64,000 nucleotides of DNA from Pseudarthrobacter chlorophenolicus A6 (GTDB taxonomy: Bacteria; Actinomycetota; Actinomycetes; Actinomycetales; Micrococcaceae), in NCBI RefSeq assembly GCF_000022025.1, contig NC_011886.1:3451209-3515208 (forward strand), read 5' to 3'. Each line of letters starts with the position of its first letter. The stretch's first letter is position 1. The position numbers and the translations under genes are program-made. Positions 1-64,000 of this stretch are shown here, piece after piece. The notes beneath the pieces were generated by a model. The model searched no databases and was not told where the DNA came from. It saw nothing but the letters and a program-made list of their open reading frames with translations.

Positions 1-825
1 GTGCTCGGCAGCTTCGAGGAAGTCCAGGACGACGGCGTCATCGCTGAAGTGCCCCAGCTGCGGCTTGTCCGTGGAGGCCAGGCCGCGGATCACCGGTGCC
101 AGGGCTGCGGCTTTGGCACGGCGCTCCGCTTCGGGCAGGGCTGCGTAGCCCGGGAGCCTGGCGCCGAAGGGGTCAGCCTTGCCGTTGTCCCTGATGTACT
201 TTTCGGCCTGGTCGATGATCCACAGCGAGTTCTGCTCTGCTTCTTCGCTGGTGGCGCCCCAGGCGGTGATGCCGTGGCCGCCCAGGATGGTGCCGATGGC
301 CTGCGGGTTGGCGTCCTTGATCGCAGCGATGTCCAGGCCCAGCTGGAATCCGGGACGGCGCCAGGGAACCCAGACCACTTTGTCACCGAAGATCTTGGTG
401 GTCAGCGCCTCGCCGTCCACCGCCGTCGCGATGGCGATGCCCGAGTCCGGGTGCAGGTGGTCCACGTGTGCGGCGTCCACCAGGCCGTGCATGGCGGTAT
501 CGATCGAGGGGGCTGCGCCGCCCTTGCCGTGCAGGCAGTAATCGAAGGCGGCCACCATTTCGTCTTCGCGCTCCACGCCCGGGTAGACGTTCTTCAGCGC
601 GTTCAGCCGGTCCAACCGCAGCACCGCCAGGTTCTGGGCCTTCAGCGTGCCGAGGTCTCCGCCGGAGCCCTTGACCCACAGGAGTTCGACGTCTTCGCCG
701 GTGACGGGGTCCTTCTCGGTGCCCTTCGCGGAGGTGTTCCCGCCGGCGAAGTTGGTGTTCCGTTTGTCCGCGCCCAGGCGGTTGGAACGGGAAATCAGGT
801 CTTCGACAGTCTTGTTGGTGGTCAT
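1..825 (-). CDS. rhaEW: Bifunctional rhamnulose-1-phosphate aldolase / short-chain dehydrogenase, N-terminal part (partial)
   Basis: The visible 275 codons encode a class II aldolase domain starting MTTNKTVEDLISRSNRLG. The glycine-rich segment NFAGGNTSAKGT and the zinc-type segment HVDHLHPDSG are typical of the RhaD/fuculose aldolase superfamily. In this fused family the aldolase splits L-rhamnulose-1-phosphate into dihydroxyacetone phosphate and L-lactaldehyde, and a C-terminal SDR domain oxidises the lactaldehyde. The SDR half would lie beyond the left edge, so the fusion is inferred from the family and not seen. The gene starts 5 bp after the rhaI stop codon, so the two are probably co-transcribed. 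A monofunctional aldolase is the alternative. Confidence 0.85.
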   Translation of the reverse strand, partial: MTTNKTVEDLISRSNRLGADKRNTNFAGGNTSAKGTEKDPVTGEDVELLWVKGSGGDLGTLKAQNLAVLRLDRLNALKNVYPGVEREDEMVAAFDYCLHGKGGAAPSIDTAMHGLVDAAHVDHLHPDSGIAIATAVDGEALTTKIFGDKVVWVPWRRPGFQLGLDIAAIKDANPQAIGTILGGHGITAWGATSEEAEQNSLWIIDQAEKYIRDNGKADPFGARLPGYAALPEAERRAKAAALAPVIRGLASTDKPQLGHFSDDAVVLDFLEAAEH

Positions 826-830
826 GAGAG

Positions 831-1997
831 TTATGCGCCCCATCCGGCTTGCTGGCCGCCTGCGCGGTCCTCGTTGATCTGTTTCTGGTAGCCGCTGGCC
901 TTGTAGGCGGCCATCGGATCGGCGGGCAGGCCGCGGGATTCGCGCCACTCGGCCAGTGCCGGGCGGACATCCGTGTAAAAGGCATCGTTGAAGATGCCGT
1001 TGGCGGCCAGGACGTCCCCGGCGCGCTGGGCCTCATTGAGCGCTGCGGTATCCACCAGCAGCGCGCGGGCTGTCATTTCCTGGACGTTCAGTACTGAGCG
1101 GATCTGGCCCGGGATCTTCTCTTCGAGGTTGTGGCACTGGTCCAGCATGAGGGCGACGCCCGAATCCTTGCCGAAGCCGCCGCCGCGGATCACCTCGTGC
1201 ATGATGCGGAAGAGCTGGAACGGATCGGCGGCACCCACGATCAGGTCGTCGTCGGCATAAAAGCGCGAGTTGAAGTCGAAGGAACCGAGCTTGCCCAGGC
1301 GCAGCAGCTGCATCACGATGAACTCGATGTTGGTGCCCGGCGCGTGGTGGCCGGTGTCCAGGCAGACGAACGCCTTCTCGCCGAGCGCCAGGGTCTGGGC
1401 GTAGGAGGTGCCCCAGTCCGGGACATCGGTGTGGTAGAAAGCCGGTTCGAAGAACTTGTACTCGAGGACCAGGCGCTGCTCGTCCCCCAGGGCGGCATAG
1501 ATTTCCTGCAGGGACTCGGCCAGGCGGTCCTGGCGGCCGCGGAGATCGTCCTGGCCCGGGTAGTTGGTGCCGTCCGCCAGCCAGATTTTCAGGTCGCGGG
1601 AGCCCGTGGCGTGCATGATCTGGATGCAGTCCAGGTGGTGGTCGATGGCACGGCGGCGGACGGCCTCGTTGGAGGACGTCAGGGAGCCGAACTTGTACTC
1701 GTCATCCTGGAAGGTGTTCGAGTTGATGGTGCCCAGGCCAACGCCCAGGCCTGCGGCGTAGTCCTTCAGGGCGGAGTAGTCATCCACCTTGTCCCACGGG
1801 ATGTGCAGCGCCACGGTGGGCGCCAGCCCGGTCAGCTCATGGACCTTGGCGGCGTCGGCCAGCTTCTCCTGGACCGTGCGCGGCGTGCCGGGCGTGCCGA
1901 ACACCTTGAACCGCGTGCCTGAATTTCCATAGGCCCACGAAGGGACCTCGATGGCAAGCTCTCCGAGCCTGCCCAGCGCCTTTGCTACGTCATTCAT
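831..1997 (-). CDS. rhaI: L-rhamnose isomerase (TIM-barrel, RhaI type)
   Basis: A 388-residue cytoplasmic enzyme expected to convert L-rhamnose to L-rhamnulose. The sequence shows the xylose-isomerase-like barrel of the Pseudomonas stutzeri-type RhaI: LEYKFFEPAFYHTD, CLDTGHHAPGTNIE and GSFDFNSRFYADDD carry the expected acidic and histidine metal and substrate ligands. Length matches this family, not the longer E. coli RhaA type. It lies between rhaM (74 bp upstream) and the aldolase gene (5 bp downstream), so isomerase and aldolase steps are in one unit. The kinase step (RhaB) is not encoded in the window and is presumably past the left edge. Confidence 0.93.
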   Translation of the reverse strand: MNDVAKALGRLGELAIEVPSWAYGNSGTRFKVFGTPGTPRTVQEKLADAAKVHELTGLAPTVALHIPWDKVDDYSALKDYAAGLGVGLGTINSNTFQDDEYKFGSLTSSNEAVRRRAIDHHLDCIQIMHATGSRDLKIWLADGTNYPGQDDLRGRQDRLAESLQEIYAALGDEQRLVLEYKFFEPAFYHTDVPDWGTSYAQTLALGEKAFVCLDTGHHAPGTNIEFIVMQLLRLGKLGSFDFNSRFYADDDLIVGAADPFQLFRIMHEVIRGGGFGKDSGVALMLDQCHNLEEKIPGQIRSVLNVQEMTARALLVDTAALNEAQRAGDVLAANGIFNDAFYTDVRPALAEWRESRGLPADPMAAYKASGYQKQINEDRAGGQQAGWGA

Positions 1998-2071
1998 GAT
2001 GGTTCTTTCCGGTGTCTTGTGCTGTGGTCTGTTGGGTACTGCCCCGCTGCAGGAGCTGGATCTGGCTGTGG

Positions 2072-2419
2072 TTACTGGGGTGTGGAACCTGCGGCCGCAA
2101 GCTGGCCGTCAAGGTTGAAGACCTCTTCCAGGACCTGGAACCCCTCGTCGGGCGCCTGGCCGGTGTTTTCAAAGAGCGTCGCCATTTCGGCCTGCCAGCG
2201 TGCATTTACTTCGGTCAGGGCCATGCGGGCCCGCACAGCGTCAAAGTCATCGCATTCGACGTAACCCACCAGGAGCCCGTCGTCCGCCAGGAACAGGGAG
2301 TAGTTGTTCCAGCCCGCTTCCTTCAGGGCACGAAGCATTTCCGGCCACACGGCGGCGTGGCGCCGCTTGTACTCATCGATCAGCGCCGGCTGGATTGAGG
2401 ACCGGAAGCACACCCTCAT
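2072..2419 (-). CDS. rhaM: L-rhamnose mutarotase
   Basis: A 115-residue protein that interconverts the alpha and beta anomers of L-rhamnose. It begins MRVCFRSSIQPALIDEYKRR and has the RhaM-type core with HAAVWPEMLRALKEAGWNNYS. An upstream in-frame ATG would add 63 residues with no RhaM similarity and would run through the promoter palindrome, so the internal ATG at 2419 was chosen. It is the first gene of the minus-strand rhamnose operon, 150 bp from the divergent LacI gene. The -10-like half of the promoter dyad lies about 26 bp before the start codon. Confidence 0.9.
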   Translation of the reverse strand: MRVCFRSSIQPALIDEYKRRHAAVWPEMLRALKEAGWNNYSLFLADDGLLVGYVECDDFDAVRARMALTEVNARWQAEMATLFENTGQAPDEGFQVLEEVFNLDGQLAAAGSTPQ

Positions 2420-2444
2420 CTGGAACTCTCCTGAACTCGCGGAT

Positions 2445-2474
2445 ATTTGAATCGTTTCATTGGTACGATTCAAA
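2445..2474 (-). promoter_or_regulatory. Promoter/operator dyad of the rhaM operon
   Basis: A perfect inverted repeat: TTTGAATCGT (2446-2455), 9-nt spacer, ACGATTCAAA (2465-2474). Read on the minus strand it contains TTGAAT (2468-2473), a 17-nt spacer and TCAAAT (2445-2450), acceptable -35 and -10 boxes for rhaM. The left half embeds TGAATCGTTTCA, a LacI-family-like palindrome with a central CG. A repressor bound here would cover both promoter elements. The adjacent divergent LacI gene is the obvious candidate. Confidence 0.65.
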
Positions 2475-2569
2475 GTACTCTTGACCTGAGTAGGTGTCAA
2501 GCATTTCCACCCGGTCCCAGCAATTGGTCCGTGGAAGTCAGGGCATCCGGACCAGCAGCTCGGAGAATC

Positions 2570-3583
2570 ATGAACCGCACCGCCAGTATCAAGGACGTTG
2601 CCAACCACGCCAGCGTTGCCGTGGGCACCGTCTCAAACGTGCTGAATTACCCGGACCGGGTGTCCCAGCGCACCAAGGAACGTGTCCTGAAGGCCATCGA
2701 CGAACTGGGCTTTGTCCGGAACGACGCGGCCCGGCAGCTCCGCGCCGGCCACAGCCGCACGGTGGGGCTGATTGTCCTTGACGTGGGAAACCCGTTCTTC
2801 ACGTCGGTGGTCCGGGCGGCCGAGGATGCCGCCAGCGTCCACGGCAGCGCAGTACTGCTGGGCGACAGCGGGCACGACGCCGGCCGGGAGGCCAACTACA
2901 TCGATCTTTTCCAGGAGCAGCGGGTCCAGGGCCTCCTGATCTCCCCCGTTGGCGACGTCACCGAGCGGCTGGACCTCCTCCGCGAGCGCGGCGTGCCCAC
3001 GGTCCTGGTGGACCGCCTGGCGGACGAGTCCAGGTTCAGTTCCGTTTCCGTGGATGACGACGCCGGCGGGTACCTCGCAGCCCGGCACCTGCTTGAGACC
3101 GGCCGCCGTCGGCTCGCGTTCGTGGGCGGCCCCACCTCCATCCGGCAGGTGTCGGACCGCCTGCAGGGCGCGCAGCGAGCGGTCGGGGAAAAACCCGACG
3201 CAACGCTGGAGGTGCTCGCCTCGGAAGGGATGACTGTGCTGGCCGGCCGCAGCGTGGGCAACATGCTGGTGGAACGCGGCAGGGCGGACCTGCCGGACGG
3301 CATCTTCTGCGCCAACGACCTCCTGGCCCTCGGCGTCATGCAGTCCCTCACCATGACCCATACCTTCCGAATCCCGGAGGACGTGGCGCTGATCGGGTAC
3401 GACGACATCGACTTTGCCGTCTCGGCAGTGGTTCCGCTGTCCTCCATCCAGCAGCCCACCGAGGCGCTGGGCCGCACCGCCATCGAGCTGCTCACCGAGG
3501 AAGTGGAGTCCCAAAACCCCACGCACCGCGCGGTGGTGTTCACTCCGGAGCTCGTGGTCAGGCAGAGCACCGGCAAGGCGTAG
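2570..3583 (+). CDS. LacI-family transcriptional regulator (LacI-A, probable rhamnose regulator)
   Basis: A 337-residue LacI/GalR repressor. The N-terminal helix-turn-helix reads ASIKDVANHASVAVGTVSNVLN, followed by the hinge region ending RQLRAGHSRTVG and a periplasmic-binding-like sensor domain with ANDLLALGVMQ and GYDDIDFA. The start at 2570 has a GGAG site 5-8 bp upstream; a longer upstream frame has no family similarity. It is divergent from rhaM and converges with the DUF1961 gene, whose stop lies only 6 bp away. It probably senses L-rhamnose or a rhamnose-containing intermediate and binds the TGAATCGTTTCA-type sites listed here. The effector is inference. Confidence 0.9.
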   Translation: MNRTASIKDVANHASVAVGTVSNVLNYPDRVSQRTKERVLKAIDELGFVRNDAARQLRAGHSRTVGLIVLDVGNPFFTSVVRAAEDAASVHGSAVLLGDSGHDAGREANYIDLFQEQRVQGLLISPVGDVTERLDLLRERGVPTVLVDRLADESRFSSVSVDDDAGGYLAARHLLETGRRRLAFVGGPTSIRQVSDRLQGAQRAVGEKPDATLEVLASEGMTVLAGRSVGNMLVERGRADLPDGIFCANDLLALGVMQSLTMTHTFRIPEDVALIGYDDIDFAVSAVVPLSSIQQPTEALGRTAIELLTEEVESQNPTHRAVVFTPELVVRQSTGKA

Positions 3584-3589
3584 GACGCG

Positions 3590-4264
3590 TCAGCGAAGCT
3601 TCTCCACCACCAGGTTCCGGTAGGCGGCCCGCAGCGGGGCCATCTGCCGGAACCCGATCCGGCCGCCGGGGAGGATCCTGCCCGAGGAGTCCGTCCACTC
3701 GAACAGGGTCAACCCGTTGATGGCAAAGGACACCTGCGGGCCGTCCTTCACCACTTCCAGGCGGTAGAAGTCCACGGCGTCTTCCGTGGGCGGCAGCGGG
3801 TCAGCGCCCTGTGCCACCAGTTCGAAGCCTGCACTCTTGCGAAGGTTGCACGTCCGGAAAGCCCGCTCGGATTCGTACTTGTGCCGGAAATACGAGACGT
3901 GCAGGGCATCGATGTCCCCCGAATGGTACTGCGGATAGAACCCGGTCCGCGGGGCCAGGTCCGGGCTGAAGAGGTCCAGCCCGCCCTGGCCGGCGGCGGC
4001 GAAGAACAACATGGCCAGGCCCGGTTCTTCGAGCGGCCGGAACTCCCAGCTGATGCGGATCCCGTCCGGAAACTCCTCCGGGCACCAGAACGTCCAGTGC
4101 GCGTGGTCCCCGAATTCGGCGTCGTCCAGTGAACCGGACAGCTCCAGCGCCCCGGAGTGGCTGCCCAGCTGCAGCGGCCCTTCGGCCACCCAGTCTGTGA
4201 CGGCCGCCGGGCCTTCCAGCGCGTTGCTGTATAGCACCCCGGTGCTCCGTATGGCGGTGCCCAC
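3590..4264 (-). CDS. DUF1961 family protein (YesU-like)
   Basis: A 224-residue soluble protein with no signal peptide. It matches the DUF1961 family (B. subtilis YesU), a concanavalin-like beta-sandwich, in segments such as HWTFWCPEEFPDGIRISWEF and FYPQYHSGDIDALHVSYFRH and in overall length. The GTG start at 4264 directly abuts the stop codon of the upstream acetylesterase, so the two are translationally coupled. In B. subtilis yesT (acetylesterase) and yesU are also neighbours in a rhamnogalacturonan operon, which supports the assignment. The biochemical role of the family is not established; a carbohydrate-active role is inferred from context. Confidence 0.8.
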   Translation of the reverse strand: MGTAIRSTGVLYSNALEGPAAVTDWVAEGPLQLGSHSGALELSGSLDDAEFGDHAHWTFWCPEEFPDGIRISWEFRPLEEPGLAMLFFAAAGQGGLDLFSPDLAPRTGFYPQYHSGDIDALHVSYFRHKYESERAFRTCNLRKSAGFELVAQGADPLPPTEDAVDFYRLEVVKDGPQVSFAINGLTLFEWTDSSGRILPGGRIGFRQMAPLRAAYRNLVVEKLR

Positions 4265-4981
4265 TCAGGCGCGTCCCGCCGTCGTGCCGGCAAAGGCCGC
4301 TGCCGCCAGGACAGCCGGGACGAGCTCCAGCTCCGCAAGCCGGGCTGCCACGTGCTCCGCAACCAGGGCCGCACCTTCCTGGGAGAAATGGGTGTTGTCC
4401 GCCAACCCGTCGGGCCAGTAGGCATGCTCCCCCGGGGCGAAGTGGCAGAACAGCGCCACGGATTCCTCCCGCCCCAGGCGGACGTACAGCTCCCGCGTCC
4501 AGGTGTTGAGGTCGATCACCGGGACGCCGAGTTCCAGCCCCAGTTCACGGACCACTTCGGGGTAGTCCTCCAGGCTGTCCTCCAGCACCTCGCCCATGCC
4601 GGCGGACGACGGCGGCACGTCACGGAAGTGCCGCCGTTCCACGGAGGTGCACAGCACCGGAGCCGCGCCCAGGGCCCGCACCTCTCCCACCATGGTGCGG
4701 AGGTTGGCCGCGTAGCCGGTGCGCGCTGCGAGGTGCTGCTTCTTCTGGTCGTTGTGGCCGAACTGGATGAGAACCAGGTCCCCTGCTCCGGCCTCTGCCA
4801 GCAGCGCCGCCCACAGCCCTTCGTCGCGGAACGATTCGGTGCTCGCCCCTCCCTTGGCGAAGTTGTGGACCGCCGCCTGCCGGTAGGCGTGCGGGGCCAG
4901 CTGCGCGCCCCACCCGCTCATGGGGTACTCGTGCGTGGGGCAGTTGGCGACGGTGGAATCACCGGCGAGCAGGATCTTCAT
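4265..4981 (-). CDS. Rhamnogalacturonan acetylesterase-like SGNH/GDSL hydrolase
   Basis: A 238-residue SGNH hydrolase predicted to remove acetyl groups from rhamnogalacturonan oligosaccharides. Block I is GDSTVAN (nucleophile serine at residue 9), a later block has QFGHND, and the C-terminal DNTHFS supplies the Asp/His pair. This matches the CE12 (RgaE/YesT) arrangement. No signal peptide is visible, so it should act in the cytoplasm on imported fragments. It is 23 bp downstream of the Lpl-type permease gene and coupled to the DUF1961 gene. The start at 4981 was chosen because upstream in-frame codons encode the permease region in another frame. Confidence 0.85.
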   Translation of the reverse strand: MKILLAGDSTVANCPTHEYPMSGWGAQLAPHAYRQAAVHNFAKGGASTESFRDEGLWAALLAEAGAGDLVLIQFGHNDQKKQHLAARTGYAANLRTMVGEVRALGAAPVLCTSVERRHFRDVPPSSAGMGEVLEDSLEDYPEVVRELGLELGVPVIDLNTWTRELYVRLGREESVALFCHFAPGEHAYWPDGLADNTHFSQEGAALVAEHVAARLAELELVPAVLAAAAFAGTTAGRA

Positions 4982-5004
4982 GGTCTTCTTTCTCTGGTTA
5001 TGGG

Positions 5005-5877
5005 TCAGCCCTTGACGGAGCCGATGAGCATGCCCTTGGCGAAGTGTTTCTGCAGGAACGGGTAGAAGATCAGGATGGGCAGGGTGGCCACCACGATCAC
5101 GGCGAACTTGATGCCCTGTTCCGGCGGAATGTAGTTGGGGTCCACGTTGCCGGTGCCCAGCAGGTCCGAGGCTGCGGTGACCTGGCGCAGGTACATCTGC
5201 AGGGTCCATTTGGAGTTGTCGCTGAGGTAGAGCAGCGGCGACATGAAGTCGTTCCAGATACCCACGGCGTAGAACAGGGCGAACGTGGCCAGGACGGGCT
5301 TGGACAGCGGCAGCAGGATCCGCCACAGGATCCCGATTTCCGTGGCACCGTCCATCTTGGCCGACTCCTCCAGCTCGGCGGGGAGCTCCTGGAAGAAGTT
5401 CTTGATGATGATCAGGCTGAACGGGTTGATCGCCGCCGGCAGGATCAGGGCCCAATAGGAGTTGAGCAGTCCCAGGTCCTTGACCAGGAGGAAGGTGGGG
5501 ATCATGCCGCCGGAAAACACCATGGCGAAGACCACCAGTGACAGGATGAGCTTGCGTCCCCGGAGGGTCTTCTTGGCCAGCGGGTAGGCCATGGTCACCG
5601 TGAACGCCAGCTGGACCACCGTTCCGACGGCGGTGACCAGGATGGTGGTGATGAGCGCCCTGGTGAAGGCCGGCGTCGAGAAGATGTACTCGTAGGAGCC
5701 CAGGCTGAACTGCTCGGGCCAGACGAAGAACGCCCGCCGGGTGATTTCCGCTTCGGTGGCGAACGAGCCGGCGAATACGTAGACGAACGGCAGCAGCGTG
5801 ACGATGCCCACCAGGGAGAGGAAGACGTAGTTGGCGGCGTCGAACACCCGGCCGCCGGTGGTGTTGTGGATCTTCAT
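5005..5877 (-). CDS. ABC transporter permease, LplC/YtcP type
   Basis: A 290-residue inner-membrane permease with about six hydrophobic segments. The cytoplasmic EAA loop reads EESAKMDGATEIGILWRI, the contact site for the ATPase, and the protein ends in the family-typical KGMLIGSVKG. It overlaps the upstream permease gene by one base (TAATG). With the LplB-like partner and the lipoprotein it forms a polysaccharide-oligomer importer of the type found in B. subtilis lpl/yes loci. No ATP-binding subunit is adjacent, so a shared ATPase encoded elsewhere is likely. Confidence 0.92.
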   Translation of the reverse strand: MKIHNTTGGRVFDAANYVFLSLVGIVTLLPFVYVFAGSFATEAEITRRAFFVWPEQFSLGSYEYIFSTPAFTRALITTILVTAVGTVVQLAFTVTMAYPLAKKTLRGRKLILSLVVFAMVFSGGMIPTFLLVKDLGLLNSYWALILPAAINPFSLIIIKNFFQELPAELEESAKMDGATEIGILWRILLPLSKPVLATFALFYAVGIWNDFMSPLLYLSDNSKWTLQMYLRQVTAASDLLGTGNVDPNYIPPEQGIKFAVIVVATLPILIFYPFLQKHFAKGMLIGSVKG

Positions 5878-6854
5878 TAGAACAGTCCGCTCTGGTTGAA
5901 CCGCTTGGCCAGCCAGTTGGTGCCGAAGATCAGCACCAGGCCCACCAGGGATTTGAACAGGCCCACCGCGGTGGAGTAGGAGTAGGCGCCCTGGGTGATG
6001 CCTACGAAGTACACGTAGGTGTCAAAGACATCCGCGACGTCCCGGTTCAGGGCGTTGGTCATCAGGTAGATCTGTTCGAAGCCGGTGTTGAGCATCTGCC
6101 CGATCGCCAGGATCAGCATCACGATGATGGTGGACCGGATCCCGGGAAGCGTGATGTGCCAGACCCGCCGGAACCGGCCGGCGCCGTCGATGATCGCGGC
6201 CTCGTACTGGTCCTGGTCAACGGTGGACAGGGCGGCGAGGAAGATGATGGTTCCCCAGCCGGTGTTCTTCCAGATTTCCTGCAGCACGATCAGCGGCCGG
6301 AACCAGGCGGGATCGGACAGGAAGTCGATGTTGGTGCCCAAAAGGTTGTTCAGGAACTGGAACATCGGTCCGATGTCCAGCGCGAACAGCAGGAAGCTCA
6401 ACGACGCCACGATGGTCCAGGACAGGAAGTGCGGAATGTACACCAGGGTCTGGACCGTGCGTTTCAGGATGGAAAGGCGGACCTCGTTCAGCAGCAGGGC
6501 CAGCACGATGGTCAGCGGGAACGCGATGCCCAGGTTCAGGAACGCCAGGATCAGGGTGTTGCCCAGCAGGCGCGGGAAGTCCGGGTTGGAGAAGAAGTCC
6601 TCGAAGTGCTGGGTGCCCACCCACTGGCTGCCGTTGACGCCCAGGAACGGGACGTAGTCCTTGAAGGCGATGGACACCCCGTACATGGGGCCGTAGCGGA
6701 ACACCGCGAAGTACAGCACACCCGGCAACAGCAGCAGGTACAGCCACTTGTAGTGCGCGAAGTGGACGGAGAACTTGGCGTTCTTCCGCTCCCGGGCGGG
6801 CGGCCGGCTGGCCGCCCGCCCTGAGGCCTCAGCCTCGACGACAGGGGCTGCCAT
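5877..6854 (-). CDS. ABC transporter permease, LplB type
   Basis: A 325-residue permease with six predicted membrane spans after a charged 30-residue N-terminus. It has the LplB-like opening LYLLLLPGVLYFAVFRYGPM followed by YGVSIAFKDY, and an EAA loop YEAAIIDGAGRFRRVWHITL. It sits between the solute-binding lipoprotein gene (stop at 6855, directly adjacent) and the LplC-type partner. The tight spacing indicates a single transcript for lipoprotein, both permeases, acetylesterase and DUF1961. Confidence 0.92.
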   Translation of the reverse strand: MAAPVVEAEASGRAASRPPARERKNAKFSVHFAHYKWLYLLLLPGVLYFAVFRYGPMYGVSIAFKDYVPFLGVNGSQWVGTQHFEDFFSNPDFPRLLGNTLILAFLNLGIAFPLTIVLALLLNEVRLSILKRTVQTLVYIPHFLSWTIVASLSFLLFALDIGPMFQFLNNLLGTNIDFLSDPAWFRPLIVLQEIWKNTGWGTIIFLAALSTVDQDQYEAAIIDGAGRFRRVWHITLPGIRSTIIVMLILAIGQMLNTGFEQIYLMTNALNRDVADVFDTYVYFVGITQGAYSYSTAVGLFKSLVGLVLIFGTNWLAKRFNQSGLF

Positions 6855-8387
6855 TTACTTGTTGTCCTGCCAGAGCTTGTTGATCTCTTCCTTGACCTTG
6901 TTGCCGCCGCTGGTGTCCCAGAGCTTGATGGCGTCCTTCAGCCCCTGCTCATCGAGCTGTCCGGCAAGGTACTTGATCCGGGCGTCGGCCACGATGTTGT
7001 CCAGCTGCGCACCCTTGGCCACGTAGGTGGCGGAGACGTACGGGGCGGCGGGGTTGTAGACGGCGCTCTTAAGGTCCTCAGCCATGACCTCTGTGCGCTT
7101 GTCGAAGACCTGCTGCTCGTACTCGCTTGCCTGCTTGACCGGGTAGAAGTTGTTGCCGGCCACGTTCATGCCCAGCTGCGCGTAGCTCTTGATATCGGTG
7201 CTGACAGCCTTGCCCTCGGGGGTTTCGGGCTTGATGGTGGCGGCCTTGCCGTCCTCCACGGTGAAGTTGACGCCCTCGATGCCGTTGTTCAGGAGGGTGG
7301 CAACCTCCTTGCCGTTCAGGGTGTTCAGCACTTCCAGGACCTTGTCCAGCTCGGCCTCGGTGCGGACGCTGGACTTGGGGACGGCCAGGAAGCCGGAGTA
7401 GCCGTCGGTGGGGTGGGCGTGGAGTTCGCCGTCGGGGCCTTCAAGGTTGCCTACGAAGCCCACCTTGTTCTGGAAGTTGTTGGGATCGGCCTGCTTGAAG
7501 AGGTTGACCAGGACGCTGACGCGGGAATCAACGTCCACAATGATGCCGCCCTTGCCGTTGAAGAACGGCTCGTTCCACTTGGTGCCGTCAAACGTGGCGA
7601 AGTCCGGGTTGATGAGCTTCTCATCCACCATCTTCTTGACGAACCGGTTGGCCTCAAGGAACTCGTCGGTCTCGAAGCTGGGGATCAGCTTTCCGTCCTT
7701 TTCGGTCCACCGGTTGCCGGCGCCGTACCATTCCTCGATCAGGTCGTAGGGGCTGTTGGTGCCCAGGGCGCCCCACTTGGGGATGGTGATGCCCCACGTG
7801 TCATTCTGGCCGTTGCCGTCCGGGTCCTGCTCGGTGAACGCCTTGGCCACCTTGTAGAGGTCCTCGGTGGTCTTGGGCGGCTGCAGTCCCAGCTTGTCCA
7901 GCCAGTCCTGGCGGAACATCACGGCGGCACGCATGGGCGCACGGCCGCGGTAGACGCCGTAGACCTTGCCGTTGATGCTGGCGTTCTCCTGGATGTCGGG
8001 GAACGTGGTCTTCAGGTTCGGGTACTTGTCGAGCTTGTCGGTCAGGTCCCAGAAAGCGCCCGCTTCGGCGTTCTTGACGAAGCCGGGGGTCTTGCCCTGG
8101 ATGACCATGATCTGCGGAATATCGGAGCCGGCCAGCGTGATGTTGGTCTTGTCCTCGTAGGAGGAGTTGGGCGTCCAGGTGATGTTGATGTCTTTCCCGG
8201 TGAGTTCTTCCAGCTTCTTCTGGACGGCGCCGTCCGCGCTGGGCGGCTGGGCCTCAAGGAACGGGGCCATGATGGACACGCTGGTGAGGTCTGCGGCGGG
8301 TTCGTTGCCGCCGCCGCTGCAGGCGGTGAGGGAGATGGCGGAGATGGTGACGACGGCGGCCGCCAGGGTGAGTTTCCTACGGATCAT
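6855..8387 (-). CDS. Extracellular solute-binding lipoprotein, LplA type
   Basis: A 510-residue binding protein. The signal peptide MIRRKLTLAAAVVTISAIS leads to the lipobox LTAC with lipidated Cys at residue 23, then a long family-typical body with GKTPGFVKNAEAGAFWDLTD and a C-terminal KEEINKLWQDNK. It is longer than the other binding proteins in the window (428-450 residues), as expected for the LplA/YtcQ subgroup. It probably captures rhamnogalacturonan oligosaccharides for the adjacent LplB/LplC permeases. A TGATACGTTTCA operator-like site lies 53 bp upstream of the start. The ATG at 8387 has AGGAAAAG just upstream. Confidence 0.92.
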   Translation of the reverse strand: MIRRKLTLAAAVVTISAISLTACSGGGNEPAADLTSVSIMAPFLEAQPPSADGAVQKKLEELTGKDINITWTPNSSYEDKTNITLAGSDIPQIMVIQGKTPGFVKNAEAGAFWDLTDKLDKYPNLKTTFPDIQENASINGKVYGVYRGRAPMRAAVMFRQDWLDKLGLQPPKTTEDLYKVAKAFTEQDPDGNGQNDTWGITIPKWGALGTNSPYDLIEEWYGAGNRWTEKDGKLIPSFETDEFLEANRFVKKMVDEKLINPDFATFDGTKWNEPFFNGKGGIIVDVDSRVSVLVNLFKQADPNNFQNKVGFVGNLEGPDGELHAHPTDGYSGFLAVPKSSVRTEAELDKVLEVLNTLNGKEVATLLNNGIEGVNFTVEDGKAATIKPETPEGKAVSTDIKSYAQLGMNVAGNNFYPVKQASEYEQQVFDKRTEVMAEDLKSAVYNPAAPYVSATYVAKGAQLDNIVADARIKYLAGQLDEQGLKDAIKLWDTSGGNKVKEEINKLWQDNK

Positions 8388-8438
8388 GGCTTTTCCTTTT
8401 CCACTTCTTCGGGGTTTCGATTGGTCACACAGACCAGG

Positions 8439-8451
8439 TTGATACGTTTCA
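8439..8451. promoter_or_regulatory. LacI-A-type operator-like site upstream of the LplA-type gene
   Basis: TTGATACGTTTCA resembles the site in the rhaM promoter (TTGAATCGTTTCA), differing at two adjacent positions. A second related element, ACGATT, follows at 8459-8464, as in the rhaM dyad. The 188-bp interval 8388-8575 otherwise holds the lipoprotein leader and a weak GC-rich hairpin after the YesL gene. Confidence 0.5.
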
Positions 8452-8575
8452 TTTCTGGACGATTGGGCAGGGCAGGCAGGGCAGGGTTGGGCTTGCCTAT
8501 GGACGGGCGCTCCGGCATACCCCATCGGAGCGGTGCCGCGGCGGGAGCCGCGCCGACAGCCAGGCGGTCAGCCGG

Positions 8576-9253
8576 TCAAGCGGTGGAGACGGCGGCCGAC
8601 ACAGGCCCGGCGCCGGCAGTGGCCGGTTCGGCGCCGGCGGCCACCGACTCGTCATTGGCGGTGAAGAACCGGTCGCAGAGCCAGCCCGTGGTGTAGAGCC
8701 ACACGCCGGCGCTGAAGAACGGGATCAATCCGGGGACTGCGGTGCTGGCGTACACCACCGCTGCCGAGATGAACAGGAGAATGACCGTCCCGGCCAGGTG
8801 CCGCATGGCAAACCGGGAGGAGAGCATCAGGTACTGGCCCAGGGGCAGTTCGTAGCGGGCGTACATCGGAAACACATGGCACGCCACTCCCGCCAGGAAG
8901 ATGGCTGCCACAAAAATTCCACCCGCCATCAGCTGCGAGAAGAGGTCCGGCCCGCCGGCGAAGAAGTTCCAGTTCATGGCCAGCGCCACTGCCACTGCCA
9001 GCAGCGGCAGGGCGAGGATGTTGGCCCGGCCGAAGTTCCTGAGGTACTCCGCCGCGAATCCGCGCAGCAGCGGTGCAGCCTCTCCACGGGCGCGTTTGCG
9101 CACCAGGATCTGCGCAGCAGCGGTCGCGGGTCCGACTCCGGCCACGCCGAGCCCCAGCAGGGTGAACACCAGCCACAACACGTTGAGGCATGCGATCCAC
9201 AGAAGGGTGTCAAAGAACGAATAGGCCCGAGCGGCGAAGGTTCCGGACAGCAT
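8576..9253 (-). CDS. YesL family (DUF624) membrane protein
   Basis: A 225-residue integral membrane protein with about five hydrophobic segments and the DUF624-typical opening FFDTLLWIACLNVLWLVFTL, followed by GVGPATAAAQIL and a basic cytosolic loop. YesL-type proteins accompany Lpl/Yes-type oligosaccharide importers; their function is unknown. The start at 9253 was chosen over two upstream in-frame ATGs because GGAAGGGAAG lies 5 bp before it. It is first in the minus-strand unit, 188 bp upstream of the binding-protein gene, and divergent from the Gfo/Idh-GH78 pair. Confidence 0.8.
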   Translation of the reverse strand: MLSGTFAARAYSFFDTLLWIACLNVLWLVFTLLGLGVAGVGPATAAAQILVRKRARGEAAPLLRGFAAEYLRNFGRANILALPLLAVAVALAMNWNFFAGGPDLFSQLMAGGIFVAAIFLAGVACHVFPMYARYELPLGQYLMLSSRFAMRHLAGTVILLFISAAVVYASTAVPGLIPFFSAGVWLYTTGWLCDRFFTANDESVAAGAEPATAGAGPVSAAVSTA

Positions 9254-9372
9254 GGCACTTCCCTTCCGTTTCTCCATCGTTGCAGAGGCGAAGGCGCAAG
9301 TGGTCCGCGTCACGCCGGTAATCGGTTTCTCGAAAATCTAGACCCAACCCGAGTACTTGGTCAAGCCATTTT

Positions 9373-9385
9373 TTGAATCGTTACA
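9373..9385. promoter_or_regulatory. LacI-A-type operator-like site between YesL and Gfo/Idh genes
   Basis: TTGAATCGTTACA shares its first ten bases with the rhaM-promoter site and keeps the TGnAnCGnTnCA symmetry. It lies in the 239-bp divergent region 9254-9492, well placed to control both directions. A second imperfect palindrome, GGAAAGCGCTTGC (9428-9440), resembles the uronate-type operators found further right. Confidence 0.5.
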
Positions 9386-9492
9386 CAGCTGGACTCCGCC
9401 GCTCCCCATGGCGCACACTGATGATTGGAAAGCGCTTGCTGCATTGTGCCGGCGCGCCTTTAAGCGTGCCCTTGAGGGCAGAATGGAGAACC

Positions 9493-10755
9493 ATGGGAAC
9501 GCCCGCTGGCACCCACATTCCCGCCGTTTCCGCTGTTCATGATTCCGCCGGCGTGGCGGCAGAATCGGCAGGTGCCCGGCCGAATCCGGAAGGCTCCGGC
9601 CCGGCAGCGCGGATCGCGCTGGCAGGCGTGCACGGCTTCGGCACCCACCATCTCCGGAACCTTGGGCGCCTGCAGGCAGCCGGCGCCGTCGAACTGGTGG
9701 CCGTAGCGGATCCGCAGCCTCCGGCACCCGGCGCCGTCCCGCCGTCGGCCTCGGTATATTCGGGGCTGGATGACCTGCTGGCCGCAACGGACAACCTGGA
9801 CATCGTCATAGTGGCAACCCCCATCCAGACGCACGCTCCCCTGGCGCTGGCCGCCCTGGCCACGGACGCCGAGCTCTACCTGGAGAAGCCGCCCGTGGCC
9901 TCGCTGGCGGACTTCAACCGGCTGTGCGACGCCGCGGCAGCGTCCGGGCACGGGGTGCAGATTGGTTTCCAGAGCCTGGGCTCGCATGCGCTGACGGCCA
10001 TCGCGGAACTCCTGGCCGCAGGCACCATCGGAAACCTGGAAGGCATCTCCGCCACCGGCCGCTGGGTCCGTGACCGGGCCTACTACAAGCGGTCGCGCTG
10101 GGCAGGCAAACGCAGCATCAACGGCGTGGACGTGGTGGACGGCGTGGCCACCAATCCCCTGGCGCACGCCGTGGCAACCGCGCTGCGGATCGCCGGCGCC
10201 CGCACCGTTGCGGATGTCGCGTCCGTGGAAACCGAGCTGTACCGGGCCAATGACATCGAGTCGGACGACACCTCCGTGATCCGCATCCGCACCGCGGCCG
10301 GACTGGCCATCACCTGCGCCCTGACCATCTGCGCCACCGAATCCGTTGAACCGTACGTGACCCTCCACGGCTCCGCCGGACGCGCCGTGTTCCACTACAC
10401 CGAGGACCGGCTGGTGGTGGAAACAGCCTCCGGCAAGACCGAGCAAACCTACGGCCGGGACGACCTCACCGAGAACCTGCTCGAACACCGCAACGCGGGC
10501 ACCCCGCTGCTGAGTTCCCTCCTGGACAGCGGGGCGTTCATGCTGGTGCTCGAGGCAGTCCGGACCGCGCCGCTGCCCACGCTGATCGATCCCGCCTACG
10601 TGCAGTGGGAGGGTGAGGGCGAATCCGCCCACGCCGTGGTGGCTGGCATCGAGGAGGCGCTCGAGCGTGCCGGGCGCGAACATGCAACGTTCAGCGAACT
10701 GGGGCTCCCCTGGGCCGTTTCCGCGCCCGTCTCCTTCCCGGTTCCGTCCACCTGA
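9493..10755 (+). CDS. Gfo/Idh/MocA family oxidoreductase
   Basis: A 420-residue NAD(P)-dependent oxidoreductase. The Rossmann start is ARIALAGVHGFGTHHLRNL, with the cofactor-site motif EKPPVAS and the downstream HYKR-like region YYKRSRWAGKR. It is a close paralogue of the N-terminal half of the fused protein at 31595-33685 (shared VQIGFQSLGSHAL-type and VDVVDGVATN segments) but lacks the DUF6807 domain. The ATG at 9493 has GGAG upstream. Its stop overlaps the GH78 start by one base, so it probably acts on a product of, or linked to, rhamnosidase action. The substrate is unknown. Confidence 0.85.
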   Translation: MGTPAGTHIPAVSAVHDSAGVAAESAGARPNPEGSGPAARIALAGVHGFGTHHLRNLGRLQAAGAVELVAVADPQPPAPGAVPPSASVYSGLDDLLAATDNLDIVIVATPIQTHAPLALAALATDAELYLEKPPVASLADFNRLCDAAAASGHGVQIGFQSLGSHALTAIAELLAAGTIGNLEGISATGRWVRDRAYYKRSRWAGKRSINGVDVVDGVATNPLAHAVATALRIAGARTVADVASVETELYRANDIESDDTSVIRIRTAAGLAITCALTICATESVEPYVTLHGSAGRAVFHYTEDRLVVETASGKTEQTYGRDDLTENLLEHRNAGTPLLSSLLDSGAFMLVLEAVRTAPLPTLIDPAYVQWEGEGESAHAVVAGIEEALERAGREHATFSELGLPWAVSAPVSFPVPST

Positions 10756-13700
10756 TGGCCCCGTCAGGCGGCACAGCCCCGGCGACAGCCGCAATGCAGG
10801 AAGCCGCCGGGGCGCTGCTCGCCACCGGCCTCCTGACCGATGGCCTGGCCGAATGCCTCACGGCGTCCGGGCTGCCCACCTTCAGCTGGCAGCTGGACCA
10901 GCGGGAAGGCACCGACCCATCCCGGGCCAGCCAGACGGCGTACGAAGTCTCCGTGCAGGACGCCAAGGGTCGCCACGCCTGGGGCTCCGGAGAAGTTCCC
11001 TCAGCTGCGCAGCGCGGGACCTATGGCGGGCCAGTGCTCGACGACGACACGGACTATTCCTGGCGGGTGCGCCTTCGCGATGCGGCCGGCGTCCCGGGCA
11101 CGTGGTCCGCCTGGCACACCTTCGGCACAGGGCTTTCGGACTCCGCGTGGGAGGCAGACTGGATCCGGCGCGCCCCGGGCGGCCGCGCCCCAATGGAGAT
11201 CCTGGACAACGCCCTCCGGGTCGCGGGAACGCCCGGGCTGCCCCTGCCGTGCCCTCCGGTCCGTGGTTTCCGGCTCGAGGCGCGGGTGCGGCCCGTGATG
11301 GGCTGGGCCGGCCTGGTCCTCCGCAGCAGCGGTCCGGGAACGGGGCTGCTGCTGGAACTCAATACGGCAGGCGAGCTGCTGCTGCGGCAGGTGCCGCAGT
11401 GGGACATTCCCACCGCTTCGGCCCCGGACACCCCCGTCCTGGCCAGGGCACGCGCAGACCGTACCCACACCGTCCGGCAGGAGCGCCTCCCGGGCAAGGA
11501 CCTGGTTCCGGGGACCTGGCAGGACCTCACCGTCACCGATGACGGGCATACCCTCCGCGCGTCCCTTGACGGCGAGGAACTGCTGGCGTTCGAGGAGCCC
11601 CTCCCGGCAGGGACGTCCGGCCGGCTCGCCCTCCACCAAGGTCCGCGCAGCCAGGCCGAATATGCGTCGCTCCGGGTTTCCGGGGCAGGCTCCGGCGCCG
11701 GCACCCCCGCCGTCCTGCTGGACCACCGGTTCGACGCCGGCGAAGGCCATGCACGCGCTGACCTGGCGCACTGGCCCCGCACCACGGCGCACCGCCAGCC
11801 GGACGAATGGACCCTGTTCCGCACCTCGGTCCGGCTTAGCGGCACTGTCCGGCGGGCGCGGCTCTATGCCGCCGCCCAGCACCATGCCCAGTTATCACTT
11901 GGCGGCACGCCCTGCCTCACCACCACCTCCTTCGGCTACCCCGGTGAGGGCTACTACGATGCCGCGGACGTGACCGAACTGCTGGCATCCCAGCCATCCG
12001 GCCCGGACAGCACTGACGGCGCTGACGGGCAGGAGGGTGCGGACGTTCCACTGGCGGCCCTGCTGCACTGGTACGGCCCCGGACAGGGACGCGCGGCCGG
12101 GCTTCCCGGCCTCCTGGTAAGGCTCAGCGTGGACTATGCGGACGGCCGCTGCGACGTGTTCGGTTCGGGCCCGGGCTGGCGCGCCGCCGAAGGCCCCTAC
12201 CGCCAGTCCGGATACCGGAACGACGAAGGCGACCCCGTTGAACACCTGGACGGGCTGGCTGCCGCCGCACTGGCCGCCGCGCCCCTGCAGGACCTGCCGC
12301 CCGCCGTCGGCTGCGGCAGCCACCCCACCCGGGAAGTCCCCCGGCTGCATCCCCGCCGGACCTCCATGGCGGAGGAATTCGTTGCCCCGCGCGCGTTCCT
12401 GGCGGCCGATGACGGCACGCTGGTGGCGGACTTCGGCCGGGTGCTTCCGGGCCGCCCGGAGGTGGATTTCCTCGACGGTGTTGCCGGCCGCACGGTGATG
12501 ATCCGGGCCGGCTACACGCTTCGGGACGACGACCGCGTGGACACCGGCAAGACGCCCACCCAGAACACCGACATGTCCTTCCCGTACACGCAGGCCGCCG
12601 GGCCGCAGCAGTACCGGGCCACCGTGCACCTTGGCTTCCGCTACCTGGAGCTTCCCGGCGTGGACGCCGCGGACGTGTCCCGGCTCGGCGCCGTCGTGGT
12701 TCACGGCAGGCACCCCGGCGAAGGCAGCTTCAGCAGCTCTGACCCCACGCTGGACGCCGTATTCGGCCTCCTGCGTGACTCTGCGCTGCATGGCGTGCAG
12801 GAGCAGTTCGTGGACACGCCCACCCGGGAAAAGGGCCAGTTCCTGGCGGACGCCGTGAACATCTCCTACGCCACCATGTCGCTGTTCGGCGAGCACGCCT
12901 ACACCGCGCAGGCGCTGCGCGAGTTCGGCTGGTCGGCGGGCAGGTACTGGACCGAGGGTGCGGACAAGGGCCGCTACAACGCTGTCTACCCCAACGGTGA
13001 CGGCAAACGGGACATCCCGGACTTTTCCCTGATGCTGCCCGAGTGGGCCGAGGAATACCACCACCGCACCGGCGACCTCGCCCTGGTCCGTGAACTGCTG
13101 CCGCACCTGTGCGACACGGCCGACTATGCGCTGCGGTACATTCCGGCGGAAGGCCCGACGGCGGGACTGGTCACCAGGCTGGGCGGCGGCTCCGGCCCGT
13201 ACCTGCACGGCATCGTGGACTGGCCAGCACCGGGGCGTTTCGGCTACGACATGGAGTGCGCCGCGAAAACCACGGTCAACGTCCAGGCCTACTCCGCACT
13301 GCTGTCCACCGCCCGGCTCTGCGGCTTTGCGGGCGAGCACGAAACCGCCGCCCGCTACGCCGAGGCTGCCCGCACGCTGGCGGCGGCCATCCGTGACCGG
13401 CTGCGGGTGGACGGAGTGATGGTGGACGGGCTTCACGGCGACGGCTCCCCCAGCGCCCACGCCTCCCAGCACGCGGCGTCGTTCCCGCTGTCCCTGGGCA
13501 TTACGGACGCCGTGTGTGCTGAAGCCGACGCCCGGCGGATTGCGGACATGGGGATGCGGCAGGGGCCACTGACGGTCCACCGCCTGGTCCGTGCGCTGCT
13601 GGCACAGGGCATGGCAGACGCGGTCCTGGACCTTCTGACCTCACGTGACCAGCCCGGCTGGGCGCAGCTCCTGGAACGGGGCGCCACCTTCACCTGGGAG

Positions 13701-14111
13701 GCCTGGGACCTGGAGCCCGGCACCGACTACAGCCAATCCCATGCCTGGTCCGCCTCGGTAGCTAAGGAAATCCTCGAGCACCTGCTGGGCATCCGCTTCC
13801 AGTCCCCCGGGGGCGGGGAACTGCTCATCGAACCGCCGCTGTGCCGGCTGGAGCACGCCCGCGGCAGCGTCCCGGCGGCCAGCGGCTACGCGGAGGCCAG
13901 CTGGCGGCGCAGGGGCGGCCTGGTGGAGCTGGAATGTACCGTCCCCGCCGGCGTCGCAGCGGTTGTCCGGTTGCCCGCCGGCACTTACGGAATTAAGGGA
14001 CCGACGCCGGATGCCGCCGTCGTGCGTTCCGTACCCGACGGCGCGGACACCGCCGCGACGCGCGAGTTCCGCGTGCACACCGGCACGTGGAGCTTCACCC
14101 CCGACGGTTAG
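10755..14111 (+). CDS. Alpha-L-rhamnosidase (GH78)
   Basis: A 1118-residue glycoside hydrolase expected to release terminal L-rhamnose from oligosaccharides. An N-terminal beta-sandwich region (about residues 40-140, TDYSWRVRLRDA) is followed by further accessory domains, then the (alpha/alpha)6 catalytic domain. The motif DTPTREKGQFLAD places Asp687, Glu692 and Asp699 at the spacing of Asp567, Glu572 and Asp579 of Bacillus RhaB. TFTWEAWD supplies Glu982, matching the second catalytic Glu. There is no signal peptide, so it is intracellular. It is coupled to the upstream Gfo/Idh gene (TGATG), and its 3' end overlaps the convergent binding-protein gene by 4 bp. Confidence 0.93.
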   Translation: MAPSGGTAPATAAMQEAAGALLATGLLTDGLAECLTASGLPTFSWQLDQREGTDPSRASQTAYEVSVQDAKGRHAWGSGEVPSAAQRGTYGGPVLDDDTDYSWRVRLRDAAGVPGTWSAWHTFGTGLSDSAWEADWIRRAPGGRAPMEILDNALRVAGTPGLPLPCPPVRGFRLEARVRPVMGWAGLVLRSSGPGTGLLLELNTAGELLLRQVPQWDIPTASAPDTPVLARARADRTHTVRQERLPGKDLVPGTWQDLTVTDDGHTLRASLDGEELLAFEEPLPAGTSGRLALHQGPRSQAEYASLRVSGAGSGAGTPAVLLDHRFDAGEGHARADLAHWPRTTAHRQPDEWTLFRTSVRLSGTVRRARLYAAAQHHAQLSLGGTPCLTTTSFGYPGEGYYDAADVTELLASQPSGPDSTDGADGQEGADVPLAALLHWYGPGQGRAAGLPGLLVRLSVDYADGRCDVFGSGPGWRAAEGPYRQSGYRNDEGDPVEHLDGLAAAALAAAPLQDLPPAVGCGSHPTREVPRLHPRRTSMAEEFVAPRAFLAADDGTLVADFGRVLPGRPEVDFLDGVAGRTVMIRAGYTLRDDDRVDTGKTPTQNTDMSFPYTQAAGPQQYRATVHLGFRYLELPGVDAADVSRLGAVVVHGRHPGEGSFSSSDPTLDAVFGLLRDSALHGVQEQFVDTPTREKGQFLADAVNISYATMSLFGEHAYTAQALREFGWSAGRYWTEGADKGRYNAVYPNGDGKRDIPDFSLMLPEWAEEYHHRTGDLALVRELLPHLCDTADYALRYIPAEGPTAGLVTRLGGGSGPYLHGIVDWPAPGRFGYDMECAAKTTVNVQAYSALLSTARLCGFAGEHETAARYAEAARTLAAAIRDRLRVDGVMVDGLHGDGSPSAHASQHAASFPLSLGITDAVCAEADARRIADMGMRQGPLTVHRLVRALLAQGMADAVLDLLTSRDQPGWAQLLERGATFTWEAWDLEPGTDYSQSHAWSASVAKEILEHLLGIRFQSPGGGELLIEPPLCRLEHARGSVPAASGYAEASWRRRGGLVELECTVPAGVAAVVRLPAGTYGIKGPTPDAAVVRSVPDGADTAATREFRVHTGTWSFTPDG

Positions 14112-15394
14112 AGGATGGCGCTCTTCGCTTCTTCCAGGGCCTTCTTCGCGGCTTCCTGCGGGGACAACCTGTTGAAGTGGACTTCCAGGGAGTACCGCGT
14201 CAGGGCTTCCACCGCGGCACTGCCGCCGGCCGGCGGAACCGGGACGGCGCCGCCCAGTTCACCAGAGATCTCGTCAATGAACTTCGCCGTCTTGGCATCG
14301 GCCGGGGTCAGCTTGGAAACCACTGCCGCACGGATATCCGAGTTTGCGGGGATGCCGCGGTCGGCCAGCCCGATCTCGCCGGCCTTGGCGTTGTTGGTCA
14401 CGAAGTCGATGAACTTCTGGGCTTCGGCGGGGTGCTTGGTCCGTGAGCTGGCGGACCAGAACATTGACGACTTATAGAACTGCTGCGCATCGGCGGCGTT
14501 GCCGTCCACGCTCGGCGGCCGGCGGATCTCCAGGTCCTGCCCGGAGGCCTTGCTCAGGGCGCCCAGCTGGTTGGACCAGTACATGTTCATGGCGAACTTG
14601 CCGGTGGACAGCCCCTGCTGGTCGATCGAGGCGGTGGCGTCTTCGGTGATGACCGATGCCGGCGGGACAGCTTTGGAATCCCGCATCTTGGCCTGGTATT
14701 CGTACCATTCGGCCAGGTCCGATTCCTCGAATCCCAGCTTGCCGTCGTTGGTGAACAGTGATTTGCCGTGCTGCCGGAACCACAGGTTGGCCGCGGCGTC
14801 GGAGTTGACCTGGCCGGTGCCGTACACCTTCCCGCCACTGGCCTGGGTGATGGCGGCGGCCGTGCTGTCCAGCTGATCCCAGGTCCAGGTCTTGTCATCG
14901 GGAAGGGACACACCGCTGGCCGCTACCAGGGCGGGGTTCGCCATCACCACCATGGCATTGACGCCACTGGTCACGGCGTACTGCTTGCCCTCCACCTTCC
15001 CGGAATCAGCCACCGGCTGGTCGAACTTGGAAAGGTCAACGTCCTTGAGCTCCAGCAAGGCGCCGCGCCCGGCGTACTCGCCGAGGTACGCGGCATCCAT
15101 CTGGATAATGTCCGGGGCGTCCTGGGACGCCACCTGGGTGGCCAACTTGTCCCAGTAGCCGCTCCAGTCGCCGTACTCCCCCTGGACCTTGATGTTGGGG
15201 TTCTCGGCTTCGAAGGCCTCGATGAGTTTCTCGGTCATCTTGTGCCGGGTGTCCGAGCCCCACCAGCTGAAGCGCAGCGTCACCGGGCCGTCCGAAGCCT
15301 GCGGCGCACCTCCGCAGCCCGTCAGCGTCAACGCCAGGACGGCCGCTGCCGCGGCAGCTATGGGCAGCAGGGACTTTCGGGCGCGAAACATCAT
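14108..15394 (-). CDS. Extracellular solute-binding lipoprotein, CUT1 family (no adjacent permease)
   Basis: A 428-residue sugar-binding lipoprotein with signal peptide and lipobox LTGC (Cys27). The body is closely similar to the binding protein at 25176-26528: both contain GDWSGYWDKLATQVA, DAPDIIQMD and FWSASSRTKHP. No permease gene is next to it. Its neighbours are a convergent GH78 and an MFS exporter, so it probably feeds one of the permease pairs encoded elsewhere in the window. Two tandem ATG codons (15394 and 15391) are possible starts after AAAGGA. A GAAACCGGTTTC palindrome lies 38 bp upstream. Confidence 0.92.
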   Translation of the reverse strand: MMFRARKSLLPIAAAAAAVLALTLTGCGGAPQASDGPVTLRFSWWGSDTRHKMTEKLIEAFEAENPNIKVQGEYGDWSGYWDKLATQVASQDAPDIIQMDAAYLGEYAGRGALLELKDVDLSKFDQPVADSGKVEGKQYAVTSGVNAMVVMANPALVAASGVSLPDDKTWTWDQLDSTAAAITQASGGKVYGTGQVNSDAAANLWFRQHGKSLFTNDGKLGFEESDLAEWYEYQAKMRDSKAVPPASVITEDATASIDQQGLSTGKFAMNMYWSNQLGALSKASGQDLEIRRPPSVDGNAADAQQFYKSSMFWSASSRTKHPAEAQKFIDFVTNNAKAGEIGLADRGIPANSDIRAAVVSKLTPADAKTAKFIDEISGELGGAVPVPPAGGSAAVEALTRYSLEVHFNRLSPQEAAKKALEEAKSAIL

Positions 15395-15431
15395 CGTTTG
15401 TCCTTTGGCATCGGGATGCTGGTACCGGATA

Positions 15432-15443
15432 GAAACCGGTTTC
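15432..15443. promoter_or_regulatory. LacI-family-like operator before the orphan binding-protein gene
   Basis: GAAACCGGTTTC is a perfect 12-bp palindrome between the MFS gene stop (15485) and the binding-protein start (15394). It resembles LacI/GalR operators but differs from the other two recurring site types in the window; a related GTAAACGGTTTC occurs at 28940-28951. Confidence 0.5.
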
Positions 15444-15484
15444 CCACAGCGTAGGTGTGATTCAGCACACGCGTCAAGGACTGC

Positions 15485-16771
15485 TCAGGACTCCGTCAGC
15501 CCGGTTTCGCGTGCCTTCACAGCCCTGCCGTGCCGCCACAGCAGAAAGCCGATGGCGGCCGCGGACAGCATGCCCAAACCGCCCGTGACCACCAGCCCGG
15601 TCCGGACGCCGAACTGTTCTGTCAGCCACCCGGCCAGCAGGCCGCCGAGGGCGTGGCCGCCCAGCAGCAGTGGCAGGTACAGTGCCATGACCCGGCCGCG
15701 GATGGCGGGGCCGGCTTCGAGCTGGACGGCTGTGGCGGCGCTCGTCAGGAACAGGAGCGTCATGATTCCCACCACCACCAGCATGGCGATGAACAGCGGG
15801 AGCGTGGGCATGAGGGCTGCCACCAGTTGGGACAGTCCGAACAGGCCGGCAGCAACCACAATCCCGCGGCGGCCCATGTTCCGGAGCCTGGCCGCCAGCA
15901 GCGCACCGGCAAGCGCGCCCACGGCACTGACGGTGTTGAAGAGGCCGAAGCCTTCAACGCCGTTGTGCCAGACCCGCTCGGCAAAGGCCGCGAGGACCAC
16001 CGGACCGTTCATGCCGAAGGCACCCAGGAGGCCCGCCAGCAGGATGAGGAGCAACAGCCGGGGCCGCTCCCGCACATACGCGAAGCCGGCCAGCAGCTGT
16101 CCGCGGCCCCGGGCAGCGGGAATGCCGGGAAACAGCTCGGCTGTGCGGATGGCGGCGATCAGGCCGAGGACCAGCACGCCAATGGCGGCGTTCGCGGCGA
16201 AGGCGGCGGCGGGGCCGGCCTGGGCGATCAGCACCCCGCTGAGGGCGGGCCCGGCCATGGCGCCGAGCTGGCTGAGGGCGTTGTTGAGGCCGATCGCCGG
16301 ACGCAGGGCGGCGTCACCCACCACTTCGTTGACGAACACCTGGCGGGCGGGGCCGTCGATGGCGGAGGTAATGCCCAGGGCGACGCAGCTCGCGTACACG
16401 GCCCACACGGTGATGGTCCCGCTGGCCACCCACGCGGCAAGGCCCAGGGCTAGGACCACGATCACGGACTGGCACACCATCATGATCCGGCGTTTGGGGA
16501 ACAGGTCCACCACCAGCCCGGACAGCGGCCCCACGATCAGCATGGGGAGGAATTGGAGGGCGACGGCGACGCCTACGGCCGCTGGACTGCCGGTCAGCTG
16601 CAGGACCATCCAGTCCTGGGCAAGGCGTTGCATCCACACGCCTACGCTGCCCGCCACCTGCATGCCCAGGAAGAGCCTGTAGTTGTGCCGGGTCAGCGGC
16701 TGGTACCACCGCGGTTGGCTCTCGTGGGAAAGATGGACGGACTGCTCGGAATTCGGGCGGTCGGAAGGCAC
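15485..16771 (-). CDS. MFS transporter (MFS_3/EntS-like exporter family)
   Basis: A 428-residue major facilitator with about 12 hydrophobic segments. The opening NYRLFLGMQVAGSVGVWMQRL, then AQDWMVLQLTGS, and the basic loop DLFPKRRIMMVCQ between helices 2 and 3 are typical of the MFS_3 exporter group (EntS-like). It may export a small metabolite or drug; no sugar-uptake signature is evident. It is 60 bp downstream of the DUF624-like gene and on the same strand, but functional linkage to the sugar genes is not shown by sequence. Confidence 0.85.
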   Translation of the reverse strand: MPSDRPNSEQSVHLSHESQPRWYQPLTRHNYRLFLGMQVAGSVGVWMQRLAQDWMVLQLTGSPAAVGVAVALQFLPMLIVGPLSGLVVDLFPKRRIMMVCQSVIVVLALGLAAWVASGTITVWAVYASCVALGITSAIDGPARQVFVNEVVGDAALRPAIGLNNALSQLGAMAGPALSGVLIAQAGPAAAFAANAAIGVLVLGLIAAIRTAELFPGIPAARGRGQLLAGFAYVRERPRLLLLILLAGLLGAFGMNGPVVLAAFAERVWHNGVEGFGLFNTVSAVGALAGALLAARLRNMGRRGIVVAAGLFGLSQLVAALMPTLPLFIAMLVVVGIMTLLFLTSAATAVQLEAGPAIRGRVMALYLPLLLGGHALGGLLAGWLTEQFGVRTGLVVTGGLGMLSAAAIGFLLWRHGRAVKARETGLTES

Positions 16772-16831
16772 GAATGACTCAACTCGGTTGGAGGGCGGAA
16801 AGTGTGGCGGTGCGGTTGGGCCGGTGGCGGA

Positions 16832-17464
16832 TCAGGTGTGGCGGGCCGAGCGGATCTTGACGGCCGCCGAGGCGAGGATCAGGGTGCCCGGCACCACCAC
16901 GAAGAGCGCCACGAGCATCCAGACGAACACCGCGGCGCCCAAGAGTGCGGCTGCGAGCAGGGCCGAGCCGGACCAGTCCTTGAGGGAGATGGCTTTGCCG
17001 GTTTCGAGCGCTGCGTGCCAGGCGTCCTTCGGCCCGGCATGCAATTTGGCGGCGTCGGACCAGGCTGCGGCAGTGCGCAGCAGCAGGATGGCTCCGCAGG
17101 CCGCCAGGATAAGGGTGGCAGGAAGGACCACTTCGCGGCCGGGCAGCTGGCCCACCCAGGCCAGCAGCAGGTTCAGGACGATGACGACGGCGGCTCCGGC
17201 CGTCAGCGCGCCAAGTTTCCAGCTGCCGGGCAGGGCAGCCTTGAAGGTCCCCCACAGGCTGCGGACTGAATCGTCGCGGCCGTCGAGGTGCCGTTCCAGG
17301 TGGGCGATCCCCGCCGCGTAGGCTGCGGGGATCGTCACCAGGGGCACGGACAGCACCAGCACCAGCACCCCTGCCAGGAGGGTTTCGGAGAACAGGGCGA
17401 ACCGGTTCACCGGAATGGGTTCGTGGTGGTTCGATGCGGGTGTGGTGCGGTCCATGATGCTCAT
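16832..17464 (-). CDS. DUF624-like (YesL-type) membrane protein
   Basis: A 210-residue membrane protein with about five hydrophobic stretches. After a polar N-terminus it reads RFALFSETLLAGVLVLVLSV then PLVTIPAAYAAGIAHLERHL, which fits the DUF624 layout (two helices, small-residue proline turn, basic loop). It is 23 bp downstream of the permease gene at 17488-18405 and appears to be the last gene of that transport operon. The placement parallels the YesL gene in the Lpl-type operon. An in-frame ATG three codons in is an alternative start. The family assignment is by pattern only. Confidence 0.6.
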   Translation of the reverse strand: MSIMDRTTPASNHHEPIPVNRFALFSETLLAGVLVLVLSVPLVTIPAAYAAGIAHLERHLDGRDDSVRSLWGTFKAALPGSWKLGALTAGAAVVIVLNLLLAWVGQLPGREVVLPATLILAACGAILLLRTAAAWSDAAKLHAGPKDAWHAALETGKAISLKDWSGSALLAAALLGAAVFVWMLVALFVVVPGTLILASAAVKIRSARHT

Positions 17465-17487
17465 TTCCGTCGTGCTCCCTGGTCCCG

Positions 17488-18405
17488 TTAGCCCTTGAGG
17501 CCCTGGGTGGAGACGCCTTCAACAATGTAGCGCTGGAAGATCAGGAAGAAGATCAGCACGGGAAGCAGGGCCAGGACGGACATGGCGATCATGGCGCCGT
17601 AGTCCGAGGACTGGGTCTGGTCCTGGAAGAGCCGAAGGGCCAGCGGCAGCGGGTACTTTTCCGGGGTGTTGAGGTAGAGCAGCGGGCCCAGGAAGTCGTT
17701 CCAGCTCCAGATGAAGGAGAAGATCGAGGTGGAGATCAGTGCCGGTTTCATCAGTGGCAGCATGATCGAGCCGAAGATCCGCACGTGTCCGGCGCCGTCG
17801 ATCCGCGCGGCCTCATCCAGTTCGGCGGGCAGGCCGCGCATGAACTGGACCATGAGGAAGACGAAGAACGCGTCGGCGGCGAGGAACTTGCCGATCAGCA
17901 GCGGAATGTAGGTATCCACCAGGCCCAGCTGCTGGAAGATGATGTACTGCGGGATGATCACCACGTGGAAGGGCAGCAACAGGGTGGCGATCATCATGCC
18001 GAAGAACACGCTCCGGCCGGGGAACTTGATCCGGGCGAAGGCGTAGGCCGAGACGGACGCGGAGAGGATGGTGCCCACCACGGCGCCGAGGGCCAGGATC
18101 AGCGAGTTGGTGAAGAATTGCATCGTGGACACCCCGCCGATGCCGTCCAGGGCCGTGACGAAGTTATCGAAGCTGAAGTTCTCTGACCACAGCGAGGTGT
18201 TTCCGCCGCCAATCTCGGAGTTCGGTTTGAACGCCGAAGCGATCATCCACAGGCCCGGGTACAGCACGATCCCGGTGAGGATAAGCGCGGCGATGTGGAA
18301 GAGGGTGCTCTTGGCCCGTTTGGCGCCGGCTGACTCGGATTTCGGGTTGTACACCGGGGTGCCGGTGTCCGTGGCGGACTGGGTGGGCGTTGCCATGGTT
18401 GTCAT
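17488..18405 (-). CDS. Carbohydrate ABC transporter permease, CUT1 MalG/LacG type
   Basis: A 305-residue permease with six predicted helices after a 35-residue polar N-terminus. The EAA loop reads DEAARIDGAGHVRIFGSIML and the C-terminus is QRYIVEGVSTQGLKG, characteristic of the MalG side of CUT1 importers. It overlaps its partner permease gene by 4 bp (ATGA). It works with the 18402-19355 permease and the Tat-type binding protein. The divergent GH42 gene suggests galactose-containing oligosaccharides (for example galactan side chains) as cargo, which is inference. Confidence 0.93.
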   Translation of the reverse strand: MTTMATPTQSATDTGTPVYNPKSESAGAKRAKSTLFHIAALILTGIVLYPGLWMIASAFKPNSEIGGGNTSLWSENFSFDNFVTALDGIGGVSTMQFFTNSLILALGAVVGTILSASVSAYAFARIKFPGRSVFFGMMIATLLLPFHVVIIPQYIIFQQLGLVDTYIPLLIGKFLAADAFFVFLMVQFMRGLPAELDEAARIDGAGHVRIFGSIMLPLMKPALISTSIFSFIWSWNDFLGPLLYLNTPEKYPLPLALRLFQDQTQSSDYGAMIAMSVLALLPVLIFFLIFQRYIVEGVSTQGLKG

Positions 18406-19355
18406 TTCGAATCACCGCTGTAGTGGACCCAGGACTTGGACGTTTTGAAGAAGATCAGGGTAATGATGCCCACCACGATCACCAGGAGCCAGGCCATCGC
18501 CGAGGCGTAGCCCATCCGGAAATCGCTGAAGCCGCGCAGGTACAGGTAGAGGGTGTAGAAGAGGGTGGATCCGGCGGGGCCGCCTTCACCGTTGGAGATG
18601 ATGAAGGCCGAGGCGAAGATCTGGAACGCGTGGATGGTTTCCATCAGCAGGTTGAAGAAGATCACCGGGGAGAGCATGGGCCAGGTGATGTTGAAGAACT
18701 TCCGCACCGGCCCGGCACCGTCCATGGACGCTGCCTCGTAGAGTTCGTTGGGGATCTGCTTAAGCCCGGCCAGGAAGATCACCATCGGCGCGCCGAACTG
18801 CCACACCGTGAGCAGGATGAACATCGGCATGGTCATGGACGGGTTGCCCACCCAGCCTCCAAGGTTGATCCCGAAGAAGGACAGGCCCTGGTCCACCGGG
18901 CCCGAATCGCCGAACATCGCCTTCCACACGATCGCGATCGATACCGAGGCGCCGATCAGCGAGGGGGCGTAGAACGCGGAGCGGTAGAAGCCCTGGCCGC
19001 GGCGCTTGCTGTTGAGCAGCATCGCCACCGCCAGCGCTGCGGCGAGCTTGAGCGGGGTGCCGAAGACCACATAGCCCACGGTTACGCCCACGGACTGCAG
19101 GAACCGTTCGTCCTGGAACAGCGTGATGTAGTTGTCCAGCCCGATCCACTTGGGCGGCTCGAAGAGGTTGTAGTTGGTGAAGGACAGGTAGAGCGAGGAG
19201 ATCATCGGCCCAACGGTGAGGGCGATGAATCCCAGCAGCCAGGGCAGCAGGAAGGTGTAGCCGGCGCGGGCATCCGCCCCGCCCCGCCTCGACTTGCGAA
19301 GCGGGGCAGGACCGGATTGCGTCGAACGCCTGCTCAGGGTTGGGCTTTGAGTCAC
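18402..19355 (-). CDS. Carbohydrate ABC transporter permease, CUT1 MalF/LacF type
   Basis: A 317-residue permease with six predicted helices: AGYTFLLPWLLGFIALTVGP opens the first, and the EAA loop is YEAASMDGAGPVRKFFNITW. The start is GTG at 19355. The gene follows the binding-protein gene by 30 bp and overlaps the MalG-type gene by 4 bp, giving the classic order binding protein, F, G. No ATPase gene is nearby. Confidence 0.93.
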   Translation of the reverse strand: MTQSPTLSRRSTQSGPAPLRKSRRGGADARAGYTFLLPWLLGFIALTVGPMISSLYLSFTNYNLFEPPKWIGLDNYITLFQDERFLQSVGVTVGYVVFGTPLKLAAALAVAMLLNSKRRGQGFYRSAFYAPSLIGASVSIAIVWKAMFGDSGPVDQGLSFFGINLGGWVGNPSMTMPMFILLTVWQFGAPMVIFLAGLKQIPNELYEAASMDGAGPVRKFFNITWPMLSPVIFFNLLMETIHAFQIFASAFIISNGEGGPAGSTLFYTLYLYLRGFSDFRMGYASAMAWLLVIVVGIITLIFFKTSKSWVHYSGDSK

Positions 19356-19385
19356 GAGTTCAGTCCGTCAGTTGTGAAGCCTGTA

Positions 19386-20675
19386 TCAGGCGTTCTGCTT
19401 GATAAGGTCTTCGGCTTCCTTGAACCAGGCGTCGGTGGCACCGTTGATGTCCAGCTTGCCGTAGTTCAGGTCCGAAGCAATGCGCTTGAAGGAGGTCTCC
19501 AGCGTGCCGAAGCCGACGATCGGTGGCTCCGGGGCGTCCTTGAGGTACTGGGAGATGGACGTTTCGTAATCGACAACGATCTTGTCCGTGCCTTCGAAGG
19601 TGGTGCCGTCGCGCTGGGTCTTCGATGCGGGCACGCCACGGGAGGTCTTGAAGATCTGGCCTACCTCGGGGTCGTTGACCATGAAGTCGATGAAGCGGGC
19701 TGCGGCGTCCTTGAACTTGGTCTTGGCGCTGGCCACCATCAGCATTGACGGCTTCAGGAACAGGCCGAGGTTGTCCGCGTCGTCGGAGGGGACCGGCACG
19801 AGCTTGAGTTCCTTCGCGCCGCTGTCGCCGAGGTAGCCGGCCATGAAGTTGTCCCAGGTGACTTCGGTTGCGGTGACATTCGAGCCGAACGGCGACTTCG
19901 GGGCCAGCTGGGTGACGCGTTCCTCGGAGACGATCGCCGGGGTGCCGCGGAGATCAGCCGTGAGGTTCCACCACTTCTTCAGGTCGTCCTTGCTGAAGCC
20001 GAGCTTGCCCTCGGAGGTGAAGGCTTCGATGTTGTTCTGCCGCAGCCAGACGTTGAACATCCACCAGACGCCCGTGTAGTCGGTGCCGCCGAAGAGGGCG
20101 CCGTTGCTCTTGCTGCCCACCTCGGTGAGGAAGGCGTTGAATTCCTTGTAGGTCCAGCTTCCGTCCGGCTCGGCGATACCCAGGGAGGCCAGCTTGGCGG
20201 GGTCGTAGTAGACGGCGAAGGCATTGGTGCTGGTGGGGATTCCGTAGGTCTTGCCCTTGATCTGGCCGGAAGGCAGCAGGGACTTTTCGAAGGCATCCGT
20301 ATTGATCTTGACCGTACCCAGGTCCAGCAGCTGGTTGCGCTGGCCGTAGTCGCGCAGGTAGGACAGGTCCCACTGCATCACGTCGGGCAGGCCACCGCCG
20401 GCAGCTTCGGTGGCACGCTTCTGCCAGTACCCGGCGAAGTCGGTGAAGTTGCCGTTGACCTTGATGTCCGGGTTCTTGGATTCGAACAATGCAATGGCCT
20501 TGCGGGTGCGCTCGGCGCGGTCGTCGTTGCCCCACCAGGTGTAGTTGATGGTGACGGGGTTGTCCGCCGAACCGGTCTGTCCTGAGGTGCTGGATCCGGT
20601 TCCGCAGGCCGCCAGTACGCCGGCAGATGCGGTGCCGACGGCTACGGTTGTAAGGAAATGCCTTCTGTTGATCAC
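19386..20675 (-). CDS. Sugar-binding lipoprotein with Tat-type signal peptide, CUT1 family
   Basis: A 429-residue binding protein. The N-terminus INRRHFLTTVAVG carries a twin-arginine motif followed by lipobox LAAC (Cys24), suggesting Tat export and lipidation. The other binding proteins here look Sec-type. The GTG at 20675 is preceded by AAGGAGG with a 5-bp gap, which decides the start over an ATG nine codons upstream. Family segments include TINYTWWGNDDRAERTRKAI and DVMQWDLSYLRDYGQ. It heads the operon with the two permeases and DUF624-like gene, and is divergent from the GH42 gene. Confidence 0.92.
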   Translation of the reverse strand: MINRRHFLTTVAVGTASAGVLAACGTGSSTSGQTGSADNPVTINYTWWGNDDRAERTRKAIALFESKNPDIKVNGNFTDFAGYWQKRATEAAGGGLPDVMQWDLSYLRDYGQRNQLLDLGTVKINTDAFEKSLLPSGQIKGKTYGIPTSTNAFAVYYDPAKLASLGIAEPDGSWTYKEFNAFLTEVGSKSNGALFGGTDYTGVWWMFNVWLRQNNIEAFTSEGKLGFSKDDLKKWWNLTADLRGTPAIVSEERVTQLAPKSPFGSNVTATEVTWDNFMAGYLGDSGAKELKLVPVPSDDADNLGLFLKPSMLMVASAKTKFKDAAARFIDFMVNDPEVGQIFKTSRGVPASKTQRDGTTFEGTDKIVVDYETSISQYLKDAPEPPIVGFGTLETSFKRIASDLNYGKLDINGATDAWFKEAEDLIKQNA

Positions 20676-20751
20676 GGGAGCCTCCTTGCTCAATGTGTGC
20701 AATCCCTGATCTCATCTACAACGTAAGTAGTGAGCTGGCTTACACGGCTTC

Positions 20752-20798
20752 TGAAACGATACAATATCCGCATTCCGGGAATTGGGCAAGCGTTTTCC
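20752..20798. promoter_or_regulatory. Operator-like sites in the divergent binding-protein/GH42 promoter region
   Basis: TGAAACGATACAA (20752-20764) is the reverse complement of TTGTATCGTTTCA, matching the LacI-A-type site with one change. It overlaps TACAAT (20760-20765), a good -10 candidate for the GH42 gene, though no convincing -35 was seen. Downstream, GGCAAGCGTTTTCC (20785-20798) resembles the AGAAAGCGNTTTCT class. The 176-bp region could thus receive input from both regulators. Confidence 0.5.
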
Positions 20799-20851
20799 AA
20801 TCCACCGGTTTTCCCGCCCTGTTCCACCGCTTCAGCAGACATAGGAGTCCC

Positions 20852-22867
20852 ATGGCAACGCAGGAAATTAACCGTCCGGCAAGTGTTTGGAGCAACGTCG
20901 AAGGCCTCGGTTTCGGCGGCGACTACAACCCCGAACAGTGGCCCGTGAGCGTGCGGCTGGAGGACCTCGAGCTGATGCAGGAAGCCGGCGTGAACTTCCT
21001 GAGCGTGGGCATCTTTTCCTGGGCCCTGCTGGAACCGGTTGAGGGCCAGTACGATTTCGGCTGGCTTGATGAGGTGCTGGACAACCTCGCAGGCATCGGC
21101 GTCAGGGTTGCCCTCGCCACCGCCACCGCCGCTCCCCCGGCGTGGCTGGTCCGCAAGCATCCGGAAATCCTGCCGGTCACCGCTGACGGAACCGTGCTGG
21201 GACCGGGCTCACGGCGGCACTACACGCCGTCGTCGGCCGCCTACCGGCGCTACGCCACGGGCATCACGCGGGTCCTCGCCGAACGATACAAGGACCATCC
21301 GGCGCTGGCGCTCTGGCACGTGGACAACGAGCTGGGTTGCCACATTTCCGAGTTCTACGGCAAAGAGGACGCAGCCGCTTTCCGCAGTTGGCTGGAACGG
21401 CGTTACGGGAGCATTGACGCCCTCAACGCGTCCTGGGGCACCGCGTTCTGGAGCCAGAACTACGCATCGTTCGAAGAAATCCTGCCGCCCTCAGTTGCCC
21501 CCAGCACGCTGAACCCGGGGCAGCAGCTCGATTTCCAGCGCTTCAATTCGTGGGCGCTGATGGATTACTACCGCGAACTCGTGGCAGTGCTCCGCGAGGT
21601 GACCCCGGAGGTTCCCTGCACCACCAACCTCATGGCCTCCAGCGCCACGAAGTCCATGGACTACTTCAGCTGGGCCAAGGATCTTGACGTCATCGCCAAC
21701 GACCACTACCTCGTGGCTGCCGACCCCGAACGGCACATCGAACTCGCGTTCAGCGCGGACCTGACCCGGGGCATTGCGGGCGGTGACCCGTGGATCCTAA
21801 TGGAACATTCGACGTCGGCCGTCAACTGGCAACCCCGCAACCAGCCGAAGATGCCCGGCGAAATGCTCCGGAACTCGCTGGCGCACGTGGCCCGCGGCGC
21901 GGATGCCGTGATGTTCTTCCAGTGGCGGCAGAGCTTCGCGGGGTCCGAAAAGTTCCACTCCGCCATGGTGCCGCACGGCGGCCGGGACACGCGCGTGTGG
22001 CGCGAGGTGGTGGACCTCGGGGCGGCGCTGAAGCTGCTCGAACCGGTCCGCGGTTCCCGGGTGGAGTCCCGCGCGGCCATCGTCTTCGATTACGAGGCGT
22101 GGTGGGCCAGCGAGATCGATTCCAAGCCGAGCATCGACGTGAAGTACCTGGACCTGCTGCGGGCCTTCCACCGTTCGCTGTTCCTGAAGGGCGTTTCCGT
22201 GGACATGGTCCACCCGTCTGCGCCGCTCGAGGGCTACGACCTGGTGCTCGTCTGCACGCTCTACGCCGTATCCGACGCCGACGCCGGCAACATCGCCGCG
22301 GCCGCCTCCGCTGGCGCCACCGTCCTGGTCAGCTACTTCAGCGGGATCGCGGACCCGCAGGACCACATTCGGCTCGGCGGGTATCCGGGCGCATTCCGGG
22401 ACCTCCTTGGCGTGCGGGTGGAAGAGTTCCACCCGCTGCTGGCCGGATCGCAGCTGAAGCTCGACGACGGCACCGTTGCCTCGGTCTGGAGCGAGCACGT
22501 GCACCTCGCCGGCGCCGAAGCGGTCCAGGCGTTCACGGAGTATCCGCTGGAAGGCGTCCCGGCCCTGACCCGCCGCTCCGTGGGCGCCGGCGCTGCCTGG
22601 TACCTGGCCACCTTCCCGGACAGCGACGGCATTGATGCGTTGGTGGAACGGCTGCTCGCCGAATCGGGCGTCTCCCCCGCGGCTGCCGCCGACACCGGCG
22701 TCGAACTGGTCCGTCGGCGCTCGGCCGATGGGCAGCGCTTCCTGTTCGCCATCAACCACACCCGCTCCTCCGCCGCCGTCTCGGCCACAGGAACCGATTT
22801 GCTGACCGGGGAGCCCTTTGGCGGGTCCGTTCCGGCGGGCAGCATTGCGGTGATCAGGGAGGGCTAG
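20852..22867 (+). CDS. Beta-galactosidase (GH42)
   Basis: A 671-residue intracellular GH42 enzyme expected to release galactose from beta-galactosides such as galacto-oligosaccharides of pectin side chains. The opening GFGGDYNPEQW is family-typical. The acid/base Glu is Glu160 in HVDNELGC and the nucleophile is Glu318 in ILMEHST. The central trimerisation-like domain and C-terminal beta domain follow at about residues 400-671. The ATG at 20852 has AGGAG 6 bp upstream; the longer upstream frame crosses the operators and was rejected. A strong hairpin terminator follows. Confidence 0.94.
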   Translation: MATQEINRPASVWSNVEGLGFGGDYNPEQWPVSVRLEDLELMQEAGVNFLSVGIFSWALLEPVEGQYDFGWLDEVLDNLAGIGVRVALATATAAPPAWLVRKHPEILPVTADGTVLGPGSRRHYTPSSAAYRRYATGITRVLAERYKDHPALALWHVDNELGCHISEFYGKEDAAAFRSWLERRYGSIDALNASWGTAFWSQNYASFEEILPPSVAPSTLNPGQQLDFQRFNSWALMDYYRELVAVLREVTPEVPCTTNLMASSATKSMDYFSWAKDLDVIANDHYLVAADPERHIELAFSADLTRGIAGGDPWILMEHSTSAVNWQPRNQPKMPGEMLRNSLAHVARGADAVMFFQWRQSFAGSEKFHSAMVPHGGRDTRVWREVVDLGAALKLLEPVRGSRVESRAAIVFDYEAWWASEIDSKPSIDVKYLDLLRAFHRSLFLKGVSVDMVHPSAPLEGYDLVLVCTLYAVSDADAGNIAAAASAGATVLVSYFSGIADPQDHIRLGGYPGAFRDLLGVRVEEFHPLLAGSQLKLDDGTVASVWSEHVHLAGAEAVQAFTEYPLEGVPALTRRSVGAGAAWYLATFPDSDGIDALVERLLAESGVSPAAAADTGVELVRRRSADGQRFLFAINHTRSSAAVSATGTDLLTGEPFGGSVPAGSIAVIREG

Positions 22868-22891
22868 GCACCTTCTCCTCTCCTACGTACG

Positions 22892-22925
22892 ACGGCGGCG
22901 CCTCCTCGGGCGCCGCCGTTTTGCT
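22892..22925 (+). terminator. Rho-independent terminator after the GH42 gene
   Basis: ACGGCGGCGCC (22892-22902) pairs with GGCGCCGCCGT (22909-22919) across a 6-nt loop and is followed by TTTTGCTTT. It lies 25 bp after the GH42 stop codon. Confidence 0.85.
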
Positions 22926-23001
22926 TTCGTGTGGGTCAGGGAAGCAGGCCTGGACACAACCGGCTCTTGGCAGCTTCCGCCTCCAGCCGTACCGTGGCGG
23001 C

Positions 23002-23121
23002 ATGTCGATGTTTCTGGATGCGGTCGGGGCTGTCATTCAAGCCCTGGCAGAAGCCGTCGCCGAGCTTCTCTGGCCGGGCGGCGAAGAAAGGCCGCAGGAC
23101 GACGACGCCCCGGACACGTAG
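23002..23121 (+). CDS. Possible small protein (39 residues), weak
   Basis: In the 353-bp interval 22868-23220, which otherwise holds only the GH42 terminator, a short frame starts MSMFLDAVGAVIQALAEAVA and ends in an acidic tail (EERPQDDDAPDT). An amphipathic or membrane helix plus charged tail is plausible for a real small protein. The ribosome site is poor (GTGGCGG), and in a GC-rich genome a frame this short can arise by chance. No family is recognised. Confidence 0.2.
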   Translation: MSMFLDAVGAVIQALAEAVAELLWPGGEERPQDDDAPDT

Positions 23122-23220
23122 CCGCTCCGGCTCCAGGATTGAAGCACCTGCTTCAGCGGCTTTTCCACATAGGGGTTTGAAGGCGTCGGGAATGTCGGTG
23201 GTTGCTGGAAGACTTTATTC

Positions 23221-24966
23221 ATGGAGACGGTTGGCGGAGCGGCAGTGGAGGTGGGGCGGGCAGTTGCCGTTGCGCCGTCTGCTGTCCGACCGGTCGGCGG
23301 GCACGACCTGACTGGGGGTGGCACTGCTCGCCAGCACGTTCAACGCCCCGGTCCTCGGCCGACCAAGCCGCTGGCCCTCCCTCTCGCGGGATCTCTTCCG
23401 GCTCCGCCCCAGCCGCCAGCTGAGCAGCCCTCAGGCGTCGGGGTTCATTCTCCTTCTGGCACCGCGGGCGCTGGGGTTCTGGGTGTTGTTGATGCCTTGC
23501 GTATATTGGCTGATGTTCCAGCTGCTGCCAATGGTGCGGGGATGATTGATCAGCTCCGGCAGCTTGAGGACGTGAAGGCTGTTGCGGCGGCGAGGCAGGC
23601 CGAGATCACTGTCGCGTTCGACTTGGTGCAGCGGCGGGAGCAGGCCGCTGCCGGTATCCCGGCTAAGGAACAGGGCGCCGGGGTAGGGGCGCAGGTGGCG
23701 TTGGCGCGGCGGGAGTCCCCGTCCCGGGGCGGGCGGCTGCTGGGACTGGCGAAGACCCTGACCGGGATGCCCCACACCTTCGCCGCGTTCCGGTCCGGAC
23801 GGTTGAGTGAGTGGCGGACCACGCTGGTGGTGAAGGAAACCAACTGCCTTTCACCCGAGGACCGGGCGGGGGTCGATGAGGAACTCGCCGCCGACACCGG
23901 CACCTTTGATGGGGCCGGGGACCGGACCATCATCTCCGCGGCCAAAGCCGCCGCGTACCGGCGGGACCCCGTCTCGGTGGCCAGGCGGGCCGCCAAAGCG
24001 GTGGGGGCACGGACGGTGAGCCTGCGCCCGGCCCCGGACACCATGGCCCGGCTGACCGCGCTGCTGCCGGTCGCCGAGGGTGTGGCCGCCTACGCTGCCC
24101 TCAGCAGGGAGGCCGGCACCCTCCGGTCCTCCGGGGATGGCCGGTCAACGGGCCAGATCATGGCCGACACCCTGGCTGAACGGATCACCGGGACCCCGGG
24201 CGGGATCAGCGGGGTCCAGGTCCAGCTCGTCATGACCGACCGGACCCTGTTACAAGGCGACAGCGAGCCGGCCCGGCTCGCCGGGTACGGCATCGTGCCC
24301 GCCGCCTGGGCCCGCGAACTCGCCGCCGGACACCAACCGGGCACGGGCACCAACACCCGCGCCGCCAGCCGTGCCAACCCAGAACCCGGGGCCGACCCCG
24401 CGTCCGCGATGGCTGTCTGGGTTCGGAGGCTCTACACCGCCCCCGGCACCGGTGAGCTCATCGGTTTGGATTCCAAGCCCAGGCTCTTCCCGGCAGGACT
24501 CAAACGCTTCCTCCAGATCCGGGACGACACCTGCCGGACCCCGTACTGCGACGCACCCATCCGCCACCACGACCACATCACCCCCTGGCACCACGGCGGC
24601 AACACCACAACCAACAACGGCCAAGGACTCTGCGAAGCCTGCAACCACACCAAAGAAAGCCCAGGCTGGAGTTCAAAACCCATCCCAGTGCCCGAAAACC
24701 CGCAGCTTCCGGACCCTACACGGATCCCCGACGGGCCACACGATGTCAGGCAAGTCGCCCGCCATACCGTCAGGCTCCGAACCCCCACCGGCCACACCTA
24801 CCACTCCACCGCCCCACCACTCCCCGGGACGGCCTTCACCCATGCCAGCAGCCCGAGTAAGCATGCGGGCATAGCAGGAGCACCGGCGCGGGCACCCGGC
24901 AAGCCCCCGCTTCCACGACCCGCGATCCAAGTCTTGGGCCGCGTCATCCAGGCCGGCGTTCCTTGA
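23221..24966 (+). CDS. DUF222 / HNH endonuclease domain protein (13E12 repeat family)
   Basis: A 581-residue protein of the actinobacterial 13E12 family. A DUF222 domain occupies about residues 100-400, and a C-terminal HNH domain at about 435-480 shows [23 protein letters not shown] and CEACNHTKE, with the His450-Asp451-His452 core and paired cysteines for zinc. Such genes are typically multicopy in Arthrobacter and mycobacteria. Some are thought to be selfish or mobile, but function is unproven. It interrupts two sugar-transport clusters and lies between two strong hairpins. The first 95 residues are low-complexity Pro/Ala/Gly, so the true start may lie downstream. Confidence 0.82.
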
Positions 24967-25040
24967 CACAGTGCGCGCTGACTGAGTATTCACGGCGAGC
25001 CCGGGCGGCCGAAGGCCGACTGTAAAGCCCCGGCTTAAAC

Positions 25041-25085
25041 AGCTCCGCCCCGGAAGGAACCATGGGTTCCCGCCGGGGCGGAGCT
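25041..25085. terminator. Two-part hairpin between convergent HNH and binding-protein genes
   Basis: AGCTCCGCCCCGG (25041-25053) pairs with CCGGGGCGGAGCT (25073-25085), and inside the loop GGAACC pairs with GGTTCC. The structure could act as a bidirectional terminator for the convergent genes ending at 24966 and 25176. It has no T-run on either strand, so the role is uncertain. Confidence 0.5.
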
Positions 25086-25175
25086 GCCACCCGCCGTCGG
25101 ACGCCTGGCCGGAGGAGGCTTCCTGCCAGGCTGTCCAGAGCCGTGTTGGCGGCGTGAAATCGGTTCGTGCCGGGG

Positions 25176-26528
25176 CTAGCTGATGGCCGACTTCATTTCG
25201 TCGACGGCCTTCTTGCCTGCCTCATCCGTGGAAAGCCGTTCAAAGAGAACCTCGGAGGTGTACCGCTTGATGATCTCCTGGATGGCGCCTGCACCCTTCG
25301 GCGGCGGAGCCGGAGCCTCGCCCAGTTCGTCCTTGATCTGGTCAATGAACTTGACCACCTTCACGTCGGCCGGGGTCAGCTTGGATTCAATTGCGGCACG
25401 GACGTCAGAGTTGGGGTACACGCCGCGGTCGGCCAGGAGAGTCTCACCGGCTTTGACGTTGTTGGTCAGGAAGTTGATGAACTTGGCGGTTTCCTCAGGG
25501 TGCTTGGTCCGCGAGGATGCGGACCAGAACTGGGATGCCTTGTACCAAAGCCCGGCATCGGCAGAGGACCCGGTCTTGGTGGGGAACCGCAGAATCTTCA
25601 GGTCCGCGCCTGATGCCTTTTCCAGGGCGGGTGCCTGGTTGGACCACCAGAAGGCCAGCCCGTTCTTACCCGTGGCCAGGCCGCTCTGGTCCAGCGATGC
25701 GGCCTCGGCCTCAACCACCTCGGATGCTGACGGGACGGCCTTGTTCTTGCTGAGATCCTTCAGGAATGCCCACCACTCCGCGATGTCGCTGGGCTCGAAG
25801 CCGAGCTTGCCGTCCGAGGTGTAAAGCGACTTGCCGTTCTGGCGGAGCCAGACACCCAGGGAAGCCTCGTCGGTGCCGTATGCGGCGGCGCCATAGGTGC
25901 CCTTTGGCGACTTCTCAGTCACTTCGGCGGCGATGCGGCCAAAGTCTTCCCAGGTCCACTTGGAGTCATCCGGCAGCGGAACACCGGCAGCTTCGAACAC
26001 CTTGGGGTTGGCAAGGATGGTGGCAGCGTTGATGCCGGCGGGGATGCCCGTCAGTCCGTCCTCGCCCTTGCCGGCGTTAAGGGCGGCCTCGTCCAGCTTG
26101 GTGGTGTCGATGTCGTACTTCGACAGGTCCAGCAGGGCTCCGCGGGTGGAGTACTCGGTGATGTACTTCTCGTCCATCTGGATGATGTCAGGAGCGTCGT
26201 TGGCGGCCACCTGGGTGGCCAGCTTGTCCCAGTAACCGCTCCAGTCGCCGAATTCCGGCTTGATCTTGATTTTGGGGTTTTCCGCCTCGAACTGCTTGAT
26301 GGCTTCCTGCGTCAGCTGGGCGCGCTTGTCGCCGCCCCACCAGGAGAAGCGGAGTTCGACGGTTCCGTCGGCGCTCTGAGGGGCGGATCCTGAGCCGCAG
26401 GCACTGAGGGCCATGACGACGGCGGCTGCCGCGGCTACGGCGCCCGTCTTGCGGAAGCGGCGGGCCGGGCGGGTGGAGGGAGTCTCTGCAGGCTGCCGGG
26501 CAGCTGAGGGACGGGAGAAAAGCGGCAC
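25176..26528 (-). CDS. Sugar-binding lipoprotein, CUT1 family
   Basis: A 450-residue binding protein with a long 44-residue leader ending in lipobox LSAC (Cys44). It is strongly similar to the orphan binding protein at 14108-15394 and more distantly to that at 29045-30340. The GTG at 26528 has GGAG 7 bp upstream. It lies 300 bp downstream of the permease gene at 26829-27770 on the same strand but has its own promoter, with a perfect AGAAAGCGCTTTCT operator and a second dyad. It may therefore be expressed separately from the permeases. Substrate is unknown; context suggests uronate-containing oligomers. Confidence 0.92.
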   Translation of the reverse strand: MPLFSRPSAARQPAETPSTRPARRFRKTGAVAAAAAVVMALSACGSGSAPQSADGTVELRFSWWGGDKRAQLTQEAIKQFEAENPKIKIKPEFGDWSGYWDKLATQVAANDAPDIIQMDEKYITEYSTRGALLDLSKYDIDTTKLDEAALNAGKGEDGLTGIPAGINAATILANPKVFEAAGVPLPDDSKWTWEDFGRIAAEVTEKSPKGTYGAAAYGTDEASLGVWLRQNGKSLYTSDGKLGFEPSDIAEWWAFLKDLSKNKAVPSASEVVEAEAASLDQSGLATGKNGLAFWWSNQAPALEKASGADLKILRFPTKTGSSADAGLWYKASQFWSASSRTKHPEETAKFINFLTNNVKAGETLLADRGVYPNSDVRAAIESKLTPADVKVVKFIDQIKDELGEAPAPPPKGAGAIQEIIKRYTSEVLFERLSTDEAGKKAVDEMKSAIS

Positions 26529-26654
26529 TGGGTGCTCCGATCTTCGTTGATCTGTGGTGCTGGGGATGTTTCTCGGTGTTGCTGAATGTTGGTGCGGGAA
26601 CGCTGGTGATGCGAGCGGAACGGCAATCTCGGGAGATTCGACTCAAGCGAACCG

Positions 26655-26705
26655 AGAAAGCGCTTTCTGGTTCCAATGCTACAAGTGGTCAACTTGTAGT
26701 ACAAG
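26655..26705 (-). promoter_or_regulatory. Promoter with LacI-B-type operator and overlapping GntR-like dyads
   Basis: On the minus strand TTGTAC (26699-26704), a 17-nt spacer and TAGCAT (26676-26681) form a candidate promoter for the binding-protein gene at 25176. Just downstream, AGAAAGCGCTTTCT (26655-26668) is a perfect 14-bp palindrome. Over the promoter sit CTACAAGT / ACTTGTAG (26679-26686 and 26692-26699) and the odd-length palindrome CTTGTAGTACAAG (26693-26705), a GntR-operator-like pattern. The rest of the 300-bp interval 26529-26828 shows no gene. Confidence 0.6.
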
Positions 26706-26828
26706 ATGTCCGGGCGACAAGTTTGTTGCGATTTGGTAGCGGGAGCTCCGGCAGGCCGGCGCCAGGCTGCGGGCGCACGAACGGCCCGCCGCAGGGACGG
26801 GCCGTTCACGGGTTTTGCGGTGGGCGGG

Positions 26829-27770
26829 TTACTTGATGCCGGTGGTGGCGATGCCCTTGATGAGGAACCGCTGGCCGAAGAGGAACACCAGGAACACGGG
26901 GAGCAGGGACACGATAGACATGGCGAACAGTGAGCCCCAGCTGGTGGCTGACTGGGAGTCCACGAACGCGCGCAGTGCCACGGGAACGGTGAACATATCC
27001 GGGTCCGTGAGGTAGATCAGGGCGCCGAAGAAATCGTTCCAGGTCCAGATGAAGGTGAAGATGGTGGTGGTGGCCAGGGCCGGGACCATCAGCGGCAGGA
27101 TGACCCGCAGGAAGATCCGGGGATGGCCCGCGCCGTCGATGCGTGCAGCTTCATCAAGGTCCTTCGGGATGCCGCGGATGAACTGGACCATCAGGAACAC
27201 GAAGAACGCGTCCGTGGCCAGCAGCTTCGGCACGATCAGGGGCCAGAAGGTGTTTACCCAGCCGATCTGGGAGAACAGGATGTACTGGGGAACGATGATG
27301 ACGTGGAACGGCAGCATGATGGTCAGCAGCATGATGCCGAAGAACAGCTTCTTGCCGGTGAACTGCAGCCGGGCGAAGGCGTAGGCGGCCATCGAGCAGG
27401 AGATCAGGTTGCCCAGGATGGATCCGATCACCACGATCGCGGAGTTGATCATGTAGTGGCCGAACGGGTGGGTCAGTGCGGACCAGCCCGAGGTGTAGTT
27501 GCTCATCTCCAGGCTGTTGAGCCAGAGTCCCGGTTCGCGGAAGATCAGCTCGTTGGGCCGCAGGGATGAGACAACCATCCACAGCAGCGGGTAGATCATC
27601 AGGCCGCCGGCCAGGATCAGGATGGCGTGCTTCGTCAGCGCTTTGGTCCGCTGCGCCCGGCTGAAGGCCAAGGTGCCGCGGGACTCGCGGGGCTTGCGGT
27701 GGTTCGTAGGCTTACCGGCCCCTGCGGACTTCTTGTCCGAGGCGGGCAGCGTCTCCAGGTTAGTCGTCAT
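26829..27770 (-). CDS. Carbohydrate ABC transporter permease, CUT1 MalG type
   Basis: A 313-residue permease with a 45-residue basic N-terminus and six predicted helices. The EAA loop is DEAARIDGAGHPRIFLRVIL, and the C-terminus GQRFLIKGIATTGIK is family-typical. It overlaps the partner permease gene by 11 bp, indicating coupled translation. Sequence is clearly similar to the permease at 17488-18405 but less so to the Lpl-type one. Confidence 0.93.
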   Translation of the reverse strand: MTTNLETLPASDKKSAGAGKPTNHRKPRESRGTLAFSRAQRTKALTKHAILILAGGLMIYPLLWMVVSSLRPNELIFREPGLWLNSLEMSNYTSGWSALTHPFGHYMINSAIVVIGSILGNLISCSMAAYAFARLQFTGKKLFFGIMLLTIMLPFHVIIVPQYILFSQIGWVNTFWPLIVPKLLATDAFFVFLMVQFIRGIPKDLDEAARIDGAGHPRIFLRVILPLMVPALATTTIFTFIWTWNDFFGALIYLTDPDMFTVPVALRAFVDSQSATSWGSLFAMSIVSLLPVFLVFLFGQRFLIKGIATTGIK

Positions 27771-28704
27771 AGAAAACCCAATACTTAGAAGCGATGAAGT
27801 TGATGGCGGTGAAGACGCCGATGATGAGCAGCAGCACCCACGCCATGGCGGACGCGTAGCCCATGTCGAACTGGCCGAAGCCCTTCTGGTACAGGTACAG
27901 CGTGAAGAACATCGTGGAGTCCGACGGCCCGCCGTTGCCGCCGGAGACGATGAACGCCTGCGTGAACGACTGGAACGAACCGATAATCTGCAGGACCAGG
28001 TTGAAGAAGATGATCGGGCTCAGCATCGGCATCGTGATCCGCCAGAACTGCTGGAGCGTGGTGGCACCATCAACCTTGGCTGCCTCGTAATACATCACGG
28101 GAATCTGCCGCAGGCCCGCCAGGAAGATAATCATCGGCGCACCGAACGTCCAGACGTGCAGCAGGATGATGGACCCCAGCGCAGTCCCCGGATCCGAGAT
28201 CCAGCCCGGACCCTGGATCCCGAACATCGCCAGAACCTGGTTCACCAGGCCGGTGGTGCCAAAGATCTGCTTCCACAGGATGGCCACAGCCACGGAACCG
28301 CCCAGCAGGGACGGCAGGTAGAACACCGAGCGGTAGAACGGCAACCCGCGCAGGCCCTTGTCCAGCACCAGAGCGATCAGCAGCGCCACCGCCAGCTGCA
28401 GCGGGACACCCACGAACACGTAAGTGAACGTCACCCGCAGGGAATTGTGCAACCTTGCGTCACTGAGCATCCGGATGAAGTTATCCGCCCCGGTCCATTC
28501 CGGCGGCTGCAGCAGGTTGTAATCCGTGAAGGACAGGTAAAGGGACATCACCATCGGGCCGATGGTGATGGCCACCAGGCCCACCAGCCACGGCAACAAG
28601 AAGATGTACGCGGCCTTATTGTCCCGGCCATTCGCCTTCTTCTCCTCGGCAGTGGCCTTGCCCTTGCGCCGGCTAAGGGAGCTCAGCTCGCTGATGGCGC
28701 TCAT
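27760..28704 (-). CDS. Carbohydrate ABC transporter permease, CUT1 MalF type
   Basis: A 314-residue permease with a basic N-terminus, helix 1 starting AAYIFLLPWLVGLVAITIGP, and EAA loop YEAAKVDGATTLQQFWRITM. The ATG at 28704 has GGGGGAG 6 bp upstream; the frame is open further upstream but without family similarity. It is divergent from the binding-protein gene at 29045 across 340 bp, so two different binding proteins (25176 and 29045) flank this one permease pair. Confidence 0.93.
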   Translation of the reverse strand: MSAISELSSLSRRKGKATAEEKKANGRDNKAAYIFLLPWLVGLVAITIGPMVMSLYLSFTDYNLLQPPEWTGADNFIRMLSDARLHNSLRVTFTYVFVGVPLQLAVALLIALVLDKGLRGLPFYRSVFYLPSLLGGSVAVAILWKQIFGTTGLVNQVLAMFGIQGPGWISDPGTALGSIILLHVWTFGAPMIIFLAGLRQIPVMYYEAAKVDGATTLQQFWRITMPMLSPIIFFNLVLQIIGSFQSFTQAFIVSGGNGGPSDSTMFFTLYLYQKGFGQFDMGYASAMAWVLLLIIGVFTAINFIASKYWVFYDD

Positions 28705-28939
28705 CGCCGCTCCCCCGCTCCATGCGTCAGGCCCGGCGCAACCGGCATTCCTGCCGGGCGCGGTGCCCTGGGTATCTGCTTTGCGGCCATGTGGTCTCCT
28801 TTGGTCATCGTGGCCTCCACGTTTTGGGTCATCGCCGGGGCGATGAGTGTCAGCACCCCGCGCCGTCCTGGAACCGTTGTGGAAACCGGCTGGGACCGGC
28901 CGCTGGAGGTACTGGATGAAAAAGCGGCTCCGTACCAAA

Positions 28940-28997
28940 GTAAACGGTTTCTTGACTCCTGTATAGCCCTTTGTTAGTTTTTGAGAAAGCGTTTTCT
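28940..28997 (+). promoter_or_regulatory. Promoter with LacI-B-type operator for the gene at 29045
   Basis: TTGACT (28952-28957), a 17-nt spacer and TAGTTT (28975-28980) form a candidate promoter, followed 3 bp later by AGAAAGCGTTTTCT (28984-28997), the same operator class as at 26655, 40885 and 40961. A further half-related palindrome GTAAACGGTTTC precedes it (28940-28951). It sits in the 340-bp divergent interval 28705-29044, which has no other evident feature. Confidence 0.65.
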
Positions 28998-29044
28998 GTA
29001 ACGGGCATCACTCAACTGTAGAACACCACCTGAGGGGCAGGACA

Positions 29045-30340
29045 ATGAGGTTTCGTCGGAAGAAGTCTGTAATGGGGGCGGCTGCTGCAACAGCCGTACT
29101 GGCCTTGGCGCTCACAGGTTGTGGCAGCAGTCCGCAGGCCGGAAAGGTCGGCACGGCGGAGGATCCCGTGACCATCCGTTTCGCCTGGTGGGGCAACGAT
29201 TCCCGCGCCAAAACCACGCTTGAAGTCATCAAGGACTTCGAAGCGGCCAACCCCACCATCAAGGTGCAGGGCGAGAACACTGAGTTCAGCTCCTACTGGG
29301 ACAAGATGGCCACGCAGATTGCGGGCGGCACCACCCCGGACGTTTTCGCCATGAGCGGTTCCTACCCCAGCGAATACGCGTCGCGCGGGGTGCTGCTGGA
29401 CCTGGACAAGGTCAAGGACCAGATCGATACCTCCAAGTTTGCCGACGGAACCGTGGAGTTGGGCCAGCTGGACGGCAAGCAGTACACCATCACCGCCGGC
29501 GTCAATGCCATGTCCATGGTCCTTGATCCCACAGTGTTTGAAGCCGCCGGCGTACCACTGCCGGACGACGAAACCTGGACCTGGGACGACTACGTCGATA
29601 TTGCCGCCAAGATCAGCAAGAACTCCCCCGCCGGCACCTTCGGCACCACGCCGATGTCCAACGATTCGTTCGTTGCCGTCTGGGCACGCCAGAGCGGCGA
29701 AGAGCTGTACACGGACGACGGAAAGAAGATGGGTATCAGCGAGGGCACCCTCGCCAAGTGGTTTGAGTTCAACAAGAAACTCATGGACACCGGCGGCGCA
29801 CCTTCCGCGTCGCAGACCGTCGAAGACGGCTCAGCGCAGCCGGAACTGACGCTGATGGGCCAGGGTAAGCAGGCGATGAAGGTGTCGTGGAGCAACCAGA
29901 TGACCTCTTACTCGGGTGCGCCCCTGACCATGGTGAAGCTGCCCGGGGAAAGCAAGCAGCCGGGAACCTGGCTGCGCTCCTCCATGGAGTACGCCATCTC
30001 GTCCAAGTCCGCCCAGTCCAAGGAAGCTGCCCTTTTCATCAATTATTTGGTGAACAACATGGATGCTGCCAGCAAGATCAAGAGTGACCGCGGCATGCCC
30101 GCCAACACCGATCTCAAGGCGGGCATCACCCCCCTGCTGAAGGAAACCCAGCAGAAGGAGGCGGGATACCTGGACCGCATCGCCGAGCTGGACGTCAAGC
30201 CGCCCCAGCCGTTCCCGGCAGGTTCTTCTTCCACCCTGGAAGTTTTGAACCGATACAACACGGATGTACTCTTCGGGAAGATCTCGCCGCAGGATGCGGC
30301 AAAGGGCGTCATCAGTGAGGTCAATTCGAACCTGGGGTAG
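29045..30340 (+). CDS. Sugar-binding lipoprotein, CUT1 family
   Basis: A 431-residue binding protein with a basic signal peptide and lipobox LTGC (Cys26). Family segments include TIRFAWWGNDSRAKTTLEVI and SSYWDKMATQIAGG. It is the first gene of a plus-strand unit with the alpha/beta hydrolase, the Gfo/Idh-DUF6807 fusion and the M24 homologue, and probably delivers their substrate through the divergent permease pair. A hairpin after its stop could reduce read-through and give higher expression of the binding protein than of the enzymes. Confidence 0.92.
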   Translation: MRFRRKKSVMGAAAATAVLALALTGCGSSPQAGKVGTAEDPVTIRFAWWGNDSRAKTTLEVIKDFEAANPTIKVQGENTEFSSYWDKMATQIAGGTTPDVFAMSGSYPSEYASRGVLLDLDKVKDQIDTSKFADGTVELGQLDGKQYTITAGVNAMSMVLDPTVFEAAGVPLPDDETWTWDDYVDIAAKISKNSPAGTFGTTPMSNDSFVAVWARQSGEELYTDDGKKMGISEGTLAKWFEFNKKLMDTGGAPSASQTVEDGSAQPELTLMGQGKQAMKVSWSNQMTSYSGAPLTMVKLPGESKQPGTWLRSSMEYAISSKSAQSKEAALFINYLVNNMDAASKIKSDRGMPANTDLKAGITPLLKETQQKEAGYLDRIAELDVKPPQPFPAGSSSTLEVLNRYNTDVLFGKISPQDAAKGVISEVNSNLG

Positions 30341-30350
30341 CCACCCCGGT

Positions 30351-30390
30351 GCACCGGCCGCAGTCAGCCCGACCGCGGCCGGTGCTTCTT
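30351..30390 (+). terminator. Hairpin after the binding-protein gene, possible partial terminator
   Basis: GCACCGGCCGC (30351-30361) pairs with GCGGCCGGTGC (30375-30385) and is followed by TTCTT. It lies 10 bp after the stop at 30340 and before the hydrolase gene, so it may attenuate or stabilise the upstream message. The T-run is weak. Confidence 0.55.
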
Positions 30391-30426
30391 CGCACCAACG
30401 CATGACATCAGACAGGAGGCAGGCCA

Positions 30427-31569
30427 GTGGCAGCCGTTACCAACAGTTCCAGGCCCAGCGCCATCGCCGGCTATGAGGACTGGCCTGCCTATGTCCGCAA
30501 TCATCCGCAATACACCGCAGCCACCCCTGCCGGACAGGGCCTTGCGGATGCGCTGGGGGTCCCCGGTGCATCAGGCCGGCCGGCCGTCACGGTGCACTGG
30601 GAAGTAACGCACGACGACGTCACCACCTCCCAGCTCAGCTGGCAGCTGGGCTTCGGCCCGCGCACCACGGGCTGGCTGGCACGTCCGGCCGGAAGTACGG
30701 AGACCCTGCCCGGCATCCTGGCCCTGCACTGCCACGGCGGCAACAAGTTCGGCGGGGCAGACCGGCTGGTGGACCTCCCGGAGAGCCACCCCTCCGCTGC
30801 AGCCGCCCGCGCCGGCCACTACGACGGCCGGGCCCTCGCCTCCGAAACCGCCCGCCAAGGATTCGCCGTCCTGGCCCATGACTCCTTCGCCTGGGGCAGC
30901 CGCCGTTTCGACCTTTCAACGCCTCCGTGGCGTACCGCCTCCGCGCTGGAGGCGCGGCGGGCACAATGGCGGGAGGACGACGTCGTACCTTCCGAAGCGG
31001 ATCTCTACAACGCGGCAGCAGGGTTCCATGAGGACACCGTTGCCAAGACCGCCGGACTGCTGGGCACCAGCCTGGCCGGCATGGTGGCCCACGACGACCT
31101 TGCGGCGCTGGACATCCTCGCCCACCTGCCCGGCGTCGATGCGGACCGCCTGGGCTGCGTCGGTTTCTCCGGCGGCGGCGGCCGGTCCCTTGCCCTCGCG
31201 GCCCTGAGTCCCCAAATCCGCGCCTCGGTAGTGACCTGCATGATGACCACCTTCGAATCCCTGATGCCTGCCTACCTGGACGCCCACTCCTGGCTGCTGC
31301 AGACTCCCGGGCTATGGAAGCTGGGCGACTGGCCGGAACTCACGGGCCGCTCCGCCGCCCGGTTCCTGGTGCAGTACGCGCTGGCCGACGAACTCTTCCC
31401 GGAGGACGGCATGCGCCAGGCCCACCGGACTCTGGAAGCCCTGAACGGCGGCGGCCGCTACACCGGAAGTTTCTGGCCCGGCGGGCACGTCTTCACTGCC
31501 GCCATGCAGGATGAAGCGATCGGTTTCCTGGCCGCTTCCCTTGCCCTTGCAGCGTCACCCGCCTCCTGA
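30427..31569 (+). CDS. Alpha/beta hydrolase, putative esterase
   Basis: A 380-residue cytoplasmic alpha/beta hydrolase. The oxyanion-side motif is LALHCHGGNKFGG and the nucleophile elbow GFSGGGG gives Ser248. Asp321 (ALADELFP) and His354 (GGHVF) are well placed as the rest of the triad. The GTG at 30427 has an AGGAGG 7-12 bp upstream. The family includes acetyl and dienelactone-type hydrolases, and an acetyl or methyl esterase role on imported pectin fragments is plausible, though unproven. It lies 26 bp before the Gfo/Idh-DUF6807 gene. Confidence 0.75.
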   Translation: MAAVTNSSRPSAIAGYEDWPAYVRNHPQYTAATPAGQGLADALGVPGASGRPAVTVHWEVTHDDVTTSQLSWQLGFGPRTTGWLARPAGSTETLPGILALHCHGGNKFGGADRLVDLPESHPSAAAARAGHYDGRALASETARQGFAVLAHDSFAWGSRRFDLSTPPWRTASALEARRAQWREDDVVPSEADLYNAAAGFHEDTVAKTAGLLGTSLAGMVAHDDLAALDILAHLPGVDADRLGCVGFSGGGGRSLALAALSPQIRASVVTCMMTTFESLMPAYLDAHSWLLQTPGLWKLGDWPELTGRSAARFLVQYALADELFPEDGMRQAHRTLEALNGGGRYTGSFWPGGHVFTAAMQDEAIGFLAASLALAASPAS

Positions 31570-31594
31570 TAATCCCAACCCCAAGGACCCTTTG

Positions 31595-33685
31595 ATGATT
31601 TCGCACTCCGCCACCGCGGAACCGGACAGCCGCCCCGAGGACAGCGCCGCCGCCGGCACTGCAGTACCCCGCATCGCCCTGGTGGGCGTCCATGGCTTCG
31701 GCGAACGCCACCTTGCCAACCTGGCCCGGCTGGAAGAGGCAGGGGCCCTGGAGCTCGTGGCCGTCGCCGATCCCAACCCGCCGGCGCCCGGCCGGCTCAA
31801 GGACACGGTGGCCGTCTTCCCCGATCTCAACAGCCTTCTGGCAGCGCAGGCAACTGCCGGGGCCCGTGCGGACGTCGTCATCCTCGCCACCCCCATCCAG
31901 ACCCACGCGCCCTTGGCCACAGCCGCCCTGGCTGCCGGGCTGGACGTGTACGTGGAGAAGCCCCCTGTGGCGTCCCTGGCCCAGTTCAACGAGGTCCTGG
32001 CCGCTGCGGAGTCGTCAGGCCGGCTGGTCCAGGTGGGCTTCCAGAGCCTGGGTTCGCATGCCCTCCCGGCCATCCGCACCCTCGTGGAGTCCGGCGGCAT
32101 CGGCGAAGTGCTAGGCCTGAGCGCCAGCGGCCAGTGGGTGCGGACCAAGTCCTACTTCAAGCGGTCCCGGTGGGCCGGCAAGCGCAGCCTGGACGGCGTC
32201 GACGTGGTGGACGGCGTAGCCACCAACGCGCTGGCCCACGCCGTAGCCACCGCCCTGCACATGGCCGGGGCGCACACGCTGGCCCATGTCGCTTCCGTGG
32301 AAACAGACCTCTACCGCGCGCACGAAACCGAAAGCGACGATACGTCGGTGATCCGCGTCCGGACCGCCCACGGCACCACGTTGCTGTGCACCCTTACCCT
32401 ATGCGCGCCTGAACAGGTAAACCCGTCCGTCACCGTCCACGGCACCCGCGGCGAGATCACCTTCTTCTACACGGAGGACGAGGTAGTGATCAGCACGCCG
32501 GACGGCGAGCGCCGGGAGAAGTGCGGCCGCACCGATCTGCTGGAAAATCTGCTCGAAGCCCGCTCCACCGGAGCCCCGCTCCTGGCCGCGGTGGCGGACA
32601 CGGGCGCCTTCACTTCGGTCCTCGAAGCCATCCGCACGTCACCAACGCCGGAGCCGATTGATCCCGCGCACATTACCTGGGAGGGCGAAGGCGACGATGC
32701 CCACCCCGTGGTGCACGGCATCGTGGAACTGTTCGACCGCGCCGCCAAGGCGCAGGCCACCTTCGCCGAACTCGGCGTTCCCTGGGCGCGGCAGCTTCCG
32801 CCCGTCCGGACCCTGACCGTGGACGGGCACCCCGTGGCGGACTACCAGGACGGCAGCCACATCCGCGCCGTCTCCTCGCCGCGACCCTACCTGCACCCCG
32901 TCCGCACCCTGTCCGGGACTGTAGTCACGGACCACCAGCCGCTGGACCACGTGTGGCACCTCGGCGCCGGCGTGGCACTCCAGGATGTGGACGGCGTGAA
33001 TTTCTGGGGCGGCCGCACCTACACCCGGGAGGCCGGGCAGTACGTCTGGCGGCCAGACCACGGCAGCATCGCCGTCACCAGCACGGATGCGGAGGAAACG
33101 GCCGCGGTTACCGGGGGCGCCGAAGGCCGGCTTGAGGAACGCCTGAGCTGGAACGGGCCCGACGGCGGCCCGGTCCTCGTGGAGGAACGCCGCTGGAGCT
33201 GGACAGGAGTCAGCGCCTCGGCCTGGCGCCTGTCCCTTGAGTTCGCACTCTCCCCCGCCGGAGACCAGCCGGTCAGCCTGGGCAGCCCGGGGTCCAACGG
33301 CCGCTTCGAGGGTGGCTACGGCGGATTCTTCTGGCGGCTGCCGGAATGCGGTGGCGCAAAGGTCTGGTCACCTGCCGGAACCGGTGAAGCAGAGGTCCAC
33401 GGCACGGTCTCCAGGTGGCTTGCCTGGACTGGAACTTTCGGTGCCGGAACAGACCGGACCGGCGACGCCACCCTCGTGTTCGTTGCCCCGGAATCCTCCA
33501 CCGATCCTTGGTTTGTCCGGGTGGACGGCTACCCGGGAGTGGGCCAGTCCCTCGCCTGGGATACGCCTGCTATTGCAGAACCCGGCAGCCCCGTGCGCCG
33601 GAGCATTTCCGTCCTGGTGGCCGACGGCTCCCTGGACACAACCGACATCGAAGCACTGATCACACAACAGGGGGACCTCTCATGA
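31595..33685 (+). CDS. Gfo/Idh/MocA oxidoreductase fused to a DUF6807 (PmoA-like) domain
   Basis: A 696-residue two-domain protein. Residues 20-400 are a Gfo/Idh/MocA oxidoreductase (PRIALVGVHGFGERHLANL, EKPPVASL) closely paralogous to the protein at 9493-10755. Residues 410-690 (from PPVRTLTVDGHPVADYQDGS) match DUF6807, a beta-sandwich family labelled PmoA-like whose function is not established. The start at 31595 has AAGGA upstream. It overlaps the M24 homologue gene by 4 bp. An oxidation or epimerisation of a sugar derivative with substrate binding or assistance by the DUF6807 domain is the simplest reading; it is inference. Confidence 0.8.
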   Translation: MISHSATAEPDSRPEDSAAAGTAVPRIALVGVHGFGERHLANLARLEEAGALELVAVADPNPPAPGRLKDTVAVFPDLNSLLAAQATAGARADVVILATPIQTHAPLATAALAAGLDVYVEKPPVASLAQFNEVLAAAESSGRLVQVGFQSLGSHALPAIRTLVESGGIGEVLGLSASGQWVRTKSYFKRSRWAGKRSLDGVDVVDGVATNALAHAVATALHMAGAHTLAHVASVETDLYRAHETESDDTSVIRVRTAHGTTLLCTLTLCAPEQVNPSVTVHGTRGEITFFYTEDEVVISTPDGERREKCGRTDLLENLLEARSTGAPLLAAVADTGAFTSVLEAIRTSPTPEPIDPAHITWEGEGDDAHPVVHGIVELFDRAAKAQATFAELGVPWARQLPPVRTLTVDGHPVADYQDGSHIRAVSSPRPYLHPVRTLSGTVVTDHQPLDHVWHLGAGVALQDVDGVNFWGGRTYTREAGQYVWRPDHGSIAVTSTDAEETAAVTGGAEGRLEERLSWNGPDGGPVLVEERRWSWTGVSASAWRLSLEFALSPAGDQPVSLGSPGSNGRFEGGYGGFFWRLPECGGAKVWSPAGTGEAEVHGTVSRWLAWTGTFGAGTDRTGDATLVFVAPESSTDPWFVRVDGYPGVGQSLAWDTPAIAEPGSPVRRSISVLVADGSLDTTDIEALITQQGDLS

Positions 33686-34794
33686 CCCAGACAACAGCTG
33701 CACCGCCGCAGGCTGTCCGCACCGCCCCGGCCTCGGTCCGGGACCGCGCGGTGAAGCGCCGTCGGGTGCTGGACATCCTGGACGCATCGGGCAAGGACGC
33801 CCTGCTGCTCACCACCCACACCGCCCTGACCTGGTACCTCGACGGCAGCCGCGTGCACATCAGCCTCGCCGGCGATCCCATCGCCGCGCTGCTGGTGGAC
33901 CGCTCCGGCGACCACCTGGTGACATTCAACAACGAAGCCGGACGCATCGCCGCTGAGGAACTGCCCGAAGGCGTGGCCCTCCACAGCGTGCCCTGGTACG
34001 GGAACCTCCACCAGGCTGCGGCCGCCGTCGGCAGCGTCCCCGGCGGATCCCTCCTGGCCGAAGCCGACGCCGCCACCGAACTGCGGGCGGCGCGCCAGCA
34101 GCTGCTCCCGGCCGAGAGCGCCCGCTACGCCGGGCTAAGTGCTGACGTCGCCGCCATCATGACCGATGTCCTGTCCACTGCACGCCCGGAGACCACGGAG
34201 TTCGAGCTGGCGTCAGCGCTGGCCGCCCGCGTGGTGGCCGCGGGCGCTGAGCCCCTGGTGCTGCTGTGCAACGGCAGCAGCCGCAGCGGGTTCCGGCACC
34301 CGCTGGCTACGCACGCGCCGCTGGGCCGCCGCGCCATGGCGGTCATCTGCGCCCGCCGCGACGGGCTGGTTGCCAACATCACCCGCTGGGTAAGGTTCGA
34401 CGCCGGCACTCCGGAAGAGCGCGACGCCGAGTCCCGCATCGCGGCAGTGGAGGCGGACATTTTCGACGCGACGGTTCCCGGCGCCCGGCTGGACCGCATC
34501 TTCACCGAAATCCAGGCCGCGTATACCCGGCACGGCTTCGGCGCCGACCAGTGGGAACAGCACCACCAGGGCGGCCCGGCCGGCTACGCAGGCCGCGATC
34601 CCCGGGTCACCGCCGCAGCCACGGACACTGTGGTTCCCGGCCAGGCCTTCACGTGGAACCCATCCGGCCCGGGCGTCAAGATCGAGGACACCGTGCAGCT
34701 CACGGAGAACGGGCTCCAGGTCCTGACTGTCGATCCCCGCTGGCCCGCCACCACCGTGAACGGGCTGGACCGGCCCGCGACGCTGGAGTTGTAA
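33682..34794 (+). CDS. M24 family (Xaa-Pro peptidase/creatinase fold) protein lacking most metal ligands
   Basis: A 370-residue protein with the pita-bread fold of the M24 family. Aligned to methionine aminopeptidase, the five metal ligands Asp, Asp, His, Glu, Glu correspond to Ala224 (ICARRDG), Asn232 (VANITR), His294/295 (HHQGG), Asn326 (FTWNP) and Glu335 (KIEDT). At least three are replaced, so dimetal peptidase activity is unlikely. Creatinase is a known metal-free M24 hydrolase that uses His and Glu. The stop/start overlap (ATGA) with the DUF6807 fusion ties it to that sugar pathway. Function is unknown; a palindromic terminator follows. Confidence 0.75.
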   Translation: MTQTTAAPPQAVRTAPASVRDRAVKRRRVLDILDASGKDALLLTTHTALTWYLDGSRVHISLAGDPIAALLVDRSGDHLVTFNNEAGRIAAEELPEGVALHSVPWYGNLHQAAAAVGSVPGGSLLAEADAATELRAARQQLLPAESARYAGLSADVAAIMTDVLSTARPETTEFELASALAARVVAAGAEPLVLLCNGSSRSGFRHPLATHAPLGRRAMAVICARRDGLVANITRWVRFDAGTPEERDAESRIAAVEADIFDATVPGARLDRIFTEIQAAYTRHGFGADQWEQHHQGGPAGYAGRDPRVTAAATDTVVPGQAFTWNPSGPGVKIEDTVQLTENGLQVLTVDPRWPATTVNGLDRPATLEL

Positions 34795-34833
34795 GGGCAG
34801 CAGGCGCACGGGCAGACACGCCACCAACGCAAA

Positions 34834-34867
34834 AAGAAACCCCGGGACCGCGGTCCCGGGGTTTCTT
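34834..34867. terminator. Bidirectional terminator between convergent operons
   Basis: A perfect 34-bp palindrome: AAGAAACCCCGGGACCG (34834-34850) and CGGTCCCGGGGTTTCTT (34851-34867). It has A-rich and T-rich flanks on both sides and serves the genes ending at 34794 and 34880. Confidence 0.88.
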
Positions 34868-34879
34868 GATGATGGTTGG

Positions 34880-36331
34880 CTACGGAAGCTGCAGTTCGCC
34901 GTCCACGCGGCGCGGAATTCGCAGCGGGTTCTCTTCGCGCAGGGCGGGGTGGAGCACCGTTTCCGGGGCGTCCTGGTAGGCGACGGGACGCTGGAAGCGG
35001 CGGACCGCCGTCGCGCCCACCGAGGTGAACAGGGACGTGGTGGCCGGGTACGGGCCACCGTGCTGCTGCGCCCAGTTCACGGCAACGCCCGTGGGCCAGC
35101 CTTCGAACAGGACCCTGCCGGCGAGCCCGGACAACTGCTCCACGAGCGCATCGATCTCCTCGCCGGGCTCGGCGTGGAGTGTGGCGGTCAGGCTGCCCGG
35201 CACCTTGGCCAGGACCGCGGAGAGCTCTTCCTGGTCCGTGTACTCGATCAGCATGGTGGTGGGGCCGAAGCACTCCTCCAGCAGCTGCTCCGGGCGTTCC
35301 AGCACCTTTGCGGCAGTGGTGGAGAAGACCACCGGCGCCGCACCGTTGGCCGCAGCATCCTGGTCCACGGTGCCGCCCACCACGTCCACGCCCTCCACCG
35401 ACGCGAAGCTGCGCAGGCCGTCCGGGTAAGCCTCGGCAATACGGCTGGTAAGCATGTTGTGGGCCGGCTTGTCCTTGCTGGCCTCGGCCACGTCCGCGGC
35501 GAAGGACGTTCCGGCCGGGATGAACACCAGGCCGGGCTTGGTGCAGAACTGTCCGGCACCCAGGGTGAAGGAGCCCGCCAGCCCGGTGGCGAGTTCGCTG
35601 GAACGTTCCGTCAGTGCAGCGGCCGTAATGACCACCGGGTTGAGGCTGCCCAGCTCGCCGTAGAACGGAATCGGATCCGGGCGGGACGTGGCGAGGTCGA
35701 ACAGTGCCCGGCCGCCGGGGATGGAGCCCGTGAAACCCACCGCCTTGATGGCAGGGTCCTGCACCAGGGCTGTTCCCACTTCCCGGCCGCTGACCAGGGC
35801 GAAGAGGCCTTCGGGAGCGCCGGCGCCGCGGAGGGCGTCCGCAACGATTTCCGCTGTCCGCTCGGACAGCCGCACGTGGCCGGAGTGGGCCTTGACGATG
35901 ACGGAGCAGCCAACGGCCAAGGCCGAAGCCGTATCGCCGCCGGCAACGGAGAAGGCGAACGGGAAGTTCGACGCCGAGAACACCGCCACCGGGCCGATGG
36001 GCTTCAGGATGCGGCGCAGGTCGGGCTTCGGCGGGGTGGAGGACGGGTCCGCGTGGTCGATGACCGCTTCGAGGTAGGAGCCCTCGGTGATGACGCGCGC
36101 GAACAGGCGCAGCTGGCCGGTGGTGCGGGCCACCTCTCCGGTCAGCCGGGCAGCGCCGAGGCTGGTTTCGGAATCGGCGATCTCCACCAGTTCCGCGGCG
36201 TTCGCGTCCAGGGCGTCGGCCACCGCATTCAGCCAGCCGGCCCGCTCGGCGTCGGAAGCCGCTGCCGACGTGCGGGCGGCCTCGGTAGCCGCCGCGGTCA
36301 GCTCGGACAGGGAAAGCGTTGCAGTTGTCAC
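34880..36331 (-). CDS. 2,5-dioxovalerate (2-oxoglutarate semialdehyde) dehydrogenase
   Basis: A 483-residue aldehyde dehydrogenase. Catalytic Cys263 is in GAGQFCTKPG and the general base Glu226 in FYGELGSLNP. The unusual GELGSLNP and GQFCTKPGL forms are characteristic of ketoglutarate semialdehyde dehydrogenases, which make 2-oxoglutarate, usually with NADP. It is the last step of the oxidative hexuronate and pentose routes and lies just downstream of the enolase-superfamily and KdgD genes, which would supply its substrate. Confidence 0.88.
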   Translation of the reverse strand: MTTATLSLSELTAAATEAARTSAAASDAERAGWLNAVADALDANAAELVEIADSETSLGAARLTGEVARTTGQLRLFARVITEGSYLEAVIDHADPSSTPPKPDLRRILKPIGPVAVFSASNFPFAFSVAGGDTASALAVGCSVIVKAHSGHVRLSERTAEIVADALRGAGAPEGLFALVSGREVGTALVQDPAIKAVGFTGSIPGGRALFDLATSRPDPIPFYGELGSLNPVVITAAALTERSSELATGLAGSFTLGAGQFCTKPGLVFIPAGTSFAADVAEASKDKPAHNMLTSRIAEAYPDGLRSFASVEGVDVVGGTVDQDAAANGAAPVVFSTTAAKVLERPEQLLEECFGPTTMLIEYTDQEELSAVLAKVPGSLTATLHAEPGEEIDALVEQLSGLAGRVLFEGWPTGVAVNWAQQHGGPYPATTSLFTSVGATAVRRFQRPVAYQDAPETVLHPALREENPLRIPRRVDGELQLP

Positions 36332-36389
36332 GTCAGGTACCTGTTCTGTTTATGTACGTTCTTCGTTACAGTGCGTGGTTGCTGTGTGC

Positions 36390-37493
36390 TCACACGGCAT
36401 CCCGGAACCGGAAGCCCAGCCCGGGACGGTCCGCCAGGGTGACCCGGCTGTTGCTGAACCGGACCGGAGACGGCCCGTCCAGGATGCCCAACTGCTCGAA
36501 GGACGCCTCTTCAACGTCCTCCACCAGCGTGGGCTCCGCCAGGGTCAGCGCCAGCTGTCCGGAAAGCTCCGGCAGCAGGTGCGGCATCACCTTGATGCTG
36601 TTGGTCCGTGCCAGCTCCACGATCCGCCGGAACGGGGTGATCCCGCCAACCCGGATGATGTTGGGCTGGATGATGTCCACCGCCTCCGCCTCAATGAAAT
36701 CGCGGAACCGGTAGATGGTGTGCAGGTTTTCGCCGAGGGCGATGGGCACCGGTGAGTGCTTGCGCAGCCTGCGGTAGGCCCAGAGGTCATCCGCTCGGAG
36801 TGGTTCCTCCAGCCAGTCCAGCCCGTATTCGGAGAGCACCTCCAGTGCGCGGAAGGTGGTGGGCAGGTCCCACCGCTGGTTGGCGTCGATCATCAGCCGG
36901 CGGTCCGGTCCCAGGACGGAACGGACGGCGGCCACGCGCTCGGCATCTTCGCGGAGGTCCGGTTTGCCCACCTTGATCTTCACGGCCTGGTGGCCGGCGG
37001 CCACCCAGCGTTCGGTCTGGGCCACCAGTTCGTCCAGGGTGTAGTGCAGGTTCACCCCTGATCCGTAGACCTCGGCGGACTCCTGCCGCTGGCCGATCAG
37101 CCCGGTGACCGAGGTGCCGGCGTTGCGCGCCTGCAGGTCCCACAGGGCGAGATCGAGCCCGGCCATCGCGATGGTGGTCAGTCCCCCGCCGCCTGCCTCA
37201 TGCAGCCGTTTCCACACCGCATCCCATACCGTTTCCGGGTTGGCGGGCAGGCCGGTGACGAACGGTGCGATGTCGTAGTCCAGCAGCGCCTTAACCGCCT
37301 GCGGACCAATGGTGGGGGTCCAGGAAAAACCGAGCCCCGCGCCGCCGTCGTCCGTGTGGATCTCCGTGGCGATCACGTGGTTCTCCGGCGCCTCCGCACC
37401 CCAGTGCCGGCGGAGCGGGACGGTCAGGAGCCGGGTGGTCAGCCCGGTGATCCGGGGAACGGTGCGGACGGCAACGGCTGCGGGGGCACTCAT
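36390..37493 (-). CDS. Mandelate racemase/enolase-superfamily sugar-acid dehydratase or lactone cycloisomerase
   Basis: A 367-residue enolase-superfamily protein. Residues align with mandelate racemase at a constant offset of 8: Lys172-x-Lys174, metal ligands Asp203, Glu229 and Glu255, His305 and Glu325. The partner of the catalytic His (Asp270 in mandelate racemase) is Asn278 here, in QPNIIRVGG. Placed with KdgD and the ketoglutarate semialdehyde dehydrogenase, it probably acts on galactarate or galactaro-1,4-lactone to form the 3-deoxy-2-keto (5-dehydro-4-deoxy) acid. Dehydratase versus cycloisomerase cannot be settled from sequence. It overlaps the KdgD stop by one base (TGATG). Confidence 0.82.
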   Translation of the reverse strand: MSAPAAVAVRTVPRITGLTTRLLTVPLRRHWGAEAPENHVIATEIHTDDGGAGLGFSWTPTIGPQAVKALLDYDIAPFVTGLPANPETVWDAVWKRLHEAGGGGLTTIAMAGLDLALWDLQARNAGTSVTGLIGQRQESAEVYGSGVNLHYTLDELVAQTERWVAAGHQAVKIKVGKPDLREDAERVAAVRSVLGPDRRLMIDANQRWDLPTTFRALEVLSEYGLDWLEEPLRADDLWAYRRLRKHSPVPIALGENLHTIYRFRDFIEAEAVDIIQPNIIRVGGITPFRRIVELARTNSIKVMPHLLPELSGQLALTLAEPTLVEDVEEASFEQLGILDGPSPVRFSNSRVTLADRPGLGFRFRDAV

Positions 37494-38395
37494 CAGCCGG
37501 CCAGCTCGTAGCCCCTGGCCAGGATGGCCTTGAGCTCCACAAGCTGCTCGTCGGTGGGGTCCACCAGCGGCGGACGGACCGGGCCCACCGGCAGGCCGCC
37601 CAGGCGCAGGCCGGCCTTGATCAGCGAGACGCCGAAGCCGGGGGTCTGGTCGCGCAGGCGGACCAGGGGCGCGTAGAAGCCTTCGAGCAGGGCGTTGCGC
37701 CGGTCCTCGTCGCCTGAAACGTAGGCGTCGTAGTAGGCCTTGGCGATCTCCGGTGCCATGGCGAACGCTGCCGAGGAATAAAGCGGGATGCCGAGGCCGC
37801 GGTACGCGCCCTGGGTGAGTTCGGCAGTGAGCAGGCCGTTGAAGAACGCGAAATCCTCGCGGCCGGTTGCCTTGACGGCGGTCACGATTTCCTGGGCCAG
37901 GCCCACATCGCCCAGCCCGTCCTTGAAGCCCACCACCTTGGGGTTGGCGGCCAGTCGTGCCATGGAGGCAGCCGTGAACTTGGCGTTGCCGCGGTGGTAG
38001 ACGATCACCGGCAGGCTGCTGGCGTCGGCAACGGCCTCGATGTAGGCCACCAGGCCGTCGGTAGGTCCGGTGACCAGGTAGGGCGGCAGGACCAGGAGGG
38101 CGTCAGCCCCTGCTTCCTCGGCTGCCTTGGCGGCGGCGAGGGCATGCCCCAGCGGTCCGCCGGCACCGGCCACTACGGGAACCTTGCCTGCCACGACTTC
38201 GACGGCGGCCGTGACCACGGTGCGGACCTCCTCGATGCTGAGGGCGTGGAATTCACCGGTACCGCAGGCAGGGAAGACGCCGCCCGGGCCGAACGGAAGC
38301 CGCGAAGCAATGTGTTCCTTGAGCAGGTCCACGTCGACGGCGCCTTCGGCCGTGAACGGGGTGACGGGGAAGAAGAGTACGCCGTCGAATTTCAT
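37493..38395 (-). CDS. kdgD: 5-dehydro-4-deoxyglucarate dehydratase
   Basis: A 300-residue dihydrodipicolinate-synthase-superfamily enzyme that dehydrates and decarboxylates 5-dehydro-4-deoxyglucarate to 2-oxoglutarate semialdehyde. The Schiff-base lysine is Lys158 (VGFKDG) and the conserved tyrosine is Tyr133 (VIVYHRG). The opening DGVLFFPVTPF and the substrate loop ACGTGEFHAL are KdgD-like. It overlaps the upstream SDR gene by 4 bp and the downstream enolase-superfamily gene by 1 bp, giving a tightly packed uronate operon. Confidence 0.9.
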   Translation of the reverse strand: MKFDGVLFFPVTPFTAEGAVDVDLLKEHIASRLPFGPGGVFPACGTGEFHALSIEEVRTVVTAAVEVVAGKVPVVAGAGGPLGHALAAAKAAEEAGADALLVLPPYLVTGPTDGLVAYIEAVADASSLPVIVYHRGNAKFTAASMARLAANPKVVGFKDGLGDVGLAQEIVTAVKATGREDFAFFNGLLTAELTQGAYRGLGIPLYSSAAFAMAPEIAKAYYDAYVSGDEDRRNALLEGFYAPLVRLRDQTPGFGVSLIKAGLRLGGLPVGPVRPPLVDPTDEQLVELKAILARGYELAG

Positions 38396-39357
38396 GATGT
38401 CTCCTTGGTTCCGCTGCCGGCGGTTACCAGCGCGGAGGTCTCGTCGTTGAGGGTTTGGTGGGACTTGAGTTCTGTGCGCCAGCTGCGCTTGGGCTGCCAG
38501 CCCAGCAGTTCCTGCGCTTTGGCGATGGAGAAGGCGGGGCTGGTGCCGGTGAGGCCGCCGCTGATGGCGTCGCTGCCGGGCAGGAACCCGGGCATGAGAT
38601 CAGCCAGGGGCTGGGTGGCCAGTGCATCGGCCGCACCCACAAAGAACGTCTCGCCGTTGGGGATGGACTCCATCCTGTCCAGCAGCAGGTCCAGGAACTC
38701 CGCCACGTCACGGGCGTCCACGTAGTTGAACAGGGCCGGTGCGGACAGGGCGGGATCGGCAAGCCGCTCGGCAAGGGTATGGCCCTGCTGGGTGGGGGCG
38801 CCTTCCCATTCCTCCGGGGAAATCACAAAGCAGGGGCGGAACGCTGCGTACCGGATCCTGTCCCCCTGCGCTGCAGCGAACATCTGGACTGTCTGCTCTG
38901 CGATGAGCTTGGACAGGGCGTAGGCATTCCACGGCTTGGCCGGCGTGCGCTCGTCCAGCGGGAACGACGGCGGGAGCCATCCGGCCGGCGAACCGTAACC
39001 CAGCACTGTGGGGCTGCTGGCGGTGATGATTTTCGGGACGCCCAGTTCCGTCGCCGCACTGATGACGGCGAAGGCGAGCCGGGTGTTCGTGGCAAAAATG
39101 ACGTCCTCGGGTGCGCTGAACGGCACGGCGATCGCAGCGAGGTGGATGACGGCGTCGGGCCTGGCATCCCGGAGGAGGCGAAGGGCCTCCCCCGGTGCCA
39201 GCAGGTCCGCGGTGGCCTGTTCGACGCCCGCCGGCAGCAGTTCGGCCGGCAGTGCGTCGCGGTCCACCGAGATGACCTGGTGGCCGGCTTCGGCGAGCCC
39301 CGCCACCACACTGCGTCCCAGTCGGCCGGAGCCGCCGGTGACAAAGATCCTGCTCAT
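38392..39357 (-). CDS. NAD-dependent epimerase/dehydratase family SDR, candidate uronate dehydrogenase
   Basis: A 321-residue extended SDR. The cofactor motif is TGGSGRLG at residues 7-14, the catalytic tyrosine-lysine pair is YALSK, and the NAG-like segment is HLAAIAVPF. Uronate dehydrogenases are about 265 residues, so this one is longer. Its position in the operon fits oxidation of D-galacturonate to the aldaric lactone, the first step needed by the other genes, but a sugar epimerase is also possible. The gene lies 38 bp downstream of the Gfo/Idh gene. Confidence 0.7.
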   Translation of the reverse strand: MSRIFVTGGSGRLGRSVVAGLAEAGHQVISVDRDALPAELLPAGVEQATADLLAPGEALRLLRDARPDAVIHLAAIAVPFSAPEDVIFATNTRLAFAVISAATELGVPKIITASSPTVLGYGSPAGWLPPSFPLDERTPAKPWNAYALSKLIAEQTVQMFAAAQGDRIRYAAFRPCFVISPEEWEGAPTQQGHTLAERLADPALSAPALFNYVDARDVAEFLDLLLDRMESIPNGETFFVGAADALATQPLADLMPGFLPGSDAISGGLTGTSPAFSIAKAQELLGWQPKRSWRTELKSHQTLNDETSALVTAGSGTKETS

Positions 39358-39395
39358 GGTTGTTCCTTAGGGTCCGGTGATCGTGGGTGCGGGCA

Positions 39396-40808
39396 TCAGG
39401 GGGCGCGCCGGAGGTCGACGCCGAGGTCCAGGTCCTCGATGCGCACGGGCAGTGATGATTCGAGTGAACGGTTGCCGGCGATGCCGACGGAGACCGAGCG
39501 GAGTCCGTCAAGGTACCCGGAGGGCCGGCCCAGCGGGTCCTCGCCGGGGCCGTTGAAGAGGTCGGAGAGCAGGAGGGCGTCGCCGCCGCCGTGGCCGCCT
39601 TCGCCGTTGACGATGGGCACCTCGTAGGCAGGCTCCCAGTGGCGCTGGACCACCAGGCGTTCGCCGTTGCGGCGGACGGCGTCCTCTTCCTCGACAGGCG
39701 TGGCGCTGGGATCCACAACGGTCTTCTTGTCCGTGCTGTGCAGGACGGCAGCGCGTTCCACCACCTCAAGTTCCGCACGGCCTTCGGTGCCGTTGACCGC
39801 CACCCGGTAGCCCTCCCAGGGGCTGTGGGCATTCAGGGAGTAGCTCAGGCGGGGACCGCCCTGGTACTCCACCACCAGTGCCAGGTTGTCTTCGATGGTG
39901 ATGCCGCCGGTGAAGACGTCCTGGTCGCGGCGGTAGCCGTCGTAGTGTTCGTTGTCCAGGAAGAGGGCCTTGAGCCGCTCATCTTCGCGCAGGTCGAGGG
40001 CGAAGGGGTCGCGTTCGCCGGCGGGGGTGTCCGCAGCCGGCGTGCCGCGCTCGGGACGGGCGCCGAGTCCCCGTTCAGCCGCGTTGGTGTCGCCGTAGAA
40101 CTTCAGGCCACCGGAGGCGAAGACGCGCTCGGGGACGTCTTTGATCCACCAGTTGACCAGGTCGAAGTGGTGGGAGGCCTTGTGGATGAGCAGGCCGCCG
40201 GAGTTTTTCTTTTCGCGGTGCCAGCGGCGGAAGTAGTCGGCGCCGTGGACCGTGTCCAGCACCCAGCTGAAGTCGATGGAGGTGACCTTGCCGATCACGC
40301 CGCTCTGGATGATTTCCTTGAGGGCGCTGTTGCGGGGCGAGTAGCGGTAGTTGAAGGTGACCACCACGTTGCGGCCGGTCTCCTGCACGGCCTGGGTGAT
40401 GCGGCGGCAACCTTCGGCGTCGATGGTGAGCGGCTTTTCGACGACGACGTCGGCGCCGGCGCGCAGCCCCTCGACAATGAAGTCTGCGTGCGTGTAGTCC
40501 GGCGTGGTGACCACGACGCGGTCAATGTTGTTGGCCTGGACGAAGGCCGTCAGGTCCTTGGGGTCGAACGAGGCAATGGGCCCGGGGGCGCCGAGTTCCT
40601 GGATCAGCTTCTGGTAGAACTCCACCCGGCCGGGGTTGACGTCGGAGAAGGCCACGAGCTCCGCGGTGTCTGCGTGCTTTCCAAAGATGGCGCGGATGTA
40701 CATCTCGGAGCGTCCGCCGGTACCGATCAGGGCGAAGCGGGCTTTTCCGCCGTTTCCGGGGTGCGCTCCGGTTGCCACTGCTGGACTCGATTCGGCTGTG
40801 TTGACCAT
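39396..40808 (-). CDS. Gfo/Idh/MocA family oxidoreductase
   Basis: A 470-residue oxidoreductase with Rossmann motif ALIGTGGRSEMYIRAIFG, cofactor-site EKPLTI and the YRYSPRN segment. Residues 260-310 form an insert (ERGLGARPERGTPAAD). It differs from the pair at 9493 and 31595 and belongs to a separate subgroup. It is the first gene of the minus-strand uronate operon. The ATG at 40808 has AAAGGGA upstream, and the extra 21 upstream codons cross the promoter side and were left out. It might act on a uronate or aldonate; substrate is unknown. Confidence 0.83.
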   Translation of the reverse strand: MVNTAESSPAVATGAHPGNGGKARFALIGTGGRSEMYIRAIFGKHADTAELVAFSDVNPGRVEFYQKLIQELGAPGPIASFDPKDLTAFVQANNIDRVVVTTPDYTHADFIVEGLRAGADVVVEKPLTIDAEGCRRITQAVQETGRNVVVTFNYRYSPRNSALKEIIQSGVIGKVTSIDFSWVLDTVHGADYFRRWHREKKNSGGLLIHKASHHFDLVNWWIKDVPERVFASGGLKFYGDTNAAERGLGARPERGTPAADTPAGERDPFALDLREDERLKALFLDNEHYDGYRRDQDVFTGGITIEDNLALVVEYQGGPRLSYSLNAHSPWEGYRVAVNGTEGRAELEVVERAAVLHSTDKKTVVDPSATPVEEEDAVRRNGERLVVQRHWEPAYEVPIVNGEGGHGGGDALLLSDLFNGPGEDPLGRPSGYLDGLRSVSVGIAGNRSLESSLPVRIEDLDLGVDLRRAP

Positions 40809-40884
40809 GGGGTCCCTTTCGAAGACTGGTGCCCGGCCTGTTCGGTGATCCGGGGAGGTGGCGCGGTGCACTGCAGCACCGCTG

Positions 40885-40943
40885 AGAAAGCGTTTTCTCG
40901 GTTCGCTATAGAATTTGTATCAACAGCAACCTGCTTCCGTCAA
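40885..40943 (-). promoter_or_regulatory. Promoter and LacI-B operator of the uronate operon
   Basis: On the minus strand TTGACG (40938-40943), an 18-nt spacer and TACAAA (40914-40919) make a good sigma-70-type promoter. The perfect inverted repeat GAGAAAGCGTTTTCTC-type operator (core 40885-40898) lies about 15 bp downstream of the -10 box, overlapping the expected start site. This is a classic repression geometry. Confidence 0.7.
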
Positions 40944-40960
40944 CCATTATGGGTACTGGG

Positions 40961-40974
40961 AGAAAGCGTTTTCT
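40961..40974. promoter_or_regulatory. Second LacI-B operator in the divergent uronate/LacI-B region
   Basis: AGAAAGCGTTTTCT is identical to the core at 40885-40898, with centres 76 bp apart, close to seven helical turns. A degenerate third copy, AGAAATCGCTTTCC, lies at 41039-41052. The spacing would allow looping between bound tetramers and autoregulation of the LacI gene at 41165. Confidence 0.7.
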
Positions 40975-40997
40975 ACCCCAGGGATGTCCAGCGATCC

Positions 40998-41034
40998 CGG
41001 AAAACCGGGAAAAGCGTGGGAAAACACGGGAAAA
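40998..41034. repeat. Phased GGGAAAA repeats
   Basis: Four copies of (C/G)GGAAAA begin at 40998, 41007, 41018 and 41028, spaced 9-11 bp, that is about one helical turn. They lie between the operators and the LacI-B gene. Such phased A-tracts usually bend DNA; a role in looping or promoter activation is inference. Confidence 0.6.
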
Positions 41035-41164
41035 CAATAGAAATCGCTTTCCCATCGCGTTATATGCTGTCTCTCAACACACCGCCATCAGGCGGCCGGA
41101 AGCTGCTGCAGCGCTGGCAATCCGGCCCGGGACCCCAAGTCCGTGGCGCTAGGAAAGGTTCCCT

Positions 41165-42199
41165 ATGGTCAGGAAATCGGCAACCGGCCGAATCGGCATC
41201 GCGGATGTCGCCGTGAAGGCGGGCGTCTCACACGCCACGGTTTCCCGCGTCATGAACGGCAATTACACGGTGGACCCTGAGATCGCCTCCCGTGTACGCG
41301 CGGCTGCGGCCGAGCTAAAATACCAGCCCAACCCCGTCGGGCGCAGCCTGGCGCTGGGCAAGACGGACACCATCGGGATTGTGGTGCCGGACCTGGCCAA
41401 CCCCACCTTCCAGGCCATCCTGCGCGGGCTGAGCCGCGCCGCCGCCCAGGACGGTTACCGCGTTCTGATCGCGGACTCCTTCGAGGTCTCCAGCGAGGAG
41501 GCCATCCTGGCCGGCGAGGCCCGCCGCCGCTGCGACGGCCTTGTCCTGTGCGCGCCCCGCATGACCGACGCCGAGCTCGAAGAGATCGCGCCGTCACTGC
41601 ACCCGCTGGTACTGATAAACCGCACTACCGCCACCGCTGGCGTGCCCAGCCTGGTGGTGGACTACGGGCAGGGTGTCCAGGACCTGGCCGAACACCTGGT
41701 GGAACTCGGCCACTCCCGGCTGGCCTTCCTGGCAGGGCCTCCGCGCAGTGCCTCCAACGGAATGCGCCTGCAGGGGCTGGAAACGTTCAAGGCCGCCCAC
41801 CCGCACGTGGACGTCACCATGCTTGAAGGCGGCTCGGACTTCGACACCGGCCACGAGGCTGTGGATGCGGTGCTGGAGTCAGGGGCCACGGGCATCCTGG
41901 CCTTCAATGACCTGGTAGCCATGGGACTCATGAGCGGCCTGCACGAACGCGGCATCGACGTCCCGGGCGACATGTCCGTCACCGGTTTCGATGACATTCC
42001 CTTTGCCAAATACACGACGCCGGCGCTCACCACCGCAGCCGTGCCCATCACGGAGCTGGGCGAGCAGGCCTGGCGCCAGCTCCGGGCCCTCATCCGCAAG
42101 GAGGAAAACGACGCCCCGGGCAGCAGGTACCAGCCGCGGCTTGAGGTGCGTTCCAGCAGCGGCCCTGCCAGGGCAGCACGGACCGCCGTCCACGGCTAG
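41165..42199 (+). CDS. LacI-family transcriptional regulator (LacI-B, probable uronate regulator)
   Basis: A 344-residue LacI/GalR regulator. The helix-turn-helix is IGIADVAVKAGVSHATVSRV, the hinge helix region is YQPNPVGRSLALGKTDTIG, and the sensor domain ends with AFNDLVAMGLM and GFDDIPFAKY. The ATG follows AGGAAAGG. It is divergent from the uronate operon across a 356-bp region holding two perfect AGAAAGCGTTTTCT sites, the likely targets. The same sites precede the two binding-protein genes at 25176 and 29045, suggesting one regulon of transport plus catabolism. Confidence 0.9.
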   Translation: MVRKSATGRIGIADVAVKAGVSHATVSRVMNGNYTVDPEIASRVRAAAAELKYQPNPVGRSLALGKTDTIGIVVPDLANPTFQAILRGLSRAAAQDGYRVLIADSFEVSSEEAILAGEARRRCDGLVLCAPRMTDAELEEIAPSLHPLVLINRTTATAGVPSLVVDYGQGVQDLAEHLVELGHSRLAFLAGPPRSASNGMRLQGLETFKAAHPHVDVTMLEGGSDFDTGHEAVDAVLESGATGILAFNDLVAMGLMSGLHERGIDVPGDMSVTGFDDIPFAKYTTPALTTAAVPITELGEQAWRQLRALIRKEENDAPGSRYQPRLEVRSSSGPARAARTAVHG

Positions 42200-42207
42200 C
42201 GGGATCA

Positions 42208-42247
42208 GCGGCCCGGCAACAGCCTGCCGCCCACGGGCCGCCGTTTA
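42208..42247 (+). terminator. Possible terminator after LacI-B
   Basis: GCGGCCCG (42208-42215) pairs with CGGGCCGC (42234-42241), followed by CGTTTAG. The stem is only 8 bp, the loop is 18 nt and the T-run is short. Confidence 0.4.
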
Positions 42248-42275
42248 GAGTGTGGGTAGACCACAGGAGGACGAC

Positions 42276-43649
42276 ATGACCCACACCATCCAGCCCAACA
42301 ACCCGGAAGCCACCCCCGCGCCGGATGCCACGGACATTCCCGCAGCCAAGGCACCTGCCGGGGCTCCGGCGTCGTCCGCCCCTGCCGGTTCCGCCGCCGC
42401 TGCCCTGCCTACGGCGTTGCCTGCTGCGCTCAAGCGCCGCATTCCCAAGTACTCGGACCTGGCGCCCCTGATGCAGTTCAAGAAACCCGAGTTCAGCAAG
42501 GAGGCGCGGCTGAAGCGGGCCAGCACCGTCTGGGAACTCCGCGACATCGCCAAGCGCCGCACGCCGCAGGCGCCGTTCGACTACACGGACGGCGCCGCGG
42601 AAGGGGAAATCACCCTGCGCCGGGCCCGCCAGGCCTTCCTGAACATCGAGTTCCGGCCGGGCATCCTGCGGAACGTCTCCAGCATCGACCTCAGCACCGA
42701 CATCCTGGGCAAGCCTTCCCGGCTCCCCGTCGGCATCGCTCCCACCGGCTTCACGCGGATGATGCAGTCCGAGGGCGAGTACGCCGGCTCCCAGGCGGCC
42801 GAGGCCGCCGGCATCCCTTACACGCTTTCCACCATGGGCACGGCGTCCATCGAGGACGTGGCCGCCGCAGCGCCGAACGGCCGCAACTGGTTCCAGCTGT
42901 ACCTGTGGACGGACCGGGACCGTTCGCTGGAACTGATCGAGCGCGCTGCCAAGGCAGGCAACGACACCCTCATGGTCACCGTGGACACCGCCGTGGCCGG
43001 CGCCCGCCTGCGGGACGTCCGCAACGGCATGACCATCCCGCCGGCGCTGACGCTGACGACCGTCCTTGATGCGTCCTACCGGCCGGCCTGGTGGTTCAAC
43101 TTCCTCACGCATGAGCCGCTGACCTTCGCCTCGCTCTCCCGCTACACCGGCACCGTGGCAGACCTCATCAACTCCATGTTTGATCCCACCCTGACGTTCG
43201 AGGACCTGGACTGGCTCAGGGAAACCTGGAAGGGCAAGCTGGTGGTCAAGGGCATCCAGACCGTGGAGGACGCCCGGCGCGTGGTGGACCACGGCGCCGA
43301 CGGCGTGGTCCTTTCCAACCACGGCGGCCGGCAACTTGACCGGGCACCCATCCCCTTCCACCTGCTGCCCGACGTCCGGCAGGCCTTCACCGCGGACAAC
43401 AGGGACGCGGCCATCATGCTGGACACAGGAATCATGAGCGGCGCGGACATCGTGGCGGCGCTGGCCCTTGGCGCCGACTTCACGCTGATCGGCCGCGCCT
43501 ACCTTTACGGCCTGATGGCCGGCGGCCGGGCGGGCGTGGACCGGACCCTCCAGATCCTGGAAAAGGACATGGCCCGCACCATGGCGCTGCTTGGCGTCAG
43601 CAGGATCGCCGACCTGACGCCGGAGCACGTCCGGCTGCTGGCGAAGTAG
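42276..43649 (+). CDS. lldD: FMN-dependent alpha-hydroxy acid dehydrogenase (L-lactate dehydrogenase type)
   Basis: A 457-residue flavoenzyme that oxidises L-lactate or a related 2-hydroxy acid to the keto acid. The family signature SNHGGRQLD carries the catalytic His and substrate Arg, and [20 protein letters not shown] binds the FMN phosphate. The first 55 residues are an Ala/Pro-rich disordered extension not usual in the family. AGGAGG lies 4 bp before the ATG at 42276. L-lactate could come from rhamnose-derived lactaldehyde, so it may complete rhamnose use, but it has no operator of either class nearby. Confidence 0.85.
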
Positions 43650-43669
43650 CGTCCGGGCCGGAGCCTTCC

Positions 43670-44362
43670 CTACTTCTTGCGCCCGAACTTCGGCAGGTTG
43701 GGGAGGTTGGCCAGGAGGTCGGCGGCCCGGGTGGCCGCACGCCCCACTGACCTGCCGATCTGCTGCGGAACGCTGTCGTCGCTGAGCGGCGCCGAGGTGC
43801 CGCCCGGGATGACGACGGCGGGACTCAGTTCGGCGCCGTCGCGCACCAGGACGTCAGCGGACACGGAGCCGGCCGGGACTGCTTCAGGCGCCTGCTCGCC
43901 GACACTGGCTGGTCCAGCGGCGGCGGGTTCCTGGGCAGCAGGTTCTGCGCTGGCAGGTTCGGCGGCTGATTCGGCCGCAGCAGATTCAGCGGCGGCGGGT
44001 TCCGGGGCAGCAGTGGTTGCGGCCGGCTTGTCCGCGGCCGGGGCGGCCGGCTTGGTACCGGCTTCGGTGGCGGTGGCGCCTCCAGGCACCGTGGCGAGGG
44101 CGCCGACGTCGAACATTCCAAGCCAACTGGCCACGCCCTCAAGGGGCTTCCGGTTCAGCGCGTAATAGCGCTTTTGGCCCTGCGCGCGCATGCTCACCAG
44201 CTGCGCTTCGCGGAGGACTTTCAGGTGCTTGGAAATGGTGGGCTGGCTTGCTGCCAGCTCCTCCACCAGTTCACCCACGGCTTTGTCCCCGCTGCACAGC
44301 GAAACCAGGATGTCCCGCCGGGTCGATTCCGCAATGACGGCAAATACGTCGTCTGTCACCAT
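43670..44362 (-). CDS. ArsR-family regulator with long Ala/Pro/Glu-rich tail
   Basis: A 230-residue protein. Residues 1-85 form an ArsR winged-helix domain (STRRDILVSLCSGDKAVGEL, SQPTISKHLKVLREAQLV) without the CxC metal site of arsenic sensors. Residues 100-190 are low-complexity Ala/Pro/Glu, and the C-terminus LLANLPNLPKFGRKK is a short basic segment. Typical ArsR proteins are about 100 residues, so the tail is exceptional. The ATG at 44362 lies almost on top of GGGAGG; the following GTG codon is an alternative. It converges with lldD (20-bp gap). Confidence 0.8.
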   Translation of the reverse strand: MVTDDVFAVIAESTRRDILVSLCSGDKAVGELVEELAASQPTISKHLKVLREAQLVSMRAQGQKRYYALNRKPLEGVASWLGMFDVGALATVPGGATATEAGTKPAAPAADKPAATTAAPEPAAAESAAAESAAEPASAEPAAQEPAAAGPASVGEQAPEAVPAGSVSADVLVRDGAELSPAVVIPGGTSAPLSDDSVPQQIGRSVGRAATRAADLLANLPNLPKFGRKK

Positions 44363-44439
44363 GCCTCCCACCCTAACGACATATACGCCGAAAGGCATCA
44401 ACTATTTCGGGGTACGGAGGTAATGGGACGGAGGCCACG

Positions 44440-45651
44440 TCAGTCGAACCAGGGGTCCAGCCCATGGAGCGGAAAAACGGCCTTGCGGGTGGCCATCACG
44501 GTGCGGTCCACGGCATCGTTCGGGTCGAACCCCACCTCCCAGGAACGCCACCACAGCTCAACATCGTCGCCCATCAGCTCCGGCGCGGTGGCACCGTATT
44601 TGGCTTCGACGTAGTCGCGCCACTCCTGCGGCACCGGGGTGCGGAGGGGCACAGGCCGGCCCGCCGCGATGGCCACCAGGTGGCTCCAGGCGCGGGGCAC
44701 TACGTCCACCACGTTGTATCCGCCTCCGCCGGTGGCGATCCACCGTCCGCCGCAGAACTGCGCAGCAAGGTTCCCGACGGCGGACGCGGCCTCACGCTGC
44801 CCGTCCACGCTGAGATTGAGGTGGGTCAGCGGATCCGTACGGTGTGAATCGCAGCCGTGCTGGCTCACGATCACCTCCGGTTCAAACGCGGCCACCACCT
44901 GGGGAACCACAGCATAAAACGCCCGGAGCCAGCCCGCGTCCCCCGTTCCCGAGGGCAGGGCCACGTTTACTGCAGTCCCCTCGGCGTCCGGGCCGCCGAT
45001 TTCGTTGGCGAAGCCAGTACCGGGAAAAAGGGTCATGCCGGACTCGTGCAGCGAGAGAGTCAGCACCCGGGGATCGTTCCAGAAGATGCTTTCCGTTCCA
45101 TCGCCGTGATGGGCATCCACGTCGATGTACGCCACCTTGCGGACGCCGCCGTCGAGAAGCTTCTGCACGGCAAGCGCGGCATCGTTGTAGATGCAGAAGC
45201 CGCTGGCCCTCTCCCGGGCGGCATGGTGCATGCCGCCACCGAAATTGACGGCGTGCACGGCCGAGCCATCCAGGATCCGGGAAGCGGCAAGCAGCGAACC
45301 TCCGGCCAGGCGGGCTGCGGCCTCATGCATGCCGGCGAACGCGGGGTCGTCCTCCGTGCCCAAGCCCCTCGATTCATCAGGGGTGGAAGGATCGGCGCTG
45401 ACCTTCCGCACCGCTGCCACGAAGTCTGCCGAGTGGACTGCTTCGAGTTCGCTGTCCGTTGCCACGCCCGGCGCTTCCACTGCCACATGGTCGAGGCCGA
45501 ACAGCCCCAGGCTTTCCGCCAGGCGGGCGGTGAGCTCCATCCGCGCCGGTGACATGGGGTGCCCGTGGCCAAAGTTGTACGCCGTCATGTCAGCGCCCCA
45601 GGCCACCATCGTTGGCGGCGCGGGCTGGCGGAGGCCGGGCAGGTATGTCAT
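44440..45651 (-). CDS. acuC: Histone-deacetylase-family protein (AcuC-like)
   Basis: A 403-residue zinc-dependent deacetylase-fold protein. The signature residues are visible: HHAARERASGFCIYND, DVDAHHGDGT (metal Asp/His and catalytic His pair) and ATGGGGYNV. AcuC removes acetyl groups from acetyl-CoA synthetase in Bacillus, so a protein or small-molecule deacetylase role is likely. The ATG at 45651 was taken; a TTG one codon upstream is possible and the ribosome site is weak. It is divergent from trkH. Confidence 0.87.
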   Translation of the reverse strand: MTYLPGLRQPAPPTMVAWGADMTAYNFGHGHPMSPARMELTARLAESLGLFGLDHVAVEAPGVATDSELEAVHSADFVAAVRKVSADPSTPDESRGLGTEDDPAFAGMHEAAARLAGGSLLAASRILDGSAVHAVNFGGGMHHAARERASGFCIYNDAALAVQKLLDGGVRKVAYIDVDAHHGDGTESIFWNDPRVLTLSLHESGMTLFPGTGFANEIGGPDAEGTAVNVALPSGTGDAGWLRAFYAVVPQVVAAFEPEVIVSQHGCDSHRTDPLTHLNLSVDGQREAASAVGNLAAQFCGGRWIATGGGGYNVVDVVPRAWSHLVAIAAGRPVPLRTPVPQEWRDYVEAKYGATAPELMGDDVELWWRSWEVGFDPNDAVDRTVMATRKAVFPLHGLDPWFD

Positions 45652-45755
45652 CAATCACAGGCTACCTGAGCACAGCACCCTGCCGGCCCGGCCATGACGC
45701 GGCCTTTAGTGGTTTACTACTGGGGGAAGCAGATTCGACCGAGGAAAAGCCACAC

Positions 45756-47189
45756 ATGACGCAAAGCCAGTCGAGGCCCCGGACCCCGGCCAGCTGGCAC
45801 CCCCCAGCGCAGGAGCGGGAGGGCCTCTGGATCTTTACCCGGTTGCGCGACTTCATCGACGACATCGCCAACACCTCCCCCGCCCGGCTCGCGCTCAGCG
45901 CATTCGCCGGGGTGTGCCTGGTGTTCACTTTCCTGCTGTCCCTTCCGGTGTCTTCTGCCTCCGGCACGGCCACGCCCATACACCAGGCCCTGTTCACCGC
46001 GGTCTCGGCGGTCTGTGTCACCGGGCTGACCGTGGTGTCCACCGCTGTCCACTGGTCCTTCTTCGGACAGCTGGTCATCCTGGTGGGCATCTTCATCGGC
46101 GGCCTGGGCACCCTCACCCTGGCCTCGCTCCTGGCGCTCATGGTCAGCAAGCGGCTAGGCGTGCGCGGCAAGATCATCGCCGCGGAGTCCATGAACAACG
46201 CCGGGCGCCTGGGCGAGGTGGGAACGCTGCTCCGCATCGTCATCACCACGTCGGTGGTCATCGAAGGCATCCTGGCCCTGACCCTGATCCCCCGTTTCCT
46301 CACCCTCGGCGAGCCCTTCTGGCAGTCCGTCTGGCACGGCATCTTCTATTCCATTTCAGCGTTCAACAACGCCGGCTTCACCCCGCACTCGGACGGCATC
46401 GTGCCCTACGAGACGGACTTGTGGATCCTGATTCCACTCATGGTGGGCGTCTTCCTGGGCAGCCTCGGCTTCCCGGTGGTGATGGTCCTGCAGCAGAACG
46501 GGCTGAACTGGAAGAAATGGAACCTGCACACCAAGCTCACCATCCAGGTCTCCTTCATCCTCCTGGCCGCCGGGGCGTTCCTCTGGGCGCTGATGGAGTG
46601 GGACAACGCCCGCACCATCGGGCCCATGGGCTTCGGTGACAAAATCACCCATTCCCTTTTCGCCTCCGTCATGACCCGATCGGGCGGATTCAACCTTGTG
46701 GACCAGAACCACATGGAATCCACCACCAAGCTGCTCACGGACGCGCTGATGTTCGCCGGCGGCGGCTCGGCATCGACGGCGGGCGGCATCAAGGTGACCA
46801 CCATCGCCGTCATGTTCCTGGCCATCATTGCCGAGGCGCGCGGTGACGCTGACGTGAAGGTGTACGGCCGGACCATTCCGCAGGGCACCATGCGGGTGGC
46901 CATCTCCGTGATCGTTGCGGGCGCCACACTGGTTTCCGTCTCCGCTTTCCTGCTCCTGCAGATCAGCGGCGCGTCCCTGGACCGGGTACTGTTTGAGACG
47001 ATTTCGGCCTTCGCCACCGTTGGCCTGAGCACCGGGCTCAGCGCCGAAGTGGCACCCGAGGGTGTCTACGTCCTCACCGCGCTCATGTTCGCCGGCCGCG
47101 TAGGCACCGTGACCCTTGCCGCTGCCCTGGCCCTGCGCCAGCGCAGCCAGCTGTACCACTACCCCGAAGAGAGGCCCATCATTGGCTAG
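45756..47189 (+). CDS. trkH: Trk/Ktr potassium uptake membrane subunit
   Basis: A 477-residue channel-like transporter with repeated membrane-pore-membrane units. Pore loops with the K+ filter glycines appear at VCVTGLTVVST, FNNAGFTPHSD, MTRSGGFNLVD and FATVGLSTGLS. The length fits the KtrB/TrkH family. GAGGAAAAG lies 8 bp before the ATG at 45756. Its stop lies inside the trkA start region, so the pore and regulatory subunits are translationally coupled. The 104-bp divergent gap to acuC shows no obvious operator. Confidence 0.93.
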   Translation: MTQSQSRPRTPASWHPPAQEREGLWIFTRLRDFIDDIANTSPARLALSAFAGVCLVFTFLLSLPVSSASGTATPIHQALFTAVSAVCVTGLTVVSTAVHWSFFGQLVILVGIFIGGLGTLTLASLLALMVSKRLGVRGKIIAAESMNNAGRLGEVGTLLRIVITTSVVIEGILALTLIPRFLTLGEPFWQSVWHGIFYSISAFNNAGFTPHSDGIVPYETDLWILIPLMVGVFLGSLGFPVVMVLQQNGLNWKKWNLHTKLTIQVSFILLAAGAFLWALMEWDNARTIGPMGFGDKITHSLFASVMTRSGGFNLVDQNHMESTTKLLTDALMFAGGGSASTAGGIKVTTIAVMFLAIIAEARGDADVKVYGRTIPQGTMRVAISVIVAGATLVSVSAFLLLQISGASLDRVLFETISAFATVGLSTGLSAEVAPEGVYVLTALMFAGRVGTVTLAAALALRQRSQLYHYPEERPIIG

Positions 47190-47868
47190 TTCGTCAGAAG
47201 CTTCCCGGCGCCCCGCCCACAACGCGCCGGTGCTGGTCATCGGACTGGGCCGCTTCGGCTCGTCCACGGCCGAGCAACTGGTCAAGCAGGGCCGCGAAGT
47301 CCTGGCCATCGAGCGCGACCGGAGCCTGGTGCAGAAGTGGGCCCCGCTGCTGACCCATGTGGTGGAAGCGGACGCCACCAACATCGACGCCCTGCGCCAG
47401 CTGGGTGCACAGGAGTTCAGCTCGGCAGTGGTGGGCGTGGGCACCTCCATCGAGTCCTCGGTGCTGATCACCGTGAACCTGGTGGACCTTGGCATCGAGC
47501 ACCTGTGGGTGAAGGCCATTACGCCGTCCCACGGCAAGATCCTGACCCGGATCGGCGCCAACCACGTGATCTATCCGGAAGCGGACGCCGGCGTCCGGGC
47601 AGCGCACCTGGTGTCCGGACGCATGCTCGACTTCATTGAATTCGACGACGACTTCGCCATCGTCAAGATGTACCCCCCGCGCGAAACGGTGGGCTTCACG
47701 CTGGACGAGTCGAAGGTCCGCTCAAAGTACGGCGTGACGATTGTCGGGGTGAAGTCCCCGGGCGAGGACTTCACCTACGCCCGCCCGGAGACCAAGGTTT
47801 CCTCCCGCGACATGCTGATCGTCTCAGGCCACGTGGACCTGCTGGAGCGGTTCGCCGCCCGCCCCTAG
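47182..47868 (+). CDS. trkA: Trk/Ktr potassium uptake regulatory subunit (RCK domains)
   Basis: A 228-residue cytoplasmic gating protein with an RCK_N Rossmann domain (VLVIGLGRFGSSTAEQLVKQ at residues 17-36, nucleotide-binding GxGxxG) and an RCK_C domain from about residue 145. The TTG at 47182 overlaps the trkH stop by 8 bp and has GAGAGG upstream, so it was chosen over upstream in-frame ATG codons inside trkH. The stop codon abuts the 44-bp palindrome that follows. Confidence 0.9.
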   Translation: MASSSEASRRPAHNAPVLVIGLGRFGSSTAEQLVKQGREVLAIERDRSLVQKWAPLLTHVVEADATNIDALRQLGAQEFSSAVVGVGTSIESSVLITVNLVDLGIEHLWVKAITPSHGKILTRIGANHVIYPEADAGVRAAHLVSGRMLDFIEFDDDFAIVKMYPPRETVGFTLDESKVRSKYGVTIVGVKSPGEDFTYARPETKVSSRDMLIVSGHVDLLERFAARP

Positions 47869-47911
47869 GTTTCGACAGGCTCAACCACCGGTGGTTGAGC
47901 CTGTCGAAACC
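47868..47911. repeat. 44-bp perfect palindrome, REP-like intergenic repeat / bidirectional terminator
   Basis: GGTTTCGACAGGCTCAACCA followed by CC (47868-47889) is the exact reverse complement of 47890-47911. It fills the gap between trkA and the convergent proC gene, sharing a base with the trkA stop codon. The core GTTTCGACAGGCTCAACC is a form I recall as a dispersed repeat in Arthrobacter genomes. It could act as a terminator in both directions. Confidence 0.8.
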
Positions 47912-47912
47912 C

Positions 47913-48746
47913 TTAGCCGAGCTGCTTGGTGATTTCCGCTGCCCGGTCCGCTGCTGCCCGCGCGCCGGCGGCGATGATGGACGGAATGCCCTGCTCATCG
48001 AAAGTGGCAATGGCGCGTTCGGTGGTGCCGTTGGGGCTGGTCACTGACTTACGCAGTGCCGACGGATCCGCGCCGGGCTCTGCCAGCATGAAGCCGGCGC
48101 CTGCCACGGTCTCCCGGGCCAGCAGCACGGCAAGTTCGCGGTCCAGGCCCAGTTCCTCCCCCGCCGAGGCCATGGCCTCGGCCAGGTAAAACGCGTAGGC
48201 GGGTCCGGAGCCGCTGATGGCCGAGAGCGCGTCCACCTGCTCCTCGGGCACTTCGACGACGGTTCCCGCACCCTGGAAGAGGTCCTTCACCTGCTGGAGC
48301 TGGCCGGGTGTGCAGTTGGTGCCGGGCGAGACGGAGATGACGCCGCGGCCCAGTTTCGCCGGGGTGTTGGGCATGGTCCGGATGACCGGCTGCCCCGCCG
48401 GGAGGGCGGCTTCAAGCTGGGCGATGGAAACGGCGGCGGCAACGCTGACCACGATCGTGTCCGGGGTGAGCGCGGGGCTGATCTCCCGGGCCAGGTCCGC
48501 GATGCCCACCGGCTTGACGCCAAGGATCACGACGGCGGACCCCTTCGCGGCCTGCCGGTTATTGTCCGGTTCCTCCTCGCCGGCGATCGCGGTGATGCCG
48601 TGATACCGCTCGGCCAGTTCAGCGGCGCGCTCGGCCCGGCGGACTGTCGCCACGATGTCCGCCGGGTTGGTGCCGGCTTCCACCAGGCCGCCGAGGATGG
48701 CTTCGTTCATGGACCCACAGCCAAGGAATGCGATTCGGTTGCTCAT
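47913..48746 (-). CDS. proC: Pyrroline-5-carboxylate reductase
   Basis: A 277-residue enzyme for the last step of proline synthesis. The NAD(P)-binding start is MSNRIAFLGCGSMNEAILGG, and the C-terminal signature region includes SGSGPAYAFYLAEAM and SVTSPNGTTERAI. The ATG at 48746 has GGAG upstream. It ends 1 bp after the palindromic repeat and is monocistronic in appearance; the 236-bp gap to the Ppx gene upstream holds a large hairpin. Confidence 0.94.
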   Translation of the reverse strand: MSNRIAFLGCGSMNEAILGGLVEAGTNPADIVATVRRAERAAELAERYHGITAIAGEEEPDNNRQAAKGSAVVILGVKPVGIADLAREISPALTPDTIVVSVAAAVSIAQLEAALPAGQPVIRTMPNTPAKLGRGVISVSPGTNCTPGQLQQVKDLFQGAGTVVEVPEEQVDALSAISGSGPAYAFYLAEAMASAGEELGLDRELAVLLARETVAGAGFMLAEPGADPSALRKSVTSPNGTTERAIATFDEQGIPSIIAAGARAAADRAAEITKQLG

Positions 48747-48885
48747 GGCTCCATCATTGCAGGCCGCCCCCATTCACAGGCAACTCCCATGTTCAGCGCA
48801 GGGAGCGCACAACTTGGGGTCCTAACGTAATTATTACCTCATTGAGGGTGCGAGTGATGCGGCAGGCATGGGGATGCCTGCCAGG

Positions 48886-48938
48886 GCACCGGCGGTGGCA
48901 ACAGGTTTTCCCCCATTTTCCTGTTGCCACCCCGGTGC
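48886..48938 (-). terminator. Long hairpin between the Ppx/GppA and proC genes
   Basis: GCACCGGcGGTGGCAACAGG (48886-48905) pairs with CCTGTTGCCACCCCGGTGC (48920-48938) with one bulged base and a 14-nt loop. It lies 45 bp after the Ppx stop (48983) on the minus strand and probably ends that transcript. There is no clear T-run. The 236-bp interval 48747-48982 has no gene. Confidence 0.5.
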
Positions 48939-48982
48939 TTCCGCTTTTAATCGGCGCTTTAGAAGCTGGGCTAACCGGCCAC

Positions 48983-49972
48983 TTAGAACGTGGGCTGCAC
49001 GGCCGGCGGCGCTGCAATGTGCGGCGCGGGTTCCAGCGGCCCGTCGAACACCAGCTGGTCCAGCCGGCGCAGGATGAGGCCTTCGCGCAGGGCCCACGGG
49101 CAGATCCGGAGCTTCTTGAACTTGAACAGCTCCAGGGCGGCCTCCGCCACCAGCGCACCGGCCAGGAGCTGGTGTGCGCGTGCCTCGGAGACGCCGGGAA
49201 GATGCAGCCGGTCCTCGGCCTTCATGGCAGATATACGCTGCGCCCAGACACCCAGGTCCGTGGCGTTCAGTTCCCGTTTGACGTAGGGGCCGGCCGCGCT
49301 GGGGGCCGCCCCGGCGATGCGGGCCAGTGAGCGGAAAGTCTTCGACGTTCCGGCCACCAGGTTGGCCCTGCCCAGGCCGTCGAACTCGCGGACGGCAGGC
49401 TTCAGTGTCGACCGGATGTACCGCCGCAGTTCCTTGACGCTCCTGGCCGAGGGCGGGTCCTCGGCCAGCCAGTCCCGTGTGAGCCTGCTGGCTCCCAGCG
49501 GCACCGACGTTGCGACCTCGGGAAGCTCATCCTGGCCGAAAGCCATTTCGAACGAGCCGCCGCCGATGTCCAGGTTCAGGATGGGACCGGCGCCCCAGCC
49601 GTGCCAGCGCCTGACGGCAAAGAACGTCATGGACGCCTCTTCGCTGCCAGTCAGTTCCTGCAGCGTCACGGTGGTCTCGTGCTTGACGCGCGCCAGGACC
49701 TCGGGGCCATTGGTGGCCTCGCGGATGGCCGACGTACAAAAGGCCAGGAGGTCCTCGGCCTTGTGGCGGGCAGCGAACTCCCAGGCTTCCAGGACGAACT
49801 CGGTGAGCTCGTGCTGGCCCTCGTCGCTGATGCTGCCGTCCGGTTCCAGGTACTGCACCAGGGATAGCGGCCGTTTATGTGAGGCGAACGGCAGCGGCCG
49901 CGCGCCGGGGTGGGCATCCACCAGCAGGAGGTGGACAGTGTTGGACCCGATATCGAGGACGCCTAGCCGCAT
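48983..49972 (-). CDS. Ppx/GppA family exopolyphosphatase / pppGpp phosphatase
   Basis: A 329-residue member of the actin-like ATPase superfamily. The phosphate-1 motif is VLDIGSNTVHLLLVDA and the second motif is NLDIGGGSFEMAFG. The length of about 320 residues, lacking a C-terminal HD domain, fits the short actinobacterial Ppx type. It hydrolyses polyphosphate or the guanosine pentaphosphate alarmone; the sequence does not say which. It follows the SseB-like gene by 7 bp. Confidence 0.9.
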   Translation of the reverse strand: MRLGVLDIGSNTVHLLLVDAHPGARPLPFASHKRPLSLVQYLEPDGSISDEGQHELTEFVLEAWEFAARHKAEDLLAFCTSAIREATNGPEVLARVKHETTVTLQELTGSEEASMTFFAVRRWHGWGAGPILNLDIGGGSFEMAFGQDELPEVATSVPLGASRLTRDWLAEDPPSARSVKELRRYIRSTLKPAVREFDGLGRANLVAGTSKTFRSLARIAGAAPSAAGPYVKRELNATDLGVWAQRISAMKAEDRLHLPGVSEARAHQLLAGALVAEAALELFKFKKLRICPWALREGLILRRLDQLVFDGPLEPAPHIAAPPAVQPTF

Positions 49973-49979
49973 GGTGACA

Positions 49980-50399
49980 TTATTGCTCGTCAGCGCGCTT
50001 GAAGTCGCGCTTGATGTTTGCCACGCCTTCCGGGTTGATCTCGAATCCGTAGGCTGCGCCGGGGTTGATCACCAGGCCCAGTTCCTCGCCGATGTTGGCA
50101 ATGATGGCCGCGCCCTGGGTTCCCAGGACGTTGGGCGCTGCTTCCAGGTACTGCTGGTCCACGCGGGTGGGGTGTGAGAAGACGGCCAGGACGGGGGCGC
50201 CCTCGGAGTTGGCCAGGACCAGGGGCTCCACCTGGGAGTCCTCGCCCTCGATGCCGTCGGAGCTGATGATGTAGACCTCGCTGTTCAGGAACGACAGGAT
50301 GACGTCCACTGGGTTCGCGTCGGGCTCATTGCCCGTGGCGAGCTTCTCTTCGAGGTCGTTGAGCGGCGCGGGATCGGCGATTCCAGTCTGTTCAGTCAT
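49980..50399 (-). CDS. SseB family protein
   Basis: A 139-residue soluble protein. The core (residues 30-125) matches the SseB N-terminal domain family, with EVYIISSDG, VLAVFSHPTRV and a late ELGLVINPGAAYGFEI. The molecular role is not known. It is 7 bp upstream of the Ppx/GppA gene and downstream of topA, from which it is separated by a strong terminator, so it probably has its own promoter near 50,400-50,420. Confidence 0.8.
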   Translation of the reverse strand: MTEQTGIADPAPLNDLEEKLATGNEPDANPVDVILSFLNSEVYIISSDGIEGEDSQVEPLVLANSEGAPVLAVFSHPTRVDQQYLEAAPNVLGTQGAAIIANIGEELGLVINPGAAYGFEINPEGVANIKRDFKRADEQ

Positions 50400-50421
50400 A
50401 CACCTAGCCGATCACGATAAA

Positions 50422-50447
50422 GGGGCCGGCGCAAACGCGCCGGCCCC
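50422..50447 (-). terminator. Terminator after topA
   Basis: GGGGCCGGCGC (50422-50432) pairs with GCGCCGGCCCC (50437-50447) across a 4-nt loop. On the minus strand it follows the topA stop (50456) by 8 bp and is followed by TTTATCG. Confidence 0.75.
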
Positions 50448-50455
50448 CCCCGCTG

Positions 50456-53191
50456 CTACTTCTTGGCTGTTGCCTTCTTCTTGGCAGGTGCCTTGCGGGT
50501 GGCGGTCCGCTTGACCGGTCCCTTGGCCCGCTTCTCGGCCAGCAGTTCCACGGCCTGTTCGCGGGTGAGCTCCTCCAGCGAGGTGGCCCGCGGAACCGTG
50601 ATGTTGGTAATGCCGTCGGTGATGTACGGGCCGAACCGGCCTTCCTTCACCACGATGTTCTTTTCCGACACCGGGTCCGGACCGAACTCGGCCAGCGGCG
50701 GCACGGCGGCGCGGGCACCGCGCTGCTTGGGCTGCGAGTAGATCTCCAGCGCCTGCTCGAGGGTGATGGTGAAGATTTCCTCTTCGGTACCGATGGAGCG
50801 GGAGTCCGTCCCCTTCTTCAGGTACGGGCCGAACCGTCCGTTCTGGACGGTAATGAGGTTTCCTTCGGAGTCCTCCCCCAGCGCGCGGGGCAGGCTCATG
50901 AGCTGCAGCGCCTCGTCCAGGGTGACGGACTCCACCGTCATCGACTTGAACAGTGAACCGGTGCGCGGCTTGGCCTTGACCGGCTTCTTGGGCGGCTTGG
51001 GCTTGCCGTTCTTGTAGTACTCCACCGGCTGGGCGGCGATCTGTTCCTCGGTCATCTCGGGAATGACCTCGGTGACGTAGGCGCCGTAGCGGCCGTTCTT
51101 GGCGACGACGGTGTGCCCGGTGTGCGGATCAGCGCCCAGGACGCGTTCCTCCGGCGCCGCCGTCTCCATCAGTTCAACAGCCTTGGCCGCGGTGAGCTCG
51201 TCCGGGGCAAGGTCCTCCGGGACGTTGGCGCGCGGGGACTCGACGATCTCGCCGGTCTTGGGATCGACCGTGGCCGCAGAGCTTTCCAGGTAGGGTCCGA
51301 ACTTGCCCACCCGCAGCGTGATCTGGTCGGTGATGGGGATGGAGTTGATCTCCCGGGCATCGATCTCACCGAGGTTGTTCACGATGCTCAACAGGCCGGG
51401 GTCCGAGTCTTCACCGAAGTAGAAGTGCCGCAGCCAGGAGGTGCCGGCGGCCTGACCGTTGGCGATCTTGTCCAGGTCGCCTTCCATGTCCGCCGTGAAC
51501 TCGTAGTCCACGTAATCCGAGAAGTGCTGCTCGAGCAGGCGGATCACCGAGAACGCGATCCAGCTGGGCACCAGCGCAGAGCCCTGCTTCCGGACGTAGC
51601 CGCGGTCCTGGATGGTGGAAATTGTGGAAGCGTAGGTGGAGGGGCGGCCGATGCCCTTCTTCTCCAGTTCCGCCGTCAGGGACGCTTCGGTGTAGCGCGG
51701 TGGCGGCGAGGTTTCGTGGCCCACTGCCACGATGTCGGAGGCCTTCAGCGAATCGCCCTTAGCCACGTTGGGCAGGCGGCGGGCTTCGTCTGAGTCGTCG
51801 TCGCCGCGGCTTTCGTCCTTGCCTTCCTCGTAGGCGGCCAGGAAGCCGGGGAAAGTGATGACGGTGCCGGAGGCGCTGAACTCGGCATCGCGGCCGGCAG
51901 CGTCGCCGCTGACAGCCACGGCACCCAGGCGGATGGTGGCCGTCGAGCCCTTGGCATCCGCCATCTGCGAGGCGACCGTGCGCTTCCAGATCAGCTCGTA
52001 GAGGCGGAACTCGTCGCCGCGGAGCTGCGACGCAACCTGCGCTGGGGTCCGGAAGGAGTCACCGGCGGGGCGGACGGCCTCGTGGGCTTCCTGCGCGTTG
52101 GCTGCCTTGTTGGAGTAGACGCGGGGGGAACCGGGAATGTATTCGGGACCGTACAGCTCGGAGGCCTGGCGGCGGGCGGCCGTCACGGCTTCGTCACTCA
52201 GCGCCGACGAGTCGGTACGCATATAGGTGATGTAGCCGTTTTCATACAGCCGCTGGGCGATCTGCATGGTGCTCTTGGAGGAGAAACGCAGCTTGCGGCC
52301 TGCCTCCTGCTGCAGCGTAGAGGTGGTGAACGGCGCGGCCGGGCGGCGGGTGTACGGCTTCGTCTCAACGGAGCGGACCGTGAACGGGGCGTCCTGCAGC
52401 CCTGCTGCCAGCGACCCGGCCAGCTCCTCGTTCAGGTGCGCCACGTTCTTGGACGTGAGCACGCCGTCGTCGTTGAAATCCCGGCCGGTGGCAACCTTTG
52501 CCCCGTCCACGGAGGCCAGCTTCGCCTTGAACGAACCGGAATCCGCACCGAACTGTCCGGTCAGGTCCCAATAGGACGCGGCCTTGAAAGCCATGCGTTC
52601 ACGTTCGCGGTCCACCACCATGCGGGTGACCACAGACTGCACCCGGCCGGCGGAGAGTCCGCGGGCCACCTTGCGCCACAGCACGGGGGAAATTTCGTAG
52701 CCGTACAGGCGGTCCAGGATGCGGCGGGTTTCCTGGGCGTCCACCAAGTCCTGGTCCACATCGCGCAGGTTGCCCATGGCGCGCTGGATGGCTTCCTTGG
52801 TGATTTCACCGAAGGTCATCCGGTACACGGGGACCTTGGGCTTGAGCACTTCGAGCAGGTGCCACGCGATGGCTTCGCCTTCGCGGTCCCCATCGGTTGC
52901 GAGATAAAGTTCGTCGGCGTCCTTGAGCGCTGCCTTGAGCTCAGTCACCTTTTTCTTCTTGTCCGGAGACACCACGTAGTAGGGCTTGAAGTCGTGGTCG
53001 ATGTCGACGGCGAACTTGCCCACCGAGGTTTTCTTCAGTTCCGCGGGGAGCTCCGAGGGCTGCGGCAGGTCGCGGATGTGACCGATGGAGGCCTCAACAA
53101 TGAAGCCCTCGCCGAGGTACTTGGCGATGGTCTTGCTCTTGGCCGGAGACTCCACGATCACGAGTTTCTTGCCGGTTTTGGCCTTGCTTGG
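50456..53191 (-). CDS. topA: DNA topoisomerase I
   Basis: A 911-residue type IA topoisomerase that relaxes negative supercoils. The Toprim domain starts KKLVIVESPAKSKTIAKYLG and includes DGDREGEAIAWHL. The active-site Tyr323 is in GYITYMRTDSSA. Several C-terminal repeats with FGPY(L/I) motifs follow, and the end is a lysine-rich tail (ATRKAPAKKKATAKK) instead of zinc fingers, as in actinobacterial enzymes. The GTG at 53191 has AGGAG 5 bp upstream; an ATG 15 codons earlier was rejected. Confidence 0.95.
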   Translation of the reverse strand, partial: PSKAKTGKKLVIVESPAKSKTIAKYLGEGFIVEASIGHIRDLPQPSELPAELKKTSVGKFAVDIDHDFKPYYVVSPDKKKKVTELKAALKDADELYLATDGDREGEAIAWHLLEVLKPKVPVYRMTFGEITKEAIQRAMGNLRDVDQDLVDAQETRRILDRLYGYEISPVLWRKVARGLSAGRVQSVVTRMVVDRERERMAFKAASYWDLTGQFGADSGSFKAKLASVDGAKVATGRDFNDDGVLTSKNVAHLNEELAGSLAAGLQDAPFTVRSVETKPYTRRPAAPFTTSTLQQEAGRKLRFSSKSTMQIAQRLYENGYITYMRTDSSALSDEAVTAARRQASELYGPEYIPGSPRVYSNKAANAQEAHEAVRPAGDSFRTPAQVASQLRGDEFRLYELIWKRTVASQMADAKGSTATIRLGAVAVSGDAAGRDAEFSASGTVITFPGFLAAYEEGKDESRGDDDSDEARRLPNVAKGDSLKASDIVAVGHETSPPPRYTEASLTAELEKKGIGRPSTYASTISTIQDRGYVRKQGSALVPSWIAFSVIRLLEQHFSDYVDYEFTADMEGDLDKIANGQAAGTSWLRHFYFGEDSDPGLLSIVNNLGEIDAREINSIPITDQITLRVGKFGPYLESSAATVDPKTGEIVESPRANVPEDLAPDELTAAKAVELMETAAPEERVLGADPHTGHTVVAKNGRYGAYVTEVIPEMTEEQIAAQPVEYYKNGKPKPPKKPVKAKPRTGSLFKSMTVESVTLDEALQLMSLPRALGEDSEGNLITVQNGRFGPYLKKGTDSRSIGTEEEIFTITLEQALEIYSQPKQRGARAAVPPLAEFGPDPVSEKNIVVKEGRFGPYITDGITNITVPRATSLEELTREQAVELLAEKRAKGPVKRTATRKAPAKKKATAKK

Positions 53192-53328
53192 CACGGTGCT
53201 CCTACAGAAAAAGGTTGCTGGGGCAGATGAGCCCATATTGGCCTAGTTCACCATATTTTGGACAATCCTGCGCATTCATGTGGAAAACGGGGGGTGCCAA
53301 GAGGGGTGCGGAGACCGCGGGTGGAAGG

Positions 53329-54978
53329 TCAGTTTTCGGCCGGCACGAGGAAGCCGTCGCGGACCAGGTTTTCGACGTCGGCCAGCAGCCTGCCGCGGAA
53401 GGAGCCCTCCGCGGAACCGTCGTCCCCGCTGCCCAGCAGCGCCTCAAGGGCACCGGCGATCTGGCCGGCGGTCAGGTCGCCGTCGCACGCTGACACGAAC
53501 CCGGCCAGTTCGGTGCTGAGGAGGTTGGTGCGCCGCAGCCCGGCACCCTGCCGCAGCAGGATCACGCCCGGGTGCTCGGCGCCGGGCCGCTGGTGGCGCT
53601 CCTCCGTGACATCGCCGGCCACCAGCAGGTACGTGTCCGCCACCGAATGCGCCGCCAGCCAGTCGCTGCGTTCGACGGCGGCGCCCAGATGGGGGCCCAC
53701 CGGCTGCTCGATGGGGTAGCTGATTTCCTCGAAGCGGCGGAGGACGGGTTGCGCGTTGGCAGTTTCTGCGGCCGGGCGCCGCAGCCACACCATGCCGAAG
53801 CCGATGCCTTCGACGTTCCGGGAGGCGAAGTCGGCAAGGTAGGCACCGTAGGCGTCGCGGTAGTGGTCGCGGTCCCTGCCCTCGGAGGCGTCCTGCAGCC
53901 AGGTCTCGGCGTATTGTTCGGGGCTGACCTGCTCGCGCTGGATGAACCAGGCGTCGGTGCCGGGCCGGACCCATGACTGCGGCCTTTCGTGCCACTCGGC
54001 TCCGGCCGCCACCTCCCAGTTGCCGAGCATCTGGGCCGTGCCGCCGGGTGCCAGCACCGTGGGCAGGTCCGCCACGAGGGAGGCGACGATGTCGTCGCCG
54101 GGCAGGCCGCCGTCGCGGTAGGTGAACTGGTCCGCGGCGTCCTCGCCGGTGCTCCGAGGGGTGATGACGAACGGCGGGTTGGACACCACCAGGCCGAACT
54201 CCTCGCCCGCCACGGGCTCCAGGAGTGAGCCGAGCCGCAGGCTCACCCGGTCAGCCAGCCGGCCGGGGTCGACCGAGAGTGCCTCGGCATTGAGGAGGAT
54301 GTTGAAGCGGGTAAAGGCAAGGGCACGTTCGGAGATGTCGGTGGCCGTGACGTGCTCGCAGTGGTGCAGAAGGTGGAAGGACTGTATTCCGCAGCCTGTT
54401 CCCAGGTCCAGGGCCCGCTCGGTGTGGCGGCGAACGGTGGTCTGCACCAGGGTGGTGGAAGCCTGTCCGATGCCCAGGACGTGGTCATGCCGCAGGACGC
54501 CGGCCTGCTGGTGCGCGGCGAGGTCGCTGGCCACCCACAGTTCGGCACCGCCGCTGCCGTCGTCATTTTTATCCCAGCCGTAGGGCCGCAGGTCCGCCTT
54601 CGCGGACAGGCGGCCGGTGCCGGGTACGGGCTCCAGCAGCCCCAGCTCTTCCAGCCCTTCCGCACGGATGCCCGGCAGGGCGGCGTCGAGCGTTGCCCTC
54701 TCCTGCGGTTCGGCCAGGAGCCAGAGGCTTACGACGGCGGCCAGGGGCGCCGCGTCGACGTCCTCCCGGACGGCACGTTCCACGGCCAGCATCGCCGGGA
54801 TGATCTGGTCCCGGTTCAGCGCGGCAGACGCTGATGGACCCAGGAGGCCCGCGACGCCGTCGAGGGTGTAGTCCAGCCGCCGCAGGTCCGCGGCGAGCGC
54901 CCGCAGCAGGTGGGGCAGGTCGCTGCGGGGAGCGTCGGGAGTGTTGCCGGCAGTGAACTCAAAGGGGGTTTCAGGCAC
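53329..54978 (-). CDS. Class I SAM-dependent methyltransferase with NPPF motif
   Basis: A 549-residue protein. The SAM-binding motif DLGTGCGIQ is at residues 191-199 and the catalytic NPPF at 267-270, as in N6-adenine and glutamine methyltransferases. An N-terminal domain (1-150) and a C-terminal domain (about 390-549) flank it, an architecture seen in actinobacteria. The target (DNA, rRNA or release-factor-like glutamine) is not shown. The GTG at 54978 has a weak ribosome site. It is 137 bp from topA and divergent from the lipoprotein gene. Confidence 0.8.
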   Translation of the reverse strand: MPETPFEFTAGNTPDAPRSDLPHLLRALAADLRRLDYTLDGVAGLLGPSASAALNRDQIIPAMLAVERAVREDVDAAPLAAVVSLWLLAEPQERATLDAALPGIRAEGLEELGLLEPVPGTGRLSAKADLRPYGWDKNDDGSGGAELWVASDLAAHQQAGVLRHDHVLGIGQASTTLVQTTVRRHTERALDLGTGCGIQSFHLLHHCEHVTATDISERALAFTRFNILLNAEALSVDPGRLADRVSLRLGSLLEPVAGEEFGLVVSNPPFVITPRSTGEDAADQFTYRDGGLPGDDIVASLVADLPTVLAPGGTAQMLGNWEVAAGAEWHERPQSWVRPGTDAWFIQREQVSPEQYAETWLQDASEGRDRDHYRDAYGAYLADFASRNVEGIGFGMVWLRRPAAETANAQPVLRRFEEISYPIEQPVGPHLGAAVERSDWLAAHSVADTYLLVAGDVTEERHQRPGAEHPGVILLRQGAGLRRTNLLSTELAGFVSACDGDLTAGQIAGALEALLGSGDDGSAEGSFRGRLLADVENLVRDGFLVPAEN

Positions 54979-55022
54979 CGGACAAGTTTAGTCCGGGACC
55001 GGACAGCAGGTAGCGTTGAGGC

Positions 55023-55526
55023 ATGCCTTCCAGCCTTCCCTTCCTGGCGCGTGCCCGCGTGCGGTCCGCCGCCCACCCTCCGGAAAGGGCCGGCAGGCCG
55101 AAGCTGAAGGCCGTCGCGGCCCCGGCTGCCGCGCTGGCTGCCCTGGCCCTGGCCGGCTGCTCGTCAGTTGTTTCGGTGGAAAACGCCGATGTCCCGCAGT
55201 GGCGCACCACGGCGCTCCCCACAGCCCCGGACTCCGTCCTGGACGACGCCGGCAAGATCCTCAACCGCGACCGCATCGTGCGTGAGGCGGCAGACGTCCC
55301 CGCGGGTAATTACACGCTGACAGCCACCTGCGACGGCGGCGGAAAGGCCTTCTTCGCGGTATCGCTGAACGGGGCCGAAATCACCGAAGCGGGGGCTGCC
55401 TGCAACGGCAGCAAGGAGACGTCCAAGGTCGCTTTGCCCGAAGCGGGGCGGCTCGAAATCAGCACCTCAAGCGTTGACGCGCCGCTCATTTACGCCTATC
55501 AGCTGGTTCCGGCGGCAGCACGTTAA
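55023..55526 (+). CDS. Lipoprotein of unknown function (paralogue 1)
   Basis: A 167-residue predicted lipoprotein with a long basic leader and lipobox LAGC (Cys46). The mature part is a small beta-rich domain: AGNYTLTATCDGG, FFAVSLNGAEI and TEAGAACNGSKET, with two cysteines that may pair. It is similar in layout to the next gene, so the two look like an old tandem duplication. No family was recognised. It starts 44 bp from the divergent methyltransferase gene. Confidence 0.7.
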   Translation: MPSSLPFLARARVRSAAHPPERAGRPKLKAVAAPAAALAALALAGCSSVVSVENADVPQWRTTALPTAPDSVLDDAGKILNRDRIVREAADVPAGNYTLTATCDGGGKAFFAVSLNGAEITEAGAACNGSKETSKVALPEAGRLEISTSSVDAPLIYAYQLVPAAAR

Positions 55527-55578
55527 TACGGTGGTTCCTGCTCTGGCAGGCGTGCCCCCGCAGGCATAAAGTCGGGAT

Positions 55579-56175
55579 ATGCCCAGTGTGCGGAGACTCT
55601 CCGTGCCCCGCCCCTTGTCGGTGTCCCCCAAAGGGAGAACACCCGCGACAGCACGGGAAACGCCAGCGCGGAAGCCGGCCGGCGCCGTCGTTGGCGCTGT
55701 GCTGGTGGCGGGCCTGGCGCTGGGCGGCTGCGAATACACGTACGACGACGGCCGGAGCTACGCCGCGTCGGCGGGGGCCGAGGCAACCGCCGCCCCGGGC
55801 CCCCTCTTCACCAGGGACCCGCTGACGCGCGACCCCGTGGGCCAGGATGAGCTGGACGGTTGGGTGGCCCGTACATTGCCCGAGGCCCCGCAGCCCGCCG
55901 TCCACCTCGGCGCCGGGGTGCTGGCCGCCGGCGAAGTGCGGTCCGACGCCTCGCCCGCCCTGGAGACAGGCACCTATGCGTTGACCCTGGCCTGCCGGAG
56001 CCAGCGCCGCGTGAACTTCACCGTTCGAAGCGACACCCTGACCCTGGTGGATTTGGGCCTGCGGTGCGGCATCAACCGCGAGAACGTCATCTACCTTTCG
56101 GCGCCGACTGCCCTGACCGTCACAGTGGAGGCCAGGACGGGAGCCAACTACGCGTTCCGGCTCCGTAAGTTGTGA
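55579..56175 (+). CDS. Lipoprotein of unknown function (paralogue 2)
   Basis: A 198-residue predicted lipoprotein with a 50-residue leader ending in lipobox LGGC (Cys51). The mature C-terminal half repeats the pattern of the upstream gene: ETGTYALTLACRS, VNFTVRSDTL and DLGLRCGINRE with two spaced cysteines. It follows 52 bp after the first lipoprotein gene and converges with trhO. The leader is unusually long, so an internal start is possible. Confidence 0.7.
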   Translation: MPSVRRLSVPRPLSVSPKGRTPATARETPARKPAGAVVGAVLVAGLALGGCEYTYDDGRSYAASAGAEATAAPGPLFTRDPLTRDPVGQDELDGWVARTLPEAPQPAVHLGAGVLAAGEVRSDASPALETGTYALTLACRSQRRVNFTVRSDTLTLVDLGLRCGINRENVIYLSAPTALTVTVEARTGANYAFRLRKL

Positions 56176-56203
56176 CAGTGCAGGCTGCGACGGGGGCAGC
56201 CGG

Positions 56204-57097
56204 TCAGGCCGCGCAGCCCCCGGGGCACCGAAGGGTTTCCGGGCTGGCGGCGCAGTCCGCGCAATACAGCGTGAGGGTGCGGCAGCTGGGGTTGGAACAG
56301 TTTTCGAACTTGCTGGTGGGCGCCTTGCAGCGGACGCATTCGCCGATGGTTTTGGCTTCGTCGCTGAATTCGAGGTGCATGCGTTTGTCGAAGACGTACA
56401 GCGAGCCCTCCCACAGGCCCTGGTCCTTGAAGGTTTCGCCGTAGCGGACGATCCCGCCGTCCAGTTGGTAAACCTCCTTGAAGCCGCGGTTGACCATGAG
56501 GCTGGACAGGACTTCGCAGCGGATTCCACCGGTGCAGTAGGTGGCTACCGGCTTGTCCTTCAGGGCGTCGTACTTGCCGGAATCCAGTTCCTTGATGAAG
56601 TCATGGGTGGTGGCCACATCCGGAACCACGGCGTCCTTGAACCTGCCGATCTGGGCTTCGAAGGCGTTGCGGCCATCAAAGAAGACCACTTCATCGCCGG
56701 ACTGCTTCCGGGCTTCCACGAGTTCGTGCAGTTCCTCCGGCTTCAAGTGCGTTCCGCCGCCCACCACGCCGCCGGCGTCCACCGTGAGCTCGCCCGGTGC
56801 GCCGAAGGAGACGATCTCGTCGCGGACCTTGACGCTGAGCCGCGGGAAGTCCTCCGCGCCGCCGTCGGACCATTTCACGTCGATGCCGTGGAAACCCTTG
56901 TATTCACGGGTGGTTTTGACGTACTGCTTTACCGCACCGATCTCGCCGCCGACGGTGGCGTTGATCCCGTCCTTGGAGATGATGATCCTGCCGGTCAGGC
57001 CGAGCTTCTCGCAGAGGGCACGCTGCCAGAGCCGCACGGCGTCGGGATCCGGGATGGGGGTAAAGCCGTAAAAAAGGACGATTCGGTTCAAAGCCAC
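56204..57097 (-). CDS. trhO: tRNA uridine(34) hydroxylase, rhodanese-domain protein
   Basis: A 297-residue TrhO/YceA-type protein that hydroxylates wobble uridine 34 of tRNAs. An N-terminal acylphosphatase-like domain ([21 protein letters not shown]) is followed by a rhodanese domain with active-site Cys in YCTGGIRCE, then a C-terminal cysteine cluster (CVRCKAP, CSNPSC, CADC). The GTG at 57097 was chosen because the family starts near [10 protein letters not shown]; the frame remains open to 57175. The ribosome site is weak. Confidence 0.88.
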
Positions 57098-57213
57098 GTA
57101 TTTAAGGGTATCCGTCTTTCCACGGACCGTGTCCGGGTCCGCTCCATCACGAATTGCATAAGCTCTGGGGCGCACCCTGTTGCTTGTGATCGGGCTGGCA
57201 TAGTCTTCATGCC

Positions 57214-57906
57214 ATGAGTCCGGAAACGTTGATTGAAGACATCACTGGCCTTCTTGAAGTGTGGGTGGCGGGCTGGGCCGGCTGCCGCGGGTACCAGACA
57301 TCCACCGAGGGCCGCTTCCCCGCTGCGCTCCGGTCCGACACCAGCGGGGAATGGGAATACTTCGCCGCCGACCCCACTGACCAGGAGTTCGCTGAGCTGG
57401 CCGCGAGAACTGCGGAGGCGGCGCCCAGGGTCCTGACTATCCTTACCAATGACATTCCCAGGTATACGGCGCTGGCGGCCAGGCACGGGCTGAATGTCAC
57501 CTCCGATTCGCAGACCATGATGATCGTTGACATGGAAACGCAGGACGCCGAGGACCCCTGGCTTGCTGACGACGACCTGTCCCTCACCACGTCCACCCAC
57601 CATGGCGTGCACTATGCCGAGGTCAAGTCCGGTGAGGCGCTTGCCGCCAGCGGCAGGGTCTTCGTGGCGGGCGAGACGGCGGTCTTCGACAAAATCATCA
57701 CCGAACCGGCGTTCCAGCGACGCGGCCTGGGCAGCTTCATCATGCGGGCGCTGGCAGCGCAGGCTTTCGAGCACGATGTGCAGACGGGGCTGCTGCTGGC
57801 GTCCATTGACGGCCAGAAGCTGTACTCCCATCTGGGGTGGAGCACCGTTTCGCAGGTACTGATGCTCTCGGCGTCACACGACGGTTCCGACCTGTCCCTG
57901 AGCTGA
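57214..57906 (+). CDS. GNAT family N-acetyltransferase
   Basis: A 230-residue protein whose C-terminal half (about 130-225) has the GNAT acetyl-CoA fold: the pyrophosphate-binding segment is [18 protein letters not shown] and the end is [10 protein letters not shown]. The N-terminal half ([20 protein letters not shown]) is a less conserved GNAT-like region. The acceptor substrate is unknown. It is divergent from trhO across 116 bp and 83 bp upstream of the helicase gene. Confidence 0.8.
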
Positions 57907-57989
57907 CTCTGCCGCCATCCGCTTGGGGGTCCGTTACCCCGATGGCGAACCCGGCCGGCGGTGTCCGTGCCGAGTGAAACAATGTTGGG

Positions 57990-60377
57990 GTGAATCCCCA
58001 TGACTCCCTGCTTCCTTTGCTGGGCCGCGGCCCGGACCCGGAGCAGTTGCGTCATGTCCGGACCATCCCCGCGCGCGCGGCGATCCATGAGCCCTGGCCC
58101 GAGTGGGTGCATCCGGACCTGGTGGCGGCGTACGGCTCGCTGGGGATCGGGGAGCCGTACCGGCATCAGGTGGAGGCGGCAGAGATCGCCCACGGCGGCG
58201 GCCACGTGGTGGTTGCCACCGGGACGGCGTCGGGTAAGTCGCTCGCCTACCAACTGCCGGCTCTGGACGCCATCCACAGGTCCGAGCTGCGGGTGCTGGC
58301 CGAGCCGGGGAAAATCCACGACGACGGAGCGGTCACCCTGTACCTCTCCCCCACCAAGGCCCTTGCCGCGGACCAACTGAACGCCATACGTGCGCTCAGG
58401 CTGCCCACCGTCCGGGCCGAAACCTACGATGGTGACACGGACCCTGCGTCCCGGCGCTGGATCCGCGACCACGCCAACTTCATCCTGGCCAACCCCGACA
58501 TGCTGCACTTCGGCATCCTGCCCAACCATGCGTGGTGGGCAGGATTCTTCCGCCGCCTCCGGTACGTCATCGTGGACGAGGCCCACAGCTACCGCGGCGT
58601 TTTCGGCTCCCATGTGGCCAACCTGATGCGGCGGCTCCGCCGGATCTGCGCTTATTACGGGGCCGGCAGTTCCTTCCCTGAGCCGGTGTTCATTGCCGCG
58701 TCCGCCACGGCGTCAGACCCTGATACGTCCTTCTCCCGGCTGATCGGTGCACCGGTGAAGGCCGTTTCGCGGGACGCCTCGCCCCACGGTTCCACCACTG
58801 TGGCGTTCTGGGAGCCGGCGCTGACCGAGCTGCGCGGTGAAAACGGGGCCAACGAGCGGCGCACCGCCGTGGCCGAGACCGCGGACCTGCTGGCCAACCT
58901 GGTCTCTGCCCAGGTCCGGACCATCGCGTTCATCAAGTCGCGGCGCGGCGCCGAAACAATTTCGACCATCACCAAACGCCTGCTGGACGAGGTGGACCCC
59001 AGCCTGCCGCAGCGGGTGGCCGCCTACCGCTCCGGCTACCTGCCGGAGGAACGCCGGGCAGTGGAGAAGGCCCTGCGGTCAGGCCAGCTGCTGGGTGTTT
59101 CCAGCACGTCAGCGCTGGAACTGGGTATCGACATATCCGGACTGGACGCCGTGCTGGTGGCGGGCTGGCCGGGCACCAGGGCGTCCCTGTTCCAGCAGAT
59201 CGGGCGTGCGGGCCGGGGCGGGCAGGATGCCATCGCGGCCTTCGTGGCCAGCGACGATCCCCTGGACACCTTTTTGGTGAACCACCCCGAAGCTATTTTC
59301 GACGTCTCGGTGGAAGCTACGGTGTTCGACCCCGCCAACCCTTATGTGCTGGGTCCGCACCTCTGCGCCGCCGCAGCCGAGCTGCCCCTCGGGCCCGGCG
59401 AGCTGGGCCTGTTCGGCAACACCGCAGAGGGTTTGCTGGACCGCCTGGTAGCGCAGGGGTACCTGCGCCGGCGCCCGGCCGGCTGGTTCTGGACCCACCC
59501 CCAGAGCGCGGCTGCCATGGTCAACTTGAGGGCCGACGGCGGCGGTCCCGTCAGCATCGTGGACGCGGACACCGGCTCACTGCTGGGCACCATGGACTCT
59601 CCGCAGACCCACTACCAGGCTCACAACGGGGCCGTGTACATCCATCAGGGCGACAGCTACGTGGTGGAAGACCTGAATGAGGAGGACCACTGCGTGGTGG
59701 TCCGCCGCGCCAACCCCGATTACTACACCACGGCCCGGGACGTCACCCAGATCGAGGTGCTGGAAACACAGCGGACCATGCAGTGGGGCGACATCACTGT
59801 CCACTTCGGTGACGTGAAGGTCACCACCCAGGTTGTCTCCTTCCAGCGAAAGGCCCTTATCTCCAACGAAATCCTGGGCGAGGAACCACTCGAACTCGGC
59901 GCAAGGGACCTGTTTACAAAGGCGGTCTGGTTCGTGGTGGACAACCGTTCCCTCACCGCCGCAGGCCTCATCGAGGCCCAGTTCCCGGGTGCCCTGCATG
60001 CTGCCGAACATGCCGCGATAGGCCTGCTGCCGCTGGTGGCGTCCAGCGACCGCTGGGACATCGGCGGCGTCTCGACGGCCCTGCATGCCGACACCGGGGT
60101 ACCCACCATCTTCGTGTACGACGGGCACCCCGGCGGCGCCGGCTTTGCGGAACGCGGTTTCGAAAAGGCCAAGGTGTGGCTGGCAGCCACCCGTGCTGCC
60201 ATCGAAGCCTGCGAGTGCGAGTCCGGGTGCCCGTCCTGCGTCCAGTCACCCAAATGCGGCAACAAGAACAACCCGCTGGACAAGGCAGCCGCCATCACCC
60301 TCCTTGGTGTCCTGTTGAAGGACGCCACAGAGTCCGCACCGGTTGAACAGCCGGATACAGGATCCCGGCTCACCTAG
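57990..60377 (+). CDS. DEAD/DEAH-box helicase with C-terminal zinc-binding domain (MrfA/YprA-like)
   Basis: A 795-residue superfamily 2 helicase. Walker A is ATGTASGKS (residues 76-84), motif II is DEAH (196-199), motif III is SATA, and motif VI is QQIGRAGRGGQ. The C-terminal DUF1998 domain has a four-cysteine site, Cys743, Cys747, Cys750 and Cys756. In B. subtilis MrfA acts in mitomycin-lesion repair. In actinobacteria this gene type is defined as the helicase of the helicase/secretion neighbourhood next to tad genes, as seen here. The start is GTG with a weak ribosome site. Confidence 0.88.
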   Translation: MNPHDSLLPLLGRGPDPEQLRHVRTIPARAAIHEPWPEWVHPDLVAAYGSLGIGEPYRHQVEAAEIAHGGGHVVVATGTASGKSLAYQLPALDAIHRSELRVLAEPGKIHDDGAVTLYLSPTKALAADQLNAIRALRLPTVRAETYDGDTDPASRRWIRDHANFILANPDMLHFGILPNHAWWAGFFRRLRYVIVDEAHSYRGVFGSHVANLMRRLRRICAYYGAGSSFPEPVFIAASATASDPDTSFSRLIGAPVKAVSRDASPHGSTTVAFWEPALTELRGENGANERRTAVAETADLLANLVSAQVRTIAFIKSRRGAETISTITKRLLDEVDPSLPQRVAAYRSGYLPEERRAVEKALRSGQLLGVSSTSALELGIDISGLDAVLVAGWPGTRASLFQQIGRAGRGGQDAIAAFVASDDPLDTFLVNHPEAIFDVSVEATVFDPANPYVLGPHLCAAAAELPLGPGELGLFGNTAEGLLDRLVAQGYLRRRPAGWFWTHPQSAAAMVNLRADGGGPVSIVDADTGSLLGTMDSPQTHYQAHNGAVYIHQGDSYVVEDLNEEDHCVVVRRANPDYYTTARDVTQIEVLETQRTMQWGDITVHFGDVKVTTQVVSFQRKALISNEILGEEPLELGARDLFTKAVWFVVDNRSLTAAGLIEAQFPGALHAAEHAAIGLLPLVASSDRWDIGGVSTALHADTGVPTIFVYDGHPGGAGFAERGFEKAKVWLAATRAAIEACECESGCPSCVQSPKCGNKNNPLDKAAAITLLGVLLKDATESAPVEQPDTGSRLT

Positions 60378-60415
60378 GTTCCTGGCCGCCGTGACCGTGG
60401 CCCTGGGCGCCACCG

Positions 60416-60451
60416 TGGCTGTGGCCTTGGCCGCCGCCGTGGCCACAGCCA
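60416..60451. terminator. Hairpin between convergent helicase and tad genes
   Basis: TGGCTGTGGCC (60416-60426) pairs perfectly with GGCCACAGCCA (60441-60451) across a 14-nt loop, in the 76-bp gap between stops at 60377 and 60454. No T-run is present. Confidence 0.45.
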
Positions 60452-60453
60452 GC

Positions 60454-60849
60454 CTAGGGCGGCGGCCCGGCACGTGCCCGCCCGGTTGCCGCCCCCAGCA
60501 TCGATCGCTCCTGCAGTTCCGTCCGGACTTCCAGGGTCTGCCCGGGGCCCTCTACGCAGCTGAGGATCCGCGCCGAGTGCCGGGATGCGACGTCGTTGGC
60601 CACGGCGCAGGGCTCGCCTGCCGAGATTCCACGCAGGGCGTCAGCACCCGCGAGCGCTGCCAGGTCCGCGGCTGACGCTGCACGGCTGGCCTGCACCGCT
60701 GACTGGGCCAGCAGCATCACCACAACGGCTGCCATCAGGACCACCAACGCCAGCCCGGCCGCGAGGACGGTGCCAGATCCCCGTTCCCGGTGGCCGGGAC
60801 CCGTGCGGGCCTGCTGACTACAGCGTTGACCCGGGCGGTCCGCTGTCAT
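60454..60849 (-). CDS. TadE-like pseudopilin of the helicase/secretion neighbourhood
   Basis: A 131-residue protein with one hydrophobic helix after RERGSGTVLAAGLALVVLMA, followed by a typical pilin-like helix (SRAASAADLAALAGADALRG). This corresponds to the short TadE-like protein described next to the actinobacterial helicase. The ATG at 60849 overlaps the TadE stop by 4 bp and has AAAGGGG upstream. It is the last gene of the tad operon. Confidence 0.8.
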   Translation of the reverse strand: MTADRPGQRCSQQARTGPGHRERGSGTVLAAGLALVVLMAAVVVMLLAQSAVQASRAASAADLAALAGADALRGISAGEPCAVANDVASRHSARILSCVEGPGQTLEVRTELQERSMLGAATGRARAGPPP

Positions 60850-61307
60850 CTGTTCCCCTTTCCGTCGGTGAGGCCGCTGCCCCCTGCGGGCACACCGCCC
60901 GTGCGCTCCGCCCGGGTGGACGCCCGGGCAGTGAGGGTCCAAGGGATGGACGTCCCCAACGGCCCTCCCACGCGGTCCGTCACGGTGACGTTGAACCACT
61001 CGCCCTCGGCTGCAACCGTGGCCGCTGCCGATCCACCCGCGAGGGTGCGGACGGTCCGGGCCACGGTGGCAGGGTCTTCACCCCTGGCCAGGGCCCTGGC
61101 GCCCGACCGCGCCCCCTCTTCGATCCGCAGCTGGGTGACACCGGCGGCTGCTCCTGCCAGCAGCATGGCCAACAAGGCCACCACGACAGGAAGGGTGACA
61201 GCGAACTCAGCTGTGACCGCACCCCTGCAGGCAGCTGCAGCACCCGCCCTGCGCGGAGCGGCCTGCCGTGCAGCTGCTGCGCCCGGCACGGCCGGCGGAG
61301 CTGTCAC
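60846..61307 (-). CDS. TadE family minor pilin
   Basis: A 153-residue protein. The TadE signature GAVTAEFAVTLPVVVALLAM contains the processing-site-like Glu and the hydrophobic helix; the remainder is a variable extracellular domain. The GTG start at 61307 overlaps the upstream pilin gene by 4 bp. It should be a minor component of the Flp/tad pilus or secretion apparatus. Confidence 0.83.
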   Translation of the reverse strand: MTAPPAVPGAAAARQAAPRRAGAAAACRGAVTAEFAVTLPVVVALLAMLLAGAAAGVTQLRIEEGARSGARALARGEDPATVARTVRTLAGGSAAATVAAEGEWFNVTVTDRVGGPLGTSIPWTLTARASTRAERTGGVPAGGSGLTDGKGNR

Positions 61308-61645
61308 GGCAACGCCAGGGCCGTACGGATCAGGTTCAGCAGGAATCCCCGGACTTCATCGCTGCGGAGGATGAACACCAGCAGGCCCGCGAATCCGACC
61401 GCGGCGAGGGTGGCTATGGCGTACTCGGCGGTGGCCATTCCGGCTTCCGACCCCTTCAGCCGGACGGAACGCCGGCGGCGGGACGTGGCAGCCCCGGGCC
61501 GCAGCTCCACGACGTTGGCCGGCAAGGTGCTGTCCCGTCCTGGGCCGATGGATTGTGGCCCACCGGCGCTGCGGCCTGTAACAGCGGGCTGGGCGGCCAG
61601 CGCGGAGGTGCCGGCAAAGGTATGGCGGTGGTGGTTCATGGACAT
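61304..61645 (-). CDS. DUF4244 protein, Flp-type pilin candidate
   Basis: A 113-residue protein with a polar N-terminus and C-terminal pilin-like segment SEAGMATAEYAIATLAAVGF, including the Glu-Tyr pair that follows the prepilin peptidase site in Flp pilins. DUF4244 is the recognised family. GGAAGGAAG lies before the ATG at 61645. The 172-bp gap upstream (61646-61817) holds no gene and may carry a separate promoter for the pilin genes. Confidence 0.82.
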   Translation of the reverse strand: MSMNHHRHTFAGTSALAAQPAVTGRSAGGPQSIGPGRDSTLPANVVELRPGAATSRRRRSVRLKGSEAGMATAEYAIATLAAVGFAGLLVFILRSDEVRGFLLNLIRTALALP

Positions 61646-61817
61646 GTGTTTCTTCCTTCCGTAGCGCCGGAGGTTCTTCCGGCTGGTGATGACTCTTCCG
61701 GCGCGGGCGGCGGCCGGTAAGGTCCCTGTTTCGGTAAGTGGATAAGCAGTGGCGGCGGGCGGCTGTGGAGGACTGGACAGCGGGCTCCGGGCCGTACCGC
61801 TGACACCGCGGCCGCGT

Positions 61818-62420
61818 TCAGGAGCCCGATGGGACCAGGGCCAGCAGCACCGGGACGACGCCAAGGCAAATAAAGGCAGGGAGCGAACACAGCCCCAGCG
61901 GAATGACGAGCTTGACGCCCAGCGACGCCGCGCGCTTTTCGGCGGCCCGGAACCGTTCCCGGCGGAGCCTGGCCGCCTGGGCGTAAAGGATGGCCGAGGA
62001 CGGCGCGCCGGTCAGCGCAGCAAAGCCCAGTGCATCCCGCAGCTCCAGGATGCCGGGCTGCCTGACCGCTGAGCTGCGCCAGGCCGTTTCCCAGTCGGCA
62101 CCGATGGCCAGGGCCGAGACCACCGGCCGCAGTGATTCGCTGTATCTGGCCGAGGCGGACATGGAGACCAGTTCCAGTGCGCGGCCGATGCTGGAGCCGG
62201 CGTCGAGCATGGCGGCCACGAGTTCGAGCATCATGGCGGTGTCTGAAAGGCCGGGTCCGGCCCGGTCGCGGAGCTCCGGGACTGTTGCCGTGCGAGCCGA
62301 GCCATGCAATCGGAGGATGCGGAGCCGTGTGCGGGCCTTGCCGCGTCCGGCGCAGGCCAGGAACGCTGCGACGGCCAGGACGGCGAACAGCGCCACCGAC
62401 GTGATCCCGGGGCCTGTCAC
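61818..62420 (-). CDS. tadC: Type II secretion F-family protein, TadC-like
   Basis: A 200-residue membrane protein with an N-terminal helix, a cytoplasmic GspF-type helical domain (LVAAMLDAGSSIGRALELVS, GFAALTGAPSSAILYAQAAR) and C-terminal helices (VIPLGLCSLPAFICLGVVPV). It forms the inner-membrane platform with TadB. The GTG at 62420 overlaps tadB by 4 bp. Confidence 0.83.
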   Translation of the reverse strand: MTGPGITSVALFAVLAVAAFLACAGRGKARTRLRILRLHGSARTATVPELRDRAGPGLSDTAMMLELVAAMLDAGSSIGRALELVSMSASARYSESLRPVVSALAIGADWETAWRSSAVRQPGILELRDALGFAALTGAPSSAILYAQAARLRRERFRAAEKRAASLGVKLVIPLGLCSLPAFICLGVVPVLLALVPSGS

Positions 62421-63232
62421 AGCTTCCCGGTTCCTGCGGCAGTTGCCACCAGGCGCGCAGACCAGAGCCGGCCCGCAACGGTCAGGGCCGCGCCACCCAG
62501 CAGGGCAGCGAGGCCGAGGGGCGTACCCAACAGCATGGCCAGCGGGTCAACGCCCAGGGCCATGCCGAGCCCAAGTCCCATCAACGGCAGCCAGGTCAGC
62601 AGCGTGACCGTGGCCTTGGGGCCGGCCAAGGCTGTCTGGCGCGCCGCATCTGCGTCGGACTCCACCTCAAGCTGGGCAGCAAAGCGGGTGAGCACATCAG
62701 CGAGGGGGCATCCGCTGGCCTCGGCGATATCGAAGCAGGCTGCCAGCTCGGACCAGATCCGTGCTTCCCGGCCTCCGCCGGGAAGCACCTCCGGCAGCGC
62801 CCGCCTGATGGCCGCCGACACCGGTGTGCCCCGTGCCGCGGCACCGCGTGCTGCCGCCAGGAGGGCCAGGGAACTCTCCGGCAGCCCTCCCGTGGCCGGG
62901 CCGGCAGCGGCATCCCCCGTGGATGGTTGGGGGCTGTCCGTTCCATAAACGATCCAGAGCTCATCCCACAGCCTGGCGGGTGTGCGGCCGCCTTTGAGCA
63001 GCGCAGCCAACTGCTGCACCAGGACTGTCAGGGGTGCCCCCGCCGCTGCGTTCTGTCCCGATTTCCGCTGGCCACGGCGGGGGAATCGCCTGCGTGAGGA
63101 TCCGCCCACCAGATCGGAGGCCCGGGCGGGGTGCGGGCCCGCGGCGCGGCGCAGCCGTGCGGCAGCACCCCGGGGCGGTTTGAGCAGCAGCAGCGCCGCA
63201 AGGGACAGGGCAAGCGCCAGCAGGACAATCAC
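62417..63232 (-). CDS. tadB: Type II secretion F-family protein, TadB-like
   Basis: A 271-residue membrane protein. It has an N-terminal helix (VLLALALSLAALLLLK), a basic linker, a GspF-like helical domain (about 70-215, QLAALLKGGRTPARLWDELW, CFDIAEASGCPLADVLTRFA) and C-terminal helices. The GTG at 63232 overlaps the tadA stop by 4 bp (GTGA) and was chosen over the much longer open frame that runs antiparallel to nothing recognisable upstream. Confidence 0.83.
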   Translation of the reverse strand: MIVLLALALSLAALLLLKPPRGAAARLRRAAGPHPARASDLVGGSSRRRFPRRGQRKSGQNAAAGAPLTVLVQQLAALLKGGRTPARLWDELWIVYGTDSPQPSTGDAAAGPATGGLPESSLALLAAARGAAARGTPVSAAIRRALPEVLPGGGREARIWSELAACFDIAEASGCPLADVLTRFAAQLEVESDADAARQTALAGPKATVTLLTWLPLMGLGLGMALGVDPLAMLLGTPLGLAALLGGAALTVAGRLWSARLVATAAGTGKL

Positions 63233-64000
63233 CTGATGCCTTCCGGTTCCATGCCGAGCCGTGCGGCCAGCGCCGGCCAGGCGGGCCCGGCGACACCGGC
63301 CGCGGTTTCCAGGGCCGGCACCACCGTCAGCCCGTCCGGAGAATCGACGAAAGCACCGATGCACGTGACTTCGCGGCCCCGGGGTGTCCGTTCGACGTGG
63401 ATGGCCACGTCCAACGCGCTGGCTGCCTGCAGCCGCACACCGTCCGGACTCATCCCTGCCAGCGCACCCAGCGCCGTGAGCCTGGCCGGAACCGAGGCCG
63501 CCGTGTTGGCGTGGATGGTGCCGCCTCCGCCGCTGTGACCGGTGTTCATGGCGGTAAGAAGCTCCCGTACTTCGGCGCCGCGGCACTCACCCACCACCAG
63601 CCTGTCAGGGCGCATGCGCAGGGCCTGCCGCACCAGATCGCCCAGGTCCACCTCGCCGCCGCCTTCCAGGTTTCCGTGCCTGGATTCCAGGGAAACGATG
63701 TGCGGGTGGACGGGGTTCAGCTCCGAGGCGTCCTCGATGGGGACGAGCCGCTCCCCCGCCGCGCACAGCCCCAGCAGCGTTGACAGCAGGGTGGTCTTTC
63801 CGGAGCCGGTGGCGCCGCTGACCAGGAAGCTCAGCCTCTGCTCCACTACTTTTTCCAGTACGTCCCGGACAGGCCGGCTGAACATTCCTCCTGCCTCAAG
63901 TTCTTCCATCCCGAAAACGTGCTCGCGCCTGATGCGGATACTCAGGAGGGTCCCCGCCGTGGAGACGGGCGGCAGCACAGCGTGGACACGGTAGCCGCCC
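63229..64000 (-). CDS. tadA: TadA-type secretion ATPase, C-terminal part (partial)
   Basis: The C-terminal 256 codons of a CpaF/TadA ATPase that powers Flp pilus assembly or secretion; the 5' part lies beyond the right edge. The frame is open to the edge, and residues just inside it read GYRVHAVLPPVS, matching the conserved family segment. Walker A is SGATGSGKTTLL, the Asp box is PIEDASEL, and the Walker B region is LVVGECRGAEV. It heads the tad genes in this window. Confidence 0.9.
   Translation of the reverse strand, partial: GGYRVHAVLPPVSTAGTLLSIRIRREHVFGMEELEAGGMFSRPVRDVLEKVVEQRLSFLVSGATGSGKTTLLSTLLGLCAAGERLVPIEDASELNPVHPHIVSLESRHGNLEGGGEVDLGDLVRQALRMRPDRLVVGECRGAEVRELLTAMNTGHSGGGGTIHANTAASVPARLTALGALAGMSPDGVRLQAASALDVAIHVERTPRGREVTCIGAFVDSPDGLTVVPALETAAGVAGPAWPALAARLGMEPEGIR

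Follow-up and report, generated by a model that had tools for sequence, protein, structure and literature searches.

A conserved gene unit with a Gfo/Idh-DUF6807 fusion and a metal-less M24 protein as the predicted front half of an acidic-sugar regulon in Pseudarthrobacter chlorophenolicus A6

A stretch of 64,000 nucleotides of Pseudarthrobacter chlorophenolicus A6 DNA, called the window here, carries four plus-strand genes (29045-34794) for a binding protein, an esterase, an oxidoreductase fused to DUF6807 and an M24 protein. Do these genes encode a catabolic system of their own, or do they belong with the sugar-acid genes next to them? The initial annotation had named them as its best candidate for an undescribed catabolic system, with enzymes that do not fit the rhamnose or hexuronate pathways nearby. 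All four genes were recovered from Pfam matches and ORF coordinates. Rather than forming a pathway of its own, the unit most likely supplies the front half of an acidic-sugar regulon; what is new in it is DUF6807 and the metal-less M24 clade. The fusion and the M24 protein look like enzymes for undescribed steps, with predicted functions.

Gene layout, operator sites and conserved linkage

The features of the locus are collected in Table 1. The spacing given in the initial annotation held for the 86-bp gap (30341-30426) and for the 4-bp overlap, which is the ATGA at 33682-33685 shared by the fusion and M24 genes; the gap given as 26 bp is 25 bp when counted from the ATG at 31595. The alpha/beta hydrolase matched AXE1 (30 bits) and DLH (22.5 bits) weakly, and GFSGGGGR is its presumed Ser motif. 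The permease pair that had been noted as divergent consists of two ABC permeases on the opposite strand, and permease F probably has its true start near 28707. Downstream of the unit and convergent with it is an operon for the aldehyde dehydrogenase (ALDH), the enolase-type enzyme, KdgD, the SDR and GFO3, with the LacI gene beyond.

Table 1. Genes and operator sites of the locus (window positions)
Feature	Position	Strand	Basis or remark
GH42 beta-galactosidase	20693..22867	+	Pfam; later start near 20846
One-mismatch operator site	20786-20797	.	inside GH42 longest open frame, upstream of start near 20846
Second solute-binding protein	25176..26528	-	Pfam match; operator-type site at 26656-26667
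One-mismatch operator site	26656-26667	.	before second binding protein
ABC permease G	26829..27770	-	Pfam match
ABC permease F	27760..28938	-	Pfam match
LacI-type operator GAAAGCGTTTTC, exact	28985..28996	.	between unit and divergent permease pair
ABC solute-binding protein, SBP_bac_1	29045..30340	+	Pfam match
Alpha/beta hydrolase, AXE1/DLH-like	30427..31569	+	weak Pfam matches
Gfo/Idh oxidoreductase-DUF6807 fusion	31595..33685	+	frame open from 31511; ATG 31595
M24/creatinase-fold protein without metal site, HHQGG clade	33682..34794	+	PF00557, 39 bits
Aldehyde dehydrogenase, presumed 2-oxoglutarate-semialdehyde dehydrogenase	34880..36331	-	below equivalog cut-offs
Enolase-superfamily dehydratase or cycloisomerase	36390..37493	-	NCBIfam scores, solved relatives
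KdgD-type 5-dehydro-4-deoxyglucarate dehydratase	37493..38395	-	subfamily NF002958
Extended SDR, uronate-dehydrogenase-like	38392..39357	-	Pfam, structure-sequence scores
Long Gfo/Idh oxidoreductase (GFO3)	39396..40871	-	Pfam match
Two exact operator sites	40886-40897, 40962-40973	.	upstream of SDR/KdgD operon
One-mismatch operator site	41040..41051	.	upstream of LacI gene
LacI-family regulator, presumed regulator of the set	41165..42199	+	Pfam; adjoins same operon in many relatives

An operator-controlled promoter region had also been proposed, and the palindrome GAAAGCGTTTTC was indeed found between the unit and the divergent permeases. With up to two mismatches and both strands counted, this type of palindrome has 19 matches in the window against 2.35 expected, and none of 100 shuffles reached 19. 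Two-mismatch sites include 9428 and 15432, in the region's other catabolic part, and 45082, 49538 and 60150 further right. We scanned 31 related loci with at most one mismatch to three palindrome variants (random sequences modelled on four of the loci would give about 0.08 sites per 20 kb) and detected operator-type sites in 30 of them, all except L066. Sites between GFO3 and the LacI gene recur in L041, L042, L046 and L048. The SDR and M24 genes, which diverge in L062 and L063, have an exact palindrome between them in both of these loci.

Next, linkage in other genomes, on which the original proposal had been made to depend, was followed, and the DUF6807-M24 pair was found to be kept in related genomes. 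M24 matches were present in 35 of 149 family genomes; 31 of these loci were read, with the own genome and three weak-match genomes (24-27%) set aside. DUF6807, counted throughout at 40% identity and with the C-terminal part required (weaker or partial paralogues in L083 and L086-L089 were left out), lay on the M24 strand, at most 250 bp away, in 27 of the 31 family loci and was not found near M24 in the other four (L061-L063, L066). An SDR orthologue was near M24 in 30 of them, and L051, the sole locus without it, has a contig end near M24. Among the other genes GFO3 was found in 28 of these loci, PermG in 22, PermF in 21 and the enolase-type gene in 18, followed by the rarer KdgD (15), ALDH (14) and esterase (11). 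All eight order and class loci read outside the family held the SDR and the enolase-type gene, seven each held GFO3, KdgD and ALDH, and two held DUF6807. In 80 named loci, mostly from actinobacteria, DUF6807 was found in 66 (within 300 bp of M24 in 63), the SDR in 71 and GFO3 in 72. As the unit is conserved in so many genomes, its arrangement is not a matter of chance.

At class level 73 of 394 genomes had M24 matches, and 20 of these 73 loci were read (G351, split over two contigs, was counted and its locus left out). The SDR was carried by 54 class genomes. M24 of at least 44% identity occurred in 13, of which 12 also had the SDR (absent from G157), giving a co-occurrence with Fisher p = 1.6e-10, kinship not removed. 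A close M24 was absent from 42 of the 54 genomes with the SDR, in a search that scored at most five candidates per genome and may have missed some, and therefore the M24 protein is not essential. The SDR loci of 20 of these 42 genomes, clustered by ORF with possible misses, contained the SDR (20), enolase-type enzyme (18), GFO3 (16), KdgD (15), ALDH (13) and DUF6807/Gfo (12). The same clustering, which is noisy and includes shadow frames, gave no clear one-to-one substitute for M24 between these 20 loci and 40 loci with M24.

Based on the common operator type and the conserved linkage to the SDR operon, the unit and the SDR-KdgD operon look like one LacI-type regulon conserved across the class, LacI binding being predicted from the sites. 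The proposal of an undescribed catabolic system thus stood for a conserved unit with undescribed enzymes and found no support for its independence from the hexuronate genes, to which the enzymes had been called foreign: the SDR accompanies M24 in nearly every locus, and both gene sets carry the same type of operator. A separate pathway for a modified pectin sugar, which the undescribed enzymes, the esterase and the conserved DUF6807-M24 pair would fit, was rejected in this form on account of the common operators and the linkage to the SDR operon, and we regard it as very unlikely.

Predicted pathway and substrate

The reading that we favour, with confidence a little short of even, is that the unit is the uptake system and front end of a LacI-type regulon for the import and breakdown of a plant oligosaccharide containing uronate, its function being predicted. 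The binding protein and permeases would import the oligosaccharide, from which the esterase would remove ester groups. In the fusion, the Gfo/Idh half, working with GFO3 as a second Gfo/Idh protein, would oxidise C3 of the uronosyl residue, and DUF6807 would handle the keto intermediate, splitting the glycosidic bond through an elimination or a hydration. The metal-free M24 protein would then bring the freed uronate to the right anomer or ring form, the SDR would oxidise C1 of this sugar, dehydration of the SDR product would fall to the enolase-type enzyme and KdgD, and ALDH would deliver 2-oxoglutarate.

The oxidative uronate pathway consists of uronate dehydrogenase, hexarate dehydratase, KdgD and 2-oxoglutarate semialdehyde dehydrogenase. 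Like this pathway, the locus groups an SDR, an enolase-type enzyme, an ALDH and a member of the KdgD subfamily in a single operon. However, the SDR here stands on a separate branch, and two Gfo/Idh proteins, DUF6807, the metal-less M24 protein and an oligosaccharide-type importer are added. KdgD scored 403.6 bits with NF002958 (cut-off 278) and 284 with the stricter TIGR03249, below its cut-off of 374. The SDR, the enolase-type enzyme and ALDH missed the curated cut-offs and were assigned by neighbourhood. ALDH scored 82 and 90 bits with the semialdehyde dehydrogenase models (cut-offs 770 and 750). The SDR scored 62.7 and 55.1 bits with the uronate dehydrogenases 6mfh and 3rft and 67.3 with UDP-glucose 4-epimerase, and by its sequence it is a separate branch between the epimerases and uronate dehydrogenase. 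The best match of the enolase-type enzyme was talarate/galactarate dehydratase (230 bits, cut-off 500), with arabinonate dehydratase second (130 bits). It has an invariant Asn (QPN, 18 of 18 sequences) where five solved relatives have Asp, and the reaction may for this reason differ from that of galactarate dehydratase.

These ambiguous or sub-threshold assignments of the SDR, dehydratase and ALDH would also suit a route in which the substrate is a pentose or some other sugar acid and GFO3 acts as an aldose 1-dehydrogenase, since the KdgD and ALDH types end Weimberg-type pathways as well; the second place of arabinonate dehydratase, an arabinofuranosidase in L104 and a GH43 gene in L062 point the same way. 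However, KdgD passes its subfamily cut-off, talarate/galactarate dehydratase leads the enolase-type matches (below its own cut-off), pectin lyases occur in two related loci and the Gfo/Idh half is closest to WlbA, and we consider such a route quite unlikely. A modified pectin sugar, as suggested in the initial annotation, may be the substrate: GH42 was seen in the window, and single related loci had, inside or beside them, GH43, a pectate lyase and a PL11 that carries a GDSL esterase domain.

The fusion scored 226 bits for DUF6807 and 66 bits for GFO_IDH_MocA (PF01408). Its first half has the Rossmann domain, the EKP lysine and the histidine of the Gfo/Idh/MocA family, with Glu113-Lys114-Pro115 and His207 (A2 numbering) unchanged in all 23 sequences compared; we take the lysine of this motif and His207 to be catalytic. 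The closest match of this half is WlbA, which dehydrogenates a uronic-acid sugar nucleotide; the lead of WlbA over other Gfo/Idh structures is only about 1-2 Z units, and Foldseek alone ranked an uncharacterised oxidoreductase first. The whole fusion was used in the fold searches, which Gfo/Idh hits fill, so that residues after 345 are barely covered. In ten M24-less loci the two parts were found as separate neighbouring genes in six (L107, L109, L118-L121) and formed a single frame in the other four (L110-L112, L115), so that the fusion unites two proteins which in other genomes can be neighbours. No solved relative of DUF6807 was detected by a solved-structure search with the domain up to E 5. 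A profile comparison with four GalM sequences gave no support for a GalM-like beta-supersandwich in DUF6807 (0.6% probability). In the PubMed Central passages covered, DUF6807 occurs by name only, with no described function. PF14100 is placed in one paper beside novel beta-galactosidases and an enolase-superfamily gene, and it also occurs in PMC10291797.

The proposed C3 oxidation has parallels in 3-keto-glycoside pathways. The levoglucosan pathway LgdA-B1-B2-C (PMC10066097) has in common with our locus two Gfo/Idh dehydrogenases, a second-step partner and an ABC importer. In contrast to these pathways, DUF6807 takes the place of a PF01261 lyase as partner here, the substrate seems to be acidic, and the NCBIfam equivalog models of known 3-keto-glycoside dehydrogenases (BT_2158/BT_2159 type) were missed by far, with 28 and 34 bits for a cut-off of 750 and 19 bits for one of 650. 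O- and C-glycoside eliminases reportedly form a further pathway of this kind (PMC10628242). Among 30 window proteins scanned (831-44401) no PF01261 or DUF1080 lyase was found beside the unit, the only PF01261 match being a rhamnose isomerase (831-1997) at 29.8 bits, under the cut-off. Sister clusters carry PF01261 and DUF993. Our literature search found nothing joining rhamnogalacturonan, Arthrobacter and Gfo. If the fusion does cleave uronosyl glycosides, an acidic-sugar branch is added to the redox routes of glycoside breakdown.

The M24 protein and its clade

The M24 protein retains the pita-bread fold of prolidase and creatinase, as its match to PF00557 indicates. It had been labelled ligand-less, and an alignment with three canonical relatives (those of seven stretches that gave a frame passing the motif filter) agrees with this for four of the five ligands. 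At the aligned positions, which we take to be the metal ligands (D, D, H, E, E), only Glu336 is kept. Opposite the first Asp is a two-residue gap just ahead of Cys224, the second Asp is Asn233, the His is Gly299 and the first Glu is Asn327. The HMMER alignment to 1wy2 agrees, and the one to 5cdl sets the ligand His opposite His296 instead. Asn233, Gly299, Asn327 and Glu336 are invariant in 25 of 25 sequences, whose alignment has 70 invariant columns. Invariant residues in or near the former active-site motifs include His207, His295, His296, Arg236, Lys334, Glu336 and Asp337, and the clade is marked by the motifs HHQGG, WNP and KxEDT. The loss of the metal ligands and the many otherwise similar clusters without M24 could mean a non-catalytic pseudoenzyme, such as a pathway sensor or chaperone. 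The invariant columns, former active-site residues included, and the retention of His207, Lys334, Glu336 and Asp337 in 21 of 21 sequences of a wider alignment argue against it, making this highly improbable.

Creatinase, the ectoine hydrolase DoeA and the DMSP lyase DddP are M24-fold proteins with other chemistry, and the M24 protein is 14-17% identical to them. It shares the metal-free M24 fold with creatinase, at an identity of only 14-16%. It differs from all three in its sugar-operon context and its own HHQGG and WNP motifs. This context is sugar catabolism in all loci read except L090, and besides the present type it includes isomerase-kinase-aldolase operons, which are sulfoquinovose-like, and two oxidative operons with their own lactonase. 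An SftI-like isomerase homologue stands beside M24 and ABC transporter genes in eight loci (L091-L097, L101), six of which gave a match to a PfkB kinase and five to a LacD-type aldolase. GH31 is present in L096 and L097 and ALDH in L096, where we also read one protein, which had no family match, as TauE-like. Sulfoquinovose operons resemble these loci in the isomerase and ABC importer and, for most, the kinase and aldolase. However, the SftI model, run on L096 and L097, gave 278 and 269 bits (cut-off 700), and their GH31 looks more like an alpha-xylosidase (488 and 454 bits, cut-off 606) than like YihQ (235 and 226, cut-off 553). L096 and L097 are unproven as sulfoquinovose operons, both the SftI and YihQ cut-offs having been missed. 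The oxidative pair, L098 and L099 (33 and 32% identity), has an IlvD/EDD dehydratase, an SMP-30 lactonase and a zinc alcohol dehydrogenase, and L099 additionally a DHDPS-family enzyme and ALDH.

All three kinds of operon depend on a free reducing sugar whose ring form must suit an isomerase or a C1 dehydrogenase, and from this shared need we propose, as a tentative and somewhat unlikely function, a mutarotase-type activity for the M24 protein. A mutarotase would fit the isomerase operons of the clade. Mutarotation also runs uncatalysed, which would explain why the M24 gene is optional. In sulfoquinovose operons the ring-form job is done by YihR or, putatively, SqvB (PMC9594981), and PMC8873060 reports Arthrobacter sulfoquinovose clusters without a recognisable mutarotase gene. 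GalM occurred within 15 kb of the SDR in four of 20 M24-less genomes (G298, G362, G454 and G468, of which three belong to a single family and the fourth to a second one) and in none of 40 with M24 (Fisher 0.0099), the sole hint of a replacement of M24. Two observations count against a mutarotase: both GalM and M24 were not found nearby in some sister isomerase-type clusters (L125-L128), and the 44% relative in L090 has no recognised sugar setting, no partner genes having been found there. The only Pfam match of the M24 protein is PF00557 and not the GalM family (PF01263); the proposal concerns the function on another fold. No paper joining mutarotase with M24 was found in our literature search. 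Those matched for M24-family or creatinase pseudoenzymes and sugar were, by their titles, not on sugars, and the terms M24, peptidase and mutarotase are absent from a freshwater sulfoquinovose paper (PMC13372026).

The M24 protein might instead be a missing lactonase, hydrolysing the hexarolactone made by the uronate-dehydrogenase-like SDR and so feeding the dehydratase. Creatinase hydrolyses a carboxylate substrate without a metal, the M24-SDR linkage in the family loci extends to L062 and L063, where DUF6807 and GFO3 were not found, and the genome of the window has no SMP-30 lactonase. On the other hand, that genome has one PF10282 lactonase elsewhere, an enolase-type cycloisomerase could use the lactone directly, and no lactone is expected in the isomerase operons of eight clade members. 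Genomes G066 and G042 hold SMP-30 within 15 kb of the SDR in addition to M24. The distant members L098 and L099 adjoin SMP-30 lactonases, and a search of 15 kb around the SDR found none in the 20 M24-less genomes, where M24 is thus not replaced by a lactonase; these two results weaken the lactonase reading, which we consider improbable.

Function hypotheses are herewith given for DUF6807 and for the metal-less M24 clade. In their broadest form, which taken as a whole is rather unlikely, the proteins of the HHQGG clade would be mutarotases or hemiacetal ring-opening enzymes of a new class, built on the creatinase fold and specific to sugars negatively charged at C6 (uronates and sulfo-sugars), and Gfo/Idh-DUF6807 would be a redox-dependent cleaver of uronosyl glycosides, through which actinobacteria would break pectin-type linkages without a classical glycosidase. 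Many clade records are named 'Xaa-Pro aminopeptidase' or 'M24 family metallopeptidase' in the databases. With the clade spread over three kinds of sugar operon, many of these names could be put right on the strength of a single assay. Clade members are also present in genomes of 1.3-1.8 Mb. The nearest named genome for the M24 gene of the window is that of Pseudarthrobacter chlorophenolicus Mor30.16 (99%).

Enolase-superfamily enzyme and the trio beside DUF6807-M24

The Asn of the QPN motif was found to be invariant in all 18 aligned sequences of the enolase-superfamily enzyme, and the five solved relatives shown carry Asp at this position. This replacement of Asp by Asn may have changed the reaction of the enzyme. 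At locus L055, from another genome, the Gfo/Idh-DUF993-PF01261 trio is an undescribed sugar module. With open-reading-frame clustering, homologues of its Gfo/Idh and DUF993 genes were detected in 12 loci with the metal-less creatinase-fold (M24) gene and in one locus without it.

Features and their positions (plain coordinates, window; prefixed coordinates, locus from another genome)
Feature	Position	Strand	Basis or context
Enolase-superfamily enzyme	36390-37493	-	Invariant Asn in QPN motif
Second Gfo/Idh and GH78 alpha-L-rhamnosidase frame	9373-14111	+	DNA identity; operator-like site
1786-residue frame, PL11 rhamnogalacturonan lyase and GDSL esterase domains	L056:10738-16098
Gfo/Idh, DUF993, PF01261 trio	L055:4226-7496		Directly upstream of DUF6807-M24
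Gene with HNH endonuclease domain	23221-24966	+	Domain match

Neighboring genes

The second Gfo/Idh shares 68% DNA identity over 918 bp with the Gfo/Idh half of the DUF6807 fusion and overlaps the GH78 frame by one base; an operator-like site lies at 9428 within this stretch. The HNH-domain gene has GH42 on one side and the second binding protein on the other, in otherwise catabolic surroundings. At L056, M24 and the uronate-dehydrogenase-like SDR flank the PL11/GDSL frame.

M24 in other genomes

In genomes of 1.3-1.8 Mb the metal-less M24 gene was observed in an isomerase/kinase/aldolase-type operon (L091-L095, L101). M24 loci were also found in records named Acidobacteria (L180, 63% identity), Sporosarcina (L181, 65%) and Vibrio cholerae (L190, 50%), which are perhaps contaminating or misbinned contigs.
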